This document shows, piece after piece, positions 1-64,000 of a DNA stretch of 64,000 nucleotides. The first letter of the stretch is position 1, and the number at the start of each line of letters is the position of its first letter. Origin of the DNA: an uncultured Sphingomonadaceae bacterium (GTDB lineage: Bacteria > Pseudomonadota > Alphaproteobacteria > Sphingomonadales > Sphingomonadaceae); contig CANMNF010000001.1 in assembly GCA_947499255.1 (NCBI GenBank), positions 1,054,001-1,118,000 on the forward strand, read 5' to 3'. The position numbers were made by a program, and so were the translations under genes. The notes under the pieces are model-generated. The model worked only from the letters and a program-made list of their open reading frames with translations, did no database searches and had not been told where the DNA came from.

Positions 1-2475
1 CTCCCGATTGTAACGCCGCCCGCCGCATTCCTCGCAGGTGACATAGACATCGGGGAGGAAGTGCATCTCGATCTTGATCAGGCCATCGCCGGTGCACGCC
101 TCGCAGCGGCCCCCTTTGACGTTGAAGGAGAAGCGGCCCGGTTTGTATCCGCGCGCTTTGGCTTCGGGCAGGCCGGCGAACCAATCGCGGATATTGGTGA
201 AGGCGCCGGTATAGGTTGCCGGGTTAGAGCGCGGGGTGCGGCCGATGGGGGATTGGTCGATCTCGATGATCTTGTCGCAATATTCCAGCCCCTCCACCCG
301 GTCATGCGACCCTGCGATAACGCGCGCATTGTTCAGCGTGCGGGCTGCGGCGGCATAAAGCGTGTCGATGGTGAAAGAGGATTTGCCAGAGCCGCTGACC
401 CCGGTAACGCAGGTAAACGTGCCCAGGGGGATGGAGGCGGTCACATCCTTGAGGTTGTTCGCCTTTGCGCCATGCACGGTGAGCTGGTGGCCATTGCCTT
501 TGCGGCGTTCTGGCGGGACGGCGATCTCGCGCCGTCCGGTGAGGTAATCGGCGGTCAGGCTGCGTTTGGCGCGCAGGATCTGTTTGAGCGTGCCTTGCGC
601 CACCACTTCGCCGCCATGCACGCCTGCGCCCGGCCCCAGATCGACGACATGATCGGCGCTGCGAATGGCGTCCTCATCATGCTCCACCACGATCACGGTA
701 TTGCCCAAATCGCGCAGGCGTTTCAACGTTTCGAGCAGGCGATCATTGTCGCGCTGATGCAGGCCGATGCTGGGTTCATCCAGCACATAGAGCACGCCGG
801 AAAGCCCGCTGCCGATCTGGCTGGCAAGGCGAATGCGCTGGCTCTCCCCGCCGCTCAACGTGCCGCTGGTGCGATCAAGGTTGAGGTAATCAAGACCCAC
901 ATTATCGAGGAAGCCGAGCCGTTCGTTGATCTCTTTCAAAATGGCTTTGGCGATCTGGCTTTGTTGATCGGTCAGCTGATCGTCCAGCGCCAGGAACCAG
1001 GCTTTGGCATCGGACACGCTCATGCGCGTAGGGCTGCTGATATGGGTGCCTGCGATTTTCACCGCCAGCGCCTTTTCATTCAGCCGCGCCCCGCCGCAGC
1101 TTTCACACGGTTGTGCGGTCTGGAATTTGGACAGTTCTTCCTGCATCCAAGCGCTGTCGGTTTGCATCAAGCGGCGTTGCAGATTGCCCAGCACACCTTC
1201 GAACGGCTTTTTGACGGTATATTGCTTGCGCCCATCTTTGAAAGTCAGCGCGACCGCTTTGCCGCGCGTACCGTTGAGAATGATGTCCTGATTGTCCGCC
1301 CCCAGATCGCGCCACGGCGTGTTGAGATCAAAGCCATATTGCGCCGCCAGGCTGCCCAGAACCTGCATGTAATACGGGCTTGGCGGGTTGGATTTGGCCC
1401 ACGGCACCACCGCGCCTTTCTTCAGCGTCAATTCTTCATTGGGCACGACCAATTGCGGATCGAACAGCTGCTTTTCACCAATGCCATCACACGTCGCACA
1501 AGCCCCTTGCGGCGCGTTGAAGGAGAACAGCCGCGGTTCAATCTCTTCAATCGTGAAGCCGCTGACGGGGCAGGCAAACTTCTCTGAAAAGACGATGCGG
1601 TTCGGCGGTAGGCCAGCGCCTTTCATTTTGCCGCCGTCACTCCCACTCGCGCGAGGGGGCTGGGGGGTGGGCGAGGAAGGCGTAGCCGCAGGCCCACCCC
1701 CGGCCCCTCCCACAGGCGGGAGGGGAGATTGACCGAGAAGCTGCGCCACAGTCCCATCTGCAAGGTCCACATAGGCCAGCCCGTCCGCCAGTTTCAGCGC
1801 GGTTTCAAACGAATCCGCCAGCCGCGTTTCCAGCCCCGGTTTTACCGCCAGCCGGTCCACCACAACTTCAATGTCATGCTTGAACTTCTTATCGAGCGCA
1901 GGCGCATCTTCGATCCCGTAAAGCTCGCCATCAATGCGCACTCGCGTGAAGCCTGCTTTCTGCCATTCGGCCAGCTCGCGGCGATATTCGCCTTTGCGCC
2001 CCCGCACCACCGGCGCGAGCAGATAGGCGCGCGTACCTTCTGGCAACAGCATCACCCGATCGACCATCTGGCTGACCGTCTGCGCGCTGATCGGCTCCCC
2101 CGTCGCGGGGCTATAAGGCACGCCGACCCGCGCCCATAACAAGCGCATATAGTCATAGATTTCGGTGACCGTGGCAACGGTTGAGCGCGGATTGCGGCTG
2201 GTCGTTTTCTGCTCGATAGAGATCGCAGGCGACAGCCCATCGATATGCTCGACATCGGGCTTTTGCATCATCTCCAGAAACTGCCGCGCATAGGCGGACA
2301 GGCTCTCAACATAGCGCCGCTGCCCCTCGGCATAGATGGTATCAAAAGCGAGCGAAGATTTGCCCGAGCCAGAAAGCCCGGTGATCACGATCAGCGCATC
2401 ACGCGGCAGATCAATATCGACACCCTTGAGATTATGCTCCCGAGCACCGCGAACAGATATTTTCGTTAAAGCCAT
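1..2475 (-). CDS. uvrA: Excinuclease ABC subunit A (UvrA), C-terminus beyond window
   Basis: This is the damage-recognition ATPase of nucleotide excision repair. The frame is open from the ATG at 2475 to the window edge, 825 codons, so about 130-170 C-terminal residues of a normal UvrA are missing only because the window ends. The N-terminal Walker A reads GLSGSGKSS and a second reads GVSGSGKSS. The ABC signature is [11 protein letters not shown], followed by [13 protein letters not shown]. Zinc-binding CxxC pairs are seen as CATC, CESC, CEAC and CEEC. The anomaly is a Pro/Gly-rich insertion of about 35 codons (1629-1733) after [11 protein letters not shown] and before [12 protein letters not shown]. 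It matches a GC-rich palindromic repeat in the DNA. A LexA-type box lies 83 bp upstream. Identification is certain; the effect of the insert is unknown. Confidence 0.97.
1629..1733. repeat. GC-rich palindromic element inserted in frame within uvrA
   Basis: The core is a perfect hairpin at 1704-1725: CCCCTCCC, loop ACAGGC, GGGAGGGG. A larger imperfect inverted repeat pairs 1653-1672 (GAGGGGGCTGGGGGGTGGGC) with 1692-1709, needing only two single-base bulges and one wobble. On the uvrA strand it is read without a stop and yields a Pro/Gly/Ala/Ser-rich stretch ([12 protein letters not shown] and following). Boundaries are approximate. It was judged an insertion because the flanks match ordinary UvrA sequence that is normally nearly contiguous. 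In-frame palindromic insertions of this kind are known in Rickettsia (RPE elements); relation to those is not implied. Confidence 0.75.
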
Positions 2476-2557
2476 GCGCGCTCACTTGGGGACTTGGCGA
2501 AGCAGAGTCCAGAGGGGCCGAAGGTGGTGCTTCGGCGCAGGTTACGGGGAACGCTGT

Positions 2558-2572
2558 GTTCCGTATTTGTTC
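2558..2572. promoter_or_regulatory. Candidate LexA (SOS) box upstream of uvrA
   Basis: The sequence GTTC CGTATTT GTTC fits exactly the GTTC-N7-GTTC direct repeat used by alphaproteobacterial LexA. It lies 83 bp before the uvrA start, a common LexA target. It is also about 110 bp before the divergent methyltransferase gene, so it could touch both promoters. An overlapping palindrome GAAC GCTGT GTTC begins at 2549. The site is inferred from the motif alone. Confidence 0.6.
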
Positions 2573-2680
2573 GGATTGGTCAAGGGGAGCTGTTGATCTG
2601 TCCTGATACACCTGTTGCTTTCTGCTTCGTAAAGGACTCTTGATGAGGTGAGACAATCTTACATCCCTAGCGAGCGCATC

Positions 2681-5071
2681 ATGACCCTGACCCAAGATCT
2701 CAAAACGGCCCGCACCGAGGAAGATGTTAAAGACGCATATATCAAAGCGCTTGGATTACAGAGCGTCTTCAAGGGCCTCGTCGATATCCAAACTCCGGAA
2801 ATCTGGTTCGAGGCGAAGGAGTCTTCCACACCGCCGCTGCTAATGTTTGCACAATTGCTGGTATATGTGCGCGCGGCACGTAAGCGCGGCGAGGCAATTC
2901 CGGGTTTCTTGAGTGTTATTGACCGCGAAAAAGCCGCACTTATGGCAACTAAACACGCCCTGCCTATTCTAGAAGATAAATCGATCACATGGCCCAAATC
3001 CGGCTCGGCTGCAGATAAGAAGCTGGCTGCAGCAATCGCACCTTATGTCGAAAGCCATTTCGTCCTGTATGAAATTGAAAATTACGAGAAAGAATTCATC
3101 AAGGCGACCAAGGATGCGATCAAAGAAGGTCGCATAATTCGCACCCAAATCACGCCCGACAATTTGCGGCAGGTGTTTGACCGCTGGGTCGAGATGGTTG
3201 GCGTCGAACTTGGCGTGACGAGCGAGGCCGATTACGCCGTCCTATTCTTTGCCGATATTATGCACGATGGCGAGAACGCGGCGATGACCAACCTTCCTGC
3301 GCGCCTGCTGTATGATGGCGAAAAGCCGGTCTTCCTGCTCCACGGTGAAACCTACGATCTTGCAAGCAGGAGCGGCTATTATAATTTCTGGAAAATCTAT
3401 CACCGCCCGCCGGAAAAGGAATATCGCCACTATTTGCTTGAACGGCGCGACAGCCTGCTGCCGATGGACGATCAGAAATTCAAAGGCGCGTATTACACCC
3501 CGCTGCACATCGTCGATAAAGCCTATGATCAGCTGGCCGCCACTTTGGGCGAGAACTGGCAGAGCAAATATATCGTGTGGGATATGTGCGCGGGGGTCGG
3601 CAATCTTGAGGCGAAGCACTCCAATCTGCGCAATGTCTATATGTCCACGCTGGACAGCGAAGACGTGACGATCATGCGCTCCAACCCCGCCTTCGCCGGT
3701 GCAGAGATTTTCCAGTACGATTTCCTGAACGACGACATCACCGATTTTGGCGAGATTGATTATTCGATCACGGACAAGGTGCCGCAAAGCTTGCGCGATG
3801 CGATAGAAGCGAGACGCGAGGGGAAGAAGGGCGCTAAGCCGATATTGGTGCTGATCAATCCGCCTTATGCGGAAACGGGCGCAGGGATCGGACAAGGCGA
3901 CAAGAACAAAAAAGGTGTCGAAAGAACGCGGGTCAACAACCTCATGAAAGAACGGGCGCTAGGTTATGCAAGCAAGGAGCTTTTCGTCCAGTTTCTCGTG
4001 CGTATCGAGGCAGAACTGCCCAGAGCAAAATTAGCGATGTTCAGCAAGCTGAAGTACGTCAACGCGCCGAATTTTTCTAAATTTCGTGCGGATTGGTTTT
4101 CGTGTTTTTTGGATGGCTTCGTTGTGCCCAGCAAAGCATTTGAAGGACTACGAGGCGACTTTCCCATAGGATTTTTAATCTGGGATCAGAAATCCACCGA
4201 ACCTATCAGCACTGTTGAAGTGGACGTGCTTGATGCAGCGGGCGAAATGATTGGCGAAAAGACTTACGTTGCCCGTCAAAACAACGAACTGCTTAACAAC
4301 TGGATCAACCGCCCGATAGCTAAGGGTCCGTCCGCGCTACCTCTTTCGAACGCGTTGAAGGTGTCAAAAAATCCAAGGCCTAAGCGCCAGTTCGAGGGAT
4401 CGAAAGGTTATCTCTACGCCAGCAATAACGACCTGCAACACGCAGCAATCGAGACGCTCATAACGTCATCGATTTACACAGGCGGAAATGGTGGTGGTCT
4501 TTACCTGACCGAAGAAAACCTGCGGCAAGCCGCCATCGTCTTTTCTGTTCGCCGCCTGATCAAGCCCACATGGCTCAACGACCGCGACCAGTTCCTGCAA
4601 CCAAGCGAGCCACTGACCGACGAATTCAAATCCGACTGCCTCGTCTGGATGCTGTTCAATGGCAGCAATCTAACCGCAGGGGCCGATGGGCTTGAATGGA
4701 ATGATCGCACATGGTCGCTAACCAACCACTTCATCCCGTTCACTGAAAGCCAAGTCGACGCGAACGCCCGGTTTGAAAGCGATTTTATGGTGCGATACAT
4801 GCAAGGGATGACGTTCTCGTTAGAGGCGCAGGCCGTGCTTGATGAAGGGCGCAAGCTGTGGACCCAATACCACAACACCAGCTTTCCCAAACGTATTCGC
4901 GAAGACCTGAAACTAAACCGCGCCGATGCTGGATGGTATCAAATCCGCCGCGCGCTCGAAGCCTATAGCGACACCGAGCTAACCGACTTCGACCCGTTCA
5001 AGGTGGCCTACGCCGCGCTGTCCGACAAACTGCGCCCGATGGTGTTCGAACTCGGTTTTCTTCCGGAGTGA
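2681..5071 (+). CDS. Large solitary N6-adenine DNA methyltransferase, possible type IIG enzyme
   Basis: A protein of about 796 residues with the class I methyltransferase signatures: motif X-like GAYYTPLHIVDKAYDQL, motif I DMCAGVGNLE (SAM binding) and motif IV NPPYAE (catalytic, typical of N6-adenine enzymes). The N-terminal 130 residues contain VDIQTPEIWFEAK, an arrangement D...ExK that resembles a PD-(D/E)XK nuclease core. Together this resembles a single-chain type IIG restriction-modification enzyme, but nuclease activity is inferred. No separate restriction or specificity gene is adjacent. Part of the gene (about 4020-4200) is AT-rich relative to its neighbours, suggesting acquisition. 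The ATG at 2681 was chosen; an in-frame GTG at 2648 with AAAGGA upstream would add 11 residues. Confidence 0.85.
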   Translation: MTLTQDLKTARTEEDVKDAYIKALGLQSVFKGLVDIQTPEIWFEAKESSTPPLLMFAQLLVYVRAARKRGEAIPGFLSVIDREKAALMATKHALPILEDKSITWPKSGSAADKKLAAAIAPYVESHFVLYEIENYEKEFIKATKDAIKEGRIIRTQITPDNLRQVFDRWVEMVGVELGVTSEADYAVLFFADIMHDGENAAMTNLPARLLYDGEKPVFLLHGETYDLASRSGYYNFWKIYHRPPEKEYRHYLLERRDSLLPMDDQKFKGAYYTPLHIVDKAYDQLAATLGENWQSKYIVWDMCAGVGNLEAKHSNLRNVYMSTLDSEDVTIMRSNPAFAGAEIFQYDFLNDDITDFGEIDYSITDKVPQSLRDAIEARREGKKGAKPILVLINPPYAETGAGIGQGDKNKKGVERTRVNNLMKERALGYASKELFVQFLVRIEAELPRAKLAMFSKLKYVNAPNFSKFRADWFSCFLDGFVVPSKAFEGLRGDFPIGFLIWDQKSTEPISTVEVDVLDAAGEMIGEKTYVARQNNELLNNWINRPIAKGPSALPLSNALKVSKNPRPKRQFEGSKGYLYASNNDLQHAAIETLITSSIYTGGNGGGLYLTEENLRQAAIVFSVRRLIKPTWLNDRDQFLQPSEPLTDEFKSDCLVWMLFNGSNLTAGADGLEWNDRTWSLTNHFIPFTESQVDANARFESDFMVRYMQGMTFSLEAQAVLDEGRKLWTQYHNTSFPKRIREDLKLNRADAGWYQIRRALEAYSDTELTDFDPFKVAYAALSDKLRPMVFELGFLPE

Positions 5072-5210
5072 AGCTTAGCATTTCCACCCCAACCCCGCCA
5101 CCTGTGCCTCACCTGCGATGAAGTGTGGATAGATCACCCCGGTCCGTCCGTTGAATAGGTGAACGTACAATTTTCGGGCAGACGCTTTAGCAATATACAC
5201 TGGTAACGGC

Positions 5211-5231
5211 TCCTGTTCGAACAAAACAGGA
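5211..5231. promoter_or_regulatory. Inverted repeat overlapping the ribosome binding site of the lysozyme gene
   Basis: TCCTGTT (5211-5217) and AACAGGA (5225-5231) form a perfect 7-bp inverted repeat with spacer CGAACAA. The right arm contains AGGA, the likely ribosome binding site 5-6 nt before the ATG at 5237. It could be a repressor operator or an RNA hairpin hiding the binding site. It does not match the LexA consensus. Confidence 0.45.
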
Positions 5232-5236
5232 CAATA

Positions 5237-6139
5237 ATGACCTATCCAGATACCACTATAGATATACCTTCACCCCGGCCTTTGGCGGAAGCGGAAGGAT
5301 GTTCGCATCCCCCTGCCGCTCCGTTCGCAAATGGCACCATTCCAGCGCAAAAACTGCAACCTGCACTGCGCAGGCGTCGCCGTGAAAGAGTGCGGCAATT
5401 TGTGCGCCGGTTGCGTGCAGGCCAATCGCGCGCAGGCCAGTTGAACAAGGCGGCGCAGCAGCACAAGCCGCTGACCCCGCGAAGGCGTCGTAAACGCAAA
5501 GCTGCGCTGGCATTTTCGGTCGCCGCTATGGGTCTGTCGTCTACAGCTGCGCCCATTCTTTCCCAAGCGTCGCCTGTCTCAATCAGCGCGCCTTTGGCCG
5601 TTGATGCAACGATAGAGCGGATGCATGCAGGCGCTCTTGAAGTAAGCGATACGATGAAAGAAGCGCTGGCCGAGGAAGAGGGCGTACGCTTGACGGTGTA
5701 CCGCGATGTTGCAGGCTATCCCACAGTAGGGGTTGGCCATCTGGTACAACCCGCTGACAATTTGCGCGTGGGCGATCAGATTTCGTATGACCGCGCGATA
5801 GCCTTTATGGATAAGGATCTGACCACCGCAGAAAATGCGGTACGTGATCTGGTGGGCGATTTGCCGCTATATCAGCATGAATTTGATGCTTTGGTCGATT
5901 TGGTTTTCAATGTGGGCGAAGGCAATGTGTCTGAACGCGAAAGCCCGCTGCTTAATCGTGCAATCGCGGATAGAGATTATGATGCGATAGCCAGCCAGCT
6001 TGAATATCACACCGCTGGTGGAGCGTTGGCGCGCGGTCTGATGTACCGCAGTGAACGGCGTGAGGCGATTTTTGCCGAAGCCAGCTATGAAGATCCGCGA
6101 CCTGCTAATCTGCGTTTGGCCGAAGTGGGCCGCGCCTGA
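5237..6139 (+). CDS. Phage-type lysozyme (glycoside hydrolase family 24) with long basic N-terminus
   Basis: A 300-residue muramidase. The T4-lysozyme triad is in register: E148, D157 and T163 within EGVRLTVYRDVAGYPTVGVGH, followed by a normal GH24 core (VFNVGEG, ARGLMYRSERREAIF). Before the catalytic domain lies an unusual extension of about 140 residues. It has two arginine clusters (around 45-60 and 81-89) and one hydrophobic stretch (89-108) that could be a signal-anchor. No holin, spanin or other phage gene is adjacent, so it is more likely a chromosomal wall-remodelling enzyme or domesticated endolysin than part of a prophage. An inverted repeat lies on its ribosome binding site. Confidence 0.88.
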   Translation: MTYPDTTIDIPSPRPLAEAEGCSHPPAAPFANGTIPAQKLQPALRRRRRERVRQFVRRLRAGQSRAGQLNKAAQQHKPLTPRRRRKRKAALAFSVAAMGLSSTAAPILSQASPVSISAPLAVDATIERMHAGALEVSDTMKEALAEEEGVRLTVYRDVAGYPTVGVGHLVQPADNLRVGDQISYDRAIAFMDKDLTTAENAVRDLVGDLPLYQHEFDALVDLVFNVGEGNVSERESPLLNRAIADRDYDAIASQLEYHTAGGALARGLMYRSERREAIFAEASYEDPRPANLRLAEVGRA

Positions 6140-6209
6140 TACCAATGTGGCCGGGGCGGATTTTCGCTGACACTTGCGATATGCGGTCCGCCACGGCAAA
6201 GCGGCGGCC

Positions 6210-6755
6210 ATGATTATCGCCTTCAACAAACCGTTTGGCGTACTTTCGCAATTCTCGGGCGGTAAGGACCGGTCACCGCATCCAACGCTTTCGGGCTTTG
6301 GATTGCCGGGGAAGGTTTATCCCGCAGGCAGGCTTGATCGCGATAGCGAGGGTTTGCTGCTGTTAACCGATGATGGCCGCCTGCAATCACGTATTGCGGA
6401 GCCGCGACATAAGATGCGCAAAACCTATTTGGCGCAAGTCGAAGGAGTGCCCGACGAAACGGCGCTCCTCGCTTTGCGCGAAGGTGTCGCGCTTAAAGAC
6501 GGGCTGACCCGCCCTGCCCAAGCTGCCGCAATTGCCGAACCGCAACTTTGGGACCGCGACCCGCCGATCCGGTATCGCAAATCTGTTGCCGATAGCTGGA
6601 TCAGCCTTGCCATCACCGAAGGGCGCAATCGGCAGGTCCGGCGAATGACCGCCGCGACCGGATATCCAACCTTGCGGCTGGTACGCTGGCAAGTGGGCGA
6701 TTGGACCGTGGAGGGATTAGCGCCGGGCGAGTGGCGCGAGGTGCCCTTATCGTGA
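6210..6755 (+). CDS. rluE: 23S rRNA pseudouridine synthase, RluE type (RsuA family)
   Basis: A 181-residue RsuA-family pseudouridine synthase without an S4 domain, the architecture of RluE, which modifies U2457 in 23S rRNA. The catalytic aspartate lies in GRLDRDSEGLLLLTDDGRL. Downstream are KTYLAQVEG and the conserved EGRNRQVRRM block near the C-terminus. The ATG at 6210 was chosen because family members begin at the short FNKPFGVLSQF strand; the open frame extends a few codons upstream without a supporting signal. Its stop codon overlaps the thpR start, indicating translational coupling. Confidence 0.9.
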   Translation: MIIAFNKPFGVLSQFSGGKDRSPHPTLSGFGLPGKVYPAGRLDRDSEGLLLLTDDGRLQSRIAEPRHKMRKTYLAQVEGVPDETALLALREGVALKDGLTRPAQAAAIAEPQLWDRDPPIRYRKSVADSWISLAITEGRNRQVRRMTAATGYPTLRLVRWQVGDWTVEGLAPGEWREVPLS

Positions 6756-7291
6756 GCGCGCGTTTGTTTGTCGCGCTGGGCCTGCCTGAAAAGGTGAGCG
6801 ACCCGCTGCTCGATCTGATGGAAGGGGTGGATGGCGCGCGCTGGCAGGATGCAGACAATCTGCATGTGACATTGCGCTATATTGGCGCAGTGGACGGACG
6901 CGTTGCAGATGATGTGCATTTGGCGTTGAGCCAGGTGCGCGCGCCACCTTTTCCTTTGAAAATTCGCGGCGTTGGGCATTTTGAACGCAAACGTCTTGGC
7001 AAAGCGTTATGGGCGGATTTTGCGCCCTCGCCGCCATTGGAAGCTTTGCAGCATAGTGTGGAAATGGCGGTGCGCCGCGCCGGAATGGAAGCAGAAACGC
7101 GCAAATTTATGCCACATATCACCCTTGCGCGCCTCAACCGGTCAACGGGCGATTTTAGCAATTGGCTAACGCGTCATGGCGCATTGGCATTGCCGCCCTG
7201 GGAGGTGCGCACGATGGCGCTGTATCAAAGCCATCTCACACAATACGGCGCACATTATGAGGTGTTGGAAACCTATCCTTTGCAGCCTTGA
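6752..7291 (+). CDS. thpR: RNA 2',3'-cyclic phosphodiesterase (2'-5' RNA ligase family)
   Basis: A 179-residue two-histidine phosphodiesterase. Two HxTL motifs are present, HVTL in the N-terminal half and HITL in the second half, the paired catalytic histidines of the LigT/ThpR fold. The GTG start at 6752 overlaps the rluE stop (GTGA). That start places SARLFVALGLP at the N-terminus as in the family. Its position behind rluE suggests a small RNA-processing operon. The physiological substrate of bacterial ThpR is not settled. Confidence 0.9.
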   Translation: MSARLFVALGLPEKVSDPLLDLMEGVDGARWQDADNLHVTLRYIGAVDGRVADDVHLALSQVRAPPFPLKIRGVGHFERKRLGKALWADFAPSPPLEALQHSVEMAVRRAGMEAETRKFMPHITLARLNRSTGDFSNWLTRHGALALPPWEVRTMALYQSHLTQYGAHYEVLETYPLQP

Positions 7292-7317
7292 AGAAGCAGG
7301 CCACATCGTGCCACCCG

Positions 7318-7632
7318 CTATTTCCAGGCAATACCGCCAAGCCAGTCTCCCGCGACGGCCAGAAACGGCTCTATCTCAATCGATTCCCAGATATCGGCGC
7401 CAAAATACGGATCCTGCGCCAAGAGATTCCGCGCATCATCGACGCTATCGGCTTTTACGATCATCAACGAACCCACCGTAAGATCGCCATCTTTCAGCGG
7501 TCCAATCGCGAAAAAGCGATCCACATGCGCTTCGATATGCGCAAGATGTACCGGGCGCAGCGCATCGCGTTTGGCGTTGCTGCCCTGCCCATCACGGCAC
7601 CAACACGCATACGCCAATTGGGGACCGGACAT
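7318..7632 (-). CDS. YciI-like (YCII-domain) protein
   Basis: A 104-residue protein of the YCII/DGPF-like fold. It has the typical RPVHLAHIE segment, a central DGDLTVGSLMIV strand and AQDPYFGADIWESIEIEPF. Family members are small dimeric alpha-beta barrels; some have dechlorinase- or lactonase-like roles, most are uncharacterised. It stands alone and converges with thpR. Function cannot be assigned. Confidence 0.8.
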   Translation of the reverse strand: MSGPQLAYACWCRDGQGSNAKRDALRPVHLAHIEAHVDRFFAIGPLKDGDLTVGSLMIVKADSVDDARNLLAQDPYFGADIWESIEIEPFLAVAGDWLGGIAWK

Positions 7633-7768
7633 TTTACGTCTCCTTCGGGTAAAACTTGCAACAGATGAGTGGGTTGTATGGGGAGGCGGCGCGCTTTGAT
7701 AGCCCCGCGATCACAAAAACGGCGTGCGAAAGGCTTAACCAGCTTTGCAAAGTTCACCCCGGTTGCGA

Positions 7769-8524
7769 TCAGTCCCCAAAATCAGGTTTGCGCTTGTCCA
7801 CAAAGGCTGCGGTGCCTTCGGCAAAATCGGGCAGAGTGAAGGCGCGCGCAAACATCTGCGCGGTTTCATCATCCTCTGCCACCTGCCCATCGAGCACTTT
7901 GCGTACCATGCGTTTGTTTTCACGGATAGCATGGGGGCTTGCCACCAGCAGCGCTGCGATCATCGGATCAGGATCGGTTGCGATCAGTTCAATCAAACCG
8001 ATGCTCAGCGCCTCATCACAATCCAGCAGGCTGCCAGTAAACAACATGCGCCGCGCCTGCCCCGGCCCCACCAGATCGACCAGCAGCTTCACATCATGCA
8101 ACGGATACACAAGGCCAAGCTTTGCCGGCGTGATGCCAAAGCGTGCACGCTGTGTACCAATGCGCATATCACAAGCCAGCGCCAGGCCGCAGCCAGCGCC
8201 AATGCAATCCCCTTCGACAAAGGCCAGCGTGGGCATGCTCAACCGCGCAAGTTTGTGTTGCACAGCGTTGATCGCGTTCTGATTGGCCGCGCGCCAATCC
8301 GCGTCATCTTTATTGGCCAGCAATTCGCGAATATCTGCGCCCGCGCTAAACGCGCCGCCTTGCGCTGAACGCAGGATCAATACGCGCGCTTTGGAATTGG
8401 CCTGCGCCTCATCCAGCAAAGCGGGCATGGCTTGCCACATTGCCATATTCATGGCGTTGCGTTTGTCGGCCCGGTCGATCAGCAAATGAGCTTCCTGACC
8501 GCGATATTCCAGATGTATCGTCAT
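7769..8524 (-). CDS. Crotonase (enoyl-CoA hydratase/isomerase) family protein lacking both hydratase glutamates
   Basis: A 251-residue crotonase. The first oxyanion-hole segment is GGAFSAGADIREL and the second region is GDCIGAGCGLALACDMRIG. In a true hydratase the second segment reads GGGCELA and is followed by FGQPE; here the glutamates are replaced (GAGCGLA, FGITPAKLG). A simple enoyl-CoA hydratase activity is therefore unlikely. An isomerase, decarboxylase, hydrolase or retro-aldol role is possible. The ATG at 8524 is fixed by an AGGAGGAT ribosome binding site. It is the last gene of the minus arm of the catabolic block. Confidence 0.88.
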   Translation of the reverse strand: MTIHLEYRGQEAHLLIDRADKRNAMNMAMWQAMPALLDEAQANSKARVLILRSAQGGAFSAGADIRELLANKDDADWRAANQNAINAVQHKLARLSMPTLAFVEGDCIGAGCGLALACDMRIGTQRARFGITPAKLGLVYPLHDVKLLVDLVGPGQARRMLFTGSLLDCDEALSIGLIELIATDPDPMIAALLVASPHAIRENKRMVRKVLDGQVAEDDETAQMFARAFTLPDFAEGTAAFVDKRKPDFGD

Positions 8525-8736
8525 CGCGGCGCATCCTCCTGTTACGATGCTTTGGCAAAGGTGCGCAGTCGAGCTGACCTGTGTCCAGACGAACTTTCGC
8601 CTAAATCCACCAACCGGCTTTTGCATGTCTTTACCACAAGGCGCATTTAAAGCGTTGCGCGCTTTATCGATCCACGCGCCCGCTGTACCGCTTTTGCTCA
8701 ATTACCATCCAAAGCGCAGCGGGCCATCCTTTGCGC

Positions 8737-9657
8737 TCAACGCATCCAGTTTTCCAGCAACCGGTCCAGCTCTTGCGCGTCATCGCCTTGTATAGCGATG
8801 CGCGCTGCTTTGTCCGCTTCGCCGTTGCCCAGTTCGCCAAGGGCTATCATCGCCTCCAGCTTGGCAATCACGTGCGCTTCGTCTGGCGGCAGACCAGGAT
8901 CGTCAGCACCATTTGCAGGCCATTTTGTAAAACTGACATCATGGATCAACCAGCTACCCGGCTTCTCTGCCAAAACGCCTGCACCACCACTTGTATCGCC
9001 GCCTGGTTTGGGTGCCATCGCGGCGAACAAACCTTGTGGCCCTTCGAGAATGCCTTTGGGTCCGGTCGCGCCGTAATGCACATGCAACGCGGCATCGCGG
9101 CCCGTGCGCACGGCGTGGAAGATATGCCATTGCGCGGTCAGCACATCATCGTGGTGCATATGGTGCAGACCGCCTGCGACAGAGGCCGCATTGCCCATCG
9201 CTTGCGCGAATTCGGTAGGGGCAAAACCAATCGCTGCGCCAAAGCTTGCCGCACTGCCGATCATGCCGCAAACGGTGGTCGCATCCCAGATATCGTTTTT
9301 CGCTGTATGCAACGCCATCCCCACCGCAATCATAGCTTCATATCCACAGATCGCGGCGTCAATGCGCGCCTCCAGTCCTGCGCTTTCATAGCTGTTGGCA
9401 GCGGGCCAGATGACCGGGCCGGGATATAAAGCGGCGGCGCGGTGTATATCCTGCGCGCCAAGCACATTGCCCATATACGTCGCCTTTTCCCACGAGCGTT
9501 GCGAGATAACGCAGCCCAGATCGCTGGCTTCCTTACCGCGCGCTCCTGCAATACAGGCCAGCCAATCGAGCAAGTGGAGACGCGCACGCGCACGCGCCTG
9601 CGCATCGGGTTCGCGCGCCAAACGCTGTGCCAATTGGGTGAGCAAAGTGTCTGTCAT
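8737..9657 (-). CDS. Short MmgE/PrpD family protein (N-terminal domain only)
   Basis: A 306-residue protein matching the N-terminal all-helical domain of MmgE/PrpD, the family of 2-methylcitrate dehydratase and cis-aconitate decarboxylase: HLLDWLACIAGARGKEASDLG, then VCGMIGSAASFGAAIGF. Typical members have about 450 residues and a second alpha/beta domain, which is missing here. No continuation was found in another frame before the next gene, so this looks like a naturally short form rather than a fresh frameshift. The ATG at 9657 was chosen; the open frame upstream is low-quality sequence. It could act on a dicarboxylate or tricarboxylate in the surrounding pathway. Confidence 0.75.
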   Translation of the reverse strand: MTDTLLTQLAQRLAREPDAQARARARLHLLDWLACIAGARGKEASDLGCVISQRSWEKATYMGNVLGAQDIHRAAALYPGPVIWPAANSYESAGLEARIDAAICGYEAMIAVGMALHTAKNDIWDATTVCGMIGSAASFGAAIGFAPTEFAQAMGNAASVAGGLHHMHHDDVLTAQWHIFHAVRTGRDAALHVHYGATGPKGILEGPQGLFAAMAPKPGGDTSGGAGVLAEKPGSWLIHDVSFTKWPANGADDPGLPPDEAHVIAKLEAMIALGELGNGEADKAARIAIQGDDAQELDRLLENWMR

Positions 9658-9781
9658 GATGGTGCTGGCTCTATGTGCAGTTGAGATGCGCGGGGTTGAA
9701 GCGAAGGGTAAAAGCGCGAGATTATCGCTGTGTTTAAGCAAACTGTATTGGTGTGCAAAGGTGCCAGGACTATTTGCAAGA

Positions 9782-10642
9782 CTAACTTGGTGACTGTTTG
9801 CCGCCGCGCGCGATAATAGCGCGGTAGGATTGCACCATTGGTGCTTCAAGCATTCTGCCATTGTGACGGATGGCGTGCCCGCCCGCCTCCTCAAACGCGG
9901 CAATTGCATCGTGCGCTTCGGCAAGCTCGGATGCGCTGGGTGCAAAAGCGCGTTCTATCACGGGCACCTGGCGCGGGTGAATGGCAGCTTTGGCGACGAA
10001 GCCCAAAGCCTTGGCAGCTGCGCATTCATCGGTCAGTGCTGCTGCATCATCAAGATGCAAATGCGGCACATCGATCAGCGGCACTTTGGCCTCTGCACCA
10101 GCCAGCACCAATTGCTGACGCGCGCCGAGCAACGGCTCCCACCCCATTTGTACACCCAATTCCGCAGCAAAATCTCCCCCGCCAAACATCAGCGCGCAAA
10201 CGCCATCGCCACTGGCAATGGCCAGCGCATTGCGCAGCCCGCGCGGTGTTTCAATCATGGGTATGATTGGCGGACATTTATCGCCCAAAGCCGCGCGCAC
10301 AATTTCAATATCGCGGGCTTCTTCGGCCTTGGGTAAAATCATATGACCGGGCAGCGCATCGGCACATGCAAACGCTGCCAAATCCGCGATTCCGGCGGCG
10401 CTGGAGACAGGATTGATGCGAATGCCCCAGCCCGGCCCGTTAATGCCATCTTGCGCCAAAGCGGCATCGCGCGCGGTCTGTTTATCCTCAAGCGGGACAG
10501 CATCTTCGATATCGATTACCGTCAGGCCAGCTCCTGCAGCTTTTGCTTTGGCAAAACGATCCGGGCGTGAACCGGGCACGTAAAGCAGGCTGCTACAGGC
10601 AAAAACCGCATGGTCGCAGGATTGTTGGCGGGTTTCAGACAT
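9782..10642 (-). CDS. CoA-ester lyase, CitE/HpcH/HpaI aldolase family
   Basis: A 286-residue TIM-barrel lyase of the CitE-like group (malyl-CoA, citramalyl-CoA and related lyases). The N-terminus SSLLYVPGSRPDRFAKA is characteristic. VIDIEDAV, IRINP, PMIETPRGLRNA and GGGDFAAELG supply the metal- and CoA-ester-binding acids and arginine. KAAIHPRQVPVIERAF is the usual C-terminal block. It would cleave a 3-hydroxy dicarboxyl-CoA into an acyl-CoA and an oxo acid. Context with a CaiB CoA-transferase and a LeuCD-type hydratase fits a malyl-CoA or citramalyl-CoA analogue as substrate. Confidence 0.9.
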   Translation of the reverse strand: MSETRQQSCDHAVFACSSLLYVPGSRPDRFAKAKAAGAGLTVIDIEDAVPLEDKQTARDAALAQDGINGPGWGIRINPVSSAAGIADLAAFACADALPGHMILPKAEEARDIEIVRAALGDKCPPIIPMIETPRGLRNALAIASGDGVCALMFGGGDFAAELGVQMGWEPLLGARQQLVLAGAEAKVPLIDVPHLHLDDAAALTDECAAAKALGFVAKAAIHPRQVPVIERAFAPSASELAEAHDAIAAFEEAGGHAIRHNGRMLEAPMVQSYRAIIARGGKQSPS

Positions 10643-10701
10643 GGTGATTTACATCTCACACCGTGTGGTCAAAGTCACCTATGCCCGCTGTGGCGCATAC
10701 A

Positions 10702-11619
10702 TTATTGCTGGCCTTTCCAGCTCTTCACAATATCGCCGCCGGTCGCAAACCAGCTGGCATCGCGGCCACTAAGATCAGAGAGCACTTCTTCCAATGCTCC
10801 AATGCGATAGGGCAGGCCCATGATATACGGTGTTAAATGCAAAGGCAGCACGCGCGCGCTGTTTTGCGCTGCTGCTTCACCTTCCAGCCAATCGAATGAA
10901 TCGCGCATCATCTGCGCCCAGCCTTCTGCACTATGCTGCTGCGTGGCAACAATCATGCGATCCGACAGTTCAGTGTTCAACGGCAGATTAGTGAGGCCAT
11001 TGGTGAAGCTGAAAGGCAGCTCATCATTCACCCAGTCACAGCAATATTCCAGCCCATGCTCTTTAAGCAGATCAAGCGTGCGCCAGCTTTGTGAACGTGC
11101 GATGGAGAGCCAGCCGGATGGCTTGACGCCAGCGGCCGCCTCCAACCGCGAAAGGCTGTCCGCAATCAGCTTGCGTTCTGCACCCTCGGGCAATTCAGAC
11201 GTGATTGTGGCGTTCATATCGGTGGAATGCGCGATGATTTCATGGCCATCGGCCAGCACCGCTTCGATCAGTTCGGGATAGCGTTCGGCAATGGCTGCAT
11301 TGGTGGCAAAGCTGGCTTTGACGCCCGCGGCCTGAAACGCATCCAGCATCCGCCAAACACCCACCCGGTTGCCATAATCGCGCACTGTATAGTGGCGGAA
11401 ATCCGGGTACGGCATAACCATATGGCCGGGCGCGCGGAAGGGTTTGTCCTCCGGCGTGATGGGGAACCATTCAAGGCTGACGCACAGCCACACAGCGACC
11501 GATGTATCATGGGGCCAGCGCACCGGTTTGCGCTCATGAATGTTGGACCATTCATACAGGTCATGATCATATCCCTCGGCCCGCTTGGGATAGATGGTAT
11601 ATTCTGCAGGCAGGGTCAT
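10702..11619 (-). CDS. PuuE-like polysaccharide deacetylase superfamily hydrolase (1)
   Basis: A 305-residue cytosolic NodB-fold protein without signal peptide. The segments GVKASFATNAAIAERYPELI, ADGHEIIAHSTDMN and SGWLSIARSQSWRTLDLL follow the layout of PuuE-type allantoinases. In these a histidine in the EVACHG-like strand and other changes replace the usual deacetylase metal triad. Such proteins open cyclic ureides; a Pseudomonas putida cyclic imide hydrolase is, to my knowledge, in the same superfamily. The ATG at 11619 overlaps the stop of the upstream paralogue (ATGA), preceded by ATGGAGGG. The substrate is inferred to be a cyclic amide or imide, not a polysaccharide. Confidence 0.85.
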   Translation of the reverse strand: MTLPAEYTIYPKRAEGYDHDLYEWSNIHERKPVRWPHDTSVAVWLCVSLEWFPITPEDKPFRAPGHMVMPYPDFRHYTVRDYGNRVGVWRMLDAFQAAGVKASFATNAAIAERYPELIEAVLADGHEIIAHSTDMNATITSELPEGAERKLIADSLSRLEAAAGVKPSGWLSIARSQSWRTLDLLKEHGLEYCCDWVNDELPFSFTNGLTNLPLNTELSDRMIVATQQHSAEGWAQMMRDSFDWLEGEAAAQNSARVLPLHLTPYIMGLPYRIGALEEVLSDLSGRDASWFATGGDIVKSWKGQQ

Positions 11620-12500
11620 CGTTGCGCCCTCCATATATCGATAATCTCGCCAGCGCGCGCTTTCCATGCGCGGCCATCGGCAGCGATATGGCGCAGCGCC
11701 TCTTCAAACGGGCCGATGCGGTGGGGTTGTCCGATCAGATAGGCGTGCAGCGGGATGCACATCACTGTGCCTGATCCGGTGCGCTCGCCTTCATCGGCCA
11801 ATCGCTCATATTGTTTGATCAGCGCATCGGCATATTCGCGGCCCGACATGCCATACACATTGAAGCCGTAATGGTCGTTCACTTCAAGGCTGTAGGGGAT
11901 CGAGGCAAGCTGGCCTTTGGCGACGTTCACTTCTTGCACCTGATCATCGTGATACAGATCACACGTATAGGTAAAATCATATTCCGCCAGCAGATCAAGC
12001 GTGCGCGGCGTATGCGATAAAGCCGGGGCCAGCCAGCCGCGAATGCGCTGTCCGGTGGCGCGTTCAACCGTGGCGATGGAATCCTCGATGATGTGGCGTT
12101 CTTGCGCCTCATCCAAACCGTAAGAATATCGCGTGTTGTAAATGCCGTGGCTGAAAAATTCCCAGCCGCGATCTGCTCCGTCCTTCACAACTTCTGGATG
12201 ATGATCGCACAAAGCCACAGAAAGGCTGACAGAGCCGGGGAAGCCGTGTTTCGACATCACTTCGGCCATGCGCCAATGGCTCACCCGGTTGGAGTGATCG
12301 CGGTAGGAATAGCCCACCACATCGGGATGCGGCTTGGCCCATGGCTTGCGCTGCGGATTGGTGGGCGGATCAATCTCGTAATATTCAAGATTGGGCGCAA
12401 CCCACACCGCGCAAGTCTTGCCTTCTGGCCATGCCACTTTCGGGCGGCCACGATAGGGGTGATATTCGTAAAGCTCGGGATCTTTGGCATTTTCCTGCAT
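11616..12500 (-). CDS. PuuE-like polysaccharide deacetylase superfamily hydrolase (2)
   Basis: A 294-residue paralogue of the downstream gene. Recognisable parts are SYRDHSNRVSHWRMAEVM, HGFPGSVSLSVALCDHHPEVV, WEFFSHGIYNTRYSYG and IRGWLAPALSHTPRTLDLLAEY. It has no signal peptide, so a role in wall or exopolysaccharide deacetylation is unlikely. It starts 3 nt after the amidase gene and overlaps the next gene by 4 nt, so the three are tightly coupled. Two divergent copies side by side could form a heteromer or handle two related rings; neither is shown by the sequence. Confidence 0.85.
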   Translation of the reverse strand: MQENAKDPELYEYHPYRGRPKVAWPEGKTCAVWVAPNLEYYEIDPPTNPQRKPWAKPHPDVVGYSYRDHSNRVSHWRMAEVMSKHGFPGSVSLSVALCDHHPEVVKDGADRGWEFFSHGIYNTRYSYGLDEAQERHIIEDSIATVERATGQRIRGWLAPALSHTPRTLDLLAEYDFTYTCDLYHDDQVQEVNVAKGQLASIPYSLEVNDHYGFNVYGMSGREYADALIKQYERLADEGERTGSGTVMCIPLHAYLIGQPHRIGPFEEALRHIAADGRAWKARAGEIIDIWRAQR

Positions 12501-12503
12501 GGT

Positions 12504-13187
12504 TCAGCGCGCCTCCAGCCAATCGATCACACTTTGCACCGGCTCCACATCGGCATATTTCAGCTGCAGATCGGTGAGGTTGGCGAAGTGATAGCTTTCA
12601 TGCTTGTCGGCACATGTCTCAATCGGGACAATTGTGCGATAACCATGGCTAAGCGAATCCACCGCGGTTGCCCGCACACAGCCCGAAGTAGAGCCACCTG
12701 TCACCACTACTGTATCGACTTTGTGCCATGTGAGATAGCTGGCCAGCTGCGATTCAAAGAAAGCAGATGGCATGCGCTTGGTATATTGCAGATCGTTTTC
12801 GTCGATTTCACAGCGCGGATCGAACTTGTGCCGTTCGCTGCCATATGTGATGTTCTGCAGGCTGTCTGGCGTATCGGTGCGCGTGCCCCACACCCCGGCA
12901 TCCCCGGCATCGCCTTTATAGGCCACATGGCTCCAGATCACCGGCATACCGCGTTCGCGGGCCAACCTGCTGATCGTGTTGATGTATTCGATCTGGCGCG
13001 GATCGGTTTCATAGGATGTCTTGAACATATCGAGCCTGGTATAGGCTTGCTGCGGATCGACATTCACAATCGCCAGCTTTTCGCCAAAGCCGAACTTTTT
13101 GCGCGCGGGATTGGCCATCACTTCATCGAATATCTCGCGCGCGGTGCGACCATCTTCGACCATCTTGGTGCCAACAATCTCGCTCAT
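12504..13187 (-). CDS. Isochorismatase-family cysteine amidohydrolase, N-carbamoylsarcosine amidase-like
   Basis: A 227-residue cysteine hydrolase with the complete triad: D44 in AIVNVDPQQAYT, K137 in YTKRMPSAF and C170 in TGGSTSGCVRATAVD. This family hydrolyses amides and carbamoyl groups, for example N-carbamoylsarcosine, maleamate and ureidoacrylate. The ATG at 13187 has GGAG/AGGA just upstream. It is the first gene of the minus arm, so in an imide or ureide pathway it would act after ring opening to release ammonia. The exact substrate is unknown. Confidence 0.9.
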   Translation of the reverse strand: MSEIVGTKMVEDGRTAREIFDEVMANPARKKFGFGEKLAIVNVDPQQAYTRLDMFKTSYETDPRQIEYINTISRLARERGMPVIWSHVAYKGDAGDAGVWGTRTDTPDSLQNITYGSERHKFDPRCEIDENDLQYTKRMPSAFFESQLASYLTWHKVDTVVVTGGSTSGCVRATAVDSLSHGYRTIVPIETCADKHESYHFANLTDLQLKYADVEPVQSVIDWLEAR

Positions 13188-13563
13188 TCCTGCATCTCCA
13201 ATTTGCGCCCAGCCTTGCGACCACGATTTGCGACCGCGATTTGCCTTGCGATGACGATCACATTTTGATCCTACGCACCCATGCGGTTTAATCGGGTTTT
13301 GCCGATCCGTGTATATTTGCTCTTGGGATAATCTCCTGACGGAGAAACAGGCGCGGCTGCAAGCGTTGAAAAGGTGAGGCGCAGCATAATCGCTCGACCA
13401 ATTTAACCGCACCACGATGCTTTACTGGCAATGCCCGCGCGATCCGTCACTATATCTGTATGAGCAGAGCCGCAATTGTGATGGGCCGCAGATACAGGCC
13501 GCCACTGATGAAGGAAAACAGGTCCAGCGCGGCGGATTTGCCTTGGCTGGATTAAGGGAACTG
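13188..13563. other. Divergent intergenic region of the catabolic block
   Basis: This 376-bp stretch separates the two arms and must carry both promoters. I see no coding frame of its own; the open frame running into the LeuC-like gene from 13417 lacks a credible start. No convincing pair of -35 and -10 boxes was found. The clearest structure is a tandem 13-bp repeat at 13217-13242. No regulator gene is adjacent to the block. Confidence 0.5.
13217..13242. repeat. Tandem 13-bp direct repeat upstream of the amidase gene
   Basis: GCGACCACGATTT (13217-13229) is followed immediately by GCGACCGCGATTT (13230-13242), with one mismatch. A weaker third unit (TTGCGATGACGAT) follows. It sits 30 bp before the start of the minus-arm operon, where a regulator could bind. 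It may also be a chance duplication. Confidence 0.4.
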
Positions 13564-14997
13564 ATGAAAGAAGACACACGCCAAACTGACAAGCGGCCCG
13601 GCGCGCAGCCACAAACGCTGCCACAAACACTATTCGCGAAGATTTGGGATGGCCATAAGGTTGCGCAAACCACCGCTGGTGCCGATCTGATTGCGATAGA
13701 CCGGGTGTTCCTGCACGAACGCACCGGCGCATCGGCATTGCGCAATATGGCCGCCACCGGGCGCAAAGTGCGCGATCCGGGCCGTGTTTTTGCCGTCACC
13801 GATCATATCGTCGATACGCGTCCGGGCCGGACGGACAAAACGCTGATGACAGGCGGCCAGTCTTTCATCACCGATACCCGCGCCGCGTGTGAAGAGGCGG
13901 GCATTCGGCTGTTTGATGTGCACGATAAAATGCAAGGCATCACTCATGTCATCTCGCCAGAATTGGGCATTATCCTGCCCGGCCTCACTCTGGTCGCTCC
14001 TGATAGCCACACCTGTACGCAAGGCGCGTTTGGCGCGCTGACTTGGGGCATCGGCTCTAGCGAGGCGGAACATGCCATGGTGACGGGCACTTTGCGGTTG
14101 GAACGGCCCAAGACGATGCGGGTCACCTTCACCGGAACACTCGCACCCGGCGTCACCGCCAAGGATATGGCGCTGCATCTGATTTCGGAACATTCCACGG
14201 GCGGCGGCGCAGGCCATGCGGTTGAGTTTGCCGGCGAAGCGGTCAGCGCGCTCGACATGGAAGCGCGCATGACCTTGTGCAATATGGCGATCGAATTTGG
14301 CGCATTTGGAGGCTTTATCGCGCCCGATCTTAAAACCTTCGCCTATCTTGGTGGCCGGCGATATGCGCCGCGCGAATGGTCCTCTCCTTATTGGCGCACT
14401 TTGAAAAGTGATGAAGACGCGGTGTTTGACCGGGAAATCACCATCGACGCTTCCCAAATCGCGCCGATGGTGAGCTGGGGCACCAGCCCTGAACAAGCCA
14501 TCGCCGTGAACGCGAAAGTGCCCGCCGGGCCAGAACGCGCGCACAACTATATCGGCCTTGAAGAAGGCGTGCAGCTTGCTGGCACGCCCATCGATGTGGC
14601 CTTTATTGGCTCGTGCACCAATTCGCGCATTTCCGATCTGCGCCGCGCGGCCGCGATTGTGGAAGGCCGCAAAATCTCGCCGCACATTCGCAAAGCTTTG
14701 GTCGTGCCTGGATCAATGGATGTAAAACGCCATGCCGAACGCGAAGGGCTGGACAAGATTTTTGAAGCGGCAGGCTTTGAATGGCGGATGAGCGGATGCT
14801 CTTTATGCTTTTACGCAGGCGGTGAAGGTTTCCCCGAAAACAGCCGCACAATCAGCTCCACCAACCGCAATTTCGAAGGGCGGCAAGGCCCGCGTATCAA
14901 AACACATATCGCCTCGCCTGAAACGGTGGCCGCCAGCGCCATTGCAGGAGCGATTGCTGACCCGCGCGATTTCGCACCCAAGGGAGGCAAAACATGA
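13564..14997 (+). CDS. LeuC-like aconitase-family hydratase, large subunit (probably not leucine biosynthesis)
   Basis: A 477-residue aconitase-superfamily large subunit. The Fe-S signature FIGSCTNSRISDL gives the first cysteine and SGCSLC the other two; DSHTCTQGAFGALTWGIGSSEAEH is the conserved active-site block. The segment after the last cysteine reads FYAGGEGFPENSR instead of the usual LeuC LAMNPD-type sequence, a difference next to the cluster and substrate. No leuA or leuB is nearby, and CoA-transferase and lyase genes follow. This points to a catabolic hydratase of a substituted maleate or similar acid, like dimethylmaleate or maleate hydratase. The ATG at 13564 follows AAGGGA. Confidence 0.88.
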   Translation: MKEDTRQTDKRPGAQPQTLPQTLFAKIWDGHKVAQTTAGADLIAIDRVFLHERTGASALRNMAATGRKVRDPGRVFAVTDHIVDTRPGRTDKTLMTGGQSFITDTRAACEEAGIRLFDVHDKMQGITHVISPELGIILPGLTLVAPDSHTCTQGAFGALTWGIGSSEAEHAMVTGTLRLERPKTMRVTFTGTLAPGVTAKDMALHLISEHSTGGGAGHAVEFAGEAVSALDMEARMTLCNMAIEFGAFGGFIAPDLKTFAYLGGRRYAPREWSSPYWRTLKSDEDAVFDREITIDASQIAPMVSWGTSPEQAIAVNAKVPAGPERAHNYIGLEEGVQLAGTPIDVAFIGSCTNSRISDLRRAAAIVEGRKISPHIRKALVVPGSMDVKRHAEREGLDKIFEAAGFEWRMSGCSLCFYAGGEGFPENSRTISSTNRNFEGRQGPRIKTHIASPETVAASAIAGAIADPRDFAPKGGKT

Positions 14998-15599
14998 CCC
15001 CTTTTCCGCAGCCTCTTATCGCCAAAGCCGCGCCATTAATGGCCGATAATGTCGATACAGACCTGATCATCCCCAGCCGTGAAATAAAGACTACCGGGCG
15101 CACCGGCCTTGCCGAAGGGATGTTTGCCCCTTGGCGTTATGCCGATCCTATTACACGCGCGGAAAATCCCGATTTCATCCTCAACCATGCAGATTATCGG
15201 CAGGCCCAGATCCTTGCCGTAGGTGCCAATTTTGGGTGTGGATCCAGCCGCGAACATGCCGTTTGGGCGCTCGCGGAATTTGGCATTAAAGCCATTATCG
15301 GGGAAAGCTTTGGCTCCATCTTTCGTGGCAATTGCGTGCGCAATGGGGTGCTGCCCATCACGCTTGATCGCGCCATTGTCGAAGCGCTTGGCGGGCATGA
15401 CGTCACGATTGATCTGGCCGCGCAAACCGTATCGTTCAAAGGGCAGAGCCACGCATTCGCGATAGATTCCGAAGCCAAGGAAATGCTCGCGCATGGCCTT
15501 GATGCAATTGACCTTTCTCTCACACAAGCAGACGCGATTGACGCATGGACTGATGCGGACCGCGCAGCGCGCCCTTGGGTATATCTGGAGCAAGCATGA
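14994..15599 (+). CDS. LeuD-like aconitase-family hydratase, small subunit
   Basis: A 201-residue swivel-domain subunit. NVDTDLIIPSREIKTTG at the N-terminus and the GANFGCGSSREHAVWAL loop are diagnostic of LeuD-type subunits, as is GESFGSIFRGNCVRNGVLP. It overlaps the large-subunit gene by ATGA, so the two are co-translated and form one heterodimeric (de)hydratase. Substrate specificity cannot be read from the sequence; context argues against isopropylmalate. Confidence 0.88.
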   Translation: MTPFPQPLIAKAAPLMADNVDTDLIIPSREIKTTGRTGLAEGMFAPWRYADPITRAENPDFILNHADYRQAQILAVGANFGCGSSREHAVWALAEFGIKAIIGESFGSIFRGNCVRNGVLPITLDRAIVEALGGHDVTIDLAAQTVSFKGQSHAFAIDSEAKEMLAHGLDAIDLSLTQADAIDAWTDADRAARPWVYLEQA

Positions 15600-16513
15600 C
15601 CGACATTCTTATTTCCGAAGTAGGCCCGCGCGATGGGCTGCAAGCAATTGACCGGGTCATGCCGCTCGATGCAAAAAAGGCATGGATCGCAGCCGAAGCT
15701 GCTGCCGGTGTGCAAGAGATCGAAGTGGGCAGCTTTGTGCCTGCAAAACTGCTCCCGCAAATGGCTGACACGCCTGCTCTGGTGGAATTTGCCAAAGGGA
15801 TCGAAGGGCTTAATGTCGTCACGTTAATACCCAACATCAAAGGCGCAGAGTTTGCCGCCAAAGCGGGCGTTCACGGGATGAGCATTCCCTTCTCCATGAG
15901 CGAAAGCCACAGCCTGAAAAATGTGCGCAAGGATCATCCCGCAATGCTGGAACAGATCGCGGGGTGTGCAGAAATTGCCAAGGCCAATGATATTCACTTT
16001 GCCGTGGGACTTTCCACCGCCTTTGGCTGCACCATCGAAGGCGCGGTTGATCCTGTTGCCGTCGCCCGTCTGGCAGAGGCATCGGCAAAGCGCGGCGCGC
16101 AGGAATTTTCCTTGTCGGACACCACCGGCTATGCCGATCCAGCCCAAGTTCGCCGCCTGATCCGCACCGTACGCGAAGCGGTGGGCGATATGCTCACCAC
16201 GCTGCATATGCACAATACGCGCGGGCTTGGCCTAGCCAATGTGGTCGCCGGACTTGAGGAGGGGATCACCACCTTTGATAGCTCGCTTGGCGGGCTTGGC
16301 GGCTGTCCTTATGCGCCGGGCGCCAGCGGCAATATTGTGACCGAAGATTTGGTGCTGATGCTCAATTCCATGGGGCTGAACACCGGCATTGATCTGGAAA
16401 AATTGCTCGCGGTCCGACCTATTCTGGAACAAGCCCTTCCTGGTGAGCCGCTTTATGGCTTTACGCCCGATGCAGGCCCGATGCTTGATTACAAAGAAAG
16501 AATTGCCGCATGA
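15596..16513 (+). CDS. Hydroxymethylglutaryl-CoA lyase-like protein
   Basis: A 305-residue DRE-TIM metallolyase. It begins ISEVGPRDGLQ (metal and catalytic Asp-Arg), continues with SLSDTTGYADPAQV and TLHMHNTRGLGLANVVAG (metal-binding HxH), and ends with the glycine-rich GGLGGCPYAPGASGN cysteine loop of HMG-CoA lyases. The enzyme cleaves tertiary 3-hydroxyacyl-CoA thioesters. Start and stop overlap both neighbours by ATGA. In this operon it could split the CoA ester of a hydrated branched dicarboxylate. A role in leucine degradation is possible but no liu genes are present. Confidence 0.9.
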   Translation: MTDILISEVGPRDGLQAIDRVMPLDAKKAWIAAEAAAGVQEIEVGSFVPAKLLPQMADTPALVEFAKGIEGLNVVTLIPNIKGAEFAAKAGVHGMSIPFSMSESHSLKNVRKDHPAMLEQIAGCAEIAKANDIHFAVGLSTAFGCTIEGAVDPVAVARLAEASAKRGAQEFSLSDTTGYADPAQVRRLIRTVREAVGDMLTTLHMHNTRGLGLANVVAGLEEGITTFDSSLGGLGGCPYAPGASGNIVTEDLVLMLNSMGLNTGIDLEKLLAVRPILEQALPGEPLYGFTPDAGPMLDYKERIAA

Positions 16514-17685
16514 GTGACACGCCCACCCCGCTTGCTGGCCTCAAGGTCATTGAATTTACGCATATGGTGATGGGGCCAACGGTGGGCCACATGCTCGCCG
16601 GGCTTGGCGCGGATGTGACGCGGATTGAACCTATTGGCGGGGATCGCACACGCCGCCTGATCGGTTCGGGCTCAGGCTATTATCCGATGTATAATCGCGG
16701 CAAGAAATCGATCTGCCTTGATCTCAAAAGCGAAGGCGGATTGCAGGTTGCCAAAGATCTGTGCGCGGACGCTGACATCCTGATTGAAAACTTCCGCCCC
16801 GGCGCGCTGGAACGGCTTGGCTTGGGTTATGAAACCTTGTCGGCGGTTAATGAGCGGCTGATTTATTGCAGCGAAAAAGGCTTCCTGCCCGGCCCTTATG
16901 AAGAACGCACCGCGCTTGATGAAGTGGCCCAGATGATGGGCGGGCTGGCTTACATGACCGGCCCTCCGGGACAGCCTTTGCGCGCAGGTGCCAGCGTGGT
17001 CGATGTGACAGGCGGGATGTTTGGCGTGATCGGCGTGCTCGCCGCATTGGAAGAACGCCACCGCACCGGCAAAGGTCAGCTGGTAATGGCCAGCCTGTTT
17101 GAAACCACGATCTATCTGGTAGGTCAGCATATGGCGCAATATGCCGTCACCGGAAAACCCGCCGCCCCCATGCCCGCGCGCGTTTCTGCATGGGCGGTTT
17201 ATGATGTGTTTCAAACCAGGGACGAGCCTGTCTTTATCGGCGTTGTCACCGATCCTTTGTGGAAGAAGTTTTGCAAGCTGTTTGCACTTGATGATTTGTG
17301 GGCGATTGAGGAATATCGGGAGAACAATGCGCGGGTGAAAGCGCGCGATATCATCATCCCGCAAATCCGCGAATTGATCAGCACCATGACCCGAGATGAA
17401 GTGGTGGCAAAGCTGGATGGCTCTGGCCTGCCCTTTGCCCCCATTGGCAAGCCTGAAGACATGTTCGACGATCCGCATCTGGCGCAAGGCGGCATGGAGG
17501 AAGTCACGCTGGACACAGGCGAAGTCACCAAGCTACCCACAATCCCGCTATCAATGGGCGGCAAGCGCACAGCATCGCCGCAAAAACTGGCTAAGGCCGG
17601 TGAAAACGGGGACGATGTGCTCGAAGCCTTGGGTTATGATGCCGATAAGGTTGCTGCGCTTAAAGCAAGCGGCGCAGTTGGGTGA
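16510..17685 (+). CDS. CaiB/BaiF family (class III) CoA-transferase
   Basis: A 391-residue class III CoA-transferase. LAGLKVIEFTHMVMGPTVGHML and GADVTRIEPIGGDRTR form the N-terminal nucleotide-binding part. The likely catalytic aspartate lies in SVVDVTGGMFGVIGVLAALEERH. Family members move CoA between carboxylic acids, including succinyl-CoA to malate, citramalate or itaconate. It ends the plus-strand operon and would activate the acid made by the LeuCD-like hydratase for cleavage by one of the two lyases in the block. Confidence 0.9.
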   Translation: MSDTPTPLAGLKVIEFTHMVMGPTVGHMLAGLGADVTRIEPIGGDRTRRLIGSGSGYYPMYNRGKKSICLDLKSEGGLQVAKDLCADADILIENFRPGALERLGLGYETLSAVNERLIYCSEKGFLPGPYEERTALDEVAQMMGGLAYMTGPPGQPLRAGASVVDVTGGMFGVIGVLAALEERHRTGKGQLVMASLFETTIYLVGQHMAQYAVTGKPAAPMPARVSAWAVYDVFQTRDEPVFIGVVTDPLWKKFCKLFALDDLWAIEEYRENNARVKARDIIIPQIRELISTMTRDEVVAKLDGSGLPFAPIGKPEDMFDDPHLAQGGMEEVTLDTGEVTKLPTIPLSMGGKRTASPQKLAKAGENGDDVLEALGYDADKVAALKASGAVG

Positions 17686-17732
17686 TTATCGTTTGAGGTG
17701 ACGGGCTGGCGCTTGGCGTGTGGCCTTCCTAT

Positions 17733-17764
17733 CTTGATCATCACCATTCCTTTTCGTGATCAAG
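17733..17764. promoter_or_regulatory. Inverted repeat before the M3 peptidase gene
   Basis: CTTGATCA (17733-17740) and TGATCAAG (17757-17764) are perfect inverted repeats with a 16-nt spacer. The right arm includes AAGG, the probable ribosome binding site 7-10 nt before the ATG at 17772. It could be a dimeric repressor site or an RNA hairpin that masks translation initiation. Confidence 0.45.
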
Positions 17765-17771
17765 GCCCGAT

Positions 17772-19850
17772 ATGACCAGCCCGAAGACCAGCCCGCAACT
17801 CACCGCCGCCGCTCCGTTTGCCAAGCCTTCATCGCTGCCTTTTCAAGCGCCCGATTTCGGCGTGATTGCAGATGAGGATTATCAGGCCGCGATAGAAGAA
17901 GCGATGGCCGTGCGTCTGGCAGAATATGAAGCGATTGCCAGCAATACCGACGCGCCTACCTTTGCCAACACGTTGGTTGCGATGGAGCAGGCAGGCAGCA
18001 TCCTTCGCCGTGCCTATGCGCCTTTCAGCCAGAAAGTCAGCGCCAATATCAATCCAACGCTGGCTGCAGCAGAAGAAGCGCTCGCCCCCAAACTATCGCA
18101 GATGAGCGATGCGATTTACCTCAATGCGGACCTGTTTGCGCGGGTAAAAGCGGTTTATGACGCGCGCGATCTGGCGGATCTGACCGAGGAAGAACAGCGC
18201 CTGCTGGAGACAACTTACGCCGAATTTGTGCATCGCGGGGCGTTGTTATCCGATGATGACAAAGCGCAGCTGCGCGCCATCAACACGCGCATTTCCGCGC
18301 TGTCGGCAAAAATGTCTTTGGCGATGACGCAGGCGCAAAATGATGGCGCATTGCAGGTGGAAACGCGCGAGGAATTGGCAGGACTGACAGATGCGCAAAT
18401 CGCCTCAGCCGCAGCTACTGCAACAGCGCGCGGGGCGGATGGCAAATTTCTCCTGCCACTGGTCAACACGACATCGCATCCGCTGCTCGCGTCGCTCGAC
18501 AATCGCGATTTGCGTGAGAAACTGTACCGCGCCAGCATCGCGCGTAATCAGGGCGGCGATCACGACACACTCGATGCCGCGCGTGAGACGATCAAGCTGC
18601 GCACCCGCATTGCTGAGCTGACCGGCCATGAGACCTATGCCCATCACCAGATGTTTGATCGCATGGTTTCCGATCCGGCGCGCGCAATTGGCTTTATGCG
18701 CGATATGGTCCCTGCCCTGTCCGCAACGCAGGACCGCGAAGCAGCAATGATCAATGAACGCATTGCTCAAGATGGCCACAATTTCACCGTCGCGCCGTGG
18801 GATTGGCCTTATTATGCGGAGAAAATCCGCCAGGAACGCTATGATCTGGATAAGGATGCGATTGCGGAATATTTCGTGGTCGATCGCGTGCTGGAAGATG
18901 GCGCGTTTTATGTCGCACAACAGCTTTATGGCCTCAGCTTTACCAAGCGCACCGATCTGCCCGTCTATCACCGCGATGTCAGCGTTTATACGGTGAAAGA
19001 TCACGATGGCAGCGATCTGGCGCTGTTCTATTTCGATCCCTTCGCGCGGGAGAGCAAGCGGGGCGGTGCTTGGATGAACGCCTATGTTTCGCAAAGCCAT
19101 TTGCTGGGCACTTTGCCTGTTATCGGCAACACCCAAAACGTGCCGCCGCCGGCCGATGGCGCGCCTGCTTTGATGACTTTTGATGAAGTCATCACGCTGT
19201 TCCACGAATTTGGCCATGCGCTGCATGCGATGCTGTCTGATCGCAAATATCCTTCGCTTTCAGGCACCAATACCGCGCGCGATTGGGTGGAGCTGCCCAG
19301 CCAGTTTCATGAAAAATTCGCGCTGCTGCCTGACGTGCTCAAACGCTATGCCCGCCATCACGAAACAGGTGAGCCAATCCCTGCTGAGATGATCGCCGGG
19401 ATGGAACGTGCCGCGCAGTTCAACCAAGGCTATGACTTTGGCGAAGTCGTGGCGGCATCTTTGCTCGATATGGAATGGCATGTGCTGGGCAGCGAAGATG
19501 CGCCCGATGATGTGATGGCGTTCGAAAACGAGACTTTGCAACGCCTCGGCCTCAACACCGATCTGGTGCCGCCGCGTTATCGCACACCGTATTACAGGCA
19601 TATTTTCGGCCATGAATATCAGGCAGGGTATTACGCTTATACCTGGACGGAAATGCTGCATCACGATGCGTTTGACTGGGTGATGGAAAATGGCGGCATG
19701 ACGCGCGAAATAGGCGATCATGCGCGCACCAGTTTCCTCGATAAAGGCAATGCGCGCGATTATGATGCGATGTTCCGCGATTTTACAGGGCGAGAGCCGC
19801 GCATGGAGCCGATGCTGGCCGCGCGCGGATTGCTGGCGCCTGCGGCCTAG
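17772..19850 (+). CDS. M3 family metallopeptidase, peptidyl-dipeptidase Dcp-like
   Basis: A 692-residue zinc peptidase of family M3. The HExxH motif is in ITLFHEFGHALHAML near residue 478, with the third ligand glutamate downstream. WVELPSQFHEKF and FGHEYQAGYYAYTWTEMLHHDAF are conserved M3 segments. No signal peptide is seen, so it acts on short peptides in the cytoplasm. It is separated from the CoA-transferase gene by 86 bp with its own inverted repeat, so it is probably a separate unit. Its stop shares the palindrome CTAG with the stop of the convergent btuD gene. Confidence 0.93.
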   Translation: MTSPKTSPQLTAAAPFAKPSSLPFQAPDFGVIADEDYQAAIEEAMAVRLAEYEAIASNTDAPTFANTLVAMEQAGSILRRAYAPFSQKVSANINPTLAAAEEALAPKLSQMSDAIYLNADLFARVKAVYDARDLADLTEEEQRLLETTYAEFVHRGALLSDDDKAQLRAINTRISALSAKMSLAMTQAQNDGALQVETREELAGLTDAQIASAAATATARGADGKFLLPLVNTTSHPLLASLDNRDLREKLYRASIARNQGGDHDTLDAARETIKLRTRIAELTGHETYAHHQMFDRMVSDPARAIGFMRDMVPALSATQDREAAMINERIAQDGHNFTVAPWDWPYYAEKIRQERYDLDKDAIAEYFVVDRVLEDGAFYVAQQLYGLSFTKRTDLPVYHRDVSVYTVKDHDGSDLALFYFDPFARESKRGGAWMNAYVSQSHLLGTLPVIGNTQNVPPPADGAPALMTFDEVITLFHEFGHALHAMLSDRKYPSLSGTNTARDWVELPSQFHEKFALLPDVLKRYARHHETGEPIPAEMIAGMERAAQFNQGYDFGEVVAASLLDMEWHVLGSEDAPDDVMAFENETLQRLGLNTDLVPPRYRTPYYRHIFGHEYQAGYYAYTWTEMLHHDAFDWVMENGGMTREIGDHARTSFLDKGNARDYDAMFRDFTGREPRMEPMLAARGLLAPAA

Positions 19851-20590
19851 CTTCGCGTGATCAGCGCCTGCGCGCCCGCTTCCCCGATCCAGCGTGCCTT
19901 AACGCCCCAAACGTTGGCGATGATCTGAGGGGTTAGAGCGGTTTGCGGTGTGCCTTGCGCCGCGATTTTGCCCTGATCGAGCACCACCACCTTGTCGGCA
20001 TGGTTCATCGCTTGGGCCAGATCATGCACGACAATGGCAACGCCCGTTCCCGCTGCTGCTTCATCGCGCAATTGGCCGATAACGCTATCGCGGTGGGCCA
20101 GATCGAGCGCGGCCAGCGGTTCATCGGTTAACAGCCAGCGCGGCTCGCCTGCCAATACGCGCGCCAGCAATGCGCGCGCTTTCTCACCGCCGGAAAGGGT
20201 GGAGATGGGCCTCTGCGCAAAGTTGGACATTTCCACTTTGGCCAAAGCTTTGGCGATGGCCGTCTCATCCCGGTCCCGGTGCGGCAATCGTCCCAGCGCT
20301 GTGAGATTGTGGACCGACACATCCCATGCGATTTCGCCATTTTGTGGCAGGAAACCGATAAGCTTGGCCCGCGCCTCATGCGCCATTGTATTCAATATCA
20401 ATCCGTCGAGCCTTACCTCGCCAGCATCGGGCGCGATCAAGCCTGCCAACACGCTCAAAAGCGTAGATTTGCCCGCGCCATTGGGGCCGCAAATCGCGGT
20501 CACTTCTCCCGGATTGAGCGACATGGAGATATCGCACAAGGCCTGCGCTGCGCCCAGATGGACGGTGATGTTCCTGGCGCTCAAGCCCAT
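19847..20590 (-). CDS. btuD: ABC transporter ATP-binding protein, vitamin B12 import
   Basis: A 247-residue ATPase with Walker A CGPNGAGKST, signature LSGGEKARALLARVLAG and Walker B WLLTDEPLAALD. It is most similar in layout to the FecE/BtuD/HmuV group. It overlaps the permease gene by 10 bp and is the last gene of an operon that begins with a cobalamin riboswitch and btuB, so cobalamin is the expected substrate. No terminator separates it from the convergent peptidase gene. Confidence 0.9.
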   Translation of the reverse strand: MGLSARNITVHLGAAQALCDISMSLNPGEVTAICGPNGAGKSTLLSVLAGLIAPDAGEVRLDGLILNTMAHEARAKLIGFLPQNGEIAWDVSVHNLTALGRLPHRDRDETAIAKALAKVEMSNFAQRPISTLSGGEKARALLARVLAGEPRWLLTDEPLAALDLAHRDSVIGQLRDEAAAGTGVAIVVHDLAQAMNHADKVVVLDQGKIAAQGTPQTALTPQIIANVWGVKARWIGEAGAQALITRS

Positions 20591-21534
20591 CGCAGGCCCC
20601 CGCGCATTTTAATCAGCAGATAGAGGAAGAACGGCGCACCAATCAGGCTGAGCGCGATGCCCAGCCGAAGCTCTGTCACCAATGGCAAAATGCGGCATAC
20701 AACATCAGCGATGAGCAGCAGCAACCCGCCTGCCAAGGCGCTGGGCACGATCAGTGCGCTGGGCCTGCGATCCGTTAAAGGGCGCACCAGATGCGGCACG
20801 ATCAGCCCGACAAAACCGATAATCCCCGCCACCGCAACGCCGCTTCCCACGGTCAGGCCGGTGCCGATGATCAGCAGCCATTTCAGCCGGTTAGGATTAA
20901 CGCCCAAACTGCGCGCTGCAACTTCGCCCAGGCTCATCGCATCAAGCGCGCGGCCAGCCGAAAACAACGTAGCAATGCCGATCACCGTCAAAGGCGCGGC
21001 CAACGCCAAATCTGGCCACCCGCGATCCGTCAGCGCGCCCAGCAGCCATGTGTAAATCGCGCTCAGCGCAAAGGCATTGGGCGCAAGGCTTAATGCCAGC
21101 GAGGTAAGCGCGCCCGCCAAGCTGGCGATCATCATGCCGGCCAGTGTGAACAGCGCAATGCCGCCTGTGCGCCCGGCGATCAGCGCCAGTAAAGCCATCG
21201 CTCCGCCAGCGCCCAATAATGCCAGCACAGGCAGCACCCAAGCTGTCGCAATGCCAAACCACAGCGCGATCACCGCACCCAATGCAGCACTTGGCGCGAT
21301 ACCGAACAATCCCGGATCAGCCAGCGGATTGCGCAGATATCCCTGCATCGCAGCGCCCGCAGCGCCCAGCCCCATGCCCAGCGTGACGGCCAACAAAGCG
21401 CGCGGCAAACGCAGCTCTGCCAAAATCAGCGCGGCGTTGGGCGTGCTGGCCGGATCAATCCACACGCGCCCTGCCAGCAGAGAAAGCGGCACAGCCACGG
21501 CCAACGCGGCGACAAGGGTGGCGCTCAGGCGCAT
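20581..21534 (-). CDS. btuC: FecCD-family ABC permease, vitamin B12 import
   Basis: A 317-residue polytopic membrane protein of the BtuC/FecCD type. The stretches LAELRLPRALLAVTLGMGLGAAGAAMQGYLRNPLADPGLFGI and GFVGLIVPHLVRPLTDRR are the hallmarks of the family (quoted here only as landmarks: RLPRALLA, NPLADPG, GLIVPH). The coupling region and about ten hydrophobic segments are evident. It sits between btuF and btuD under the riboswitch. Confidence 0.9.
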   Translation of the reverse strand: MRLSATLVAALAVAVPLSLLAGRVWIDPASTPNAALILAELRLPRALLAVTLGMGLGAAGAAMQGYLRNPLADPGLFGIAPSAALGAVIALWFGIATAWVLPVLALLGAGGAMALLALIAGRTGGIALFTLAGMMIASLAGALTSLALSLAPNAFALSAIYTWLLGALTDRGWPDLALAAPLTVIGIATLFSAGRALDAMSLGEVAARSLGVNPNRLKWLLIIGTGLTVGSGVAVAGIIGFVGLIVPHLVRPLTDRRPSALIVPSALAGGLLLLIADVVCRILPLVTELRLGIALSLIGAPFFLYLLIKMRGGLRWA

Positions 21535-22334
21535 CAGCTGAGCCCCTCGCGTATCTGCGCCAATCGCTCAACCGCGCGGATGATCGTTGGTCCGCCGCAA
21601 TAAAGCAGGCTGGAATCAAAGCGCGCATAGGCCACCGCGTCCAGTTCGCGCAGCGCGGGATGCGTCAACATCCGCTCCCCCCCCGATGCCAAAATCACTT
21701 GCGGCGGATCGGCCAATACCGCTTCGAGCGGGAGATAAGCGCCCTGCCCCATGCCTTTGGCCGCCGAATGCAAAGTGAAGCCTGTTTGTTTCAGCATAGC
21801 GGCGGCCAGCGTATCATCACCCGGCACAATCCCGCCTTCCTGCCACAACAGCGCGGTTGCGGGCGCGCCTTGCCACTTCGCCGCGTTCCAACTCGCCGCG
21901 ATGTCGGCTTTAAGCGCGTCTCCATCATGGCCATTTCCGGTCAACGCGGCCATCTCATCGATCAGCGTATCGCTATCCGCGCGGCTGGTAATCATGCCGG
22001 TTTGCATGACCTTGATCCCCGCGCGCTGTAACGCGGTCTTGGTGGCAGGCGGAAGGAAGATATCGGCCACCACCATATCAGGGGCAAGCGCGATGATCTC
22101 CTCCGCCGTGCCGCCAGTGCTGGCAAATTGGCGCGCATTATCCAGCGGCATCGATGTGGCACGCGGATCATGGCTGTAATGCGAAATCGCGAGCAATTGT
22201 TCTGGCGCGGCAAGCTGCGTTAAAATCGCATCAGCACACGGGTTTAAGCTGACAATAGTGGTCTGCTCCTCACGCACAACCTGTTCCGGCGCGCAGGCCG
22301 CAAGCAGGAGGGCGAGGAGCAGAGCTACTCTCAA
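21534..22334 (-). CDS. btuF: Cobalamin-binding protein of the ABC importer, probable lipoprotein
   Basis: A 266-residue class III substrate-binding protein. The N-terminus MRVALLLALLLAAC is a lipoprotein signal with cysteine at residue 14, so it is probably membrane-anchored rather than freely periplasmic. IVSLNPCADAIL and ELDAVAYARFDSSLLYCGGPTI follow the BtuF/FecB fold with a single bridging helix. The start overlaps the btuB stop by 4 nt and the stop overlaps the btuC start, showing tight coupling. Confidence 0.88.
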   Translation of the reverse strand: MRVALLLALLLAACAPEQVVREEQTTIVSLNPCADAILTQLAAPEQLLAISHYSHDPRATSMPLDNARQFASTGGTAEEIIALAPDMVVADIFLPPATKTALQRAGIKVMQTGMITSRADSDTLIDEMAALTGNGHDGDALKADIAASWNAAKWQGAPATALLWQEGGIVPGDDTLAAAMLKQTGFTLHSAAKGMGQGAYLPLEAVLADPPQVILASGGERMLTHPALRELDAVAYARFDSSLLYCGGPTIIRAVERLAQIREGLS

Positions 22335-24136
22335 AATGCGGCTCTCACACCGGCAAATACACCGCGATCCGCCGTGTTGAAGCCTGCCGCTGTTTGATAT
22401 TGATCATCGAGCAGGTTTTCGACCCGGCCAAACAAGGCAATGTCATCTGTCACTTGTACAGATGCGCGCAACGTCACCAGCTCATACGCGTCCAGCCGGG
22501 TGAGATTGGCATTGCGATCGAAGCTGCCGCTTACCGCGCGCACATCTGCGCCAAGGTTGAGGCCAGCAAACGGTGCGGTCCAGTCCACGCTTAACGTCAG
22601 CGCTTCATCGGGCCGGCGGCCCTGCTCATTGCCTGCATTTGGCGCGCTGCGCAGCTGCGTATCAAGGATCGTGTAAGCGGCAAGCACGGTGAGGCGATCT
22701 GTGGGACTCAAAGTCGCCTCCATCTCAACACCGCGCGCGCGCACGCTTTCAGTGTTGAAATAGACAAAGGTCGAATTATCGAACTCGATCTGGTTGTCGA
22801 TGTCACGCTGGAACAGAGTGACATCGAACACAAACATGCCCCCGCGTGTGCCCACTTCCAGACCGATATCGTAATTCGCGCTGTCTTCTGGTTGCAGATC
22901 CGGATTACCGGAAAAGCCATCGAACAATTGGAACAGGCTGGGCGCGCGGTATCCTTCGCCATAGCTTGCGTGGAGGCGCGCGTTATCGCTCAATGCAAAA
23001 CTGGCATCCGCGCCCAAACTCACCTCAGAACCAAACAGTGGCCCATCATCGATCCGGGCACCGGCATTGATATTCAGCGGACCTTGCGCCAAGCCCAATT
23101 GCGCATAACCACCGCGCCGCTCAAGATCGGCATCGCCGCCGAAATTGGTGCTGTAATTGGTCCACTCATAATAGCCGCCTGTATACAGCGTGACGGGTTC
23201 GGCCAGCGCGATAGTGGTGCGCAAATCGCCGCGGTTGAGATTGCCGTCGGCGATAAACGGGCCAAAGGCGCTGGTGCTCAAACGCTCAGTATCGGCGAAA
23301 GAGTAGGTGGCGGTGGCATCAAAGCCCGCGCCATTGTAATCGAGCGAGGCGCTGCCGGAATATTGCTCGGTATCCTGCGTGTCTTCGGTATCTCCGAAAT
23401 TGTCGATTTCCACCGTGCCATCGGCATAGCGGCCTGAGGCGCGCAAGGTCAGTTGATCACTGATCTTGAGATAGGCGTTTGCGCCTCCTGCGAGCTGTTC
23501 GAACCCGTCTTTTTCGGTGCCAGAAGCAAGCGCGGAAAAGCCTTCGGTTTCAAAATAGCTGCCATAGGCGGTGATGCCGAAACTGCCCTCGGCGTAGCTA
23601 GCATTGCCCGATAGGTAAGCGCTTTCACGGCTGCCATATTCAGCAGAAAGCCGCGCGCCTGTTTCCCCTTGGACGGTATCAATCAGGATCACTCCGCCAA
23701 CCGCTGAACTGCCCCAAATCGTGCTGTTTGATCCACGCAGGATTTCGATCCGCTCGACATTGCCGGGCAGCAGATTGGTGATATCATAGCCATTGCCGAT
23801 GGACGCAGGATCAGCGACACGCACGCCATCGATCAAGGTGAGCACCTGATCGTTGCCTGAGCCGCGAATACGCAAGCTTGTGGTCGCGCCAAGGCCGCCA
23901 TTGCGGTTAATCGTGAGGCCGGGCGCGCGTTCCAGAACGCGGGTGATATCGGGGCCTTGGACGCTTTCAATCTCGTCGCGGGTCAGCACGGTGATGGATT
24001 TGCCCGTTGCTGAGATCGGTGTTTCACTGCCAGCGGCGCTGACTACGATGACATCGCTTCGTTCAGCCACGGCAACAGTGGGAACCAGTGCCAACAATGC
24101 AGCACAACTTACAGAAATCATGTATTTTTTACGCAA
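22331..24136 (-). CDS. btuB: TonB-dependent vitamin B12 receptor
   Basis: An outer-membrane beta-barrel receptor of about 601 residues. After a signal peptide (RKKYMISVSCAALLALVPT, cleavage near AVAE) comes a TonB box-like DVIVVSA, a plug domain (VLTRDEIESVQGPDITRVL, LRIRGSGNDQVLTLIDGVR) and many beta strands ending in an aromatic FAGVRAAF. Two starts are possible. I chose TTG at 24136, four bases after GGAGGT, because it gives a normal basic n-region; ATG at 24148 would put the binding site inside the gene. Expression should be repressed by cobalamin through the upstream riboswitch. Confidence 0.93.
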   Translation of the reverse strand: MRKKYMISVSCAALLALVPTVAVAERSDVIVVSAAGSETPISATGKSITVLTRDEIESVQGPDITRVLERAPGLTINRNGGLGATTSLRIRGSGNDQVLTLIDGVRVADPASIGNGYDITNLLPGNVERIEILRGSNSTIWGSSAVGGVILIDTVQGETGARLSAEYGSRESAYLSGNASYAEGSFGITAYGSYFETEGFSALASGTEKDGFEQLAGGANAYLKISDQLTLRASGRYADGTVEIDNFGDTEDTQDTEQYSGSASLDYNGAGFDATATYSFADTERLSTSAFGPFIADGNLNRGDLRTTIALAEPVTLYTGGYYEWTNYSTNFGGDADLERRGGYAQLGLAQGPLNINAGARIDDGPLFGSEVSLGADASFALSDNARLHASYGEGYRAPSLFQLFDGFSGNPDLQPEDSANYDIGLEVGTRGGMFVFDVTLFQRDIDNQIEFDNSTFVYFNTESVRARGVEMEATLSPTDRLTVLAAYTILDTQLRSAPNAGNEQGRRPDEALTLSVDWTAPFAGLNLGADVRAVSGSFDRNANLTRLDAYELVTLRASVQVTDDIALFGRVENLLDDQYQTAAGFNTADRGVFAGVRAAF

Positions 24137-24254
24137 TTCTACCTCCATCAAGAACGACTATGCCGTTCAAGGCAGGAGGCGCGCGCACCGGATCATCCCG
24201 GCGCACTTCATGCGCTTCCGCTGGCTCGCGATACACCCCGCCCGCAGCCGAACG

Positions 24255-24430
24255 ACCGAACATGAAACAGGTCTCCTGGCTCCCGGATCATAAGCGCTGC
24301 TTCCGCCTTCCCGCACCGCCCGAAGGCAAAGCGCAGTGGCAAAATAGGAAGCAGCCCTCCCCGGTCACAGTTGCGGGGGCAGCCCGGGGTTCCCCTTCTT
24401 GATGAAAGGTCACCCGGTTCCCTACGCTTT
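24255..24430 (-). ncRNA. Cobalamin riboswitch
   Basis: On the minus strand the conserved elements appear in order. They are GGGAACCGGGTGACC, then GCTGCCCCCGCAACTGTGA, then CCACTGCGC, then GCGGGAAGGCG, and finally the B12 box AGCCAGGAGACCTG (24268-24281). The aptamer ends about 120 nt before btuB. It is the expected cis-acting off switch for the btuBFCD operon. Boundaries are approximate to about 10 nt. Confidence 0.96.
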
Positions 24431-24629
24431 GGAGCAAAAGCCCCAAGACGCGTCCTGCTTTCACAGAACATTCCATGACGATGGGCCGCGCATAGGAGCG
24501 AAAATCGCGCACGGCAACCCTTCCCAGATGCGTTATCTTTTACAAAATGCGCGTCCCGTAGTGAGACTGCCGGGAAATCGCGCTGCATGCGTTAATGTGC
24601 ATTGCAGCATTTTGCGCTATAACCATCGC

Positions 24630-25628
24630 ATGTCCGCCAAACGTCCCTTCTCATTTTCGCCAACCCGGTTGCGGGCTATGCCGTGGCGCCGGTTTGCGGT
24701 GCTGGGCTTGGCGATTGCGGTGCCTGTAATGGCCTTTCCGCCGGGCGCTTTGGGCGTCGGGGAGGGTAGCAGCGCGGGCCAAGCCAGCGCAATTGCATCA
24801 GAACTGCCAGCGCACAATTTCCCCGGCTCTGCCTTCTATTTTCTCGAAGATGCGCCGCCTTTGGCACAAGATGTCGCGCTGACGCGCACAGCAGTGTCAG
24901 AGCAGGTCGCCACACATAAGGCCGCGCGCCCTTTGCAGGCCACCGGATCAGACCGCGATCATGCGCGCGCGCAGCGATGCCTCACGATGGCGCTGCATTA
25001 TGAAGCGTCCTCGGAATCGCTATCGGGCCAGCGCGCTGTGGCGCAAGTCATCCTTAACCGTGTGGCGCATCCCGCCTTCCCTTCCACCGTTTGCGGCGTG
25101 GTGTTTGAAGGCGCGCATCGCACGACCGGGTGCCAGTTCAGCTTTGCATGTGATGGCGCAACCACCCGGCGCGTTGAAGCCGGTTTTAACGGAAGCGCCG
25201 CACGGGTAGCGCGCCAAGCACTGGCGGGTCAGGTTTATGCGCCGGTGGGATATGCCACGCATTATCACACGCTTGATATCCATCCTTATTGGGCGGACAG
25301 TCTGACCAATCTGGCAACGGTGGGATCGCATACTTTCTATCGCTGGTCTGGCGCGCAAGGGCTCGAAACCGCTTTTACCACCCGGTATGCCGGGGGAGAG
25401 CCAGCGCCTGGATTTACCACGCGCGGCGCGGGGTCCGTGGCCCAAGCGCCGACGATGGCCTATGAACAGGTGCCGCAAGCTGCGGCGTTAATCGAGGAGC
25501 AAGCGCCGGTCGCACGCGACAGCACTACGCCTGTTCCGGCAGCATCAGCATCAGCTTTCAAGCTGCCCAATTCAGGGCAGGTGCGCGAGGAATATGCCAA
25601 TAGCGGGCAATGGCTCGATCAGCCGTAA
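24630..25628 (+). CDS. SleB-family cell wall hydrolase
   Basis: A 332-residue protein with a hydrophobic N-terminal segment (FAVLGLAIAVPVMAFPPGAL) serving as signal or anchor and a Hydrolase_2 (SleB) domain around residues 115-230. The domain contains CLTMALHYEASSESLSGQRA with the active-site glutamate in YEA, VILNRVAHPAFPSTVCGVVF and CQFSFACDG. SleB proteins are lytic transglycosylases; outside sporulating bacteria they act in wall turnover. The C-terminus is low-complexity and Ala/Pro-rich. It is divergent from the btu operon; the open frame upstream of 24630 runs over the riboswitch and was not used. Confidence 0.88.
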   Translation: MSAKRPFSFSPTRLRAMPWRRFAVLGLAIAVPVMAFPPGALGVGEGSSAGQASAIASELPAHNFPGSAFYFLEDAPPLAQDVALTRTAVSEQVATHKAARPLQATGSDRDHARAQRCLTMALHYEASSESLSGQRAVAQVILNRVAHPAFPSTVCGVVFEGAHRTTGCQFSFACDGATTRRVEAGFNGSAARVARQALAGQVYAPVGYATHYHTLDIHPYWADSLTNLATVGSHTFYRWSGAQGLETAFTTRYAGGEPAPGFTTRGAGSVAQAPTMAYEQVPQAAALIEEQAPVARDSTTPVPAASASAFKLPNSGQVREEYANSGQWLDQP

Positions 25629-25763
25629 AGCGCGCCTACGCAATATTGCAAAGGTTTCAGAAACCATGTGCCGGAACCTTCGCTTAGGCGGTGCTTGTTA
25701 TATGCGCTGTCCCGTCGCGGCCAATTGCTTGTGTGCCGCGCCAGCAAAGGCCCGCTAATACCT

Positions 25764-26078
25764 ATGTCGATCCGTTTTGCCGCTTCCAAGCCATCTGTGC
25801 GCGCACGCACCCGTCCCAGCAGCACAAGCTTGTCTTTTCCGCGCGCCGCCAACGATAATGGCGACAACGCGCTGGGCGATACCAAGCTAACCGAAGCTTT
25901 GCGCCATTTTGCGCAGCACGGCCTGTCCGCTGCACAAGAGGCGTATGACGAAGCGCGCACTGCTTTTGCCGCCGGTGATGAGCAGGAGTTTGAACGGTGC
26001 CGCGATATATGCCGCGCGATTGATCGCCGTCTGGCCCAGCGCTTGCCGCTTCGCCAAGAAATCGCAAACCAGCGCTGA
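25764..26078 (+). CDS. Small conserved protein of unknown function
   Basis: A 104-residue protein with a basic N-terminal half and a helical C-terminal half (TEALRHFAQHGLSAAQEAYDEARTAF, then FERCRDICRAIDRRLAQRL). The AANDNG and ALRHFAQHGL segments resemble a small sphingomonad family I recall without a function. No motif indicates an activity. The ATG at 25764 was preferred because upstream sequence is low quality. It stands alone between the SleB and GGDEF-EAL genes. Confidence 0.6.
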   Translation: MSIRFAASKPSVRARTRPSSTSLSFPRAANDNGDNALGDTKLTEALRHFAQHGLSAAQEAYDEARTAFAAGDEQEFERCRDICRAIDRRLAQRLPLRQEIANQR

Positions 26079-26186
26079 GCCCAAAGCTGCGAAAAGGTCA
26101 CCAGAACCTTTCGGTCAACCGCGTAGCATGCGTCATGCGTTGGTTAACCTGTCAGTGACATTCACCCCCTATAAGATGCTGATTCT

Positions 26187-28148
26187 GTGGGGAGCTTTGG
26201 CATTTTTGGCCTTGAGAAATACTTTGACGAAGTTGTCAGCGGCGGCCGCCTTGATGAGGGCCTGCGAGCACATTTGAACAGGTCGATTCATGCGCAGATG
26301 TCGACCATTCTGGTCGGGTGTTTCTGCGCTTTGTTGAGTGCTTGGACCTGCTATATATACACCCGGCATTCGGCCCTTTTCTGGTTTGCCATCGCCTTAT
26401 CTGTGGCCGCCGTCATACGTATCGCTGCGACCTATGTTCACAAGAGGCAATCAGGCCTTCGCGATGATGGCTGGTTGCTCCACATCTATCCTATTGCCGC
26501 CTTTGGCTTTGCCGGATGCGTCGGCTTGGTGGCCAGTACGACCATCGCGATTAATGCGCCAATCGTCATACAACTGCTCGCAATGACCTACGCGATTGCC
26601 TATGCCAGCGGTATTTCCATGCGCAGTGCGGGGCGTCCTGTAATTGCGCTGGGTCAAGTCGGCCTGACAATTGTCCCTATTCTGGTGATGCTCGTGATGG
26701 CTGGTAGTTTAGCCCATTACGTGCTTGCCATCATCATTCCTGGCATGATGGTGGGCACCACAGCGCTAACCATCACCTTGTTCCGAACGATGACCAAGCA
26801 GGCCAATTTGAACGAAGATCTGCGCATGATGGCTGATGTGATTGAGCGTCAGGCACATGAGGATCCGATTACAGAACTTTTAAACCGCGCTGGGCTGGAC
26901 AACAAATTGACAGAAGCCTGCGCGGCAATACCACAAGACGCGCAGCTGGCGCTGATCTGGCTTGATCTGCACCGCTTTAAGGAAGTGAACGATTCCCTTG
27001 GCCATACTGCGGGCGATCTGTTGCTCAATGAAATGGGCCGCAGGCTTACCGAAATCTGTCCTGATAGCTCTGTGATCGCCCGGTTTGGCAGCGACGAATT
27101 TGTGATCGGCGTCGCTTTGGCCGATCGGCACAAAGCAGAGCGCCTTTGCCAGAAAATTTCCGACGCACTCGCCCAGCCGGTACGTGTTGCAGGACAACGG
27201 ATCGAAAGCGGCGCAGCGGTTGGTGCAGCGTTAATGCCCGATGATGCACAAACACTTGAAAAGCTGATGCAATCTGCAGATATCGCTCTGTTCAATGCCA
27301 AAATTGGTGGGCGTCACAAAGTGTCGTTTTTCGATCATTCGATGACCCGTGCTTTAGCAAGACGCAAGGAAATGGAAGCTGACCTGCGCACTGCTATCCA
27401 AAAAGACGAGTTGTCGGTGTTCTTCCAACCAATCGTTGATCTGGAAACGGGCAAAGTGCGCTGTTTTGAAGCGTTGCTGCGCTGGTTCCACCCTGAAAAA
27501 GGGGAATTGCGCCCCGATGAGTTTATTCCTGTGGCCGAAGAAACTGGGCTCATCATCACATTGGGCAATTGGGTTACCGCGCAGGCTGCACGCGCTGCGG
27601 CGACATGGCCCGATGATGTGATGCTGGCGGTTAATCTCTCACCTGTTCAGATCAAGGCACCGGGCGCTGCTTTGGGTATCTTGGCTGCGATCAAAGATGC
27701 CGGACTTGATCCGCGCCGCGTCGAGCTGGAAGTCACCGAAAGCCTGTTCCTTGAAGATGATGATAGCACAGCGCGCTTCATGCAGGATTTGGCACAAAAG
27801 GGCGTACGCTTTGCCCTCGATGATTTTGGCACCGGCTATTCCGCGTTGCATTACATCAACAAATATCCATTTCGCAAAATCAAAGTGGATCGCAGCTTTG
27901 TGTCCGGCCCCGATCATGGTCCCAAAACCGATGCCATCATCCGTGCCGTTGCCGAAATGGGCGCGACGCTTGATATGGAAATCGTTGCCGAGGGGCTGGA
28001 GACAATCGGGCAAGTGCAGTTCGTCAAACAGGCAGGCTGCACTCTGGGCCAAGGCTTCTTTTTCAGCCGTGCAGTTCCCGATTATCTGGCCGCAATCTTG
28101 CTGGCCGAAGAGGAAGAGCGGCTTGGCGCAACACGCCTTGCCGGGTAG
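26187..28148 (+). CDS. Membrane GGDEF-EAL cyclic-di-GMP protein with altered GGDEF motif
   Basis: A 653-residue protein with about six N-terminal membrane spans (residues about 38-205), a GGDEF domain (about 225-385) and an EAL domain (about 400-645). The GGDEF signature is RFGSDEF, with serine in place of the second glycine, so cyclase activity is doubtful. The EAL domain has EALLRW, VNLSP, ELEVTES, LDDFGTGYS, IKVDRSF and VAEGLET, all residues expected of an active c-di-GMP phosphodiesterase. Likely role: membrane-controlled c-di-GMP degradation, with the GGDEF domain perhaps sensing GTP. The start is GTG; no in-frame ATG lies close upstream. Confidence 0.9.
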   Translation: MGSFGIFGLEKYFDEVVSGGRLDEGLRAHLNRSIHAQMSTILVGCFCALLSAWTCYIYTRHSALFWFAIALSVAAVIRIAATYVHKRQSGLRDDGWLLHIYPIAAFGFAGCVGLVASTTIAINAPIVIQLLAMTYAIAYASGISMRSAGRPVIALGQVGLTIVPILVMLVMAGSLAHYVLAIIIPGMMVGTTALTITLFRTMTKQANLNEDLRMMADVIERQAHEDPITELLNRAGLDNKLTEACAAIPQDAQLALIWLDLHRFKEVNDSLGHTAGDLLLNEMGRRLTEICPDSSVIARFGSDEFVIGVALADRHKAERLCQKISDALAQPVRVAGQRIESGAAVGAALMPDDAQTLEKLMQSADIALFNAKIGGRHKVSFFDHSMTRALARRKEMEADLRTAIQKDELSVFFQPIVDLETGKVRCFEALLRWFHPEKGELRPDEFIPVAEETGLIITLGNWVTAQAARAAATWPDDVMLAVNLSPVQIKAPGAALGILAAIKDAGLDPRRVELEVTESLFLEDDDSTARFMQDLAQKGVRFALDDFGTGYSALHYINKYPFRKIKVDRSFVSGPDHGPKTDAIIRAVAEMGATLDMEIVAEGLETIGQVQFVKQAGCTLGQGFFFSRAVPDYLAAILLAEEEERLGATRLAG

Positions 28149-28256
28149 CTCTACCCCGCTGATCGGGCAATAAATTGCGCCGCAAAATTGTAACAATAGC
28201 AAGTACATATCCTCAGTGTAATGCTATTGCGAACTGTTAGCAGTAAATAACGTTAG

Positions 28257-29366
<1,110 letters not shown>

Positions 29367-29436
29367 TATGTCCTGCTCCGTCACCCATCTCGCGATATTA
29401 GCCCCTTGCGCAAAACAGGACGCGGCCACCTCGCTC

Positions 29437-29512
29437 CGTCATCCCGGCGCAGGCCGGGATCCAGTTGTGGCGCTCGGTGGCTCGCTGGATTCCCGCTTCC
29501 GCCGGAATGACG
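29437..29512. repeat. REPIN-like pair of inverted REP units
   Basis: Two REP units face each other. The left unit starts CGTCATCCCGGC and folds as ATCCCGGC-gcag-GCCGGGAT. The right unit folds as ATTCCCGC-ttcc-GCCGGAAT and ends GCCGGAATGACG. The outer ends pair and the inner ATCCAG/CTGGAT also pair, so the whole 76 bp is one large inverted repeat, the standard organisation of a REPIN. It ends 14 bp before the GIY-YIG gene. Confidence 0.88.
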
Positions 29513-29526
29513 GTTGAGGTGGGTGA

Positions 29527-29847
29527 ATGAAAAAACGCGGCTTTGTCTACATTGTGGCAAGCCGCAGGAACGGAACGATTTATTTAGGTGTTACCAGCGA
29601 TCTGCCCAAGCGTGTCTGGCAACACCGCGAAGGCGAAATCGAAGGCTTTACAAAGCGATACGGCTGCAAGACTCTCGTTTGGTATCAAGGATTTGACGAG
29701 AGTACACAGGCTAATCGCCCTTAGAAGCAGATGAAAGAGTGGAAGCGCGCGTGGAAGTTGCGCGCAATTGAGGAAATGAACCCCGGCTGGGACGATCTGT
29801 TCGAGCTGGTTTGTCAGAGAAATAGATTCCGGCCTTCGCCGGAATGA
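29527..29847 (+). pseudogene. GIY-YIG nuclease (UPF0213/URI-like), interrupted by an amber codon
   Basis: The frame starts MKKRGFVYIVASRRNGTIYLGVTSDL, a clear GIY-YIG domain (VYI and YLG strands, then the RVWQH arginine segment). Codon 66 (29722-29724) is TAG. The same frame then continues KQMKEWKRAWKLRAIEEMNPGWDDLF, the normal C-terminus of this family, to a TGA at 29845. Thus 106 codons carry one internal stop, with the neighbouring codons (ANRP) also off-family. The final codons RNRFRPSPE and the stop are supplied by the REP unit that follows. Either a pseudogene or a 65-residue truncated product. Confidence 0.85.
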
Positions 29848-29849
29848 CG
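29825..29849. repeat. Solitary REP unit overlapping the 3' end of the GIY-YIG gene
   Basis: GATTCCGGCCTTCGCCGGAATGACG contains ATTCCGGC-cttc-GCCGGAAT (8-bp perfect stem) and the same GGAATGACG end as the upstream REPIN. It supplies the last codons and stop of the GIY-YIG frame and ends 21 bp before sucD. The quoted span is split for clarity: ATTCCGGC, CTTC, GCCGGAAT, GACG. Confidence 0.85.
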
Positions 29850-29870
29850 AAAGAAGGATAGAACGCGGCG

Positions 29871-30761
29871 ATGAGCATCCTCATTAACAAAGACACCAAG
29901 GTCATCACCCAAGGGATGACCGGCAATACCGGCACGTTCCACACGCAGCAGGCGCTCGATTATGGCACCCAAATGGTTGCTGGCGTCACGCCGGGTAAAG
30001 GCGGCACTGAACATATCGGTCTGCCGCAGTTCAACACCGTCGCCGAAGCCAAAGCGGCCACCGGCGCGACGGCCTCTTGCATCTATGTGCCGCCGCCATT
30101 TGCAGCGGATGCCATGCTCGAAGCCATCGAGGCTGAGATTGAACTGATCGTTGCCATTACTGAAGGCGTTCCTGTGCTCGATATGGTCAAAGTCAAGCGC
30201 GCGCTGTCCGGCTCCAAATCGCGGCTGATCGGGCCGAATTGCCCCGGTGTGTTAACGCCGGGCGAATGCAAGATCGGCATTATGCCGGGCAAAATCTTTT
30301 CCAAAGGCAGCGTTGGCGTTGTCAGCCGCTCGGGCACGCTCACCTATGAAGCGGTGCACCAGACCACGGCTGTGGGCCTTGGCCAGACGACCGCTGTGGG
30401 CATTGGCGGTGATCCGGTGAACGGCACCAACTTTATCGACGTGCTCGACCTGTTCCTTGATGATGAGGAAACCAAATCGATCATCATGATCGGTGAAATC
30501 GGGGGTTCTGCGGAGGAAGAGGCAGCGGCCTTCCTTAAGGAAGAAGCCGCAAAAGGCCGGTCCAAACCAACGGTTGGCTTTATCGCTGGCCGCACGGCGC
30601 CTCCGGGTCGCCGCATGGGCCATGCAGGCGCAATTGTCAGCGGCGGCCAAGGCGGCGCGGATGATAAAATAGCGGCGATGGAAGATGCAGGCATCCGCGT
30701 CTCTCCCAGCCCCAGCGAATTGGGCACCACGCTCGACGCGCTACTCAAAGAGCTCGCCTGA
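29871..30761 (+). CDS. sucD: Succinyl-CoA ligase, alpha subunit
   Basis: A 296-residue alpha subunit. [17 protein letters not shown] binds CoA, and [27 protein letters not shown] and [17 protein letters not shown] contain the catalytic region with the phosphohistidine. It interconverts succinyl-CoA and succinate with NTP formation. The beta subunit gene sucC, usually directly upstream in alphaproteobacterial operons, is not in the window, so it must be elsewhere. sucA follows after 63 bp. Confidence 0.96.
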
Positions 30762-30824
30762 ACGCGAGTGGGCCAAAAGCACTGGCTCACAACTTACAAG
30801 ACTGCTCCCAAGGAGGGGCGACTT

Positions 30825-33665
30825 ATGGGTAACGAACCGCAAAATTTCCTCCCTGAAATGCCCGGGCAAGACGGCGCGCAGGATGGCCCAAGCTGGGGCA
30901 ATCCGCGCTGGCCTTTAACAGGCGATGACGCGGATCTGACCGAAGCGCTCGATCCAACGCAAATGGAAGCCGAGATCAAGGCCGCGGCAGCGAAAGCTGG
31001 CAAAGTCATGGATGAAGCAGCGATTGAAGAAGCTGCGCGTGCTTCGGTGCGGGCCATGCTGCTTATTCGCACCTATCGTGTGCGCGGACATCTGGCGGCG
31101 AACCTTGATCCGCTGGGCCTGCATGAACGTGAATTGCCCAAGGATCTGAGCCTTGATTGGCACGGCTTTGGCGGCAAGGCGATGGACGAGGAGGTCTATA
31201 TTGGCCGCAATCTCGGCCTTGAATGGGTGACCCCGCGCAAGCTGGTGGAAATCCTGCAGGAGAATTACTGCGGGAATGTCGGCTTTGAATATATGCACAT
31301 CTCCGACACGGAGGAGCGGCGTTTTATTCAAGAGCGGATCGAAGGCCCTGATCAGGTTGTTCAGTTCACTCCCGAAGGCAAGCGCGCCATCCTCAAAGCG
31401 GTGATCCGCGGTGAGGAGTATGAGAAATATCTCGGCAAGAAATATGTCGGCACCAAACGCTTTGGCTTGGATGGCGGCGAGGCAATGATCCCCGCGCTGG
31501 AAGCAGTGATCAAATATGGTGGCTCGCTTGGCGTGCGCGAAATTATCTATGGCATGGCGCATCGCGGCCGGCTCAATATCCTCGCCAATGTGATGGCCAA
31601 GCCGTATAAAGTGATCTTCCACGAATTTTCGGGCGGCTCTGCCAATCCCGATGATGTGGGCGGTTCGGGCGATGTGAAATATCACCTTGGCACCAGCACT
31701 GACCGCGAATTTGACGGCATCTCTGTGCATATGAGCCTGATGCCCAATCCATCGCATCTCGAAGCGGTGAACCCGGTTGTGCTGGGCAAAGCGCGCGCAC
31801 AACAGGCCATTCGCGACAATCTGGCCGAGCATGACGAAGTGCTGCCTGTGCTGATCCACGGCGATGCCGCCTTTGCCGGCCAAGGCGTGGTGTGGGAAAG
31901 CCTCAGTCTGTCCGGCGTGCAAGGGTATGATACCGGTGGCTGCCTGCACTTTATCATCAACAACCAGATCGGTTTTACCACCAGCCCGAAATTCGCCGTG
32001 CGCTCCCCTTACCCCAGCGATGTGGCCAAAGGCGTGATGGCGCCTATTTTGCATGTGAACGGCGATGATCCCGAAGCGGTGACTTTCGCGTGCAAGCTGG
32101 CGATTGAATATCGGCAAAAGTTCAAGCGTGATATCGTGATCGACATGTGGTGCTATCGCCGCTTTGGCCACAATGAAGGCGATGAACCCAGTTTCACCCA
32201 GCCGCTTATGTATAGCGAAATCGCCAAGCATCCGCGCGTCTCGCAAATTTATGCCGGTCGGTTGAATGCAGAAGGCCATATCGATGATGGCGCGACCAAC
32301 GGTATGCGCGAAGAATTTATCGCGCAGCTGGATGAAGAATTTGAAGCGGGCAAAAGTTACAAGCCCAATGAAGCGGACTGGTTTGCCGGACGCTGGTCTG
32401 GCCTGCACAAGCCTGCCGATCCAGAAAGCGCACGGCGCAATATCGACACTGCGGTTGAAAAAAAGCTGTTCGACAGCCTTGGCCGCACGCTGACAACCAT
32501 TCCCGATGATCACGAAGTCCACAAAACGCTGCGCCGCATTCTCACGGCCAAAGGTAAGATGTTTGATCAAGGTGAAGGTTTTGACTGGGCAACGGCAGAA
32601 GCGCTCGCCTTTGGCAGTTTGGTCACCGAAGGGTTTGGTGTGCGTTTGTCCGGGCAGGATTCGGGCCGCGGCACTTTTAGCCAGCGGCATGCGATCTGGG
32701 TCGATCAGAAAACCGAAGCCAAATATATCCCGCTGTCCACGCTGCCACATGGCAAATTCGAGGTCTATGATTCCACGCTGAGTGAATTTGGCGTGCTGGG
32801 ATATGAGTATGGCTTTGCGCTGGCAGATCCCAAGACACTGGTGATGTGGGAAGCGCAATTTGGCGATTTTGCCAATGGCGCGCAGATCATGATTGATCAG
32901 TTCATCGCCGCTGGTGAAGCCAAATGGATGCGGGCCAACGGTCTTGTCATGCTGCTGCCTCACGGTTTTGAAGGTCAAGGCCCCGAACACAGCTCCGCGC
33001 GCCTTGAACGCTTTTTGCAACTGTGCGCGAACGACAATATCCAGGTTTGCAACATCACAACGCCTGCGAACTATTTCCACGTTCTGCGCCGCCAGATGCT
33101 GCGTGCGTTCCGCAAACCGTTGATCATCATGACACCCAAAAGTTTGCTTCGTCATCCATTGGCGAAAAGCGATGCGGCGGAATTTATGGGCGATCATCAC
33201 TTTATGCGGATCAAGTCCGATCTCACGGATATTGCCGACAAGAAGATCCGCCGCCTCGTATTGTGTTCGGGCAAAGTTGCTTATGACCTGATGACCAAGC
33301 GCGATGAAGAGAAGGTGGACGATGTCTCTGTCGTGCGGATTGAGCAGCTTTACCCTTTCCCCGGTGAAGCGCTTGCCATCCGTTTGCAACGCATGACCGA
33401 TCTTGAAGAGGTCGTGTGGTGTCAGGAAGAGCCGAAGAATAACGGCGCTTGGACCTTTGTCGAAAGCCAGATTGAAGAGGCGCTGACCGCCTCTGGCCAT
33501 GATGGGATGCGTCCGCGTTATGCCGGGCGTGCTGCATCGGCATCGCCTGCAACCGGCTTTGCCAAGACACACCAGATGCAACAAGAAGCGCTCGTTGCTG
33601 ATGCGCTTGGTCTGGCATCCCCTGCCAAGGCCGCCCCGAAACGCAAAAGCGCCACTAAGCGCTAG
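30825..33665 (+). CDS. sucA: 2-oxoglutarate dehydrogenase E1 component
   Basis: A 946-residue thiamine-diphosphate enzyme, normal for the family. Landmarks are RTYRVRGHLAANLDPLG near the N-terminus, GMAHRGRLNILANVMAKP, HGDAAFAGQGVV (diphosphate-binding), YRRFGHNEGDEPSFTQP, and FGDFANGAQIMIDQFIAAGE in the pyrimidine domain. The ATG at 30825 follows AAGGAGGGG by a normal distance. It decarboxylates 2-oxoglutarate and passes the succinyl group to SucB. The C-terminus ends in a short Lys/Ala tail. Confidence 0.97.
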   Translation: MGNEPQNFLPEMPGQDGAQDGPSWGNPRWPLTGDDADLTEALDPTQMEAEIKAAAAKAGKVMDEAAIEEAARASVRAMLLIRTYRVRGHLAANLDPLGLHERELPKDLSLDWHGFGGKAMDEEVYIGRNLGLEWVTPRKLVEILQENYCGNVGFEYMHISDTEERRFIQERIEGPDQVVQFTPEGKRAILKAVIRGEEYEKYLGKKYVGTKRFGLDGGEAMIPALEAVIKYGGSLGVREIIYGMAHRGRLNILANVMAKPYKVIFHEFSGGSANPDDVGGSGDVKYHLGTSTDREFDGISVHMSLMPNPSHLEAVNPVVLGKARAQQAIRDNLAEHDEVLPVLIHGDAAFAGQGVVWESLSLSGVQGYDTGGCLHFIINNQIGFTTSPKFAVRSPYPSDVAKGVMAPILHVNGDDPEAVTFACKLAIEYRQKFKRDIVIDMWCYRRFGHNEGDEPSFTQPLMYSEIAKHPRVSQIYAGRLNAEGHIDDGATNGMREEFIAQLDEEFEAGKSYKPNEADWFAGRWSGLHKPADPESARRNIDTAVEKKLFDSLGRTLTTIPDDHEVHKTLRRILTAKGKMFDQGEGFDWATAEALAFGSLVTEGFGVRLSGQDSGRGTFSQRHAIWVDQKTEAKYIPLSTLPHGKFEVYDSTLSEFGVLGYEYGFALADPKTLVMWEAQFGDFANGAQIMIDQFIAAGEAKWMRANGLVMLLPHGFEGQGPEHSSARLERFLQLCANDNIQVCNITTPANYFHVLRRQMLRAFRKPLIIMTPKSLLRHPLAKSDAAEFMGDHHFMRIKSDLTDIADKKIRRLVLCSGKVAYDLMTKRDEEKVDDVSVVRIEQLYPFPGEALAIRLQRMTDLEEVVWCQEEPKNNGAWTFVESQIEEALTASGHDGMRPRYAGRAASASPATGFAKTHQMQQEALVADALGLASPAKAAPKRKSATKR

Positions 33666-33692
33666 TAACGAAACCAAGAGAGACATTAGCTC

Positions 33693-34922
33693 ATGGCCAT
33701 CGAAGTCACAGTCCCTACGCTCGGCGAATCGGTTACCGAAGCCACCCTTGGCGAATGGCTCAAACAGCCCGGTGAAGCCGTCGCGGCGGATGAACCCATT
33801 GCCAGCCTGGAAACGGATAAGGTCGCTGTCGAAGTGCCCTCCCCCGTCGATGGTGTCCTGTCAGAACACAAAGTCGCAGTTGGCGATACAGTTGAGCTTG
33901 GCGCATTGCTGGCGGTGATTGAAGAAGGCGCGAGCGCCTCTGCCCCTGCTGCCACACCTGCCGCTGCGCCTGCCGCAGCACCCGCCAAGGAGGCTGCCAA
34001 AGACGCCCCTGCTGCAAGCGGTGATCAACCCACTATGTCGCCAGCTGTGCGCCGCGCAGTGCTTGAACATGGCGTGGACCCGACCACCATCAAAGGCACC
34101 GGCAAAGATGGCCGCTTGACCAAGGAGGACGTGCTCGCCGCTGCCAAAGCAAAAGATGCTGGCACCACAGCGCCTGCTGCCGATGCCGCGCCTGCCGCCG
34201 CGCCGACGCCCGCCACAGGTGAACGCCGGGTGGAACGCGTCAAGATGACGCGTCTTCGCCAAACCATCGCCAAACGTTTGAAAAGCGCGCAGGAAGATGC
34301 AGCGCTGCTGACCACTTTCAATGATTGCGACATGACCGCCGTGATCGAAGCGCGCAGCGCTTACAAAGACATGTTCGCCAAGAAGCATGGCATCAAGCTT
34401 GGCTTTATGAGCTTCTTTGCCAAAGCGGCCTGCCTTGCTTTGAAAGATGTCCCCGCTGTCAACGCGCAGATGGAAGGGGATGAAATCCTCTATCACGATT
34501 TTGTCGATATTTCCGTCGCCGTATCCGCGCCCAATGGTCTTGTGGTGCCCGTTGTCCGCTCTGTCGATCAGATGAGCTTTGCCGAGGTTGAACTCGCGAT
34601 TGCCGGGTATGGCAAAAAAGCCAAGGAAGGCACGCTGACGATGGACGATATGAAAGGCGGCACTTTCACCATTTCCAATGGCGGCGTGTTCGGATCACTG
34701 ATGTCCACCCCGATTATCAACCCGCCGCAATCTGCCGTCCTCGGCCTTCACCGGATTGAAGACCGCCCCGTCGCGATCAATGGCGAAGTGGTGGTGCGCC
34801 CGATGATGTATCTGGCGCTGTCCTATGATCACCGCATTATTGACGGGCGCGAGGCGGTGACCGCGCTCAAGATCATGAAAGAAGCGATCGAAGATCCGAT
34901 GCGGATGTTGATCGACCTTTAG
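33693..34922 (+). CDS. sucB: 2-oxoglutarate dehydrogenase E2, dihydrolipoyl succinyltransferase
   Basis: A 409-residue acyltransferase. A lipoyl domain (residues 1-78) has the lipoylated lysine in [14 protein letters not shown]. An Ala/Pro linker follows, then the subunit-binding domain ([23 protein letters not shown]), a second Ala/Pro linker, and the catalytic domain ending with [13 protein letters not shown] (active-site histidine). It lies 27 bp after sucA and 10 bp before lpd, so the three enzymes of the complex are co-expressed. Confidence 0.97.
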
Positions 34923-34932
34923 GGGATTTATC

Positions 34933-36330
34933 ATGGCTGAATTTGATTACGACGTCCTTGTTATCGGAGCAGGTCCGGGCGGCTATGTCGCAGCGATCCG
35001 GGCTGCGCAATTGGGCCTGAAAGTGGCTTGCGCAGAAAGCCGGGAGACGCTGGGCGGAACATGCCTTAATGTCGGGTGCATCCCTTCCAAAGCGATGCTC
35101 CATGCCAGCGAGTATTTCGATGCTGCTGCCAATGGCGCAATGGCTGATATGGGCATTGATGTCGCACCCAAGCTCAACCTGCCCAAAATGCACGATCAAC
35201 GCCTCGATGCCGTGGGCGGATTAACCAAAGGCATCGAATTCCTGTTCAAAAAGAACAAGGTCGATTGGAAAAAAGGGCGTGCCAGCTTTGTTGATGCCAA
35301 CACCGTGACGGTGGGCGATGCGACGGTGACGGCGAAGAACATCGTGATCGCTACCGGCTCTTCGGTCACGCCGTTGCCGGGCATTGATGTCGATAATGAC
35401 AAAGGCGTGGTGGTCGATTCCACCGGCGCGCTGGAACTGGGTAAAGTGCCAAAGCATATGGTCGTGATCGGCGGCGGTGTGATCGGGCTGGAACTGGGCA
35501 GCGTGTGGCGCCGCCTTGGTGCCGAAGTCACTTGTGTGGAATTCCTCGACCAGATCCTGCCGGGCATGGACGAAGATGTGCGCAAGGAATCGAACAAGAT
35601 TTTCACCAAGCAAGGCATCACTTTCAAGCTTGGCACAAAGGTCACCGGCTGTTCTGTTCGCGGCAAAACCGCAAGCTTGACGATGGAACCTTCGGCAGGC
35701 GGCGAAGAAGAGGTGATGAAGGCCGATTGCGTGCTTGTCTCCATCGGTCGTCGTCCCAATACTGATGGTCTGGGGCTGGAAAATATCGGCCTTGGAGTGA
35801 ACCAGCGCGGGCAGATCGAAACCGATCATTCCTTCTGTACCAAAGTGCCCAGTGTGTGGGCCGTGGGCGATGTGATCCCCGGCCCTATGCTCGCCCACAA
35901 AGCGGAAGATGAAGGCATTGCGGTGGCAGAAAACATCGCCGGACAGATCGGCATCGTAAACCACGATGTGATCCCCAGCGTCGTTTACACCATGCCTGAA
36001 ATCGCCGGTGTTGGGCTTACCGAAGCGCAAGCCAAAGAACGCGGTGCTATAAAAACCAGCAAGTTTCCGATGATGGCAAATAGCCGCGCGAAAACCAACC
36101 ATGAGCCAGATGGCTTCGTAAAAGTGATCGCGGATGCTGAAACAGACCGCGTTCTTGGCGTGTGGGCCATTGCCAGCGTTGCAGGCACCATGATCGCAGA
36201 AGCGTGTATTGCCATGGAATTTGGCGCAACATCAGAAGACATTGCCTATACCTGCCACGCGCACCCCACCCATGCTGAAGCCACAAAAGAAGCAGCGATG
36301 GGCGTGCGGGGCAAGCCAATCCACATGTGA
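34933..36330 (+). CDS. lpdA: Dihydrolipoamide dehydrogenase (E3)
   Basis: A 465-residue flavoprotein disulfide reductase. The FAD-binding start is [21 protein letters not shown], the redox disulfide is [13 protein letters not shown], the NAD-binding motif is [15 protein letters not shown] and the C-terminal catalytic pair is CHAHPTHAE. It reoxidises the lipoyl groups of SucB and probably of pyruvate dehydrogenase as well. It closes the sucD-sucA-sucB-lpd unit. Confidence 0.97.
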
Positions 36331-36340
36331 TGGCTGCACA

Positions 36341-36760
36341 ATGACTGGCCTGCCGCCCTTCCACTTCGCTTTCCCGGTTCACGATATCGCGGCCGCGCGC
36401 GAATTTTGGGTCGGGCTGATGGGCTGCAAGGAAGGGCGCAGCGATGCGCATTGGGTGGATTTTGATTTTTACGGGCATCAGATTGTCGCGCATTTATCGC
36501 CCAATGCGGGGGACGCGTTGGAAAACCCGGTCGATGGCAAATCAGTACCGGTGCCGCATTTCGGCGTGATCCTTGGGATGGATCAGTGGAAAGCGCTGGC
36601 AGACAAGCTTACCGATGCAGGCGCAGAATTCGTGATCGCACCTTATATCCGCTTTGCAGGGGAGCCGGGCGAACAGGCCACGATGTTCCTGCGCGATCCT
36701 TCGGGTAATGCGATTGAGATGAAGGGCTTTGCCGATCGCGCGCAATTGTTTGCAAGCTGA
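36341..36760 (+). CDS. VOC superfamily (glyoxalase-like) protein
   Basis: A 139-residue vicinal-oxygen-chelate protein with two beta-alpha-beta-beta-beta units. Candidate metal ligands are the histidine in [10 protein letters not shown], that in [10 protein letters not shown] and the glutamate in NAIEMKGF near the end. The RDPSGNAIE signature is typical of the family. The ATG at 36341 lies 10 bp after lpd, so it may be co-transcribed. The reaction cannot be predicted. Confidence 0.85.
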
Positions 36761-36797
36761 TGTGGTTCTTGCCCCGGCGGCGGGGTAAAGGCGCGCC

Positions 36798-37421
36798 ATG
36801 ATTTTTCCAGCTACCCCTGCCCTGCCTCCGCTGCTTGACCTTGGCGGCATGGCGATTTTCGCACTTTCGGGCGCATTATTGGCAGCGCGGTTGAAACAAA
36901 CTTTTGTGACCGTTGCCTTCTTTGCCTTGTTAACCGGCGTTGGCGGCGGATCGGTGCGCGATGCGTTGATCGGTGTGCCGGCTTTCTGGCTGCGCGATAT
37001 GTGGGCTGCTCCCATCATTCTGGCGATGTCCTTACTGGCGTGGTTTACGCCGCGCCGGTGGTGGGAAGGGCAATTGCTGGAATGGGCGGACGCTTTTGGC
37101 ATGGCGGCTTTTTGCGCATTGGGCACGGCCAAGGCGCTGGCCTTCGATGTTGCCCCGCTGCCCGCCATTGTGCTGGGTATCATTTCTGGATGCGTCGGCG
37201 GAATTATCCGCGATGTGATTGCGGGAGAGCCATCGATCCTGATGCGGCCAGAACTTTATGTGACCGCAGCGGCATTGGCGGCAACGTTATGCGCGGTGCT
37301 GCTGATTGCAGGCGTTCCGCAATCCTTCGCGATGGGTCTGGCTGCATTGGCAGGCTTTGCCTTGCGCGGTGCCGCGATGATCTGGAAAATAGAATTGCCC
37401 AGCTATTCGCGGCAGGATTAA
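36798..37421 (+). CDS. TRIC channel / UPF0126 (YicG-like) membrane protein
   Basis: A 207-residue integral membrane protein with about seven hydrophobic helices in two repeated halves. Each half has the glycine-rich loop of the family, seen as GVGGGSVRDALIG and GCVGGIIRDVIAG. Prokaryotic members are homotrimeric cation channels related to animal TRIC channels, although some have been linked to amino acid export. It may be read with the preceding VOC gene. Confidence 0.9.
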   Translation: MIFPATPALPPLLDLGGMAIFALSGALLAARLKQTFVTVAFFALLTGVGGGSVRDALIGVPAFWLRDMWAAPIILAMSLLAWFTPRRWWEGQLLEWADAFGMAAFCALGTAKALAFDVAPLPAIVLGIISGCVGGIIRDVIAGEPSILMRPELYVTAAALAATLCAVLLIAGVPQSFAMGLAALAGFALRGAAMIWKIELPSYSRQD

Positions 37422-37431
37422 CAGCTAACGC

Positions 37432-38358
37432 TTAGCCGCGATCATCCCTAGCGGAAGCTTCGGCGCTGTTATAGCGGCCATCATCAACCCACTCGCCACC
37501 GGGATATTCCTCGCCTTCAACAGGGCCACCGGGATAAGCCGCTTCGCCAGCGCGCAATTCCTCTTCGCGCGCACGCAAATCGGCATCGACGCCTTGATCA
37601 CTGGCCACAACTGTCTGGGTGACAGGAGCTGCGCTTTGCCCATTCAGAACGCGGGCGCGCGCGCGCGCATAGTCTGTATCGCTCATCTGTGGTTGGCCTT
37701 CACCCGCCGCAGCTGCGCTTTCAAAGCGGACCGAATTGCCGGCAATCGCGTTGCTGGAAGTGGCCCTGTCGGAAGTAGCGCTGTCAGAAGATACGGAATA
37801 GCGGCTGCCCAGATCGACGGAGCGGACCCGGCCGTCATTATCGATCCAGCAATTCCACCCATCGCCATCGGTAAGCGCGCCAGAAACGCGCCAGCCATCT
37901 GCCCCGCGCGAGGCATCGTCGACGCTGTCCACACGCGTATTACCGCGCTCGACCTGTTCGATGCACATATCAACCGCGCGGTCTATACCCCTGCTGTCAC
38001 TGCTTCTGTCATAACGTTGTTCTTCGCGGTTATCGCGATAACGCACATTGTCGCGGCGCGGATAGGTTTCCACCCGTTCGCGCCGGTTATCGCGATTGTT
38101 TTTGCTGGCGGCACCGGCAATCGCGGCAATCGCGCCGATCACTGCGACGCCCGCGATAATCTGACCAGCGGACGGGCCACGACGGTGCCGATAGCCGCGA
38201 TAACGGTGATGTTGCTGTACTTCGCCAGCGACCGTTTCGATTTCCAGCGGCGCATTGCTGTGCACCGGAATATCGAGCGCGAAGGCTTGCGGTGTGCCAA
38301 GCGACAAAGCGGCCAGCATAGCGGCGCTGGCGGCGAAAGGGCGGTTGATCTGGGGCAT
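37432..38358 (-). CDS. Secreted RD-rich protein of unknown function (paralogue A)
   Basis: A 308-residue exported protein. A signal peptide (SAAMLAALSLGTPQAFALD) is followed by a His/Arg-rich segment, a glycine/alanine hydrophobic stretch (AGQIIAGVAVIGAIAAIAGAA), an Arg/Asp/Asn-rich region and a domain with two cysteines (AVDMCIEQVE, GWNCWIDNDGRVRSVDLG). The C-terminal third is acidic and low-complexity. The same layout is found in the neighbouring gene, so the pair arose by duplication. The ATG at 38358 follows GGAGGGGG. Function unknown; an envelope-surface role is inferred from export. Confidence 0.75.
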   Translation of the reverse strand: MPQINRPFAASAAMLAALSLGTPQAFALDIPVHSNAPLEIETVAGEVQQHHRYRGYRHRRGPSAGQIIAGVAVIGAIAAIAGAASKNNRDNRRERVETYPRRDNVRYRDNREEQRYDRSSDSRGIDRAVDMCIEQVERGNTRVDSVDDASRGADGWRVSGALTDGDGWNCWIDNDGRVRSVDLGSRYSVSSDSATSDRATSSNAIAGNSVRFESAAAAGEGQPQMSDTDYARARARVLNGQSAAPVTQTVVASDQGVDADLRAREEELRAGEAAYPGGPVEGEEYPGGEWVDDGRYNSAEASARDDRG

Positions 38359-38465
38359 AGGTCCCCCTCCAGGATTAGTATGGTTGCACGAATAATTAGG
38401 CGGCCCAGACTGTCGCCAGCCTGAACCGCCCAATGGGTTGCGTTAAGAGGTTGCGATAAAAGAGA

Positions 38466-39059
38466 TCAGATGGACCGCAGACCGCGGAAATCCACATCGA
38501 CCACCCGGCCACGGCGCCAGTCACAGGTAAAGCGACCTTCGTCCCAGCCATTGTTGCGATAGCCGCGGCGATAGTCCCCGCGATATCCGCGTCCACGGTT
38601 GCCATCACGAACCGCGATCCGGCCTTTTATCTCGAAGCCTCCGCGTTCACGATCAATGTCGCGAATTTCATAGACTTCGGCGCGCGATCCGCTCCAGCGG
38701 CGGGCCTGACGTTCGGCGGCGCGGATACATTCCTGTACGGCCACACGTGAACGGTCATGGCGGTAATCATCGCGGTGGCCGCGGTCACGATGCCTGCGAT
38801 CCCGATAATTACGGTCCCGATAGTCGCGATCCCGGTAATCGCGATCACGGTAGTGATAACCGTCGCGGTCGCGCTTTTTGGAACCGGCGATGACGGCAGC
38901 GATACCGCCAAGGATCACGGCTCCGGCGATCACCTCGCCAGTGGAAATTCCACGATCACGGTCTCTAGCATGCGCTGGGGAAGCCGAAGCCACCGCCAAC
39001 GCGCCAGCCGCGAGGGTTCCAATCGTCCCTTGAGCCAGGGCTTTGGTAATGGTCGTCAT
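38466..39059 (-). CDS. Secreted RD-rich protein of unknown function (paralogue B)
   Basis: A 197-residue exported protein. The signal peptide ends near SASPAHA. A hydrophobic glycine-zipper-like segment (EVIAGAVILGGIAAVIAG) is followed by a run of RDRDY/RDRNY repeats, then a domain with cysteines in VAVQECIRAAERQ and GRFTCDWRRGRVVDVDF. These align in layout with paralogue A downstream. The ATG at 39059 follows AAGGAG. The strong positive and negative charge of the repeat suggests polyelectrolyte binding, but that is speculation. Confidence 0.78.
   Translation of the reverse strand: MTTITKALAQGTIGTLAAGALAVASASPAHARDRDRGISTGEVIAGAVILGGIAAVIAGSKKRDRDGYHYRDRDYRDRDYRDRNYRDRRHRDRGHRDDYRHDRSRVAVQECIRAAERQARRWSGSRAEVYEIRDIDRERGGFEIKGRIAVRDGNRGRGYRGDYRRGYRNNGWDEGRFTCDWRRGRVVDVDFRGLRSI
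38785..38870. repeat. Short degenerate tandem repeats coding for RDRDY units
   Basis: Units of about 15-18 bp built on the theme CGATCCCGGTAATCG recur across this stretch of paralogue B. They encode RDRDYRDRDYRDRNY. Such tandem coding repeats vary in number by slippage, so repeat count may differ between strains. Confidence 0.6.
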
Positions 39060-39190
39060 CACTCGTCTCCTTAAAATCGTCGGCGGGGAAATGCCCGTCC
39101 GATAAGGAGTGTTCTAAGCAGGTCGCGGTGAGATGACGCTGAACTGGCGTGTTAGGCTGCGTTCAGGAAAGTATATAGTTTCCTGAACAA

Positions 39191-40651
39191 CTAAGGCGCA
39201 GGCGCATCGTCGGTCGCCAAGGCCGCCAGCACATCGCGCGTGAAGCTGACAAAATCGAACCGGCTCCCCACCGGATCCTCCCCGCGCCGCACGATCACCA
39301 TATCACGGCTCGGCACGACGATAAGGTACTGCCCGCGATTGCCAAGCGCCGCGATCGTGTCTGCCGGAATGCCTTGCGACTTGTTCACCAACCACCAACT
39401 CGCCCCATAGCCAAGCGGTCCATCTGGCTGCGGCCCGCTGGGCGTAGAGATATATTCGAGCCAGTTTTCGGGCAGGATGCGGGTGCCATCCTGGGTGACG
39501 CCATTGTTGAGATAAAGCTGGCCTAGAGTCGCGAGATCGTTTGCCGTCGCCCAGACTTGGGAGGAGAGGATGTAATTGCCCTGCCAGTCTGTTTCGGCGA
39601 TGGTTTCTTCCATGCCAAGCGCAGCGAACTGCTCGGATATTGGGTCTTCTTCAAAGCTGCACTTTATGGCCTCTATCGCCATCAATGTGTCGTTATTGGC
39701 ATAGCGGAACACTGTGCCGGGTGCGTGCACGAGCGGCCAATTGGCGGCACGTTCACCAACAGTCGTGCCTCCCCAATAGAGCGGGTCAGTCCGGGCGCCG
39801 GCCGTGTCAGAAAACCGGCCCGATGCCATGCGTAGCAAATGGTCAATGGTCACTTCGCGCCGAGGATCGGCTGCCCCATATTCTGGATTGACTGGCGAAT
39901 GATTTTCCGCGCAGGGCGCGCCATTTTCTATTGCCATGCCAACTAATGTTGCAGCTATACTCTTGGCGACAGACCAAGTGCGCTGCGGCGTCTTCTCATC
40001 GAAACCCGCTCTGTATCTCGCCTGGGCAACAAGGCCTTGGGAAGCAAATCCACGCCGCGTCACAAGCGCGGTCGTGCGGGACCCTTCACCGTAATTGCTT
40101 TTCATGGCTGCACCGAAAACCAAATCGAGCGCAGAGGGTTCACGGATAGTCCGAGCATCAGATTTTCCTGTTGCGCCCCCGAGAGTGAAGGAAAATGATG
40201 GCTCTTCGTCATGTGTTTCCATCGACACGGCGGGCACATCGAGTTCAGACCTTAGCGTTTCTGGATCCCAACCGATCGGAAGCACTACGCAACCGTAATT
40301 GAAGTCATGGCGCGCGATGCGCGGCGGCATGTCATCGGCCCAATCAACGAGCACATGCCGAACAATGCCTGCATCGCCTCGGAAAATTTCGAATGGCAAA
40401 TCGCGGATGACATCCTCAAGCGGTGTCTGTATTCCGCTAAGCTCCCACTCATGCACACTCTCCGGCGTTCGCGTCGCACCATTGCGCTCCGCATGCGCAA
40501 TCGCGCTGCATAAGAACAGCGCCTTATACCCCGCCGCCAGCGCGCGGTCATACCGCTCTTGCAATTCATCCTGCGAAACTTCTTGCGCGGTTGCAGGTGT
40601 GGCGGCGCTCATAGCGACTGCTGCGGCGAGGGAGAGGGCTTTTCGTATCAT
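39191..40651 (-). CDS. Exported serine hydrolase, class C beta-lactamase family
   Basis: A 486-residue protein with a signal peptide (ALSLAAAVAMSAATPATA). The nucleophile motif SxxK is SVAK in RTWSVAKSIAATLVGMAIENG, and the YxN motif is YAN in FRYANNDTLM. The C-terminal strand motif is not a clear KTG; the segment GNRGQYLIVVPSRDMVIVRRGED takes its place, as in many esterase-like members. About 140 residues of extra N-terminal sequence precede the catalytic domain. An esterase or peptidase role is more likely than antibiotic resistance. Confidence 0.85.
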   Translation of the reverse strand: MIRKALSLAAAVAMSAATPATAQEVSQDELQERYDRALAAGYKALFLCSAIAHAERNGATRTPESVHEWELSGIQTPLEDVIRDLPFEIFRGDAGIVRHVLVDWADDMPPRIARHDFNYGCVVLPIGWDPETLRSELDVPAVSMETHDEEPSFSFTLGGATGKSDARTIREPSALDLVFGAAMKSNYGEGSRTTALVTRRGFASQGLVAQARYRAGFDEKTPQRTWSVAKSIAATLVGMAIENGAPCAENHSPVNPEYGAADPRREVTIDHLLRMASGRFSDTAGARTDPLYWGGTTVGERAANWPLVHAPGTVFRYANNDTLMAIEAIKCSFEEDPISEQFAALGMEETIAETDWQGNYILSSQVWATANDLATLGQLYLNNGVTQDGTRILPENWLEYISTPSGPQPDGPLGYGASWWLVNKSQGIPADTIAALGNRGQYLIVVPSRDMVIVRRGEDPVGSRFDFVSFTRDVLAALATDDAPAP

Positions 40652-40675
40652 ACCGCCATCCTGCCCCTCACCTGC

Positions 40676-40717
40676 ACAAAAGAAAAGAGGCCAGCGGATT
40701 GCTCCGCCAGCCCCTCG
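40676..40717 (-). terminator. Rho-independent terminator after rplQ
   Basis: On the minus strand GGCTGGCGGA-GCAA-TCCGCTGGCC forms a ten-pair hairpin with two G-T pairs and a GNRA loop, followed by TCTTTTCTTTT. It lies 19 bp after the rplQ stop and should end the alpha operon transcript before the serine hydrolase gene. Confidence 0.75.
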
Positions 40718-40735
40718 AAACTCTTGGGTGAAAAC

Positions 40736-41158
40736 TTACGCTTCGGCGTATTCGTCTTCTTCGCTCATCACAGGGCCGCTATCCTGGCCCTTGGCGCTTT
40801 CATCGCGGTCGACCAGTTCGATCACAGCAATGGCTGCGGCGTCGCTTTTGCGATATCCGGCTTTGATCACGCGGGTATAGCCGCCATTGCGATCAGCATA
40901 GCGTTCGGCCAGCACGTCAAACAGCTTCTTGAGCTGCGCATCGTCAAGCAGGCGCGCATGGGCAAGACGACGGTTGGACAAGCCACCCTTCTTCGCCAGC
41001 GTGATCAGCTTTTCGACATAGGGCCGCAGTTCCTTGGCTTTCGCCGTGGTGGTGAGGATCTGCTCATGCTTGATAAGAGCTGCCGCCATATTGCGGAACA
41101 AGGCCGTGCGATGCTGTGACTTACGGCTCAGCTTACGGCCAGCGATACCATGACGCAT
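40736..41158 (-). CDS. rplQ: 50S ribosomal protein L17
   Basis: A 140-residue L17 beginning [28 protein letters not shown], with the family-specific HRxAlfRNMa block and the central [17 protein letters not shown]. An acidic tail (residues after about 118) ends EEDEYAEA. It is the last gene of the ribosomal block, 80 bp after rpoA, and is followed by a terminator. Confidence 0.97.
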
Positions 41159-41238
41159 ATTCTTTACTCCAGTTCGATAGAGGCCCGTATCAGGTAGCCC
41201 ATAGCTGGCGGCGGTTAGGGTCCGCCGCCGAAAACCCT

Positions 41239-42294
41239 TTAGCCCAGCAGCTCTTGTTCGAGCTTCTTGGCCATTTCTTCGATGTTCTCAGGCGGCCATC
41301 CGGGGATGTCCATGCCCAAACGCAGACCCATGCTGGACAGCACTTCCTTGATTTCGTTCAAGGATTTGCGGCCGAAATTCGGGGTGCGCAGCATCTCGGC
41401 TTCGGTCTTTTGAACCAGATCGCCGATATAGATGATGTTGTCGTTCTTGAGGCAATTGGCCGAACGCACAGACAATTCCAGCTCGTCCACCTTCTTGAGA
41501 AGGTACCGGTTGAGCTGGTTGGTGTCGTCTGCTTCGGGCTGCGCAGCAACGCCGATCATGGCGCTTTGTGGCTGCGGAATGCCTTCTTCGAAGTGGACGA
41601 ACAAGGTCAGCTGGTCCTGAAGAATGCGCGCTGCATAAGCGATGGCGTCTTCAGGGGTAACGGTGCCGTCTGTTTCGATGGTCAGCGAAAGCTTATCGAA
41701 ATCCAGTTCCTGGCCAACACGGGCATTTTCGACCTTGTAGCTGACCTGCTTGATCGGTGAATACAAGCTGTCGACAGGAATCAGACCAATCGGCGCATCG
41801 GCCGGGCGGTTTTGCACAGCTGGCGCATAGCCTTTGCCGCTATCCGCCGTCAGTTCCATGTTGAGCGTTGCGCCTTCATCGAGATGGCACAGCACCAAAT
41901 CCTTGTTCAGGACTTCGATGTCGCCGGTCACAGCGATATCGCCTGCTTTCACTTCGGCAGGGCCGGTCGCGGAAAGCTGCAAACGCTTGGCGCCTTCGCC
42001 TTCCATTTTGAGAGCGATTTGCTTCACGTTGAGAACGATGTCGGTGACATCTTCACGAACGCCAGCGAGCGAGGAGAATTCGTGCAGCACATTTTCGATC
42101 TTGATCGAAGTGATGGCAGCACCTTGAAGGCTGGCAAGAAGTACGCGGCGCAGCGCATTGCCAAGCGTCAGGCCATAGCCCCGCTCAAGCGGCTCAGCAA
42201 CGAAGGTGGCTTTGCGCTTCTTATCGCTGCCTTCCTTAATCTCGAGCGTGTTGGGCTTCTTAAGTTCCTGCCAGTTCTTCATGTTGACGGACAT
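41239..42294 (-). CDS. rpoA: RNA polymerase alpha subunit
   Basis: A 351-residue alpha subunit. The N-terminal dimerisation domain shows [25 protein letters not shown]. The C-terminal domain has [22 protein letters not shown] and [13 protein letters not shown], the helices that contact UP-element DNA and activators. It lies between rpsK and rplQ as in most bacteria. Confidence 0.98.
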
Positions 42295-42405
42295 GGATTT
42301 CCCCTAGTGGTAATACTTGAGTGCAAAAGCCGCGGGCGCTTGTAACGCCGCGGCCGATGCGAAAAACGATACTTGCGAGAGGAAGCCCCCTCGCAGGCGC
42401 TTCGA

Positions 42406-42795
42406 TCAGACGCGGCGACGCTTGGATGGCCGCACACCATTGTGCGGGATCGGCGTCACATCTCGGATCGAAGTAATGGTGAATCCGACAGCTGCAAGAG
42501 CGCGCAATGCACTTTCACGGCCCGAACCCGGTCCCTTGATTTCAACTTCGAGGGTGCGCACGCCGTGTTCGGCGGCTTTCTTGCCAGCATCGTCCGCTGC
42601 AACCTGCGCTGCATAAGGGGTCGATTTGCGGCTGCCCTTGAAGCCCATCGCACCTGCACTGGACCAGCTAATTGCATTGCCCTGTGCATCGGTGATGGTG
42701 ATCATGGTGTTGTTAAAGCTGGCGTTGACATGTGCAACACCGCTGGAAATGTTCTTCCGTTCGCGTTTGCGGACGCGGCCTGGTTCTTTTGCCAT
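42406..42795 (-). CDS. rpsK: 30S ribosomal protein S11
   Basis: A 129-residue S11. [27 protein letters not shown] and the C-terminal [16 protein letters not shown] are invariant family segments. It follows rpsM by 9 bp and precedes rpoA by 111 bp, the standard alpha-operon order. Confidence 0.98.
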
Positions 42796-42804
42796 CTGTC
42801 TGCC

Positions 42805-43173
42805 TTACTTCTTCTTGCCAGCGATTGGCTTGGCCTTGCCCTTGCGGGTGCGGGCATTGGTATGCGTGCGCTGACCGCGGACGGGCAGGCCCTTACGATG
42901 ACGCAGGCCGCGATAGCAGGCCAGGTCCATAAGGCGCTTGATATTCATCGCAGTGTCACGGCGCAGATCACCTTCAACGGTGTAATCTGAATCAATCGCT
43001 TCGCGAATTTGCAGAATCTCGGCATCGGACAGATCTTGTACGCGCGTTGCGTGATCAATGCCGATCTTGTCCGCGATCTTAACCGCGGTTGTCGGGCCGA
43101 TTCCGTGAATATAGGTGAGCGCGATAATTACACGCTTATTTGTGGGGATGTTGACCCCGGCAATACGAGCCAC
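42805..43173 (-). CDS. rpsM: 30S ribosomal protein S13
   Basis: A 122-residue S13 starting [26 protein letters not shown], with [35 protein letters not shown] as the rRNA-contacting part. It opens the alpha operon, and a separate promoter is visible 170 bp upstream. No rpmJ lies between secY and rpsM. Confidence 0.98.
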
Positions 43174-43344
43174 TTAGTATTTCTCCATGCTCCACAGGGG
43201 CTTAGACTGATCCCGAAGGAAAAGGGCGTCCCCTATCTCAACGCCAAAAATCCGCTCACCCGATCAGCAATACAGAAAAGCGCTGGCATACAAATATTTG
43301 CTGCCAATGAAATTCCATGATGTCGAAAAGACGAACAGAGCGCG

Positions 43345-43373
43345 CAGATAGTGTGATTCGCGCGATCCGTCAA
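43345..43373 (-). promoter_or_regulatory. Promoter for the rpsM-rpsK-rpoA-rplQ operon
   Basis: On the minus strand TTGACG (43373-43368) and TATCTG (43350-43345) are separated by 17 bp, close to the sigma-70 consensus. Transcription would begin near 43338 and leave a leader of about 165 nt before rpsM, long enough for S4-type feedback control. Between it and adk lies a weak terminator. Confidence 0.6.
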
Positions 43374-43496
43374 CAGGTGATAGCGAGCATACGGGAAGAC
43401 CCGTTGCTCAATCAGCGAATTTCGCCTTGGCCAAGCGATATAGCGCGCAGCGGTGCTTTAGTCAAAACTTCGTAATCAGCGGTAATGGTTGAGCGT

Positions 43497-43527
43497 GGAA
43501 AAATCCCGCCACAAGGCGCCAGCTTAG
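43497..43527 (-). terminator. Possible weak terminator after adk
   Basis: On the minus strand GCCAGC-TAA-GCTGGC folds around the adk stop codon, directly followed by CGCC-TTGT-GGCG and GGATTTTT. The second stem is short, so readthrough is likely. Confidence 0.4.
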
Positions 43528-44171
43528 CTGGCCAGAACGGTATTAATCGCAGCAGTTACCGCTTCAATATCGGCCATGCCATCGACGCGAGTGACTATGT
43601 CTCGTGCATCGTAGATCGGCAGGATCGGCGCAGTTTTTGCGCGGTATTCTGTCATGCGCGTGCGCACGGTTTCTTCGGTGTCGTCCTTGCGCCGCTTGAA
43701 CTCGGTAGAACTGCAACGGTCACATACACCCTCCACCTCGGGAAGCTTGTGCCGTTCGTGATAACCCTCGCCGCAATTGGCGCAGGTGAAACGACCGGTG
43801 ATCCGATCGACCAACGCGTCTTCATCAACGGCCAGCTCGATCACATGATTAAGCACGCGGCCATGTTTGGCGAGCAGTTCATCGAGCGAGACCGCCTGCG
43901 CTTGAGTCCTTGGATAGCCATCGAAGATTGCGCCGGTGCCATCACCCATCGCGGCCAGCTCATCATCGATCAGCGCCGAAACGATAGCATCAGAGACAAA
44001 TTCACCGCGCTCCATAATCGCCTTGGCTTCAAGGCCTACGGGAGTTTGCGCCTTAACAGCAGCGCGCAGCATATCGCCGGTTGAAAGCTGTTTCATACCG
44101 TGATTGGCAACGAGCAAGCCAGCTTGCGTGCCTTTGCCTGCGCCCGGAGGCCCCAGAAGAATGATGTTCAC
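43524..44171 (-). CDS. adk: Adenylate kinase
   Basis: A 215-residue long-form adenylate kinase. The P-loop is LLGPPGAGKGTQA; YPRTQAQA holds the AMP-binding arginine. The lid domain carries a zinc site, seen as CANCGEGYHERH followed by CDRCSSTEF. The GTG at 44171 (VNIILLGPPG) was chosen because GGGGAG precedes it by ten bases and family members start at this strand. It lies 34 bp after secY, the common bacterial arrangement. Confidence 0.95.
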   Translation of the reverse strand: MNIILLGPPGAGKGTQAGLLVANHGMKQLSTGDMLRAAVKAQTPVGLEAKAIMERGEFVSDAIVSALIDDELAAMGDGTGAIFDGYPRTQAQAVSLDELLAKHGRVLNHVIELAVDEDALVDRITGRFTCANCGEGYHERHKLPEVEGVCDRCSSTEFKRRKDDTEETVRTRMTEYRAKTAPILPIYDARDIVTRVDGMADIEAVTAAINTVLAS

Positions 44172-44205
44172 GTGCCCCAAACTCCCCTGAGCCAAGTCGT
44201 CGCGC

Positions 44206-45576
44206 TTAGCGCGATCGGCCTTTTAACTTCGCCTTCTTGATCAGATCACCATATTGATGCGCCAGAAGGTGCGATTGAATTTGGCTGATCGTATCGACCG
44301 TCACATTCACCACAATCAGCAAACTGGTGCCACCAAGAAATAGCGGCAGGCCCGTTTGCGCGATTCCATATTCAGGAATGACGCAAACCGCGGTGAGATA
44401 AATCGCGCCGACCATTGTAATGCGGGTCAACACATAATCGAGATAATCTGCCGTGCGCTTGCCCGGACGGATACCGGGAATAAAGCCGCCACCCTTCTTC
44501 AGCTCTTCCGCTTTCTCTTCAGGATTGAAGACAACGGCGGTATAAAAGAAGCAGAAGAACATAATCCCTGCGCCATACAGCAGCATATACAGCGGCTGAC
44601 CATGCGCGAGATATTGGTTCAGTGATTGGACAAAGCTGCCCCACCCTGTGCCGGTATCAATGGAATTGCCGGCAAACTGCGTAATCGTGAGCGGCAAGAG
44701 CAAAAGCGAACTTGCGAAAATCGGCGGGATCACGCCAGCGGTGTTAAGCTTCAAAGGCAAGTGCGAGCGATCAGCCTGCATCCCGCCGCGCTGCGTTGCG
44801 CGTTTGGGATATTGGACAAGCAAGCGCCGCTGTGCCCGTTCAAAAAAGCAGATGATCAAGATCAGCACAATCACCATGATCACAAGACCCGCGATCAGAA
44901 CAGAGCTGATTGACCCAGTGCGGCCGCCTTCAAACAGGTTGGAAGCAAAGGTCGGAAATTGCGCGACAATACCTGCCATAATGATCAGCGACACACCATT
45001 ACCAATGCCGCGCGAGGTGATCTGTTCACCCAGCCACAACAAGAACATGGTGCCGCCAATAAGGTTGATCACCGCTATCACACGGAAGGTATACCCTGGA
45101 TCAACCACTGCCTGCATACCGCTTTGCGCGCCAAAGGATTCCAGACCAGAGGCGAGGAACCAGCCTTGAATAGCGCACAGGAAGACCGTGCCATAACGCG
45201 TATATTGGTTAAGCTTCTTGCGCCCAGCCTCGCCCTCTTTTTTGATCGCCATCAAGGTGGGATGCAAAGAGGAGGCAAGCTGCACCACAATCGAGGCCGT
45301 AATATACGGCATCACGCCAAGCGCGATCAGGCTCATGCGCTCCAGCGAACCGCCGGAGAAAGTATTGAACAGGCCGATAATGCCTTCTCCCAGATCCTGC
45401 GCATCATAAAGCGTTTCAAGGATCAGCGGGTTCACACCGGGAAGCGGTACAAAGCTGAGGAACCGGAAAACAATCAGCGCGCCGATTGTAAACAGGATAC
45501 GTTGGCGCAGCTCGGTGGCTTTCCCGAAGTTGGAAAAGCTTAGCGAACTGGCGATATTGTCGGCGCGTGATGCCAT
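44206..45576 (-). CDS. secY: Protein translocase subunit SecY
   Basis: A 456-residue channel protein with ten hydrophobic helices. PLPGVNPLILETLY precedes the plug region; VMPYITASIVVQLASSLHPTL, GIGNGVSLIIMAGIV and GKRTADYLDYVLTRIT are conserved cytosolic and membrane segments. The ATG at 45576 (MASRADNIASSLSF) was preferred over one seven codons upstream. It follows rplO by 105 bp and precedes adk. Confidence 0.97.
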   Translation of the reverse strand: MASRADNIASSLSFSNFGKATELRQRILFTIGALIVFRFLSFVPLPGVNPLILETLYDAQDLGEGIIGLFNTFSGGSLERMSLIALGVMPYITASIVVQLASSLHPTLMAIKKEGEAGRKKLNQYTRYGTVFLCAIQGWFLASGLESFGAQSGMQAVVDPGYTFRVIAVINLIGGTMFLLWLGEQITSRGIGNGVSLIIMAGIVAQFPTFASNLFEGGRTGSISSVLIAGLVIMVIVLILIICFFERAQRRLLVQYPKRATQRGGMQADRSHLPLKLNTAGVIPPIFASSLLLLPLTITQFAGNSIDTGTGWGSFVQSLNQYLAHGQPLYMLLYGAGIMFFCFFYTAVVFNPEEKAEELKKGGGFIPGIRPGKRTADYLDYVLTRITMVGAIYLTAVCVIPEYGIAQTGLPLFLGGTSLLIVVNVTVDTISQIQSHLLAHQYGDLIKKAKLKGRSR

Positions 45577-45681
45577 GTGTCGGTCTTCAATTTCCAATTC
45601 GTGCGCCGGACCCTCCCGGCTTGAAGACAGGTAGATAGGGAGCGTTTGGGCCCTTGTCGAACCCCAACGCTCTCTTTCCCC

Positions 45682-46170
45682 TTATTCCGCTGCGGCGGCT
45701 GCCTTTTTCGGGGCGGTCTGTTCGACGCTGCCACCAGCTTTTTCAACAGCTTCCACCGCGCCTTTTGACGCACCAGCAACTTTGAAAGTGATCTTGGCAG
45801 TGATTTCGCCTTTGCCGAGCAAACGCACACCGTCTTTGCCGCCGCGGGCAACGCCAGCAGCTTTCAAAGCTTCGTGATCAACGGTCTGTTTCGCGTCGAG
45901 CTTCTTCGCATCGACAAGCTTTTGCACCATACCGATATTCACTTCGGCATAGTCCTTGCCAAACGGGTTGTTGAACCCGCGCTTTGGCAGACGCATGTGA
46001 AGCGGCATCTGACCACCGGCAAAGCCATTTATCGAAACGCCTTCACGGCTCTTCTGACCTTTTTGGCCGCGTGCAGCGGTCTTGCCTTTGCCCGAACCGA
46101 TACCACGGCCCACGCGCATGCGACCCTTGCGGGCGCCTTCATTGTCACGGATGTCGTTTAGTTTAGTCAT
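45682..46170 (-). CDS. rplO: 50S ribosomal protein L15
   Basis: A 162-residue L15. The N-terminus [31 protein letters not shown] is the basic glycine-rich rRNA-binding part, followed by [17 protein letters not shown]. The C-terminus ends in a low-complexity Ala/Glu/Lys tail somewhat longer than usual. It lies in spc-operon order between rpmD and secY. Confidence 0.96.
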
Positions 46171-46254
46171 AATATGCACTCGCTCTCGCTATGTTCGCGC
46201 TATAATTGTAATCTGCTGCTCCGACGCGATGCCGGAGCGCGCAGTGCGGACTGT

Positions 46255-46431
46255 TTAGTCCACAATCTCCACCAGATGCGGGATCTTGGCCACGGCACCG
46301 CGCACCTCAGGGGTGTCGGTCCGCTCAACGACCTTGTGCATCTTGTTCAACCCAAGACCAATAAGGATCTTGCGCTGACTTTCGGGACGACGGATCGGCG
46401 AACCGATCTGCTTGATCTTGATACTTGCCAT
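46255..46431 (-). CDS. rpmD: 50S ribosomal protein L30
   Basis: A 58-residue protein too short for many ORF callers. It starts [19 protein letters not shown], continues [19 protein letters not shown], and ends HLVEIVD. These are the L30 consensus segments. It fills the gap between rpsE and rplO exactly where the spc operon requires it. Confidence 0.96.
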
Positions 46432-46451
46432 TTTCGCTTACTCCTGGTCGA

Positions 46452-47276
46452 TCACTCAACCACGGCTGCGGCTTGCGCCTCAGCTTCGGCTTCGTTCACC
46501 TGACCACCACGACCCAGCAGATCAGCAACCTTCTTGCCGCGACGCTGCGCAACAGATTTGGGGCTGGTTTGATTGGTCAGGCCATCAAAAGTGGCGCGGA
46601 TCATGTTGTAGGGATTGGACGTGCCGACCGATTTGGTCACCACGTCGGCCACGCCAAGCGCTTCGAAAACGGCACGCATGGGACCACCTGCGATAATACC
46701 CGTACCCGGAGGGGCCGAGCGCACGACGACTTTGCCGGCACCGAAATGGCCTTTGCCATCATGGTGCAGCGTGCGGCCTTCTTTCAAAGGAACGCGGATC
46801 ATCTTCTTTTTCGCAGCAGCTGTTGCCTTGTTGATCGCTTCGGGCACTTCGCGCGCCTTACCATGACCAAAGCCAACGCGGCCTTTGCCATCGCCAACCA
46901 CGACGAGTGCGGCAAAGCCAAAACGCTTACCACCCTTCACCACTTTGGCGACGCGATTGATGTGGACGAGCTTTTCAATCAGCTCTTCGCCATCATCATC
47001 CCCGCCACGGCCACCACGACGATTGTCACGGCCACCACGACCACGGCCACCGCCGCCGCCATCACGTCCGCCGCGACCACGACCACCGCCGCCGCCACCA
47101 CGGCCGCCACGATTGTTGTTCTCGCGAGGCTTGCCTTCGGCGCCTTGTGCAGGCGATTGGTTTTCCGCAGCTTCGGTTTTCGCCATTGTTGGTGTGGGCG
47201 TTGAACCCTCAACATTTGCAGCAACCGTTTCTGCGGGAGCCTTGGCGGCTTCTTCGGTTTTTTTCTCGTCAGCCAT
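46452..47276 (-). CDS. rpsE: 30S ribosomal protein S5 with a long RGG-rich N-terminal extension
   Basis: The S5 core starts near residue 95 ([34 protein letters not shown]) and is normal, including [19 protein letters not shown]. The protein is 274 residues rather than about 165-200. The extra part is an acidic/alanine-rich start (residues 1-50) followed by a glycine/arginine block with repeated RGGRGG units (about 56-90), like RNA-binding RGG tails. No alternative start with a good ribosome binding site was seen just before the core. The short C-terminal tail is Ala/Glu-rich. Confidence 0.95.
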
Positions 47277-47278
47277 AA

Positions 47279-47623
47279 TCAGAACTCCAGCCCGCCTTCA
47301 CGGGCGGCATCGGCCAGCGCTTTCACGCGGCCATGAAACAGGAACCCGCCGCGATCAAACACGACAGTTGTCACACCGGCCTTCTTGGCAGCGGCTGCGA
47401 TATCTTTGCCCACCGTAACAGCAGCATCGACATTCGCGCCCGAAGCCTTCGCGCCCAATGTGGACGCAGCGGCAACCGTGCGGCCATCAACATCGTTGAT
47501 GATCTGCGCATAGATATGACGCCCGGTGCGGTGCACGGACAAACGCGGCTTGTCACCAGCGCGCTTGCGCAGCGCAGTGCGCACACGGCGGCGGCGACGT
47601 TCGAAAAGAGAAAGCTTGGCCAT
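47279..47623 (-). CDS. rplR: 50S ribosomal protein L18
   Basis: A 114-residue L18 with the basic start [20 protein letters not shown] and the 5S-rRNA-binding core [23 protein letters not shown]-like segment (here [20 protein letters not shown]), ending [19 protein letters not shown]. The ATG at 47623 overlaps nothing and follows rplF by one base. Position between rplF and rpsE is standard. Confidence 0.97.
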
Positions 47624-47624
47624 C

Positions 47625-48158
47625 TTACTTCTTCTTCCCTTCCTTGCGGAAGATATACTCACCGCGATATTTCACACCCTTGCCCTTATAAGGCTCAGGT
47701 TTGCGCCATTCGCGGACCTCGGCAGCGAACTGCCCAACTTTTTGTTTGTCATTGCCGCTGATTTCGACCGTGGTCTGATCAGGGGTTTTGACGTCGATGC
47801 CTTCGGGCACGTCGATATCGATATCGTGGCTGAAGCCGAGCTGAAGCTTGAGCTTCTTACCCTGGGCCTGTGCACGATAACCAACACCGTTGATTTCCAG
47901 CACTTTGGAAAAGCCTTCGGTTACACCATCAACAAGGTTCTGCACCAGCGTACGCTGCATGCCCCAGAATTGACGGGCCTGCTTGGTCTTGTTGGCAGGC
48001 GTGACGGCGACCTGACCATCTTCGACTTTGTAGTCAATGAGATCAGACGTGCCCATGGAAAGCTCGCCCTTTTTGCCTTTGACGGTCAGCTGACCACCTT
48101 CGACTTTGGCTGTGACGCCATCAGGCAGCGCCACCGGTTTTTTACCGATGCGACTCAT
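47625..48158 (-). CDS. rplF: 50S ribosomal protein L6
   Basis: A 177-residue L6 starting [22 protein letters not shown], with [20 protein letters not shown] in the middle and the signature [21 protein letters not shown] near the C-terminus. Its first base is shared with the last base of the rpsH stop codon. Confidence 0.98.
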
Positions 48159-48553
48159 CAGAATACCTCCGCAAGCACTTCGCCGCCGACATTTTCGTGA
48201 CGTGCTTCGTTATCGGAAAGCACACCGCGCGGTGTCGAGACGATGGTGATGCCAAGGCCGTTGCGTACATTCGGCAGCTCTTTCGAACCCGAATAGACAC
48301 GGCGACCCGGCTTGGAGACGCGGGCGACATACTTGATAGCAGGCTCACCCTCGAAATATTTCAGTTCAATCCGCAACGCTTTGTGCACGCCGGTTTCATC
48401 TTCGCTATAGCCACGGATGTAGCCTTCACGCTGAAGAACTTCGAGCACATTGGCACGCAGTTTGGACGCAGGTGTAAGGACAGAATCCTTCTTCGCCTGC
48501 TGGCCGTTGCGGATACGGGTGAGCATATCACCCAGGGGATCGGTCATTGGCAT
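48158..48553 (-). CDS. rpsH: 30S ribosomal protein S8
   Basis: A 131-residue S8 starting [18 protein letters not shown]. The C-terminal RNA-binding strand set reads [20 protein letters not shown]. The ATG at 48553 is preferred because GAGGAT lies at a suitable distance. In many bacteria S8 represses the spc operon; no obvious target structure was identified here. Confidence 0.97.
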
Positions 48554-48564
48554 AGTCTAGATCC

Positions 48565-48870
48565 TCACCAGCTCGACTTTGTAATGCCTGGGATCAGGCC
48601 TTTATTGGCCAGATCGCGCAGCTCAATACGGTTGAGGCCGAACTTGCGATAATAGCCGCGCGGGCGGCCAGTGGTGGCACAGCGGTTACGAACGCGGGTG
48701 GGATTCGCATTACGCGGGATCTCAGCCATCTTCAGGCGCGCCATGAGACGTTCGGTCTCATCAAGGGACTCATCGTCCGCAATCGCCTTCAGCTTTTCGT
48801 ACTTAGCTGCGTACTTTTTCACCAGCGCCTTGCGACGCTCGTTTTTGTTAATGGAACTCAGTTTCGCCAT
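48565..48870 (-). CDS. rpsN: 30S ribosomal protein S14 (zinc-independent form)
   Basis: A 101-residue S14 of the long, cysteine-poor type: [20 protein letters not shown] at the start and [26 protein letters not shown] at the C-terminus. It lacks the four-cysteine zinc site of the short form. The ATG at 48870 was chosen; sequence upstream in frame overlaps rplE and is not S14-like. Confidence 0.97.
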
Positions 48871-48895
48871 TGGACTTAAGCTCTCCTGTAGCGGC

Positions 48896-49474
48896 TTACG
48901 CCGCTTCCTTTTCTTCGGCTGCTTCAGCCGGGAACGGGAAACCGAACAAACGCAGCAATTCGCGCGCTTCATCGTCGGTCTTTGCGGTGGTGGTGACAAT
49001 GATGTCCATGCCGCGCACCTTTTCGATTTGATCGTAGCTGATCTCAGGGAAGATGATCTGCTCCTTCAGGCCCATGGCATAGTTGCCATTGCCATCGAAG
49101 CTCTTCGGGTTGAGGCCACGGAAATCGCGAATGCGAGGCATTGCGATCGTCACCAAACGATCAAGAAATTCAAACATGCGATCACGGCGCAAATTCACTT
49201 TGCAACCAATCGGCATGCCGTCACGCAGTTTGAACTGCGCGATGGATTTCTTGGCTTTGGTAATTACCGGCTTTTGACCAGCAATCTTTTCCATTTCTTG
49301 CGCCGCAATCTGGACTTTTTTCTTGTCCTGACTGGCTTCGCCCACACCCATATTGAGTGTGATCTTGTCCAGCTTGGGCACTTCCATCGCGTTCTTATAA
49401 CCGAACTTTTCGGTCATCGCCTTCACGATTTCATCAGCATATTTCTGCTTCAGGCGGGGGGTATAATCAGCCAT
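48896..49474 (-). CDS. rplE: 50S ribosomal protein L5
   Basis: A 192-residue L5 with the conserved [20 protein letters not shown] and [21 protein letters not shown] segments, the 5S-rRNA-binding region. The start overlaps the rplX stop by 8 nt. The C-terminus is extended by an Ala/Glu tail of about ten residues. Confidence 0.97.
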
Positions 49475-49787
49475 CGATAGTCTCCCCGGATTTAACAGCT
49501 ACGCGCACCTTCTTGCCGTCACGCTCTTCAAAGCGGACGCGGGTGGGCTTGCCATCTTTGGGATCAGCAACAGCGACCTTGGCGATCGCGAGCGGTGCAG
49601 GAATACGGTCAATGCCGCCCTGCGGGTTTTCCTGGCTGGGCTTGCGGTGGCGGGCCATCACATTGATGCCTTCCACCAGAACCTTGCCTTCTTTGGGCAG
49701 AACCTGGCTCACCGTACCGGTGCGACCTTTGTCCTTGCCCGAAAGAACGACAACTTCATCGCCCTTCTTGATCTTTGCAGCACCCAT
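49467..49787 (-). CDS. rplX: 50S ribosomal protein L24
   Basis: A 106-residue L24 with the KOW motif [20 protein letters not shown] at the N-terminus and [20 protein letters not shown] in the middle. The ATG at 49787 overlaps the rplN stop (TGATG), and the stop overlaps rplE, so rplN-rplX-rplE are translationally coupled. Confidence 0.97.
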
Positions 49788-50155
49788 CACAGCACCTCCG
49801 GCGCGAGCGAGATGATCTTCATGAAACCCTTGCCGCGAAGCTCGCGAACAACAGGGCCGAAGATACGTGTGCCAATCGGTTCTTCGGTCTTGTTGACCAG
49901 AACCGCGGCGTTGGAATCAAAGCGGATCACGCTGCCGTCGGGACGACGAACGTCCTTACGGGTACGCACGATAACCGCACGGTGCACGTCACCCTTTTTC
50001 ACGCGGGCACGCGGCTGCGCCTCTTTCACAGAGACGACGATCACATCCCCAACACTCGCGAAACGGCGCTTAGAGCCACCCAGCACTTTAATGCACTGGA
50101 CGCGCTTTGCGCCGCTATTGTCCGCGACGTCGAGATTGGATTGCATCTGGATCAT
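49787..50155 (-). CDS. rplN: 50S ribosomal protein L14
   Basis: A 122-residue L14 starting [27 protein letters not shown] and ending [13 protein letters not shown], both diagnostic. An 83-bp spacer separates it from rpsQ, the largest gap inside this part of the cluster; it may contain the S10/spc boundary promoter, although no clear one was read. Confidence 0.98.
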
Positions 50156-50238
50156 TGATCCGGTTCCTTCTCACTTGGCTTGCCGGAACACATGTCCGGC
50201 AGTTCCACTACGTCTCCCCCTGCCCAAGCAGGGATCAA

Positions 50239-50541
50239 TTACTCAGCGCCACCCGGAGTGGCTTCGGCGACTTCAAGATCAGCGGAGACCGCTGTACCTT
50301 TTGAAGCAACCACAAGATCGATCACTTGCCATGTCTTGGTCTTGGAGATCGGTTTGGTCTCTTCGATCCGGACAGTGTCGCCCTCATTATATTGGTTCGT
50401 CTCGTCATGCGCGTGATACTTCTTCGAGCGCTTGATGATCTTCCCGTAAAGGGGGTGCTTCACCCGGCGTTCGACTTTCACAGTGACGGTCTTGTCGGTT
50501 TTGTCGGAGGTGACAGTTCCGATCAGTACACGTTTCGGCAT
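50239..50541 (-). CDS. rpsQ: 30S ribosomal protein S17
   Basis: A 100-residue S17 with the OB-fold segments [31 protein letters not shown] and [24 protein letters not shown]. The C-terminal tail of about 15 residues is longer than in E. coli. It follows rpmC by 10 bp. Confidence 0.97.
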
Positions 50542-50551
50542 TGTCTACTCC

Positions 50552-50758
50552 TTACGCCTCAGCCGAAGCGGCAGTGCGCTCCGCCTGGAGGGTTTTAATC
50601 TGCGCGATTTCTCGGCGCACTTCCTTGGTCCGGCTCGGCTTTTCGAGCTGGTTGGTCGCGGCTTGAAAACGCAGGTTAAGCTGTTCGCGCTTCAGCGAGG
50701 TCAGCTGCTCAGCAAGCTGGTCATCGCTCTTGGTGCGCAAGTCTTCGATAGAAGCCAT
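50552..50758 (-). CDS. rpmC: 50S ribosomal protein L29
   Basis: A 68-residue L29 of two helices: IEDLRTKSDDQLAEQLTSLKREQLNLRFQ and TKEVRREIAQIKTL. It overlaps the rplP stop by one base and lies in standard S10-operon order. Confidence 0.97.
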   Translation of the reverse strand: MASIEDLRTKSDDQLAEQLTSLKREQLNLRFQAATNQLEKPSRTKEVRREIAQIKTLQAERTAASAEA

Positions 50759-51192
50759 CAGAACACTCCCAGATGTGAGGTGTCGCCAAAGCGGGCAACA
50801 ACCTTGGTCTTGATCGGCAGCTTCATGGCTGCGCGGCTGAATGCTTCAGCAGCCAGCGGGCCAGGAATACCATCGAGTTCAAACAGGATCCGGCCCGGCT
50901 TTACACGTGCAGCCCAGAATTCCACTGAACCTTTGCCTTTACCCTGACGAACTTCGGCAGGCTTCTTGGACACAGGCACATCGGGGAAAACGCGGATCCA
51001 AAGACGACCCTGACGCTTCATGTGGCGCGTGATCGCACGGCGAGCCGCTTCGATCTGGCGCGCAGTGATACGCTCAGGCTCAAGCGCTTTAAGGCCGTAA
51101 GAACCGAAATTCAGTTCCGTACCACCCTTGGCCTTGCCATGGATCTTGCCCTTAAAGGCTTTGCGGTATTTGGTTTTCTTGGGTTGTAGCAT
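50758..51192 (-). CDS. rplP: 50S ribosomal protein L16
   Basis: A 144-residue L16 starting [24 protein letters not shown], with [30 protein letters not shown] and the conserved arginine loop RPGRILFE-like region (here [12 protein letters not shown]). It follows rpsC by 26 bp. Confidence 0.98.
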
Positions 51193-51218
51193 TGTTCTCT
51201 ACCTTAGCGAGCCGCCGA

Positions 51219-51914
51219 TTAGCGGGCAGGCCTTACGCCGGAGGTTTGTGATTCCATCATCAAACGATCTTGTGCGGTTGGATCGTGACCCAGGATTTCG
51301 CCTTTGAAGACCCACACTTTGATCCCGATAATACCGTAAGTGGTCAGCGCCTCTGCTTCGGCATAATCGATGTTGGCACGCAGCGTGTGCAGCGGAACGC
51401 GGCCTTCACGATACTGTTCAACACGCGCGATTTCAGCGCCGCCAAGACGACCGCCACACATGATCTTGATGCCTTCAGCACCCAGACGCATGGCAGATTG
51501 CATGGCACGCTTCATCGCACGGCGGAAAGCCACACGGCGGATCAGCTGATCGGCAATGCCCTGCGCAACGAGCTTGGCATCGACTTCCGGCTTGCGGATT
51601 TCAACGATGTTCAGCTTCACTTCGCTGTCGGTCATCGTGGCCAGTTTGCCGCGCAGCTTTTCAATGTCTGCGCCTTTCTTGCCGATGATGACGCCGGGAC
51701 GTGCAGCATAGATCGAAACGCGGCACAATTTGGCCGGACGCTCAATCACAACCTTCGAAATCGCAGCTTGTGGCAGCGACTTCGTGATGTGCTTGCGGAT
51801 CTCGATATCTTCCTTGAGCAGCTTGGCATATTCGCCGCCTTCGGCGTACCACCGGCTGTCCCAGGTGCGGTTGATCTGCAGACGCAGACCGATCGGATTG
51901 CTCTTATGACCCAT
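51219..51914 (-). CDS. rpsC: 30S ribosomal protein S3
   Basis: A 231-residue S3. [24 protein letters not shown] is the start; the KH domain has [18 protein letters not shown], and the C-terminal domain [27 protein letters not shown]. The ATG at 51914 lies one base after the rplV stop. Confidence 0.98.
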
Positions 51915-51915
51915 C

Positions 51916-52293
51916 TTACGCCTCTTCCATTTCGCGAACGACGATCCGCAGCCGGCTAAACGGCTTGAGGATGCGCGTGGACTTACCACGACCGCGCGTT
52001 GCAAACCGCTTCATCGTGATGGCTTTGCCAACCGAAGCTTCTGCAACGACGAGCGCGTCAACATCGAGATCGTGATTGTTTTCCGCATTGGCAATCGCAG
52101 AAGCGAGCACCTTTTTAGCGTCCTTGGCCATGCCGCGCTTAGAGAAAGAGAGGATGTTCAACGCCTCTTCCACCTTTTTGCCACGGATCAGAGCCGCCAC
52201 GAGATTAAGCTTCTGAGCCGAGCCACGAATAGTCGTGCCCACAGCCAAAGCTTCATTCTCGCCAACGCGGCGGGGAGATTTTGCCTTACCCAT
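51916..52293 (-). CDS. rplV: 50S ribosomal protein L22
   Basis: A 125-residue L22 with [26 protein letters not shown] near the start and the tunnel-lining hairpin in [23 protein letters not shown]. Start and stop abut rpsS and rpsC respectively. Confidence 0.97.
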
Positions 52294-52568
52294 TAGCGCT
52301 TGCCCTTCTTGTCGGAAGCGTGGCCCGGGAAGCTGCGCGTGGGCGCAAATTCACCAAGCTTGTGCCCGACCATTTCCTCGTTAACCGAGACCGGGATGAA
52401 CTTATGGCCATTATAGACGCTGAACGTCAGACCAACGAAATCGGGAAGCACGGTGGAGCGGCGCGACCAGGTCTTGATCGGCTTGCTGTTGCCAGCTTCC
52501 TGCGCTTCCTGCGCCTTCTTCAGCAGGTGAAGATCGACGAACGGACCTTTCCAGACGGAACGTGCCAT
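52293..52568 (-). CDS. rpsS: 30S ribosomal protein S19
   Basis: A 91-residue S19: [44 protein letters not shown], and [15 protein letters not shown] are all invariant segments. It lies 6 bp after rplB. Confidence 0.98.
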
Positions 52569-52574
52569 GTCTCG

Positions 52575-53411
52575 TTACCTCTTCTTCTTCGCGTGACGAG
52601 ACCGGATGATCATCTTGTCCGTCTGTTTATTCTTGCGTGTACGAGCGCCCTTAGTCGGCTTACCCCATGGCGTCACCGGATGACGACCACCACTTGTACG
52701 ACCTTCACCACCACCATGCGGGTGATCGACCGGGTTCTTGGCCACACCGCGTGTCAGGGGCTTTACACCCATGTGACGCTTGCGGCCCGCTTTACCCAGG
52801 TTCTGGTTCTGGTTGTCAGGGTTTGAAACCGCGCCAACCGTGCCCATGCAGTCAGAGCGCAGATAACGCTGCTCGCCTGAATTGAGGCGCACAATCACCA
52901 TCCCGCGGTCACGGCCGACCAGCTGCACATAGGTGCCTGCTGACCGTGCGATCTGACCACCTTTGCCCGGCTTCATCTCCACATTGTGGCAGATGGTGCC
53001 GACCGGCATCTGACCCAGCAACATTGCATTGCCCGGCTTGGTGTCGGTCTTCTCACCCGCGATGACTTTGTCACCGGGGGCAAGACGGTTGGGAGCGATG
53101 ATGTAAGCAAGTTCGCCATCGGTATATTTGATGAGCGCGATGAAAGCGGTGCGGTTGGGATCGTATTCGATCCGCTCCACGGTGGCTTCCATGTCCCATT
53201 TGCGGCGCTTGAAGTCGATAAAACGATACTTCTGCTTGTTGCCGCCACCAATGCCGCGCGAGGTCACATGACCTTTATTGTTACGGCCACCGGTCTTGGT
53301 CTTGCCTTTGGTCAAAGACTTGACCGGCCCACCTTTGTGGAGGCCCGTCTTGTCGACGAGGACGAGGCCGCGACGTGCGGGGCTTGTCGGATTATATGTT
53401 TTCAATGCCAT
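52575..53411 (-). CDS. rplB: 50S ribosomal protein L2
   Basis: A 278-residue L2. [23 protein letters not shown] is the RNA-binding N-terminal region; the peptidyl-transferase-associated loop is [24 protein letters not shown], with the conserved histidine. Standard position between rplW and rpsS. Confidence 0.98.
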
Positions 53412-53415
53412 CGGA

Positions 53416-53730
53416 TCAGCTCACGCCTTCGGTGATATCGATAGGATCCTGGCCCTCAACGAGGGTCACGATCGCTTTCTTGAAATCGGAGCGCACATAA
53501 GGCCGACCGCGCCAACGCTTGGTCTTGCCCTTTGTCACGATTGTGTTGACGCTTTTAACCTTGCGATCAAACAAAGCTTCGATAGCTTCCTTGATCTGCG
53601 GCTTGGTAGCATCGCCTGCGACTTTAAACACAACCGCATTGTTTTCCGACAAAAGCGTAGCCTTTTCGGTAATGTGCGGAGCGAGGATCACGTCATAGTG
53701 ACGCGAGTCAATTGCGGTCTTCTTAGCCAT
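53416..53730 (-). CDS. rplW: 50S ribosomal protein L23
   Basis: A 104-residue L23 with [31 protein letters not shown] and the exit-tunnel loop region [16 protein letters not shown]. It shares one base with the rplD stop. L23 is the docking site for trigger factor and SRP on the ribosome. Confidence 0.97.
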
Positions 53731-54371
53731 TATTTGGCACCTCCCGTAAGGGCGAAGCGCGCCTCCAGCTTAGCGACAGCATCCTTGGTCAGGACCAGCG
53801 TGTCATGGTTGAGGATGTCGTAGACATTGGCACCCATCGCCGGAAGCACGTTAATGCCCGGCAGATTGCCAGCAGCCTTGCGGAAGCCATCATCAACAGC
53901 ATCGCCATCGATGAAGAGAACCTTGCCTGCAAAACCAGCCTTATCGAACTGACCTTGAAGCGCCTTGGTCTTGGCATCTTTGAGCTCAAGACTGTCAACA
54001 ACAACGAGGCCGTCCTTGGCCTTGCTCGACAGCGCCATTTTCAGGCCGAGTGCACGGACCTTCTTGTTGAGCGACTGATCGAAATCACGCTTGCGGGCAC
54101 CGTGGGCTTTACCACCGCCGATAAAGATCGGAGCAGAACGAGCACCGTGACGTGCGCCGCCAGATCCCTTTTGCTTACCAAACTTCTTACCCGTGCGGTT
54201 CACATCGGCACGTTCGCGTGTCGGGCGAGCCGTGGCACGCCGGTTTTCGAGCTGCCAGGTGACAACGCGGTGGAGGATGTCTGCGCGCGGCTCTACGCCG
54301 AACACATCATCGTTGAGTTCAATATCGCCTGACGCTTTAGCGCCGTCGATTTTCTGGACCTTCACCTTCAT
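53730..54371 (-). CDS. rplD: 50S ribosomal protein L4
   Basis: A 213-residue L4. The basic loop reads [33 protein letters not shown], and [25 protein letters not shown] closes the protein. The ATG at 54371 ([10 protein letters not shown]) was chosen over a longer frame. In gammaproteobacteria L4 represses its own operon through the S10 leader; a leader hairpin exists here but its mechanism is unknown. Confidence 0.97.
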
Positions 54372-54375
54372 GGCG

Positions 54376-55236
54376 TTAGCCTTCCTCATTCTTGGTGCTG
54401 GCATCCGCTTCAGGCGTACCGCCCGAAGTGCCAACACCGCTGTCCTGCTGCTCAGCAAGCTTGGCCTGCTGCTCAACGGGTACTTCGGGGTTTGTTTCGA
54501 CAGCTGCATCGCCTTCGATCATGCCAGCGGGGGCATCATCGGTTGCGGTTTCATCAGCGTTACGGCGCATCGCACCGGGAAAAGGAGCACCTTCAGGAAG
54601 AGCAACCTTCACCGAATCCTTCACCATCAACCAACCATTCTTCGAACCCGGAACGCTGCCACGAACGAAGATCAGGCCGCGATCTGCATCGGTGCGGACG
54701 ATTTCGAGATTTTGTTGGGTGCGCTGACGGTCGCCCATATGGCCGGCCATTTTCTTGTTCTTGAACACCTTGCCCGGATCCTGACGGTTACCCGTCGAAC
54801 CGTGCGAACGGTGAGAGATCGAAACACCGTGCGTCGCGCGCAGACCACCAAAGCCCCAGCGCTTCATGGCACCAGCAAAGCCTTTACCCTGCGTGTGACC
54901 GGTGATGTCGACCTTCTGGCCGGCGACGAAGTGATCAGCCGTGATCGTCGCGCCGACGGGAAGGAGACCTTCCTCATTCTCAACGCGGAATTCAGCGACT
55001 TTCATCTTGAGGCCAACATTGGCTTTTGCGAAAGCTTCACGCTGCGGCTTGGCAACGTTTTTCTGCTTCGCTTCGCCAGCACCAAGCTGAACTGAAAAAT
55101 AGCCGTCGCGATCGGCTGTGCGGTTTCCGGTGACCTGACAATTCTCAAGCGAAAGAACGGTCACAGGAACGTGACGTCCATCCTCTTGAAACAGGCGGGT
55201 CATCCCGACTTTTTTCGCGATCACGCCAGTGCGCAT
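54376..55236 (-). CDS. rplC: 50S ribosomal protein L3 with an extended acidic C-terminus
   Basis: The L3 core runs from [16 protein letters not shown] to about residue 225 with the signature [31 protein letters not shown]. The protein has 286 residues, roughly 60-70 more than usual. The addition is acidic and Gln/Ala-rich ([20 protein letters not shown] and on to TKNEEG). The ATG at 55236 was chosen as the family start. Confidence 0.97.
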
Positions 55237-55417
55237 GATCAACACTCCTTAACAACAGAGGCACCCAGACCATCCAGGTGCTTGCTCCATGAGCCCAGTT
55301 TTTATGCATCGCCCGTCCGGGGCCACTTTGCCTCTTATTTAAGAGGCGAGACGGGAGACGCAGCCCGGTAACAACCGGCGGTATCTCTGTGTCGTTGAGC
55401 CCGAAGGCCCAGCCGGC
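55237..55417 (-). promoter_or_regulatory. Structured spacer between rpsJ and rplC
   Basis: At 181 nt this is far longer than other spacers in the S10 group. It holds a perfect hairpin GCCTCTT-ATTT-AAGAGGC (55330-55347), a second CCGGT-AACA-ACCGG (55365-55378) and an inverted pair GCACC/GGTGC (55262-55282). No open frame or tRNA was recognised. It may be a site of translational control or RNA processing. Confidence 0.45.
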
Positions 55418-55729
55418 TTAGGCCAGCTTGATCTCAACATTTACGCCTGCAGCAAGGTCAAGCTTCATCAAAGCATCGACCGTCTGAGCGTTGGGCTGCA
55501 CGATATCGAGCAACCGCTTATACGTGCGCACCTCGAACTGCTCGCGTGACTTTTTGTCAATATGCGGGCCGCGGTTCACGGTGAACTTTTCGATGCGCGT
55601 CGGAAGAGGAATAGGACCACGAATAAGCGCGCCAGTGCGGCGTGCGGTCTCCGCAATCTCGCCAGTTGCCTGATCGAGTACCCGATGATCAAATGCCTTC
55701 AGGCGAATGCGGATATTTTGTGCGTCCAT
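55418..55729 (-). CDS. rpsJ: 30S ribosomal protein S10
   Basis: A 103-residue S10: [22 protein letters not shown] at the start, [31 protein letters not shown] in the loop that also binds NusB in antitermination. It is the first gene of the S10 operon; the leader upstream carries a promoter and an intrinsic terminator-like hairpin. Confidence 0.98.
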
Positions 55730-55784
55730 TTTCCAACTACCGATGCGAAAGAGCCAAGGGATTGTCACCAACCCCCAAATATAA

Positions 55785-55832
55785 AAAAGGCCCGCCCCGC
55801 TATGTCCGGTTTCCCGGAACGGGCGGCCTTAC
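55785..55832 (-). terminator. Intrinsic terminator or attenuator in the rpsJ leader
   Basis: On the minus strand AAGGCCGCCCG pairs with GGGCGGGCCTT (one bulge), enclosing TCCGG-GAAA-CCGGA, and is followed by TTTTTT. It lies 55 bp before rpsJ and about 35-80 nt after the predicted transcription start, so it can only act inside the S10 leader or on readthrough from tuf. This is the layout of an attenuator. Confidence 0.65.
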
Positions 55833-55872
55833 GAATTCTTTTATGAGGGACGAATCCCTCTGTGTTGGCGCG

Positions 55873-55901
55873 CGTATACGTTCGGGTTGGGATTCTGGCA
55901 A
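55873..55901 (-). promoter_or_regulatory. Promoter for the S10 operon
   Basis: On the minus strand TTGCCA (55901-55896) and TATACG (55878-55873) are 17 bp apart. Transcription would start near 55866, giving a leader of about 137 nt before rpsJ that includes the hairpin at 55785-55832. Confidence 0.5.
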
Positions 55902-55937
55902 CCCCCGAAGTGTGCGCCATCTGTTATTTGTTAGGGT

Positions 55938-56116
55938 GTTATTTGTTGTGTGCGCTTAGCACATCCGTGCTGAGCTCGGTGCCGGCCCGCTCCCCCTCCC
56001 AACCACCCGATACCGTATTGGCAGAATGATCGGGTGGTTGGGAGGGGGAGCGGGCTGGTACCGCAAGCTTCGGGTGGATACCCGAAGCGCACCATACAAA
56101 CCGAGCACCCAACAAA
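55938..56116. repeat. Long palindromic repeat element, copy 1 (tuf-rpsJ spacer)
   Basis: A perfect 27-bp inverted repeat (55985-56011 with 56029-56055, core CTCCCCCTCCCAACCACCC) surrounds the loop 56012-56028. Pairing extends eight more positions outward with two G-T pairs. Each arm then carries a side hairpin. On the left it is GCTTAGCAC-ATCC-GTGCTGAGC (55954-55975); on the right GCTTCGGGT-GGAT-ACCCGAAGC (56067-56088). The arms end GTTATTTGTTG and CACCCAACAAA. The whole is one two-fold symmetrical element of about 180 bp, with a related copy at 60208-60335. Confidence 0.85.
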
Positions 56117-56159
56117 AAAGCGGCCCGGCTCTCATATTGAGAACCGGGCCGCATTTTTT
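56114..56159 (-). terminator. Rho-independent terminator after tuf
   Basis: GCGGCCCGG(C)TCTCA and TGAGA(A)CCGGGCCGC pair around a short loop (56120-56152), flanked by AAAAAA on one side and TTTTTT on the other, so it can work in both directions. It lies 28 bp after the tuf stop and abuts the palindromic repeat. Confidence 0.88.
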
Positions 56160-56186
56160 CGTTGCGCCCGTTACGAGCGCGCCGAA

Positions 56187-57362
56187 TTACTTGGTGATCT
56201 TGGCAACAACGCCCGAACCAACCGTACGGCCACCTTCGCGGATAGCGAAGCGCAGGCCTTCGTCCATGGCGATCGGAGCGATCAGCTTAACGCCGATTTT
56301 CACGTCATCACCAGGCATAACCATCTCGGTGCCTTCAGGAAGGATCACTTCGCCGGTTACGTCCGTGGTACGGAAGTAGAATTGCGGACGGTAGTTGGCG
56401 AAGAATGGCGTGTGACGGCCACCCTCGTCCTTAGACAGCACATAGACGCTGGCTTCGAACTCGGTGTGCGGGCTAACCGAACCAGGCTTACAAAGAACCT
56501 GGCCACGTTCCACATCTTCACGGCCAACGCCGCGGATCAGGGCGCCGATGTTGTCACCAGCTTCACCGCGATCAAGCAGCTTGCGGAACATTTCAACGCC
56601 GGTCACGGTCGTCTTGGAAGTGTCCTTGATGCCAACGATTTCAACTTCGTCGCCAACGTTTACAACGCCGGTTTCAACACGGCCGGTTACAACCGTACCA
56701 CGACCAGAGATTGAGAACACGTCTTCGATCGGCATCAGGAAGTCCTGATCAACCGGACGCTCGGGCTGAGGAATGTGCGTGTCGACAGCTTCCATGAGAG
56801 CCAGAATAGACTTCTCACCGATTTCTTCATCGCGACCTTCAAGAGCAGCCAGAGCCGAACCCTTAACGATAGGAATGTTGTCACCGTCAAAACCATACTC
56901 GGTCAGCAGTTCTTGAATTTCAAGCTCAACCAGCTCGAGCAATTCTTCATCGTCAACCTGATCGACCTTGTTCATGTACACAACCAGAGCCGGCACACCA
57001 ACCTGACGAGCGAGCAGGATGTGCTCACGCGTTTGCGGCATGGGGCCATCAGCTGCGTTCACAACCAGGATCGCGCCGTCCATTTGCGCCGCACCGGTGA
57101 TCATGTTCTTCACATAGTCGGCGTGGCCTGGGCAGTCGACGTGTGCATAGTGACGTGCATCGGTTTCATATTCGACGTGTGCTGTCGAAATGGTGATGCC
57201 GCGCTCACGCTCTTCAGGAGCTTTATCGATATTTGCAAAATCGACAGCCGAACCCAGAACCTTGGTGATCGCCGCGGTCAACGTGGTTTTACCGTGGTCA
57301 ACGTGACCAATGGTACCAACGTTACAGTGCGGCTTGTTCCGCTCGAATTTTTCCTTCGCCAT
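56187..57362 (-). CDS. tuf: Elongation factor Tu
   Basis: A 391-residue GTPase. [15 protein letters not shown] is the P-loop, [26 protein letters not shown] the switch II region and [16 protein letters not shown] the NKxD motif. It delivers aminoacyl-tRNA to the ribosome. It is the last gene of the str operon, 89 bp after fusA, and is followed by a strong terminator. Confidence 0.98.
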
Positions 57363-57451
57363 TGTTCCTATAACCTTCTTATCTTCGAATCTAATTGAGT
57401 CCTGCGGACACCCGCTGAATCAGGCGCTCGCCACTAGACGGTGTACTTGCC

Positions 57452-59584
57452 TTACGCAAGCTTCTCCTTGACTTCGGCTGCAACGCTCGCGGGCACTTCG
57501 TCGTAATGCGAGAACTGCATGGAGTATTGTGCACGGCCTTGCGTGAATGAACGAAGCTCGTTCACATAGCCGAACATATTGGCAAGCGGGACGAATGCCT
57601 CGACCGCCTGAGCGTTGCCGCGTGTGTCCGTACCCTGGATTTGCCCACGACGCGAATTGAGGTCACCGATCACATCACCAAGATAATCTTCCGGTGTGAT
57701 CACTTCGACCTTCATCACCGGCTCAAGCAGGCTGATACCGGCCCGCTCAGCCGCTTCGCGCATAGCGCCGCGACCAGTGATTTCAAACGCCACCGTGCTG
57801 GAGTCGACATCGTGATATTTGCCGTCGAGCAGTTCGATGGTGAAATCGATGATGGGGAAGCCCACGAGATAGCCGCTTTCAGCCTGCTCACGCATACCCT
57901 TTTCAACAGAGGGAATATATTCGCGCGGAATGTTACCGCCCTTAATATTGTCCTCAAAGATGATGCCTTGGCCGCGCTCACCCGGGATGACTTTGACCTT
58001 GGCTTCACCAAACTGACCAGAACCACCCGATTGCTTTTTATGCGTGTAGGTGACTTCGATTTCGCGGCGAATGGATTCGCGATACGCCACCTGCGGCGCA
58101 CCAACATTGGCCTCGACCTTGAATTCGCGCTTCATGCGATCGACCAGAATATCGAGGTGAAGTTCACCCATACCCTTGATGATCGTCTGACCGCTTTCAT
58201 GGTCAGTCGTCACGCGGAAGGACGGATCTTCGGCAGCCAAGCGATTAAGCGCAACGCCCATCTTTTCCTGGTCAGCTTTGGTCTTTGGTTCCACCGACAG
58301 TTCGATAACCGGATCGGGGAATTCCATCCGTTCAAGAATGATCGGCGCGTTGGCAGCACAAAGGGTATCACCAGTGGTGGTTTCCTTCAGGCCTGCAATC
58401 GCAACGATATCGCCGGCAAACGCCTCATCAATATCTTCACGCTCATTGGAGTGCATCAGCAACATACGGCCAATCTTCTCTTTCTTGTCCTTCACCGAGT
58501 TCAGAACGCTGCCCTTGGTGAGGTGGCCTGAGTAGATACGGGTAAAGGTGAGCGAGCCGACAAATGGATCGTTCATGATCTTGAAGGCGAGCGCTGAGAA
58601 CGGCGCATCATCCGAAGATGGGCGCGATTCTTCGGTGTCGCTATCTGGCAGCACGCCTTTGATAGCTTCCACATCAAGCGGAGAAGGCATGTAATCGATC
58701 ACCGCGTCGAGCAAAGGCTGAACACCCTTGTTCTTAAACGCAGAGCCGCACAGAACAGGCACAAAGCTCTGGTTCAGCGTACCTTTACGGATCAGCGCCT
58801 TGAGCGTTGCGGCATCAGGCTCTTCCCCTTCAAGGTAGGCTTCCATGACATCGTCATCTTGCTCAACCGCCAGCTCGATCAGCTTTTCGCGATAATCGGC
58901 AACTTCATCGGCCATATCATCGGGAATGGGACCAAACGCATATTCTGCGCCCAGGTCTTCATTCTGCCATGTGATCGCACGCTTGTTCACCAGATCGACA
59001 AGTCCAACGAGGTCCGCTTCGATGCCGATAGGAAGATACAAAACGGCAGGCGTTGCGCCCAGACGTTCGATGATCGACTGCACGCAGTATTTGAAGTCAG
59101 CTCCGGTGCGGTCCAACTTATTTATGAAGCACATTCTCGGTACACCGTATTTGTCGGCTTGGCGCCATACGGTTTCGGATTGCGGTTCAACACCGGCAAC
59201 GCCATCAAAGCAGGCGACCGCGCCATCGAGCACGCGCAAGGAGCGTTCGACTTCAATGGTGAAGTCCACGTGGCCTGGCGTATCGATGATGTTGATCCGG
59301 TGCTTGGGCGTGTTTTCGCGCAGAGCTTTGGGATCCGACATCGGGTCCATGTCTGGATCTTCCGGGTTCCAGAAGCAGGTCGTGGCAGCAGACGTAATCG
59401 TGATGCCACGCTCTTGTTCTTGTTCCATCCAGTCCATCGTCGCTGCGCCATCATGCACTTCGCCGATCTTGTAGGATTTGCCGGTGTAATACAAAATGCG
59501 CTCTGTCGTGGTGGTTTTACCAGCATCGATGTGAGCCATGATGCCGATATTGCGATAGTGATCCAATGGATACTCGCGGGCCAT
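57452..59584 (-). CDS. fusA: Elongation factor G
   Basis: A 710-residue translocase with [19 protein letters not shown] (P-loop), [24 protein letters not shown] (switch II) and [12 protein letters not shown] short insertion near the G domain ([21 protein letters not shown]) makes it slightly longer than the E. coli protein. Domains II-V follow, including [18 protein letters not shown] and ending [13 protein letters not shown]. Standard str-operon position. Confidence 0.98.
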
Positions 59585-59712
59585 GTGAAATTCCTTGAAA
59601 TGCGGGGGTACGAATTGCGCCCCATGTAGTGACTTATGTGACCACTTGAAGACCAGCTTGAAGACCGGCCTAAAGACCAGCGCCCAATGCGCAGATCCCC
59701 AAAGCAGCAGGC

Positions 59713-60183
59713 CTACCAGCGATAATGCGAGAAGGCGCGGTTGGCATCGGCCATGCGGTGCGTATCTTCACGCTTCTTCACAGCATTGCCACGGTTGTTG
59801 GCTGCATCCATCAGCTCAGCTGAGAGACGCGCGCTCATGGTCGTTTCTGCACGGCCACGCGCGGCCGAAATCAGCCAGCGGATCGCGAGCGCCTGAGCAC
59901 GTTCTTCACGCACTTCGACAGGCACCTGATAGGTCGCACCACCAACACGGCGGCTGCGCACTTCAACCTGCGGCTTGATATTGTTCAGCGCATCATGAAA
60001 AATCTGGATCGGATCGGTTTTCGCACGCGATTCAACAGTGTCGAGCGCAGAATAGACGATACCTTCAGCAACGGCCTTTTTACCGTCAAGCATCAGATTG
60101 TTCATGAACTTTGAAAGCACCTGATCACCAAACTTGGGATCGGGCAAAATTATCCGTTTCTCGGGACGACGACGACGTGACAT
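59713..60183 (-). CDS. rpsG: 30S ribosomal protein S7
   Basis: A 156-residue S7 starting [31 protein letters not shown], with the conserved [19 protein letters not shown] and [27 protein letters not shown]. In E. coli S7 represses the str operon by binding between rpsL and rpsG. Here that spacer is 190 nt, holds the palindromic repeat, and has the ribosome binding site inside a small hairpin. Confidence 0.98.
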
Positions 60184-60191
60184 TCTTCAAA

Positions 60192-60204
60192 ACTCCTTTG
60201 GAGT
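60192..60204 (-). promoter_or_regulatory. Hairpin masking the rpsG ribosome binding site
   Basis: On the minus strand ACTCC-AAA-GGAGT forms a perfect five-pair stem. GGAG in its right arm is the ribosome binding site, nine bases before the ATG at 60183. If formed, it would reduce rpsG initiation unless opened by translating ribosomes or a regulator. Confidence 0.5.
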
Positions 60205-60207
60205 GGC

Positions 60208-60335
60208 GCGGTGCCAGCCCTCTCCCCCTCCCAACCAGCCGATACCGTATCGGATAATCATCGGGTGGTTGGGAGGGGGAGAGGGCTGGTGCCGCAAGGG
60301 GCGGACGGATGTCCGACCCGCACCCAACAAATAAC
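60208..60335. repeat. Long palindromic repeat element, copy 2 (rpsL-rpsG spacer)
   Basis: The main inverted repeat spans 60208-60243 and 60260-60295, 36 bp with three mismatches, core CTCCCCCTCCCAACCA. The loop ACCGTATCGG... matches copy 1 in its first seven bases. The right side hairpin is GGGCGGAC-GGAT-GTCCG(A)CCC (60299-60319), keeping the GGAT loop of copy 1 with a different but still paired stem. It ends CGCACCCAACAAATAAC. The left side hairpin is absent: rpsG begins there. It is transcribed within the str operon. Confidence 0.83.
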
Positions 60336-60373
60336 TCCCCGCCGCCAGCACCATGCCAGCAGCGAGCAAAACC

Positions 60374-60745
60374 TTACTTAGGCCGCTTGGCCCCGTACTT
60401 CGAACGGCTCTGACGACGATCCTTCACGCCTTGCGTATCAAGGACGCCGCGCAGTACGTGATAACGCACGCCGGGAAGATCGCGCACACGCCCGCCGCGG
60501 ATCAGCACGACAGAGTGTTCTTGCAGATTGTGACCCTCGCCCGGAATATAGGCGATGATTTCGCGCTGATTGGTAAGACGAATCTTCGCAACCTTACGCA
60601 GTGCCGAGTTCGGCTTTTTCGGAGTGGTCGTATAGACGCGTGTGCAAACGCCGCGCTTTTGCGGGTTTGACTGCATCGCGGCAGACTTGCTCTTCTTGAT
60701 GATCGGGCTGCGACCTTTGCGGACCAGCTGGTTAATCGTAGGCAT
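60374..60745 (-). CDS. rpsL: 30S ribosomal protein S12
   Basis: A 123-residue S12 starting [21 protein letters not shown]. The streptomycin-region segments are [18 protein letters not shown] (wild-type lysine in PKKPNS) and [13 protein letters not shown]. It is the first gene of the str operon. Confidence 0.98.
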
Positions 60746-60987
60746 TCGGTATCGTTACCTTCTTCATCGAAGGTGCCGCAAATATCAGATGGAATGTATC
60801 GGGACCGTGCGAGAGGCCGGGGCTGCTTGGGGCAACCCGGTGGCGACAATCGCGCGAGCCTGAAACGCTCCACCTGATGCTCGCAAGCACCGGGTTACTT
60901 TGACGGTTGCCTCTGGTGGGAGACGGGGCCGGCAATGTTCAGCTCTGAGTGAGGTTTGTGCGTAAACACGCCCCTCGAGACCGCGCG

Positions 60988-61016
60988 CCTTTAGCGGGGT
61001 GCGGTGTGGGGGTCAA
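60988..61016 (-). promoter_or_regulatory. Promoter for the str operon
   Basis: On the minus strand TTGACC (61016-61011) and TAAAGG (60993-60988) are separated by 17 bp. The -35 box is near consensus, the -10 is weak. It would produce a leader of about 235 nt before rpsL. Confidence 0.45.
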
Positions 61017-61209
61017 GGGGACATCACCCAAGGCACAACAGTTATTGGCGGCTCGACCTTGATAGAGCCGGGGCTACCAATGTAGCGTGGGAAGCGCACG
61101 CTAGAGCAGATCACTTAGATTTTTGGCGTAGGGTCGGGAGTGGACAGTCGGGATTTAGCGACTGCGTTCAATAATCTCGCCTTCTACGTCTAAAGCTTGG
61201 CATTTCCGG

Positions 61210-61223
61210 GAATATAAATATTC
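61210..61223. promoter_or_regulatory. AT-rich palindrome before the AlbA_2 gene
   Basis: GAATAT-AA-ATATTC is a perfect 14-bp palindrome ending seven bases before the ATG. It overlaps a possible -10 box TATTCT (61219-61224) paired with TTGGCA 16 bp upstream, which would place transcription start at or next to the ATG. It may be an autoregulatory operator. Confidence 0.4.
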
Positions 61224-61230
61224 TCGTGAG

Positions 61231-62244
61231 ATGACCTCAGAAAAGCAAATGAACGAGCTGTTGCGTAAAAAGGGAGAGCATCTCTTCCACCGAGAAAGCC
61301 AAACACTGGAATTCAAAGAGCAGTTTAATCTAGCTTCGCTCGCTGACTACTTCCGCGACTTTGCAGCCTTTGCGAATAATCGTGGAGGTTATCTGGTGTT
61401 TGGGGTCACGGATTCGCCTCGCACTCCAGTCGGAATGAGCGACAAGTCGCTTGCCATGTTTGAGAAAGTTGACCCAGAACGCATCACGCAGTTCCTGCTC
61501 GAGATCTTCTCGGCGAGCATCTCATGGTCTCAAAGCACTCATGTGATCAATGGGCATTCCTTCGGAGTGTTTGAAATCGAACGTGCTCAGGTCCGCCCGG
61601 TCATTGCAAAGAAAGATGAAGGCAAAGGACAACTAATAAGGAATGGCGACATCTACTACCGCTACGGGGGCAGAACCCAGAGGATTCAGTCGGCAGAGCT
61701 CGAGGCCATAATCAATGATCGTATCGAAAGGACCAATAAGGATTGGATAGATCACGTTCGGGCTATTGGTTCGGGTGGACCTGGCAAAGCCATTCTTCTT
61801 AGATCTGAGGACGACATCGCAGGTTCGAAGAATGCCCCTATGGTCGTAGATCGCCAATTGGCTCGCAAGATCAAGTTTATAAAGGAAGGTCAATTTAACG
61901 AAAAGGCTGGCGCAGCTACGCTAAAGGTCGTCGGCGACGTAGTACCAATCGACACTGTTGAGATTGAGAAGGTGGTCAAAGAAAACCTTCTAAAGGCGTA
62001 TCCGCTTACAGCTATGGAAATGAATGCTGAAGTTCGGAAAAAGTTGCCGAAGATCAAACAGCATGAAGTCTGGAAAGCAATTTCCGACAATGGACTCAAA
62101 GGAAATGAAGACTACTCTGCCTATAACTTCCGCAATAGGAATCAGGAAGAGAATTTTCGCAAAACCGGCCGAGCTCCGTCGACTGTTCCTGTGATTTACA
62201 ATCAGGCATCGGTCGACTTTCTAGTAAAAATCTTGACCCATTAG
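61231..62244 (+). CDS. AlbA_2/Schlafen-type putative ATP- or nucleic-acid-binding protein
   Basis: A 337-residue protein. The N-terminal half has the AlbA_2 signature: ESQTLEFKEQF, then FAAFANNRGGYLVFGVTD, and later RYGGRTQRI. The C-terminal half (from about residue 200) is lysine- and glutamate-rich and unassigned. Proteins of this group are found as regulators, in defence-associated loci and in mobile regions; a helicase domain is absent here. Base composition is visibly lower in GC than the ribosomal genes beside it, which suggests horizontal acquisition. No partner gene is adjacent. Confidence 0.82.
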   Translation: MTSEKQMNELLRKKGEHLFHRESQTLEFKEQFNLASLADYFRDFAAFANNRGGYLVFGVTDSPRTPVGMSDKSLAMFEKVDPERITQFLLEIFSASISWSQSTHVINGHSFGVFEIERAQVRPVIAKKDEGKGQLIRNGDIYYRYGGRTQRIQSAELEAIINDRIERTNKDWIDHVRAIGSGGPGKAILLRSEDDIAGSKNAPMVVDRQLARKIKFIKEGQFNEKAGAATLKVVGDVVPIDTVEIEKVVKENLLKAYPLTAMEMNAEVRKKLPKIKQHEVWKAISDNGLKGNEDYSAYNFRNRNQEENFRKTGRAPSTVPVIYNQASVDFLVKILTH

Positions 62245-62613
62245 CCGTCGAATTAGTGGCCGAATGTCCGCAATTGAGCTTGGTGAAGTCAATTGTGAAC
62301 GTCCAGGATTGGGGCGCAAAGCGGACTTTCGAGAAATCAGCGGCGAATGTCCGCAACTGGATCGCGAGCGGACCGACGGCATTTATCTCGCTCCAAGCAA
62401 AACCAGTCCCCTTCCCTACAGCATGCCCACCCTGCCATACCGCTTTGAGCCTCAAGCGCCGGGCGCTCACATCCGTTCGCTTGGCTTTCGCCCTAAGGGG
62501 CGGCGCGCGGTCGTGCGCTGTTGTTGGCGCTGTCATTGGCCTTTGGCCGCCGAGACTTTTGCCACATAGAAAAAGCTTTCCTACTTGTGCGGCGCAATGC
62601 TCCGCCTGCGCGC
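62245..62613. repeat. Intergenic stretch with repeated GAATGTCCGC motifs
   Basis: CGAATGTCCGCAA occurs at 62261-62273 and again at 62344-62356. The near-complement GCGGACTTTCG is at 62321-62331, forming an imperfect inverted repeat with the second copy. The degenerate GAACGTCC lies at 62297-62304. These look like remnants of a dispersed intergenic repeat. No gene was recognised in the stretch. Confidence 0.5.
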
Positions 62614-63348
62614 ATGACCAAGAAAAATCTCCCCGCCCTCCCCGCACCCGTTGGCAATACCCGCGCAATTTCGCGCCAAGCCACCAGCTATGTCACCGCG
62701 CCCACCGCAGAGCCGGACGAAGATGATCCGTTGCTTGGCTTCGAACCCTATATCCACAAGGCCCCGCGCAAGAATTCCATCACCCCTGATCGCCAGCGCC
62801 GCTTTATTGCGCATTTGGCGGCCACCGGCATTGTCACACAGGCGGCCAAGCATATTGGGGCCTCGATGGAGGCGCTGTATAAACTCCGGTCAAAGCCGGG
62901 TGCCAAAGGCTTTGCGCAGGCGTGGGAGTTGGCGATTGATCGGGGGATGCGGCGGTTGGAGGATTGTGCTTTGCAGCGCGCTATTGAAGGGGAGGAGCGG
63001 CTGGTGGTGTCCTCGGGCAAGCTGATCGGCACTGAGCGGCGCCATAATGAAAGCCTGGTGATGTTTCTCATGCGGCAACGGCGCGCGGATCGCTATGGCT
63101 CCGAAATTCGCCCCGGCCATGCGCTGTATGAACGTATCCGCCGCGAAGTGCTCGCCGAAACAGCGCCCATGCAGGAGGACGAGGACGCCGTGCTCGCCAG
63201 CCTCAAAGCCAAGTTCGACACTATGCGCAAGCGTCAGCAGCAATGGCTGGCCGATCAGATCCGCGATGGCACGCTGCCCGATGATATCTGCACCAGCTGC
63301 GGGGCGCAATTGCCCGCGCCCATGATGTTGGAGGCCTCGTCCGCTTAA
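62614..63348 (+). CDS. HTH protein of unknown function, terminase-small-subunit-like
   Basis: A 244-residue soluble protein. Residues about 55-110 (ITPDRQRRFIAHLAATGIVTQAAKHIGASMEALYKLRSKPGA) have the form of a helix-turn-helix as in phage terminase small subunits. A middle segment has LVVSSGKLIGTERRHNESLVMFLMRQRRADRYG. The C-terminus has a CTSC pair. I recall similar proteins in many sphingomonads outside prophages; no phage genes surround it here. Function unknown; DNA binding is inferred. The ATG at 62614 was chosen because upstream sequence is low quality. Confidence 0.7.
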   Translation: MTKKNLPALPAPVGNTRAISRQATSYVTAPTAEPDEDDPLLGFEPYIHKAPRKNSITPDRQRRFIAHLAATGIVTQAAKHIGASMEALYKLRSKPGAKGFAQAWELAIDRGMRRLEDCALQRAIEGEERLVVSSGKLIGTERRHNESLVMFLMRQRRADRYGSEIRPGHALYERIRREVLAETAPMQEDEDAVLASLKAKFDTMRKRQQQWLADQIRDGTLPDDICTSCGAQLPAPMMLEASSA

Positions 63349-63350
63349 GC

Positions 63351-64000
63351 TTATTGCACCGGTTCGATCATATCCATAGCTGGTGCCGCGCGCATCTCCA
63401 TGCCTGGCGAAATCGTGAGCGTGTAATCGCCTGCACTGCCGGCAATCGCTATGGCCCTGATGCGCAGGCGCGATAGCAGGCCGGGGTCCGCTGCAACGGC
63501 AGACAGATCAAGCGGGATCATCGCATTAAGATCGCCCGCGCTGTCATCGTCGCTATCCACTATGGCAAAACCGAGCGGGGTTTTCAGGCCCAGCTCAAGA
63601 TAGGGATCAAGCCCGCCGCCAAGGCTGTCTTCATCGGTGATGGCCGCCATGGTGATGGTGATGTCATGCATCCCGCCCGCAATCGCGGCCAGCGCCTCTT
63701 CGCTAAGCTGATAATCGATGCTGATGGGATCAATCCCGCCCGCTTCATATCCTGCGCCCAGGCGGCCACTTGCCACATCGGCAATACCGATCATTTGCAA
63801 AGGTGCCTGCGCAATCGGTTCGCGCCGTTCGCCCACGCGCAAGGTATAGTTCCCCGCTCCCTCGCTATAGCCCGAAGCGGTGATTGTAAGGGCGGCATCA
63901 TCGGACATAACGTGGCGCAGGTAGGCATTGAGGTTGGCGCCGCTATCATCATCGGCGGCCAGTTCTTCGCCTGCTTGGTTAAACACGGCTAGATAGGGGT
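63351..64000 (-). CDS. Secreted protein with PPC domains, N-terminus beyond window
   Basis: The frame is open to the window edge, at least 215 residues, and ends at the TAA at 63351. It contains the end of one pre-peptidase C-terminal domain (PYLAVFNQAGEELAADDDSG, then NYTLRV). A second, degenerate repeat follows (GLDPYLELGLKTPLGFAIVDSDDDSAGDLNA ... GDYTLTISPG). PPC domains are usually removed from or attached to secreted peptidases; the catalytic part, if any, lies outside. The sequence is strongly acidic, consistent with calcium-binding beta-jellyroll surfaces. Confidence 0.75.
   Translation of the reverse strand, partial: PYLAVFNQAGEELAADDDSGANLNAYLRHVMSDDAALTITASGYSEGAGNYTLRVGERREPIAQAPLQMIGIADVASGRLGAGYEAGGIDPISIDYQLSEEALAAIAGGMHDITITMAAITDEDSLGGGLDPYLELGLKTPLGFAIVDSDDDSAGDLNAMIPLDLSAVAADPGLLSRLRIRAIAIAGSAGDYTLTISPGMEMRAAPAMDMIEPVQ

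Follow-up and report, generated by a model that had tools for sequence, protein, structure and literature searches.

The window, i.e. the whole stretch of 64,000 nucleotides from an uncultured Sphingomonadaceae bacterium that was analyzed, contains a block of enzyme genes arranged in two divergent arms. The minus strand harbors genes for two hydrolases of the PuuE/imidase subfamily, PDA2 (10702..11619; profile and sequence matches) and the candidate ring-opener PDA1 (11616..12500; profile and structure-model matches), and for the isochorismatase-family amidase ICH (12504..13187; profile and solved-structure matches), a candidate half-amide deamidase. The plus strand encodes a LeuC-like large subunit of the aconitase family (13564, an ATG, to 14997; profile and clade), a LeuD-like small subunit (14994..15599; profile and loop motif), a C-C lyase of the HMG-CoA-lyase type (HMGL, 15596..16513; NF004283) and a CaiB/family III CoA-transferase (16510..17685; PF02515). 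From leuC to caiB, successive reading frames overlap end to start. These seven genes constitute the core. The initial annotation had listed its enzyme families within one 10-kb block, and the ORF list and profile searches recovered all of them on the strands given there.

Related loci were taken as the best 80 of at least 577 PDA1 relatives, with flanks of up to 10 kb; as they were chosen as best matches to PDA1, close relatives are over-represented. The complete core was present at 64 of these 80 loci, in 57 cases with the divergent two-arm layout. Thus, the grouping of the genes is far beyond chance. At its 3′-end the minus arm is extended by a small YciI-like ORF (7318..7632, minus strand; family assigned by eye), a homologue of which (51%) occurs at one of the 80 best-matching loci. 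This protein is probably incidental.

Remnant genes and neighboring modules

Three further genes of the minus arm encode a crotonase/enoyl-CoA hydratase family protein (7769..8524; PF00378), an MmgE/PrpD family protein (8737..9657) and a CitE/RipC-type C-C lyase resembling citramalyl-CoA lyase (9782..10642; PF03328). Within the fetched flanks of the 80 best of at least 577 relatives, CitE was detected at just two loci and MmgE and crotonase at none (accessory genes were counted as a match anywhere in the fetched stretch, with no identity threshold), yet module 3 of related genomes has conserved copies of all three. They were therefore rejected as steps of the window's own chain. The crotonase is 67% identical to the module-3 crotonase of genome G060, CitE is 62% identical to its module-3 counterpart, and the MmgE/PrpD protein is 59% identical to module-3 MmgE1 over approximately the first 250 residues. 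On the NCBIfam model RipC_Ccl (NF038242) CitE scored 190 bits, under the cut-off of 375. The MmgE/PrpD protein is indeed short, as had been noticed before: it has lost its C-terminal domain and matches PF03972 only, while three profiled relatives possess both Pfam domains; short forms also exist in G048 and G062. The initial annotation had assigned CitE and crotonase to the same chain as the core. Instead, they are leftovers of a different module, of the mesaconyl/citramalyl-CoA type, rather than providing an additional lyase for that acid.

In relatives, the genes of module 3 include those for CaiB, acyl-CoA dehydrogenase, MaoC, CitE, a PuuE-like hydrolase, an amidase and an SDR. Its MaoC matches the Pfam family Mesaconyl-CoA hydratase, with RipB/Ich below the cut-off. 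Names such as SDR, VOC, MDR, PaaK-like, TRAP, GntR, IclR, UraD-like, xanthine-dehydrogenase-like and CaiB-like (L146) were given by eye to translated ORFs, and the ORF caller sometimes chooses antisense ORFs where the DNA is GC-rich.

The gap between the arms contains a degraded lipocalin-like (DUF3598-type) fragment (13324..13506, plus strand) with two in-frame stops, detected by tblastn (47.5% over 61 aa, E 1.8e-9); in relatives, a gene of this type precedes leuC. No promoter or RNA element above chance was found between the arms, and an Rfam search of positions 7000-21600 gave zero matches at the gathering score. The window also lacks the aldehyde dehydrogenase, hydrolase, MFS and other genes kept by relatives, and due to the loss of these accessory genes the pathway may be partial in this organism. 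The gene set of the window is incomplete, having been eroded from a supercluster that is larger in relatives. The statement that no transporter or regulator lies in the block holds for its annotated genes, but MFS, TonB-receptor and GntR genes are located close by in relatives.

The block might even be a non-functional relic in this genome, the supercluster working only in relatives, which would be compatible with the other readings. The loss of most accessory genes, the truncated MmgE and the degraded fragment upstream of leuC point in this direction, as does the finding that two same-genus genomes searched gave no PDA1 match and that the 20-kb stretches fetched from G048 and G062 show only a few genes of module 3. 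On the other hand, the core ORFs are intact, their catalytic residues are conserved, and private substitutions at positions that are otherwise invariant number only 0-2 per core protein of the window. LeuD and PDA2 have two each, which places them at the top end of their sets (rank 1 of 68, tied, and rank 2 of 85, tied). We consider a relic improbable.

Signatures of the core enzymes

PDA1, by sequence and fold, and PDA2, by sequence only, are nearer to PuuE/imidase-type enzymes than to characterized carbohydrate esterases and belong to the PuuE/cyclic-imidase branch of the NodB-fold (CE4-like) hydrolases. The closest solved sequences of PDA1 are 1z7a and 3cl6 (PuuE). Fold matches 1-10 of its structure model comprise 3rxz, 1z7a, 3cl6, 3s6o and 3qbu, some of them titled 'putative' deacetylases; ArnD (8t0j) follows after rank 10 and the first carbohydrate esterase (2cc0) takes rank 12. 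His118, Asp181, Asp185, Asn208, Asp209, His252 and Arg261 of PDA1 are each invariant in 123 of 123 rows (the rows used for residue conservation lie above an identity threshold and include some overlapping loci from one genome). PDA2 is present at 79 of the 80 loci, the best of at least 577 PDA1 relatives, and has divergent active-site motifs, several PuuE motifs being missing. Both proteins (PDA1, 100.6 bits; PDA2, 99.8 bits) fall short of the NCBIfam PuuE equivalog cut-off of 424.6 bits. Since the genome contains another PuuE-like gene adjoining UraD- and xanthine-dehydrogenase-like genes (neighbors named by eye), PDA1 and PDA2 are not needed for allantoin. Because of this separate gene and the scores far under the cut-off, allantoin or purine catabolism was rejected as their main role.

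Isochorismatase-family amidases possess a catalytic Asp-Lys-Cys triad. In ICH it corresponds to Asp45 (114/114 rows), Lys138 (116/116) and Cys171 (116/116), matching the maleamate amidase/N-carbamoylsarcosine amidohydrolase type. The best solved match is 4l07 (E 1.5e-28), listed merely as an isochorismatase-family hydrolase, which we take to be the Pseudomonas putida S16 maleamate amidase. As the N-carbamoylsarcosine amidohydrolase 26st (E 6e-28) is about equally close, a carbamoyl substrate is possible for ICH. It is conceivable on this basis that PDA1 and PDA2 open a substituted hydantoin or dihydropyrimidine, that ICH is an N-carbamoyl hydrolase releasing CO2 and ammonia, and that LeuCD, CaiB and HMGL process the acids after a separate deamination. 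Besides 26st, 1nba is a close solved relative of ICH with this activity, PuuE itself is an allantoinase, L111 has AllA-like, bicupin and histidine-utilization-like ORFs nearby (by eye), and L136 contains HyuA/HyuB-type genes. However, the amino acid product would require deamination ahead of LeuCD, and among the recurrent families, judged by eye on representatives, no aminotransferase or ammonia-lyase was recognized; the AllA, cupin and Hut-like genes of L111 match no other locus compared. Cyclic ureides are thus an unlikely substrate, and of the "imide or ureide" originally proposed, imides are favored.

The window LeuC falls into a clade apart from the genome's own leucine-type copy (L001 LeuC). 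Its residues Cys350, Cys411 and Cys414 are each conserved in 69 of 69 rows. It scored 516.7 bits on TIGR00170, under the cut-off of 560.25, and passes the LeuC subfamily models NF009116 and NF004016, while LeuD with 172.1 bits on TIGR00171 exceeds the NCBIfam leuD cut-off of 116.25, so that the name models alone would call the pair LeuCD. The small-subunit loop of isopropylmalate dehydratase sets its specificity. In five solved small subunits, IIP/ILP is followed by QFL/VFLK, which in the window LeuD is replaced by SRE(I/M)K, the loop reading IIPSRE(M/I). In rows at least 47% identical, Ser28 (69/69), Arg29 (68/69) and Glu30 (69/69) are conserved. In a separate comparison of the loop across LeuD rows, ten gave no readable loop, and two of other LeuD types, at L097 and L136, read IIFPARFLL. 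In view of the separate LeuC clade, the changed LeuD loop and the co-occurrence with PDA1, ordinary leucine biosynthesis was rejected for this pair. Nor is it the only copy, a possibility raised in the initial annotation, as the genome holds a further LeuC, next to which lies a LeuD match.

HMGL reached 264.9 bits on the HMG-CoA lyase subfamily model NF004283 (cut-off 246), and its nearest solved enzymes are HMG-CoA lyases. His204 and His206 (82/82 rows each), presumably the metal-binding pair, and Cys237 (81/81), presumably catalytic, agree with this family. CaiB contains the CoA_transf_3 domain (PF02515, E 3e-106) of family III CoA-transferases and a conserved Asp165 (65/65), which we assume to be the catalytic residue.

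Linkage of the arms and the proposed pathway

PDA1 and the special LeuC occur together in 25 of 149 same-family genomes; three have PDA1 alone, two of these being just 66-67% complete, and none has LeuC alone (Fisher p 2e-25, or 1e-24 without the own genome, kinship ignored). In G038 both are on the same contig, ~1.45 Mb apart, and in G030 and G113 they are on different contigs. This co-occurrence, which includes unlinked cases, indicates that the two arms belong together, as the initial annotation had assumed. The acid branch is not always linked: at eight of 59 loci of at least 20 kb (L056, L097, L100, L101, L108, L109, L113 and L114, among the best 80 of at least 577) part of it was missing from the fetched stretch. 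Outside the family, LeuCD and HMGL accompany the ICH-PDA1-PDA2 trio at L127, LeuCD and a methylisocitrate-lyase relative do so at L125, and MaoC, acyl-CoA dehydrogenase, CaiB and CitE at L128. Each of these sets could cut a dicarboxylate after hydration, although L125 represents a different hydratase since its LeuC lies outside the window's clade. The lyase swaps support a route from imide via half-amide, dicarboxylate and hydroxy acid to cleavage.

The co-occurrence also bears on a simpler idea, according to which the acid branch is the ordinary 3-hydroxy-3-methylglutarate route (CaiB and HMG-CoA lyase), a mere neighbor of an unrelated amide-hydrolase operon. HMGL exceeds the cut-off of the HMG-CoA lyase model, the second-best solved match of CaiB is the succinate-hydroxymethylglutarate CoA-transferase 9br6, and the genome has two other HMGL-like proteins of unassigned type. 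However, the arms co-occur tightly even where unlinked, this route has no step for LeuCD, and the overlapping frames join LeuCD to HMGL and CaiB. It is thus very unlikely.

Most likely, the cluster opens nitrogen-containing imide rings and cuts the derived acids to ordinary metabolites. In our opinion it is slightly more probable than not that the block is what has been kept of a large supercluster for the catabolism of substituted cyclic imides, acting by the following steps. The families, their conservation and co-occurrence, the catalytic residues, the separate LeuC clade, the lyase replacement and the erosion in this genome were observed; from these we infer every reaction, its direction and its substrate. 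PDA1 and PDA2 would open the imide ring to a half-amide, which ICH may deamidate to a substituted dicarboxylate of the maleate type. By hydrating its double bond, the special LeuCD would then produce a malate analogue whose hydroxyl is tertiary; CaiB would put CoA on the distal carboxyl of this acid, and HMGL could cleave the ester by a retro-aldol reaction to an acyl-CoA and a 2-oxo acid. The LeuCD and HMGL steps would amount to isopropylmalate/homocitrate chain-extension chemistry in reverse. This sequence of intermediates, already suggested in the initial annotation, fits the conserved set and the lyase replacements best. Module 3 probably serves the saturated (succinimide-type) counterpart.

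In module 2 of related genomes, FAD monooxygenases and an Amdase-family protein stand beside a third PuuE-like protein. The Amdase superfamily includes maleate isomerase, and maleamate is the amide of the nicotinate pathway. In such a reading, hydroxylases and oxidases might yield a maleate-type half-amide from a pyridine- or pyrrole-type N-heteroaromatic, as happens in nicotinate catabolism, the PuuE-like proteins acting on another intermediate amide. By contrast, no ring-cleaving dioxygenase was recognized in the ORFs inspected, and at many of the best 80 of at least 577 loci the fetched stretch contains the core but no module-2 genes, which makes this origin quite unlikely.

As to the nature of the imides, the supercluster may be the missing last stage of tetrapyrrole turnover, in which modules for maleimide- and succinimide-type rings would convert imported bilin or chlorophyll fragments to propionyl-CoA and 2-oxo acids; we regard this as rather doubtful. 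Candidate rings are methylethyl- and methylvinylmaleimide, haematinic acid and dihydrohaematinimide, and such maleimides are a compatible, weakly supported substrate. The existence of parallel modules would fit one diacid that is unsaturated and another that is saturated. Among the nearest folds of the recurrent lipocalin-like partner are CpcS/CpeS-type bilin lyases and haem-binding nitrobindins, but these matches are just 8-14% identical and lipocalin folds bind many ligands. Photosynthetic reaction centers are present in 11 of 28 cluster-positive and 15 of 121 negative genomes (p 0.002, kinship ignored), whereas haem oxygenase (1 of 28 versus 14 of 121, kinship ignored) shows no enrichment. 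At L109, a haem oxygenase adjoining a TonB receptor lies beside the cluster; it was matched in no other locus compared, and together with the missing enrichment this gives a haem link little weight. Apart from it, no tetrapyrrole-cleaving enzyme was recognized within the clusters.

A literature search, mainly at abstract level and covering few subscription papers, yielded no account of the cluster, which is large, conserved and apparently undescribed. If the imide pathway is correct, it would be a widespread aerobic bacterial route mineralizing substituted cyclic imides, for which no bacterial gene cluster was found in the literature so searched. It would assign functions to LeuCD and HMG-CoA-lyase paralogues now automatically annotated as leucine enzymes, combine a single ring-opening front end with back ends for C-C cleavage that can be exchanged, and allow direct tests of what consumes imide fragments in nature.

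Comparison with known systems

Experimental precedent for a PuuE-related cyclic imidase followed by an amidase is given by HxnM and HxnN of Aspergillus nidulans nicotinate degradation, where, as proposed here, a PuuE-related enzyme opens an imide and a separate amidase frees ammonia (PMC9304392). Unlike the proposed pathway, this system has a single imidase, a six-membered imide and the product alpha-hydroxyglutarate, and the passages describing it mention no LeuCD, CoA-transferase or C-C lyase (PMC9304392). Itaconate degradation (Ict-Ich-Ccl/RipABC) resembles module 3 in CaiB, the RipB/Ich-like MaoC and CitE, and the RipC/Ccl-like CitE retained in the window recalls it. However, module 3 additionally contains an acyl-CoA dehydrogenase, a further PuuE-like hydrolase, an amidase and an SDR, and the RipB and RipC models stay below their cut-offs.

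In anaerobic nicotinate fermentation, dimethylmaleate formed from methyleneglutarate is converted by dimethylmaleate hydratase (DmdAB) and then 2,3-dimethylmalate lyase. This matches the proposed use of a LeuCD-family hydratase on a substituted maleate followed by a C-C lyase, and L125 with its methylisocitrate-lyase relative recalls it. In the window, by contrast, a CoA-dependent lyase step (CaiB and HMGL) is proposed and the maleate would stem from an imide. Aerobic nicotinate and maleimide metabolism employs maleamate amidase and then isomerizes maleate to fumarate; the half-amide deamidation by an isochorismatase-family enzyme is shared, whereas hydration, CoA loading and cleavage would take the place of isomerization. 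Finally, isopropylmalate/homocitrate elongation (LeuA/LeuCD, HCS/HacAB) uses the same superfamilies, an HMGL-like lyase and an aconitase-family isomerase, while the window's enzymes would serve degradation, with a CoA ester as intermediate.

Gene content and predicted enzymes of the two arms

The gene block (7318-17685 of the window, which is G000:C1:1054001-1118000 of a 2.96-Mb genome) comprises two divergent arms, in which all families listed in the initial annotation were found. On the minus strand, from the centre outward, lie ICH (isochorismatase-family amidase), PDA1 and PDA2 (PuuE/imidase-type hydrolases), CitE, MmgE/PrpD, a crotonase and a YciI-like ORF. On the plus strand, LeuC, LeuD, HMGL (HMG-CoA-lyase-type lyase) and CaiB follow in this order, neighbours overlapping by four bases each, provided that the assigned starts are correct. 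CaiB is adjoined (17772-21534) by an M3-type peptidase, followed by an ABC transporter ATPase and a FecCD-type permease, and an 807-residue ORF at 2648-5071 resembles a restriction-modification methylase; these flanking genes were named by eye.

PDA1 and PDA2 are members of the PuuE/imidase branch. Their closest solved sequences are 1z7a and PuuE (3cl6), and both score far under the PuuE cut-off. A fold search with the predicted PDA1 model (mean pLDDT 77, pTM 0.82) was led by 3rxz, 1z7a, 3cl6, 3s6o and 3qbu with ArnD next, the first characterised carbohydrate esterase appearing only at rank 12. The PDA1 motifs around SHG, DLYHDD, PYSLEVND and LHAYLIGQPHR can be aligned with PuuE and contain seven invariant polar residues (123/123 rows each); in PDA2, the motifs are altered. 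ICH has a conserved Asp-Lys-Cys triad and is equally near to 4l07 and N-carbamoylsarcosine amidohydrolase (26st). The LeuC of the block belongs to a clade separate from the other LeuC of its genome. The three cysteines of its Fe-S motifs are conserved, and the residues adjoining the last of them are changed compared to six other LeuC sequences. In LeuD, SRE(I/M)K replaces the QFL or VFLK of solved isopropylmalate dehydratases. Catalytic residues are conserved in HMGL, whose solved relatives are HMG-CoA lyases, and in CaiB, the second solved relative of which is succinate-hydroxymethylglutarate CoA-transferase.

Conservation and co-occurrence

Scanning of named genomes revealed at least 577 encoding PDA1 relatives; the 80 loci with the best matches were retained. 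The seven-gene core (PDA1, PDA2, ICH, LeuC, LeuD, HMGL, CaiB) was complete in 64 of these loci, 57 of which show the divergent two-arm layout; of the loci of at least 20 kb, 51/59 contained the full core while it was incomplete in 8/59. A survey of 149 genomes from the same family detected PDA1 in 28 at ≥55% identity and in 61 when any match was counted, and the LeuC of the block (special LeuC) in 25 at ≥59% identity. All 25 fall within the 28 PDA1 genomes (Fisher p 2e-25 on raw counts ignoring kinship), and two of the three genomes with PDA1 only are assemblies that are 66-67% complete. The claim that the two arms are conserved together was thus supported. The association is more than linkage, since both genes are present yet unlinked in G038 (about 1.45 Mb apart on the same contig) and in G030 and G113 (separate contigs). 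PDA1 had no match in G014 and G103, the two genomes of the same genus that were searched.

At E ≤ 1e-50, ICH was found in 8/398 genomes of the phylum, six of which lie outside the family. Cluster copies exist in a different class, in Peristeroidobacter (L096) and Steroidobacter (L102). Their LeuC sequences branch within those of sphingomonads, which suggests horizontal transfer.

A larger supercluster and its apparent erosion

Accessory genes were counted as matches anywhere within the fetched stretch of the 80 retained loci. On this basis, an alpha/beta hydrolase was present in 64/80 loci, aldehyde dehydrogenase in 59, a lipocalin-like protein (L036:7342-7851 and homologues) in 58, a methyltransferase in 53, a DUF3108-like protein in 51, a GlcD-type FAD oxidase in 44, a nitrilase-like protein in 42, a TonB receptor in 27 and MFS in 26. 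In loci such as L036 (Erythrobacter), the alpha/beta hydrolase and lipocalin-like genes are situated between leuC and ICH on the leuC strand. Among cultured relatives, Altererythrobacter lutimaris (L062) and Erythrobacter tepidarius (L049) possess a cluster that is fuller than that of the window. The nitrilase-superfamily protein (L036:14456-15541 and homologues) seems, by eye, to carry IASEE at the usual position of the catalytic cysteine and is possibly a non-catalytic or altered enzyme. The recurrent methyltransferase family (L098:14831-16060, L127:5428-6693) has an unassigned N-terminal part, and a small ORF (about 120 residues; L127:6690-7049) sometimes follows it. A TonB receptor paired with a haem oxygenase (PF01126) occurs at a single locus, from Novosphingobium (L109:13022-15910), where the two genes are on the downstream side of ICH-PDA1-PDA2. 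In Sphingobium phenoxybenzoativorans (L111), histidine-utilisation-like ORFs (276-7065) and bicupin, AllA-like and MFS ORFs (17133-19862) were recognised by eye on opposite sides of the core.

In some relatives, the core is adjoined by a further set, module 3 (L175/L176), comprising a TonB receptor, DUF1838, CitE, a mesaconyl-CoA-hydratase-type MaoC, acyl-CoA dehydrogenase, two CaiB, GntR, two MmgE/PrpD, a ligase, an amidase, an SDR, another PuuE-like protein and a crotonase; it is conserved in L177/L178, L182, L183 and L184. The CitE, MmgE and crotonase of the window are 62%, 59% and 67% identical to those of module 3 and have the same gene order, and the C-terminal domain of MmgE is absent; the three genes are remnants of this module. 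The gap between ICH and leuC contains a 61-codon stretch with two stops, a remnant of the lipocalin-like gene. MmgE homologues occur in 20/149 genomes, 17 of them PDA1-positive. The PDA1-negative genomes G048 and G062 each possess the crotonase, the short MmgE and two further module 3 genes within the 20 kb fetched. Such remnants and partial modules suggest that erosion of the supercluster is under way in several lineages. In the window, each core protein carries 0-2 private substitutions at positions that are invariant elsewhere; LeuD and PDA2 (two each) rank at the top end of their respective sets.

Proposed pathway, substrates and related modules

The partners of the ICH-PDA1-PDA2 trio vary: the window and L127/L146 combine it with LeuCD, HMGL and CaiB (CaiB of L127/L146 by eye), L125 has a different LeuCD and a methylisocitrate-lyase relative, and in L128 the trio is accompanied by CaiB, acyl-CoA dehydrogenase, MaoC and CitE. 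From their families, each of these sets could cleave a dicarboxylate once hydrated. This lyase replacement is the strongest argument that ring opening and deamidation most likely yield a (substituted) maleate or succinate, and that the ring opened at the start is most likely a cyclic imide. A pair of imidase and amidase, the imidase being PuuE-related, is documented for A. nidulans (PMC9304392). As deduced from chemistry, a 2-alkylmaleate would be hydrated to a tertiary alcohol, CoA would be loaded on this acid, and cleavage by HMGL would release acetyl-CoA and a 2-oxo acid, or propionyl-CoA in place of acetyl-CoA if a methyl group is on the other carbon.

According to the boldest reading, the substrates may be tetrapyrrole-derived maleimides and succinimides. 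The model of the lipocalin-like partner (pLDDT 93.5; weak PF12204 match) gave 21 fold matches at E ≤ 0.001 with 8-14% identity, including Ycf58/CpcS-type proteins, BFA1, a DUF3598 protein, Rv2717c, CpeS and nitrobindins. Photosynthetic reaction centres were commoner in cluster-positive genomes (11/28 vs 15/121, raw counts ignoring kinship), but haem oxygenase was not enriched (1/28 positive vs 14/121 negative genomes). On the folds and these counts, tetrapyrrole-derived substrates are a speculative possibility.

The individual enzyme families and related steps are already known. No description of the gene combination was found in the literature searched, which was mostly open-access; as far as this literature extends, the cluster is a catabolic cluster that is new as a combination. 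Another contig of the same genome harbors module 2 (L131, C2:804000-823500; L142, C2:784001-804000), which encodes a third PuuE-like protein (PDA3), an Amdase-family protein, FAD monooxygenases, a propionate-CoA-ligase-like enzyme, a methyltransferase, two methylisocitrate-lyase-like ORFs (one profiled), MFS and a TonB receptor; by eye, an integrase-like ORF borders on it. In the distant genome G428, genes of the core cluster and of module 2 occupy adjoining stretches. At about 24 kb of C1 (L143:9500-12735), with a TonB receptor and LysR-like genes nearby (by eye), a small LeuC/LeuD-like pair is divergent from a methylisocitrate-lyase relative, an arrangement that resembles the pair of dimethylmaleate hydratase and dimethylmalate lyase.
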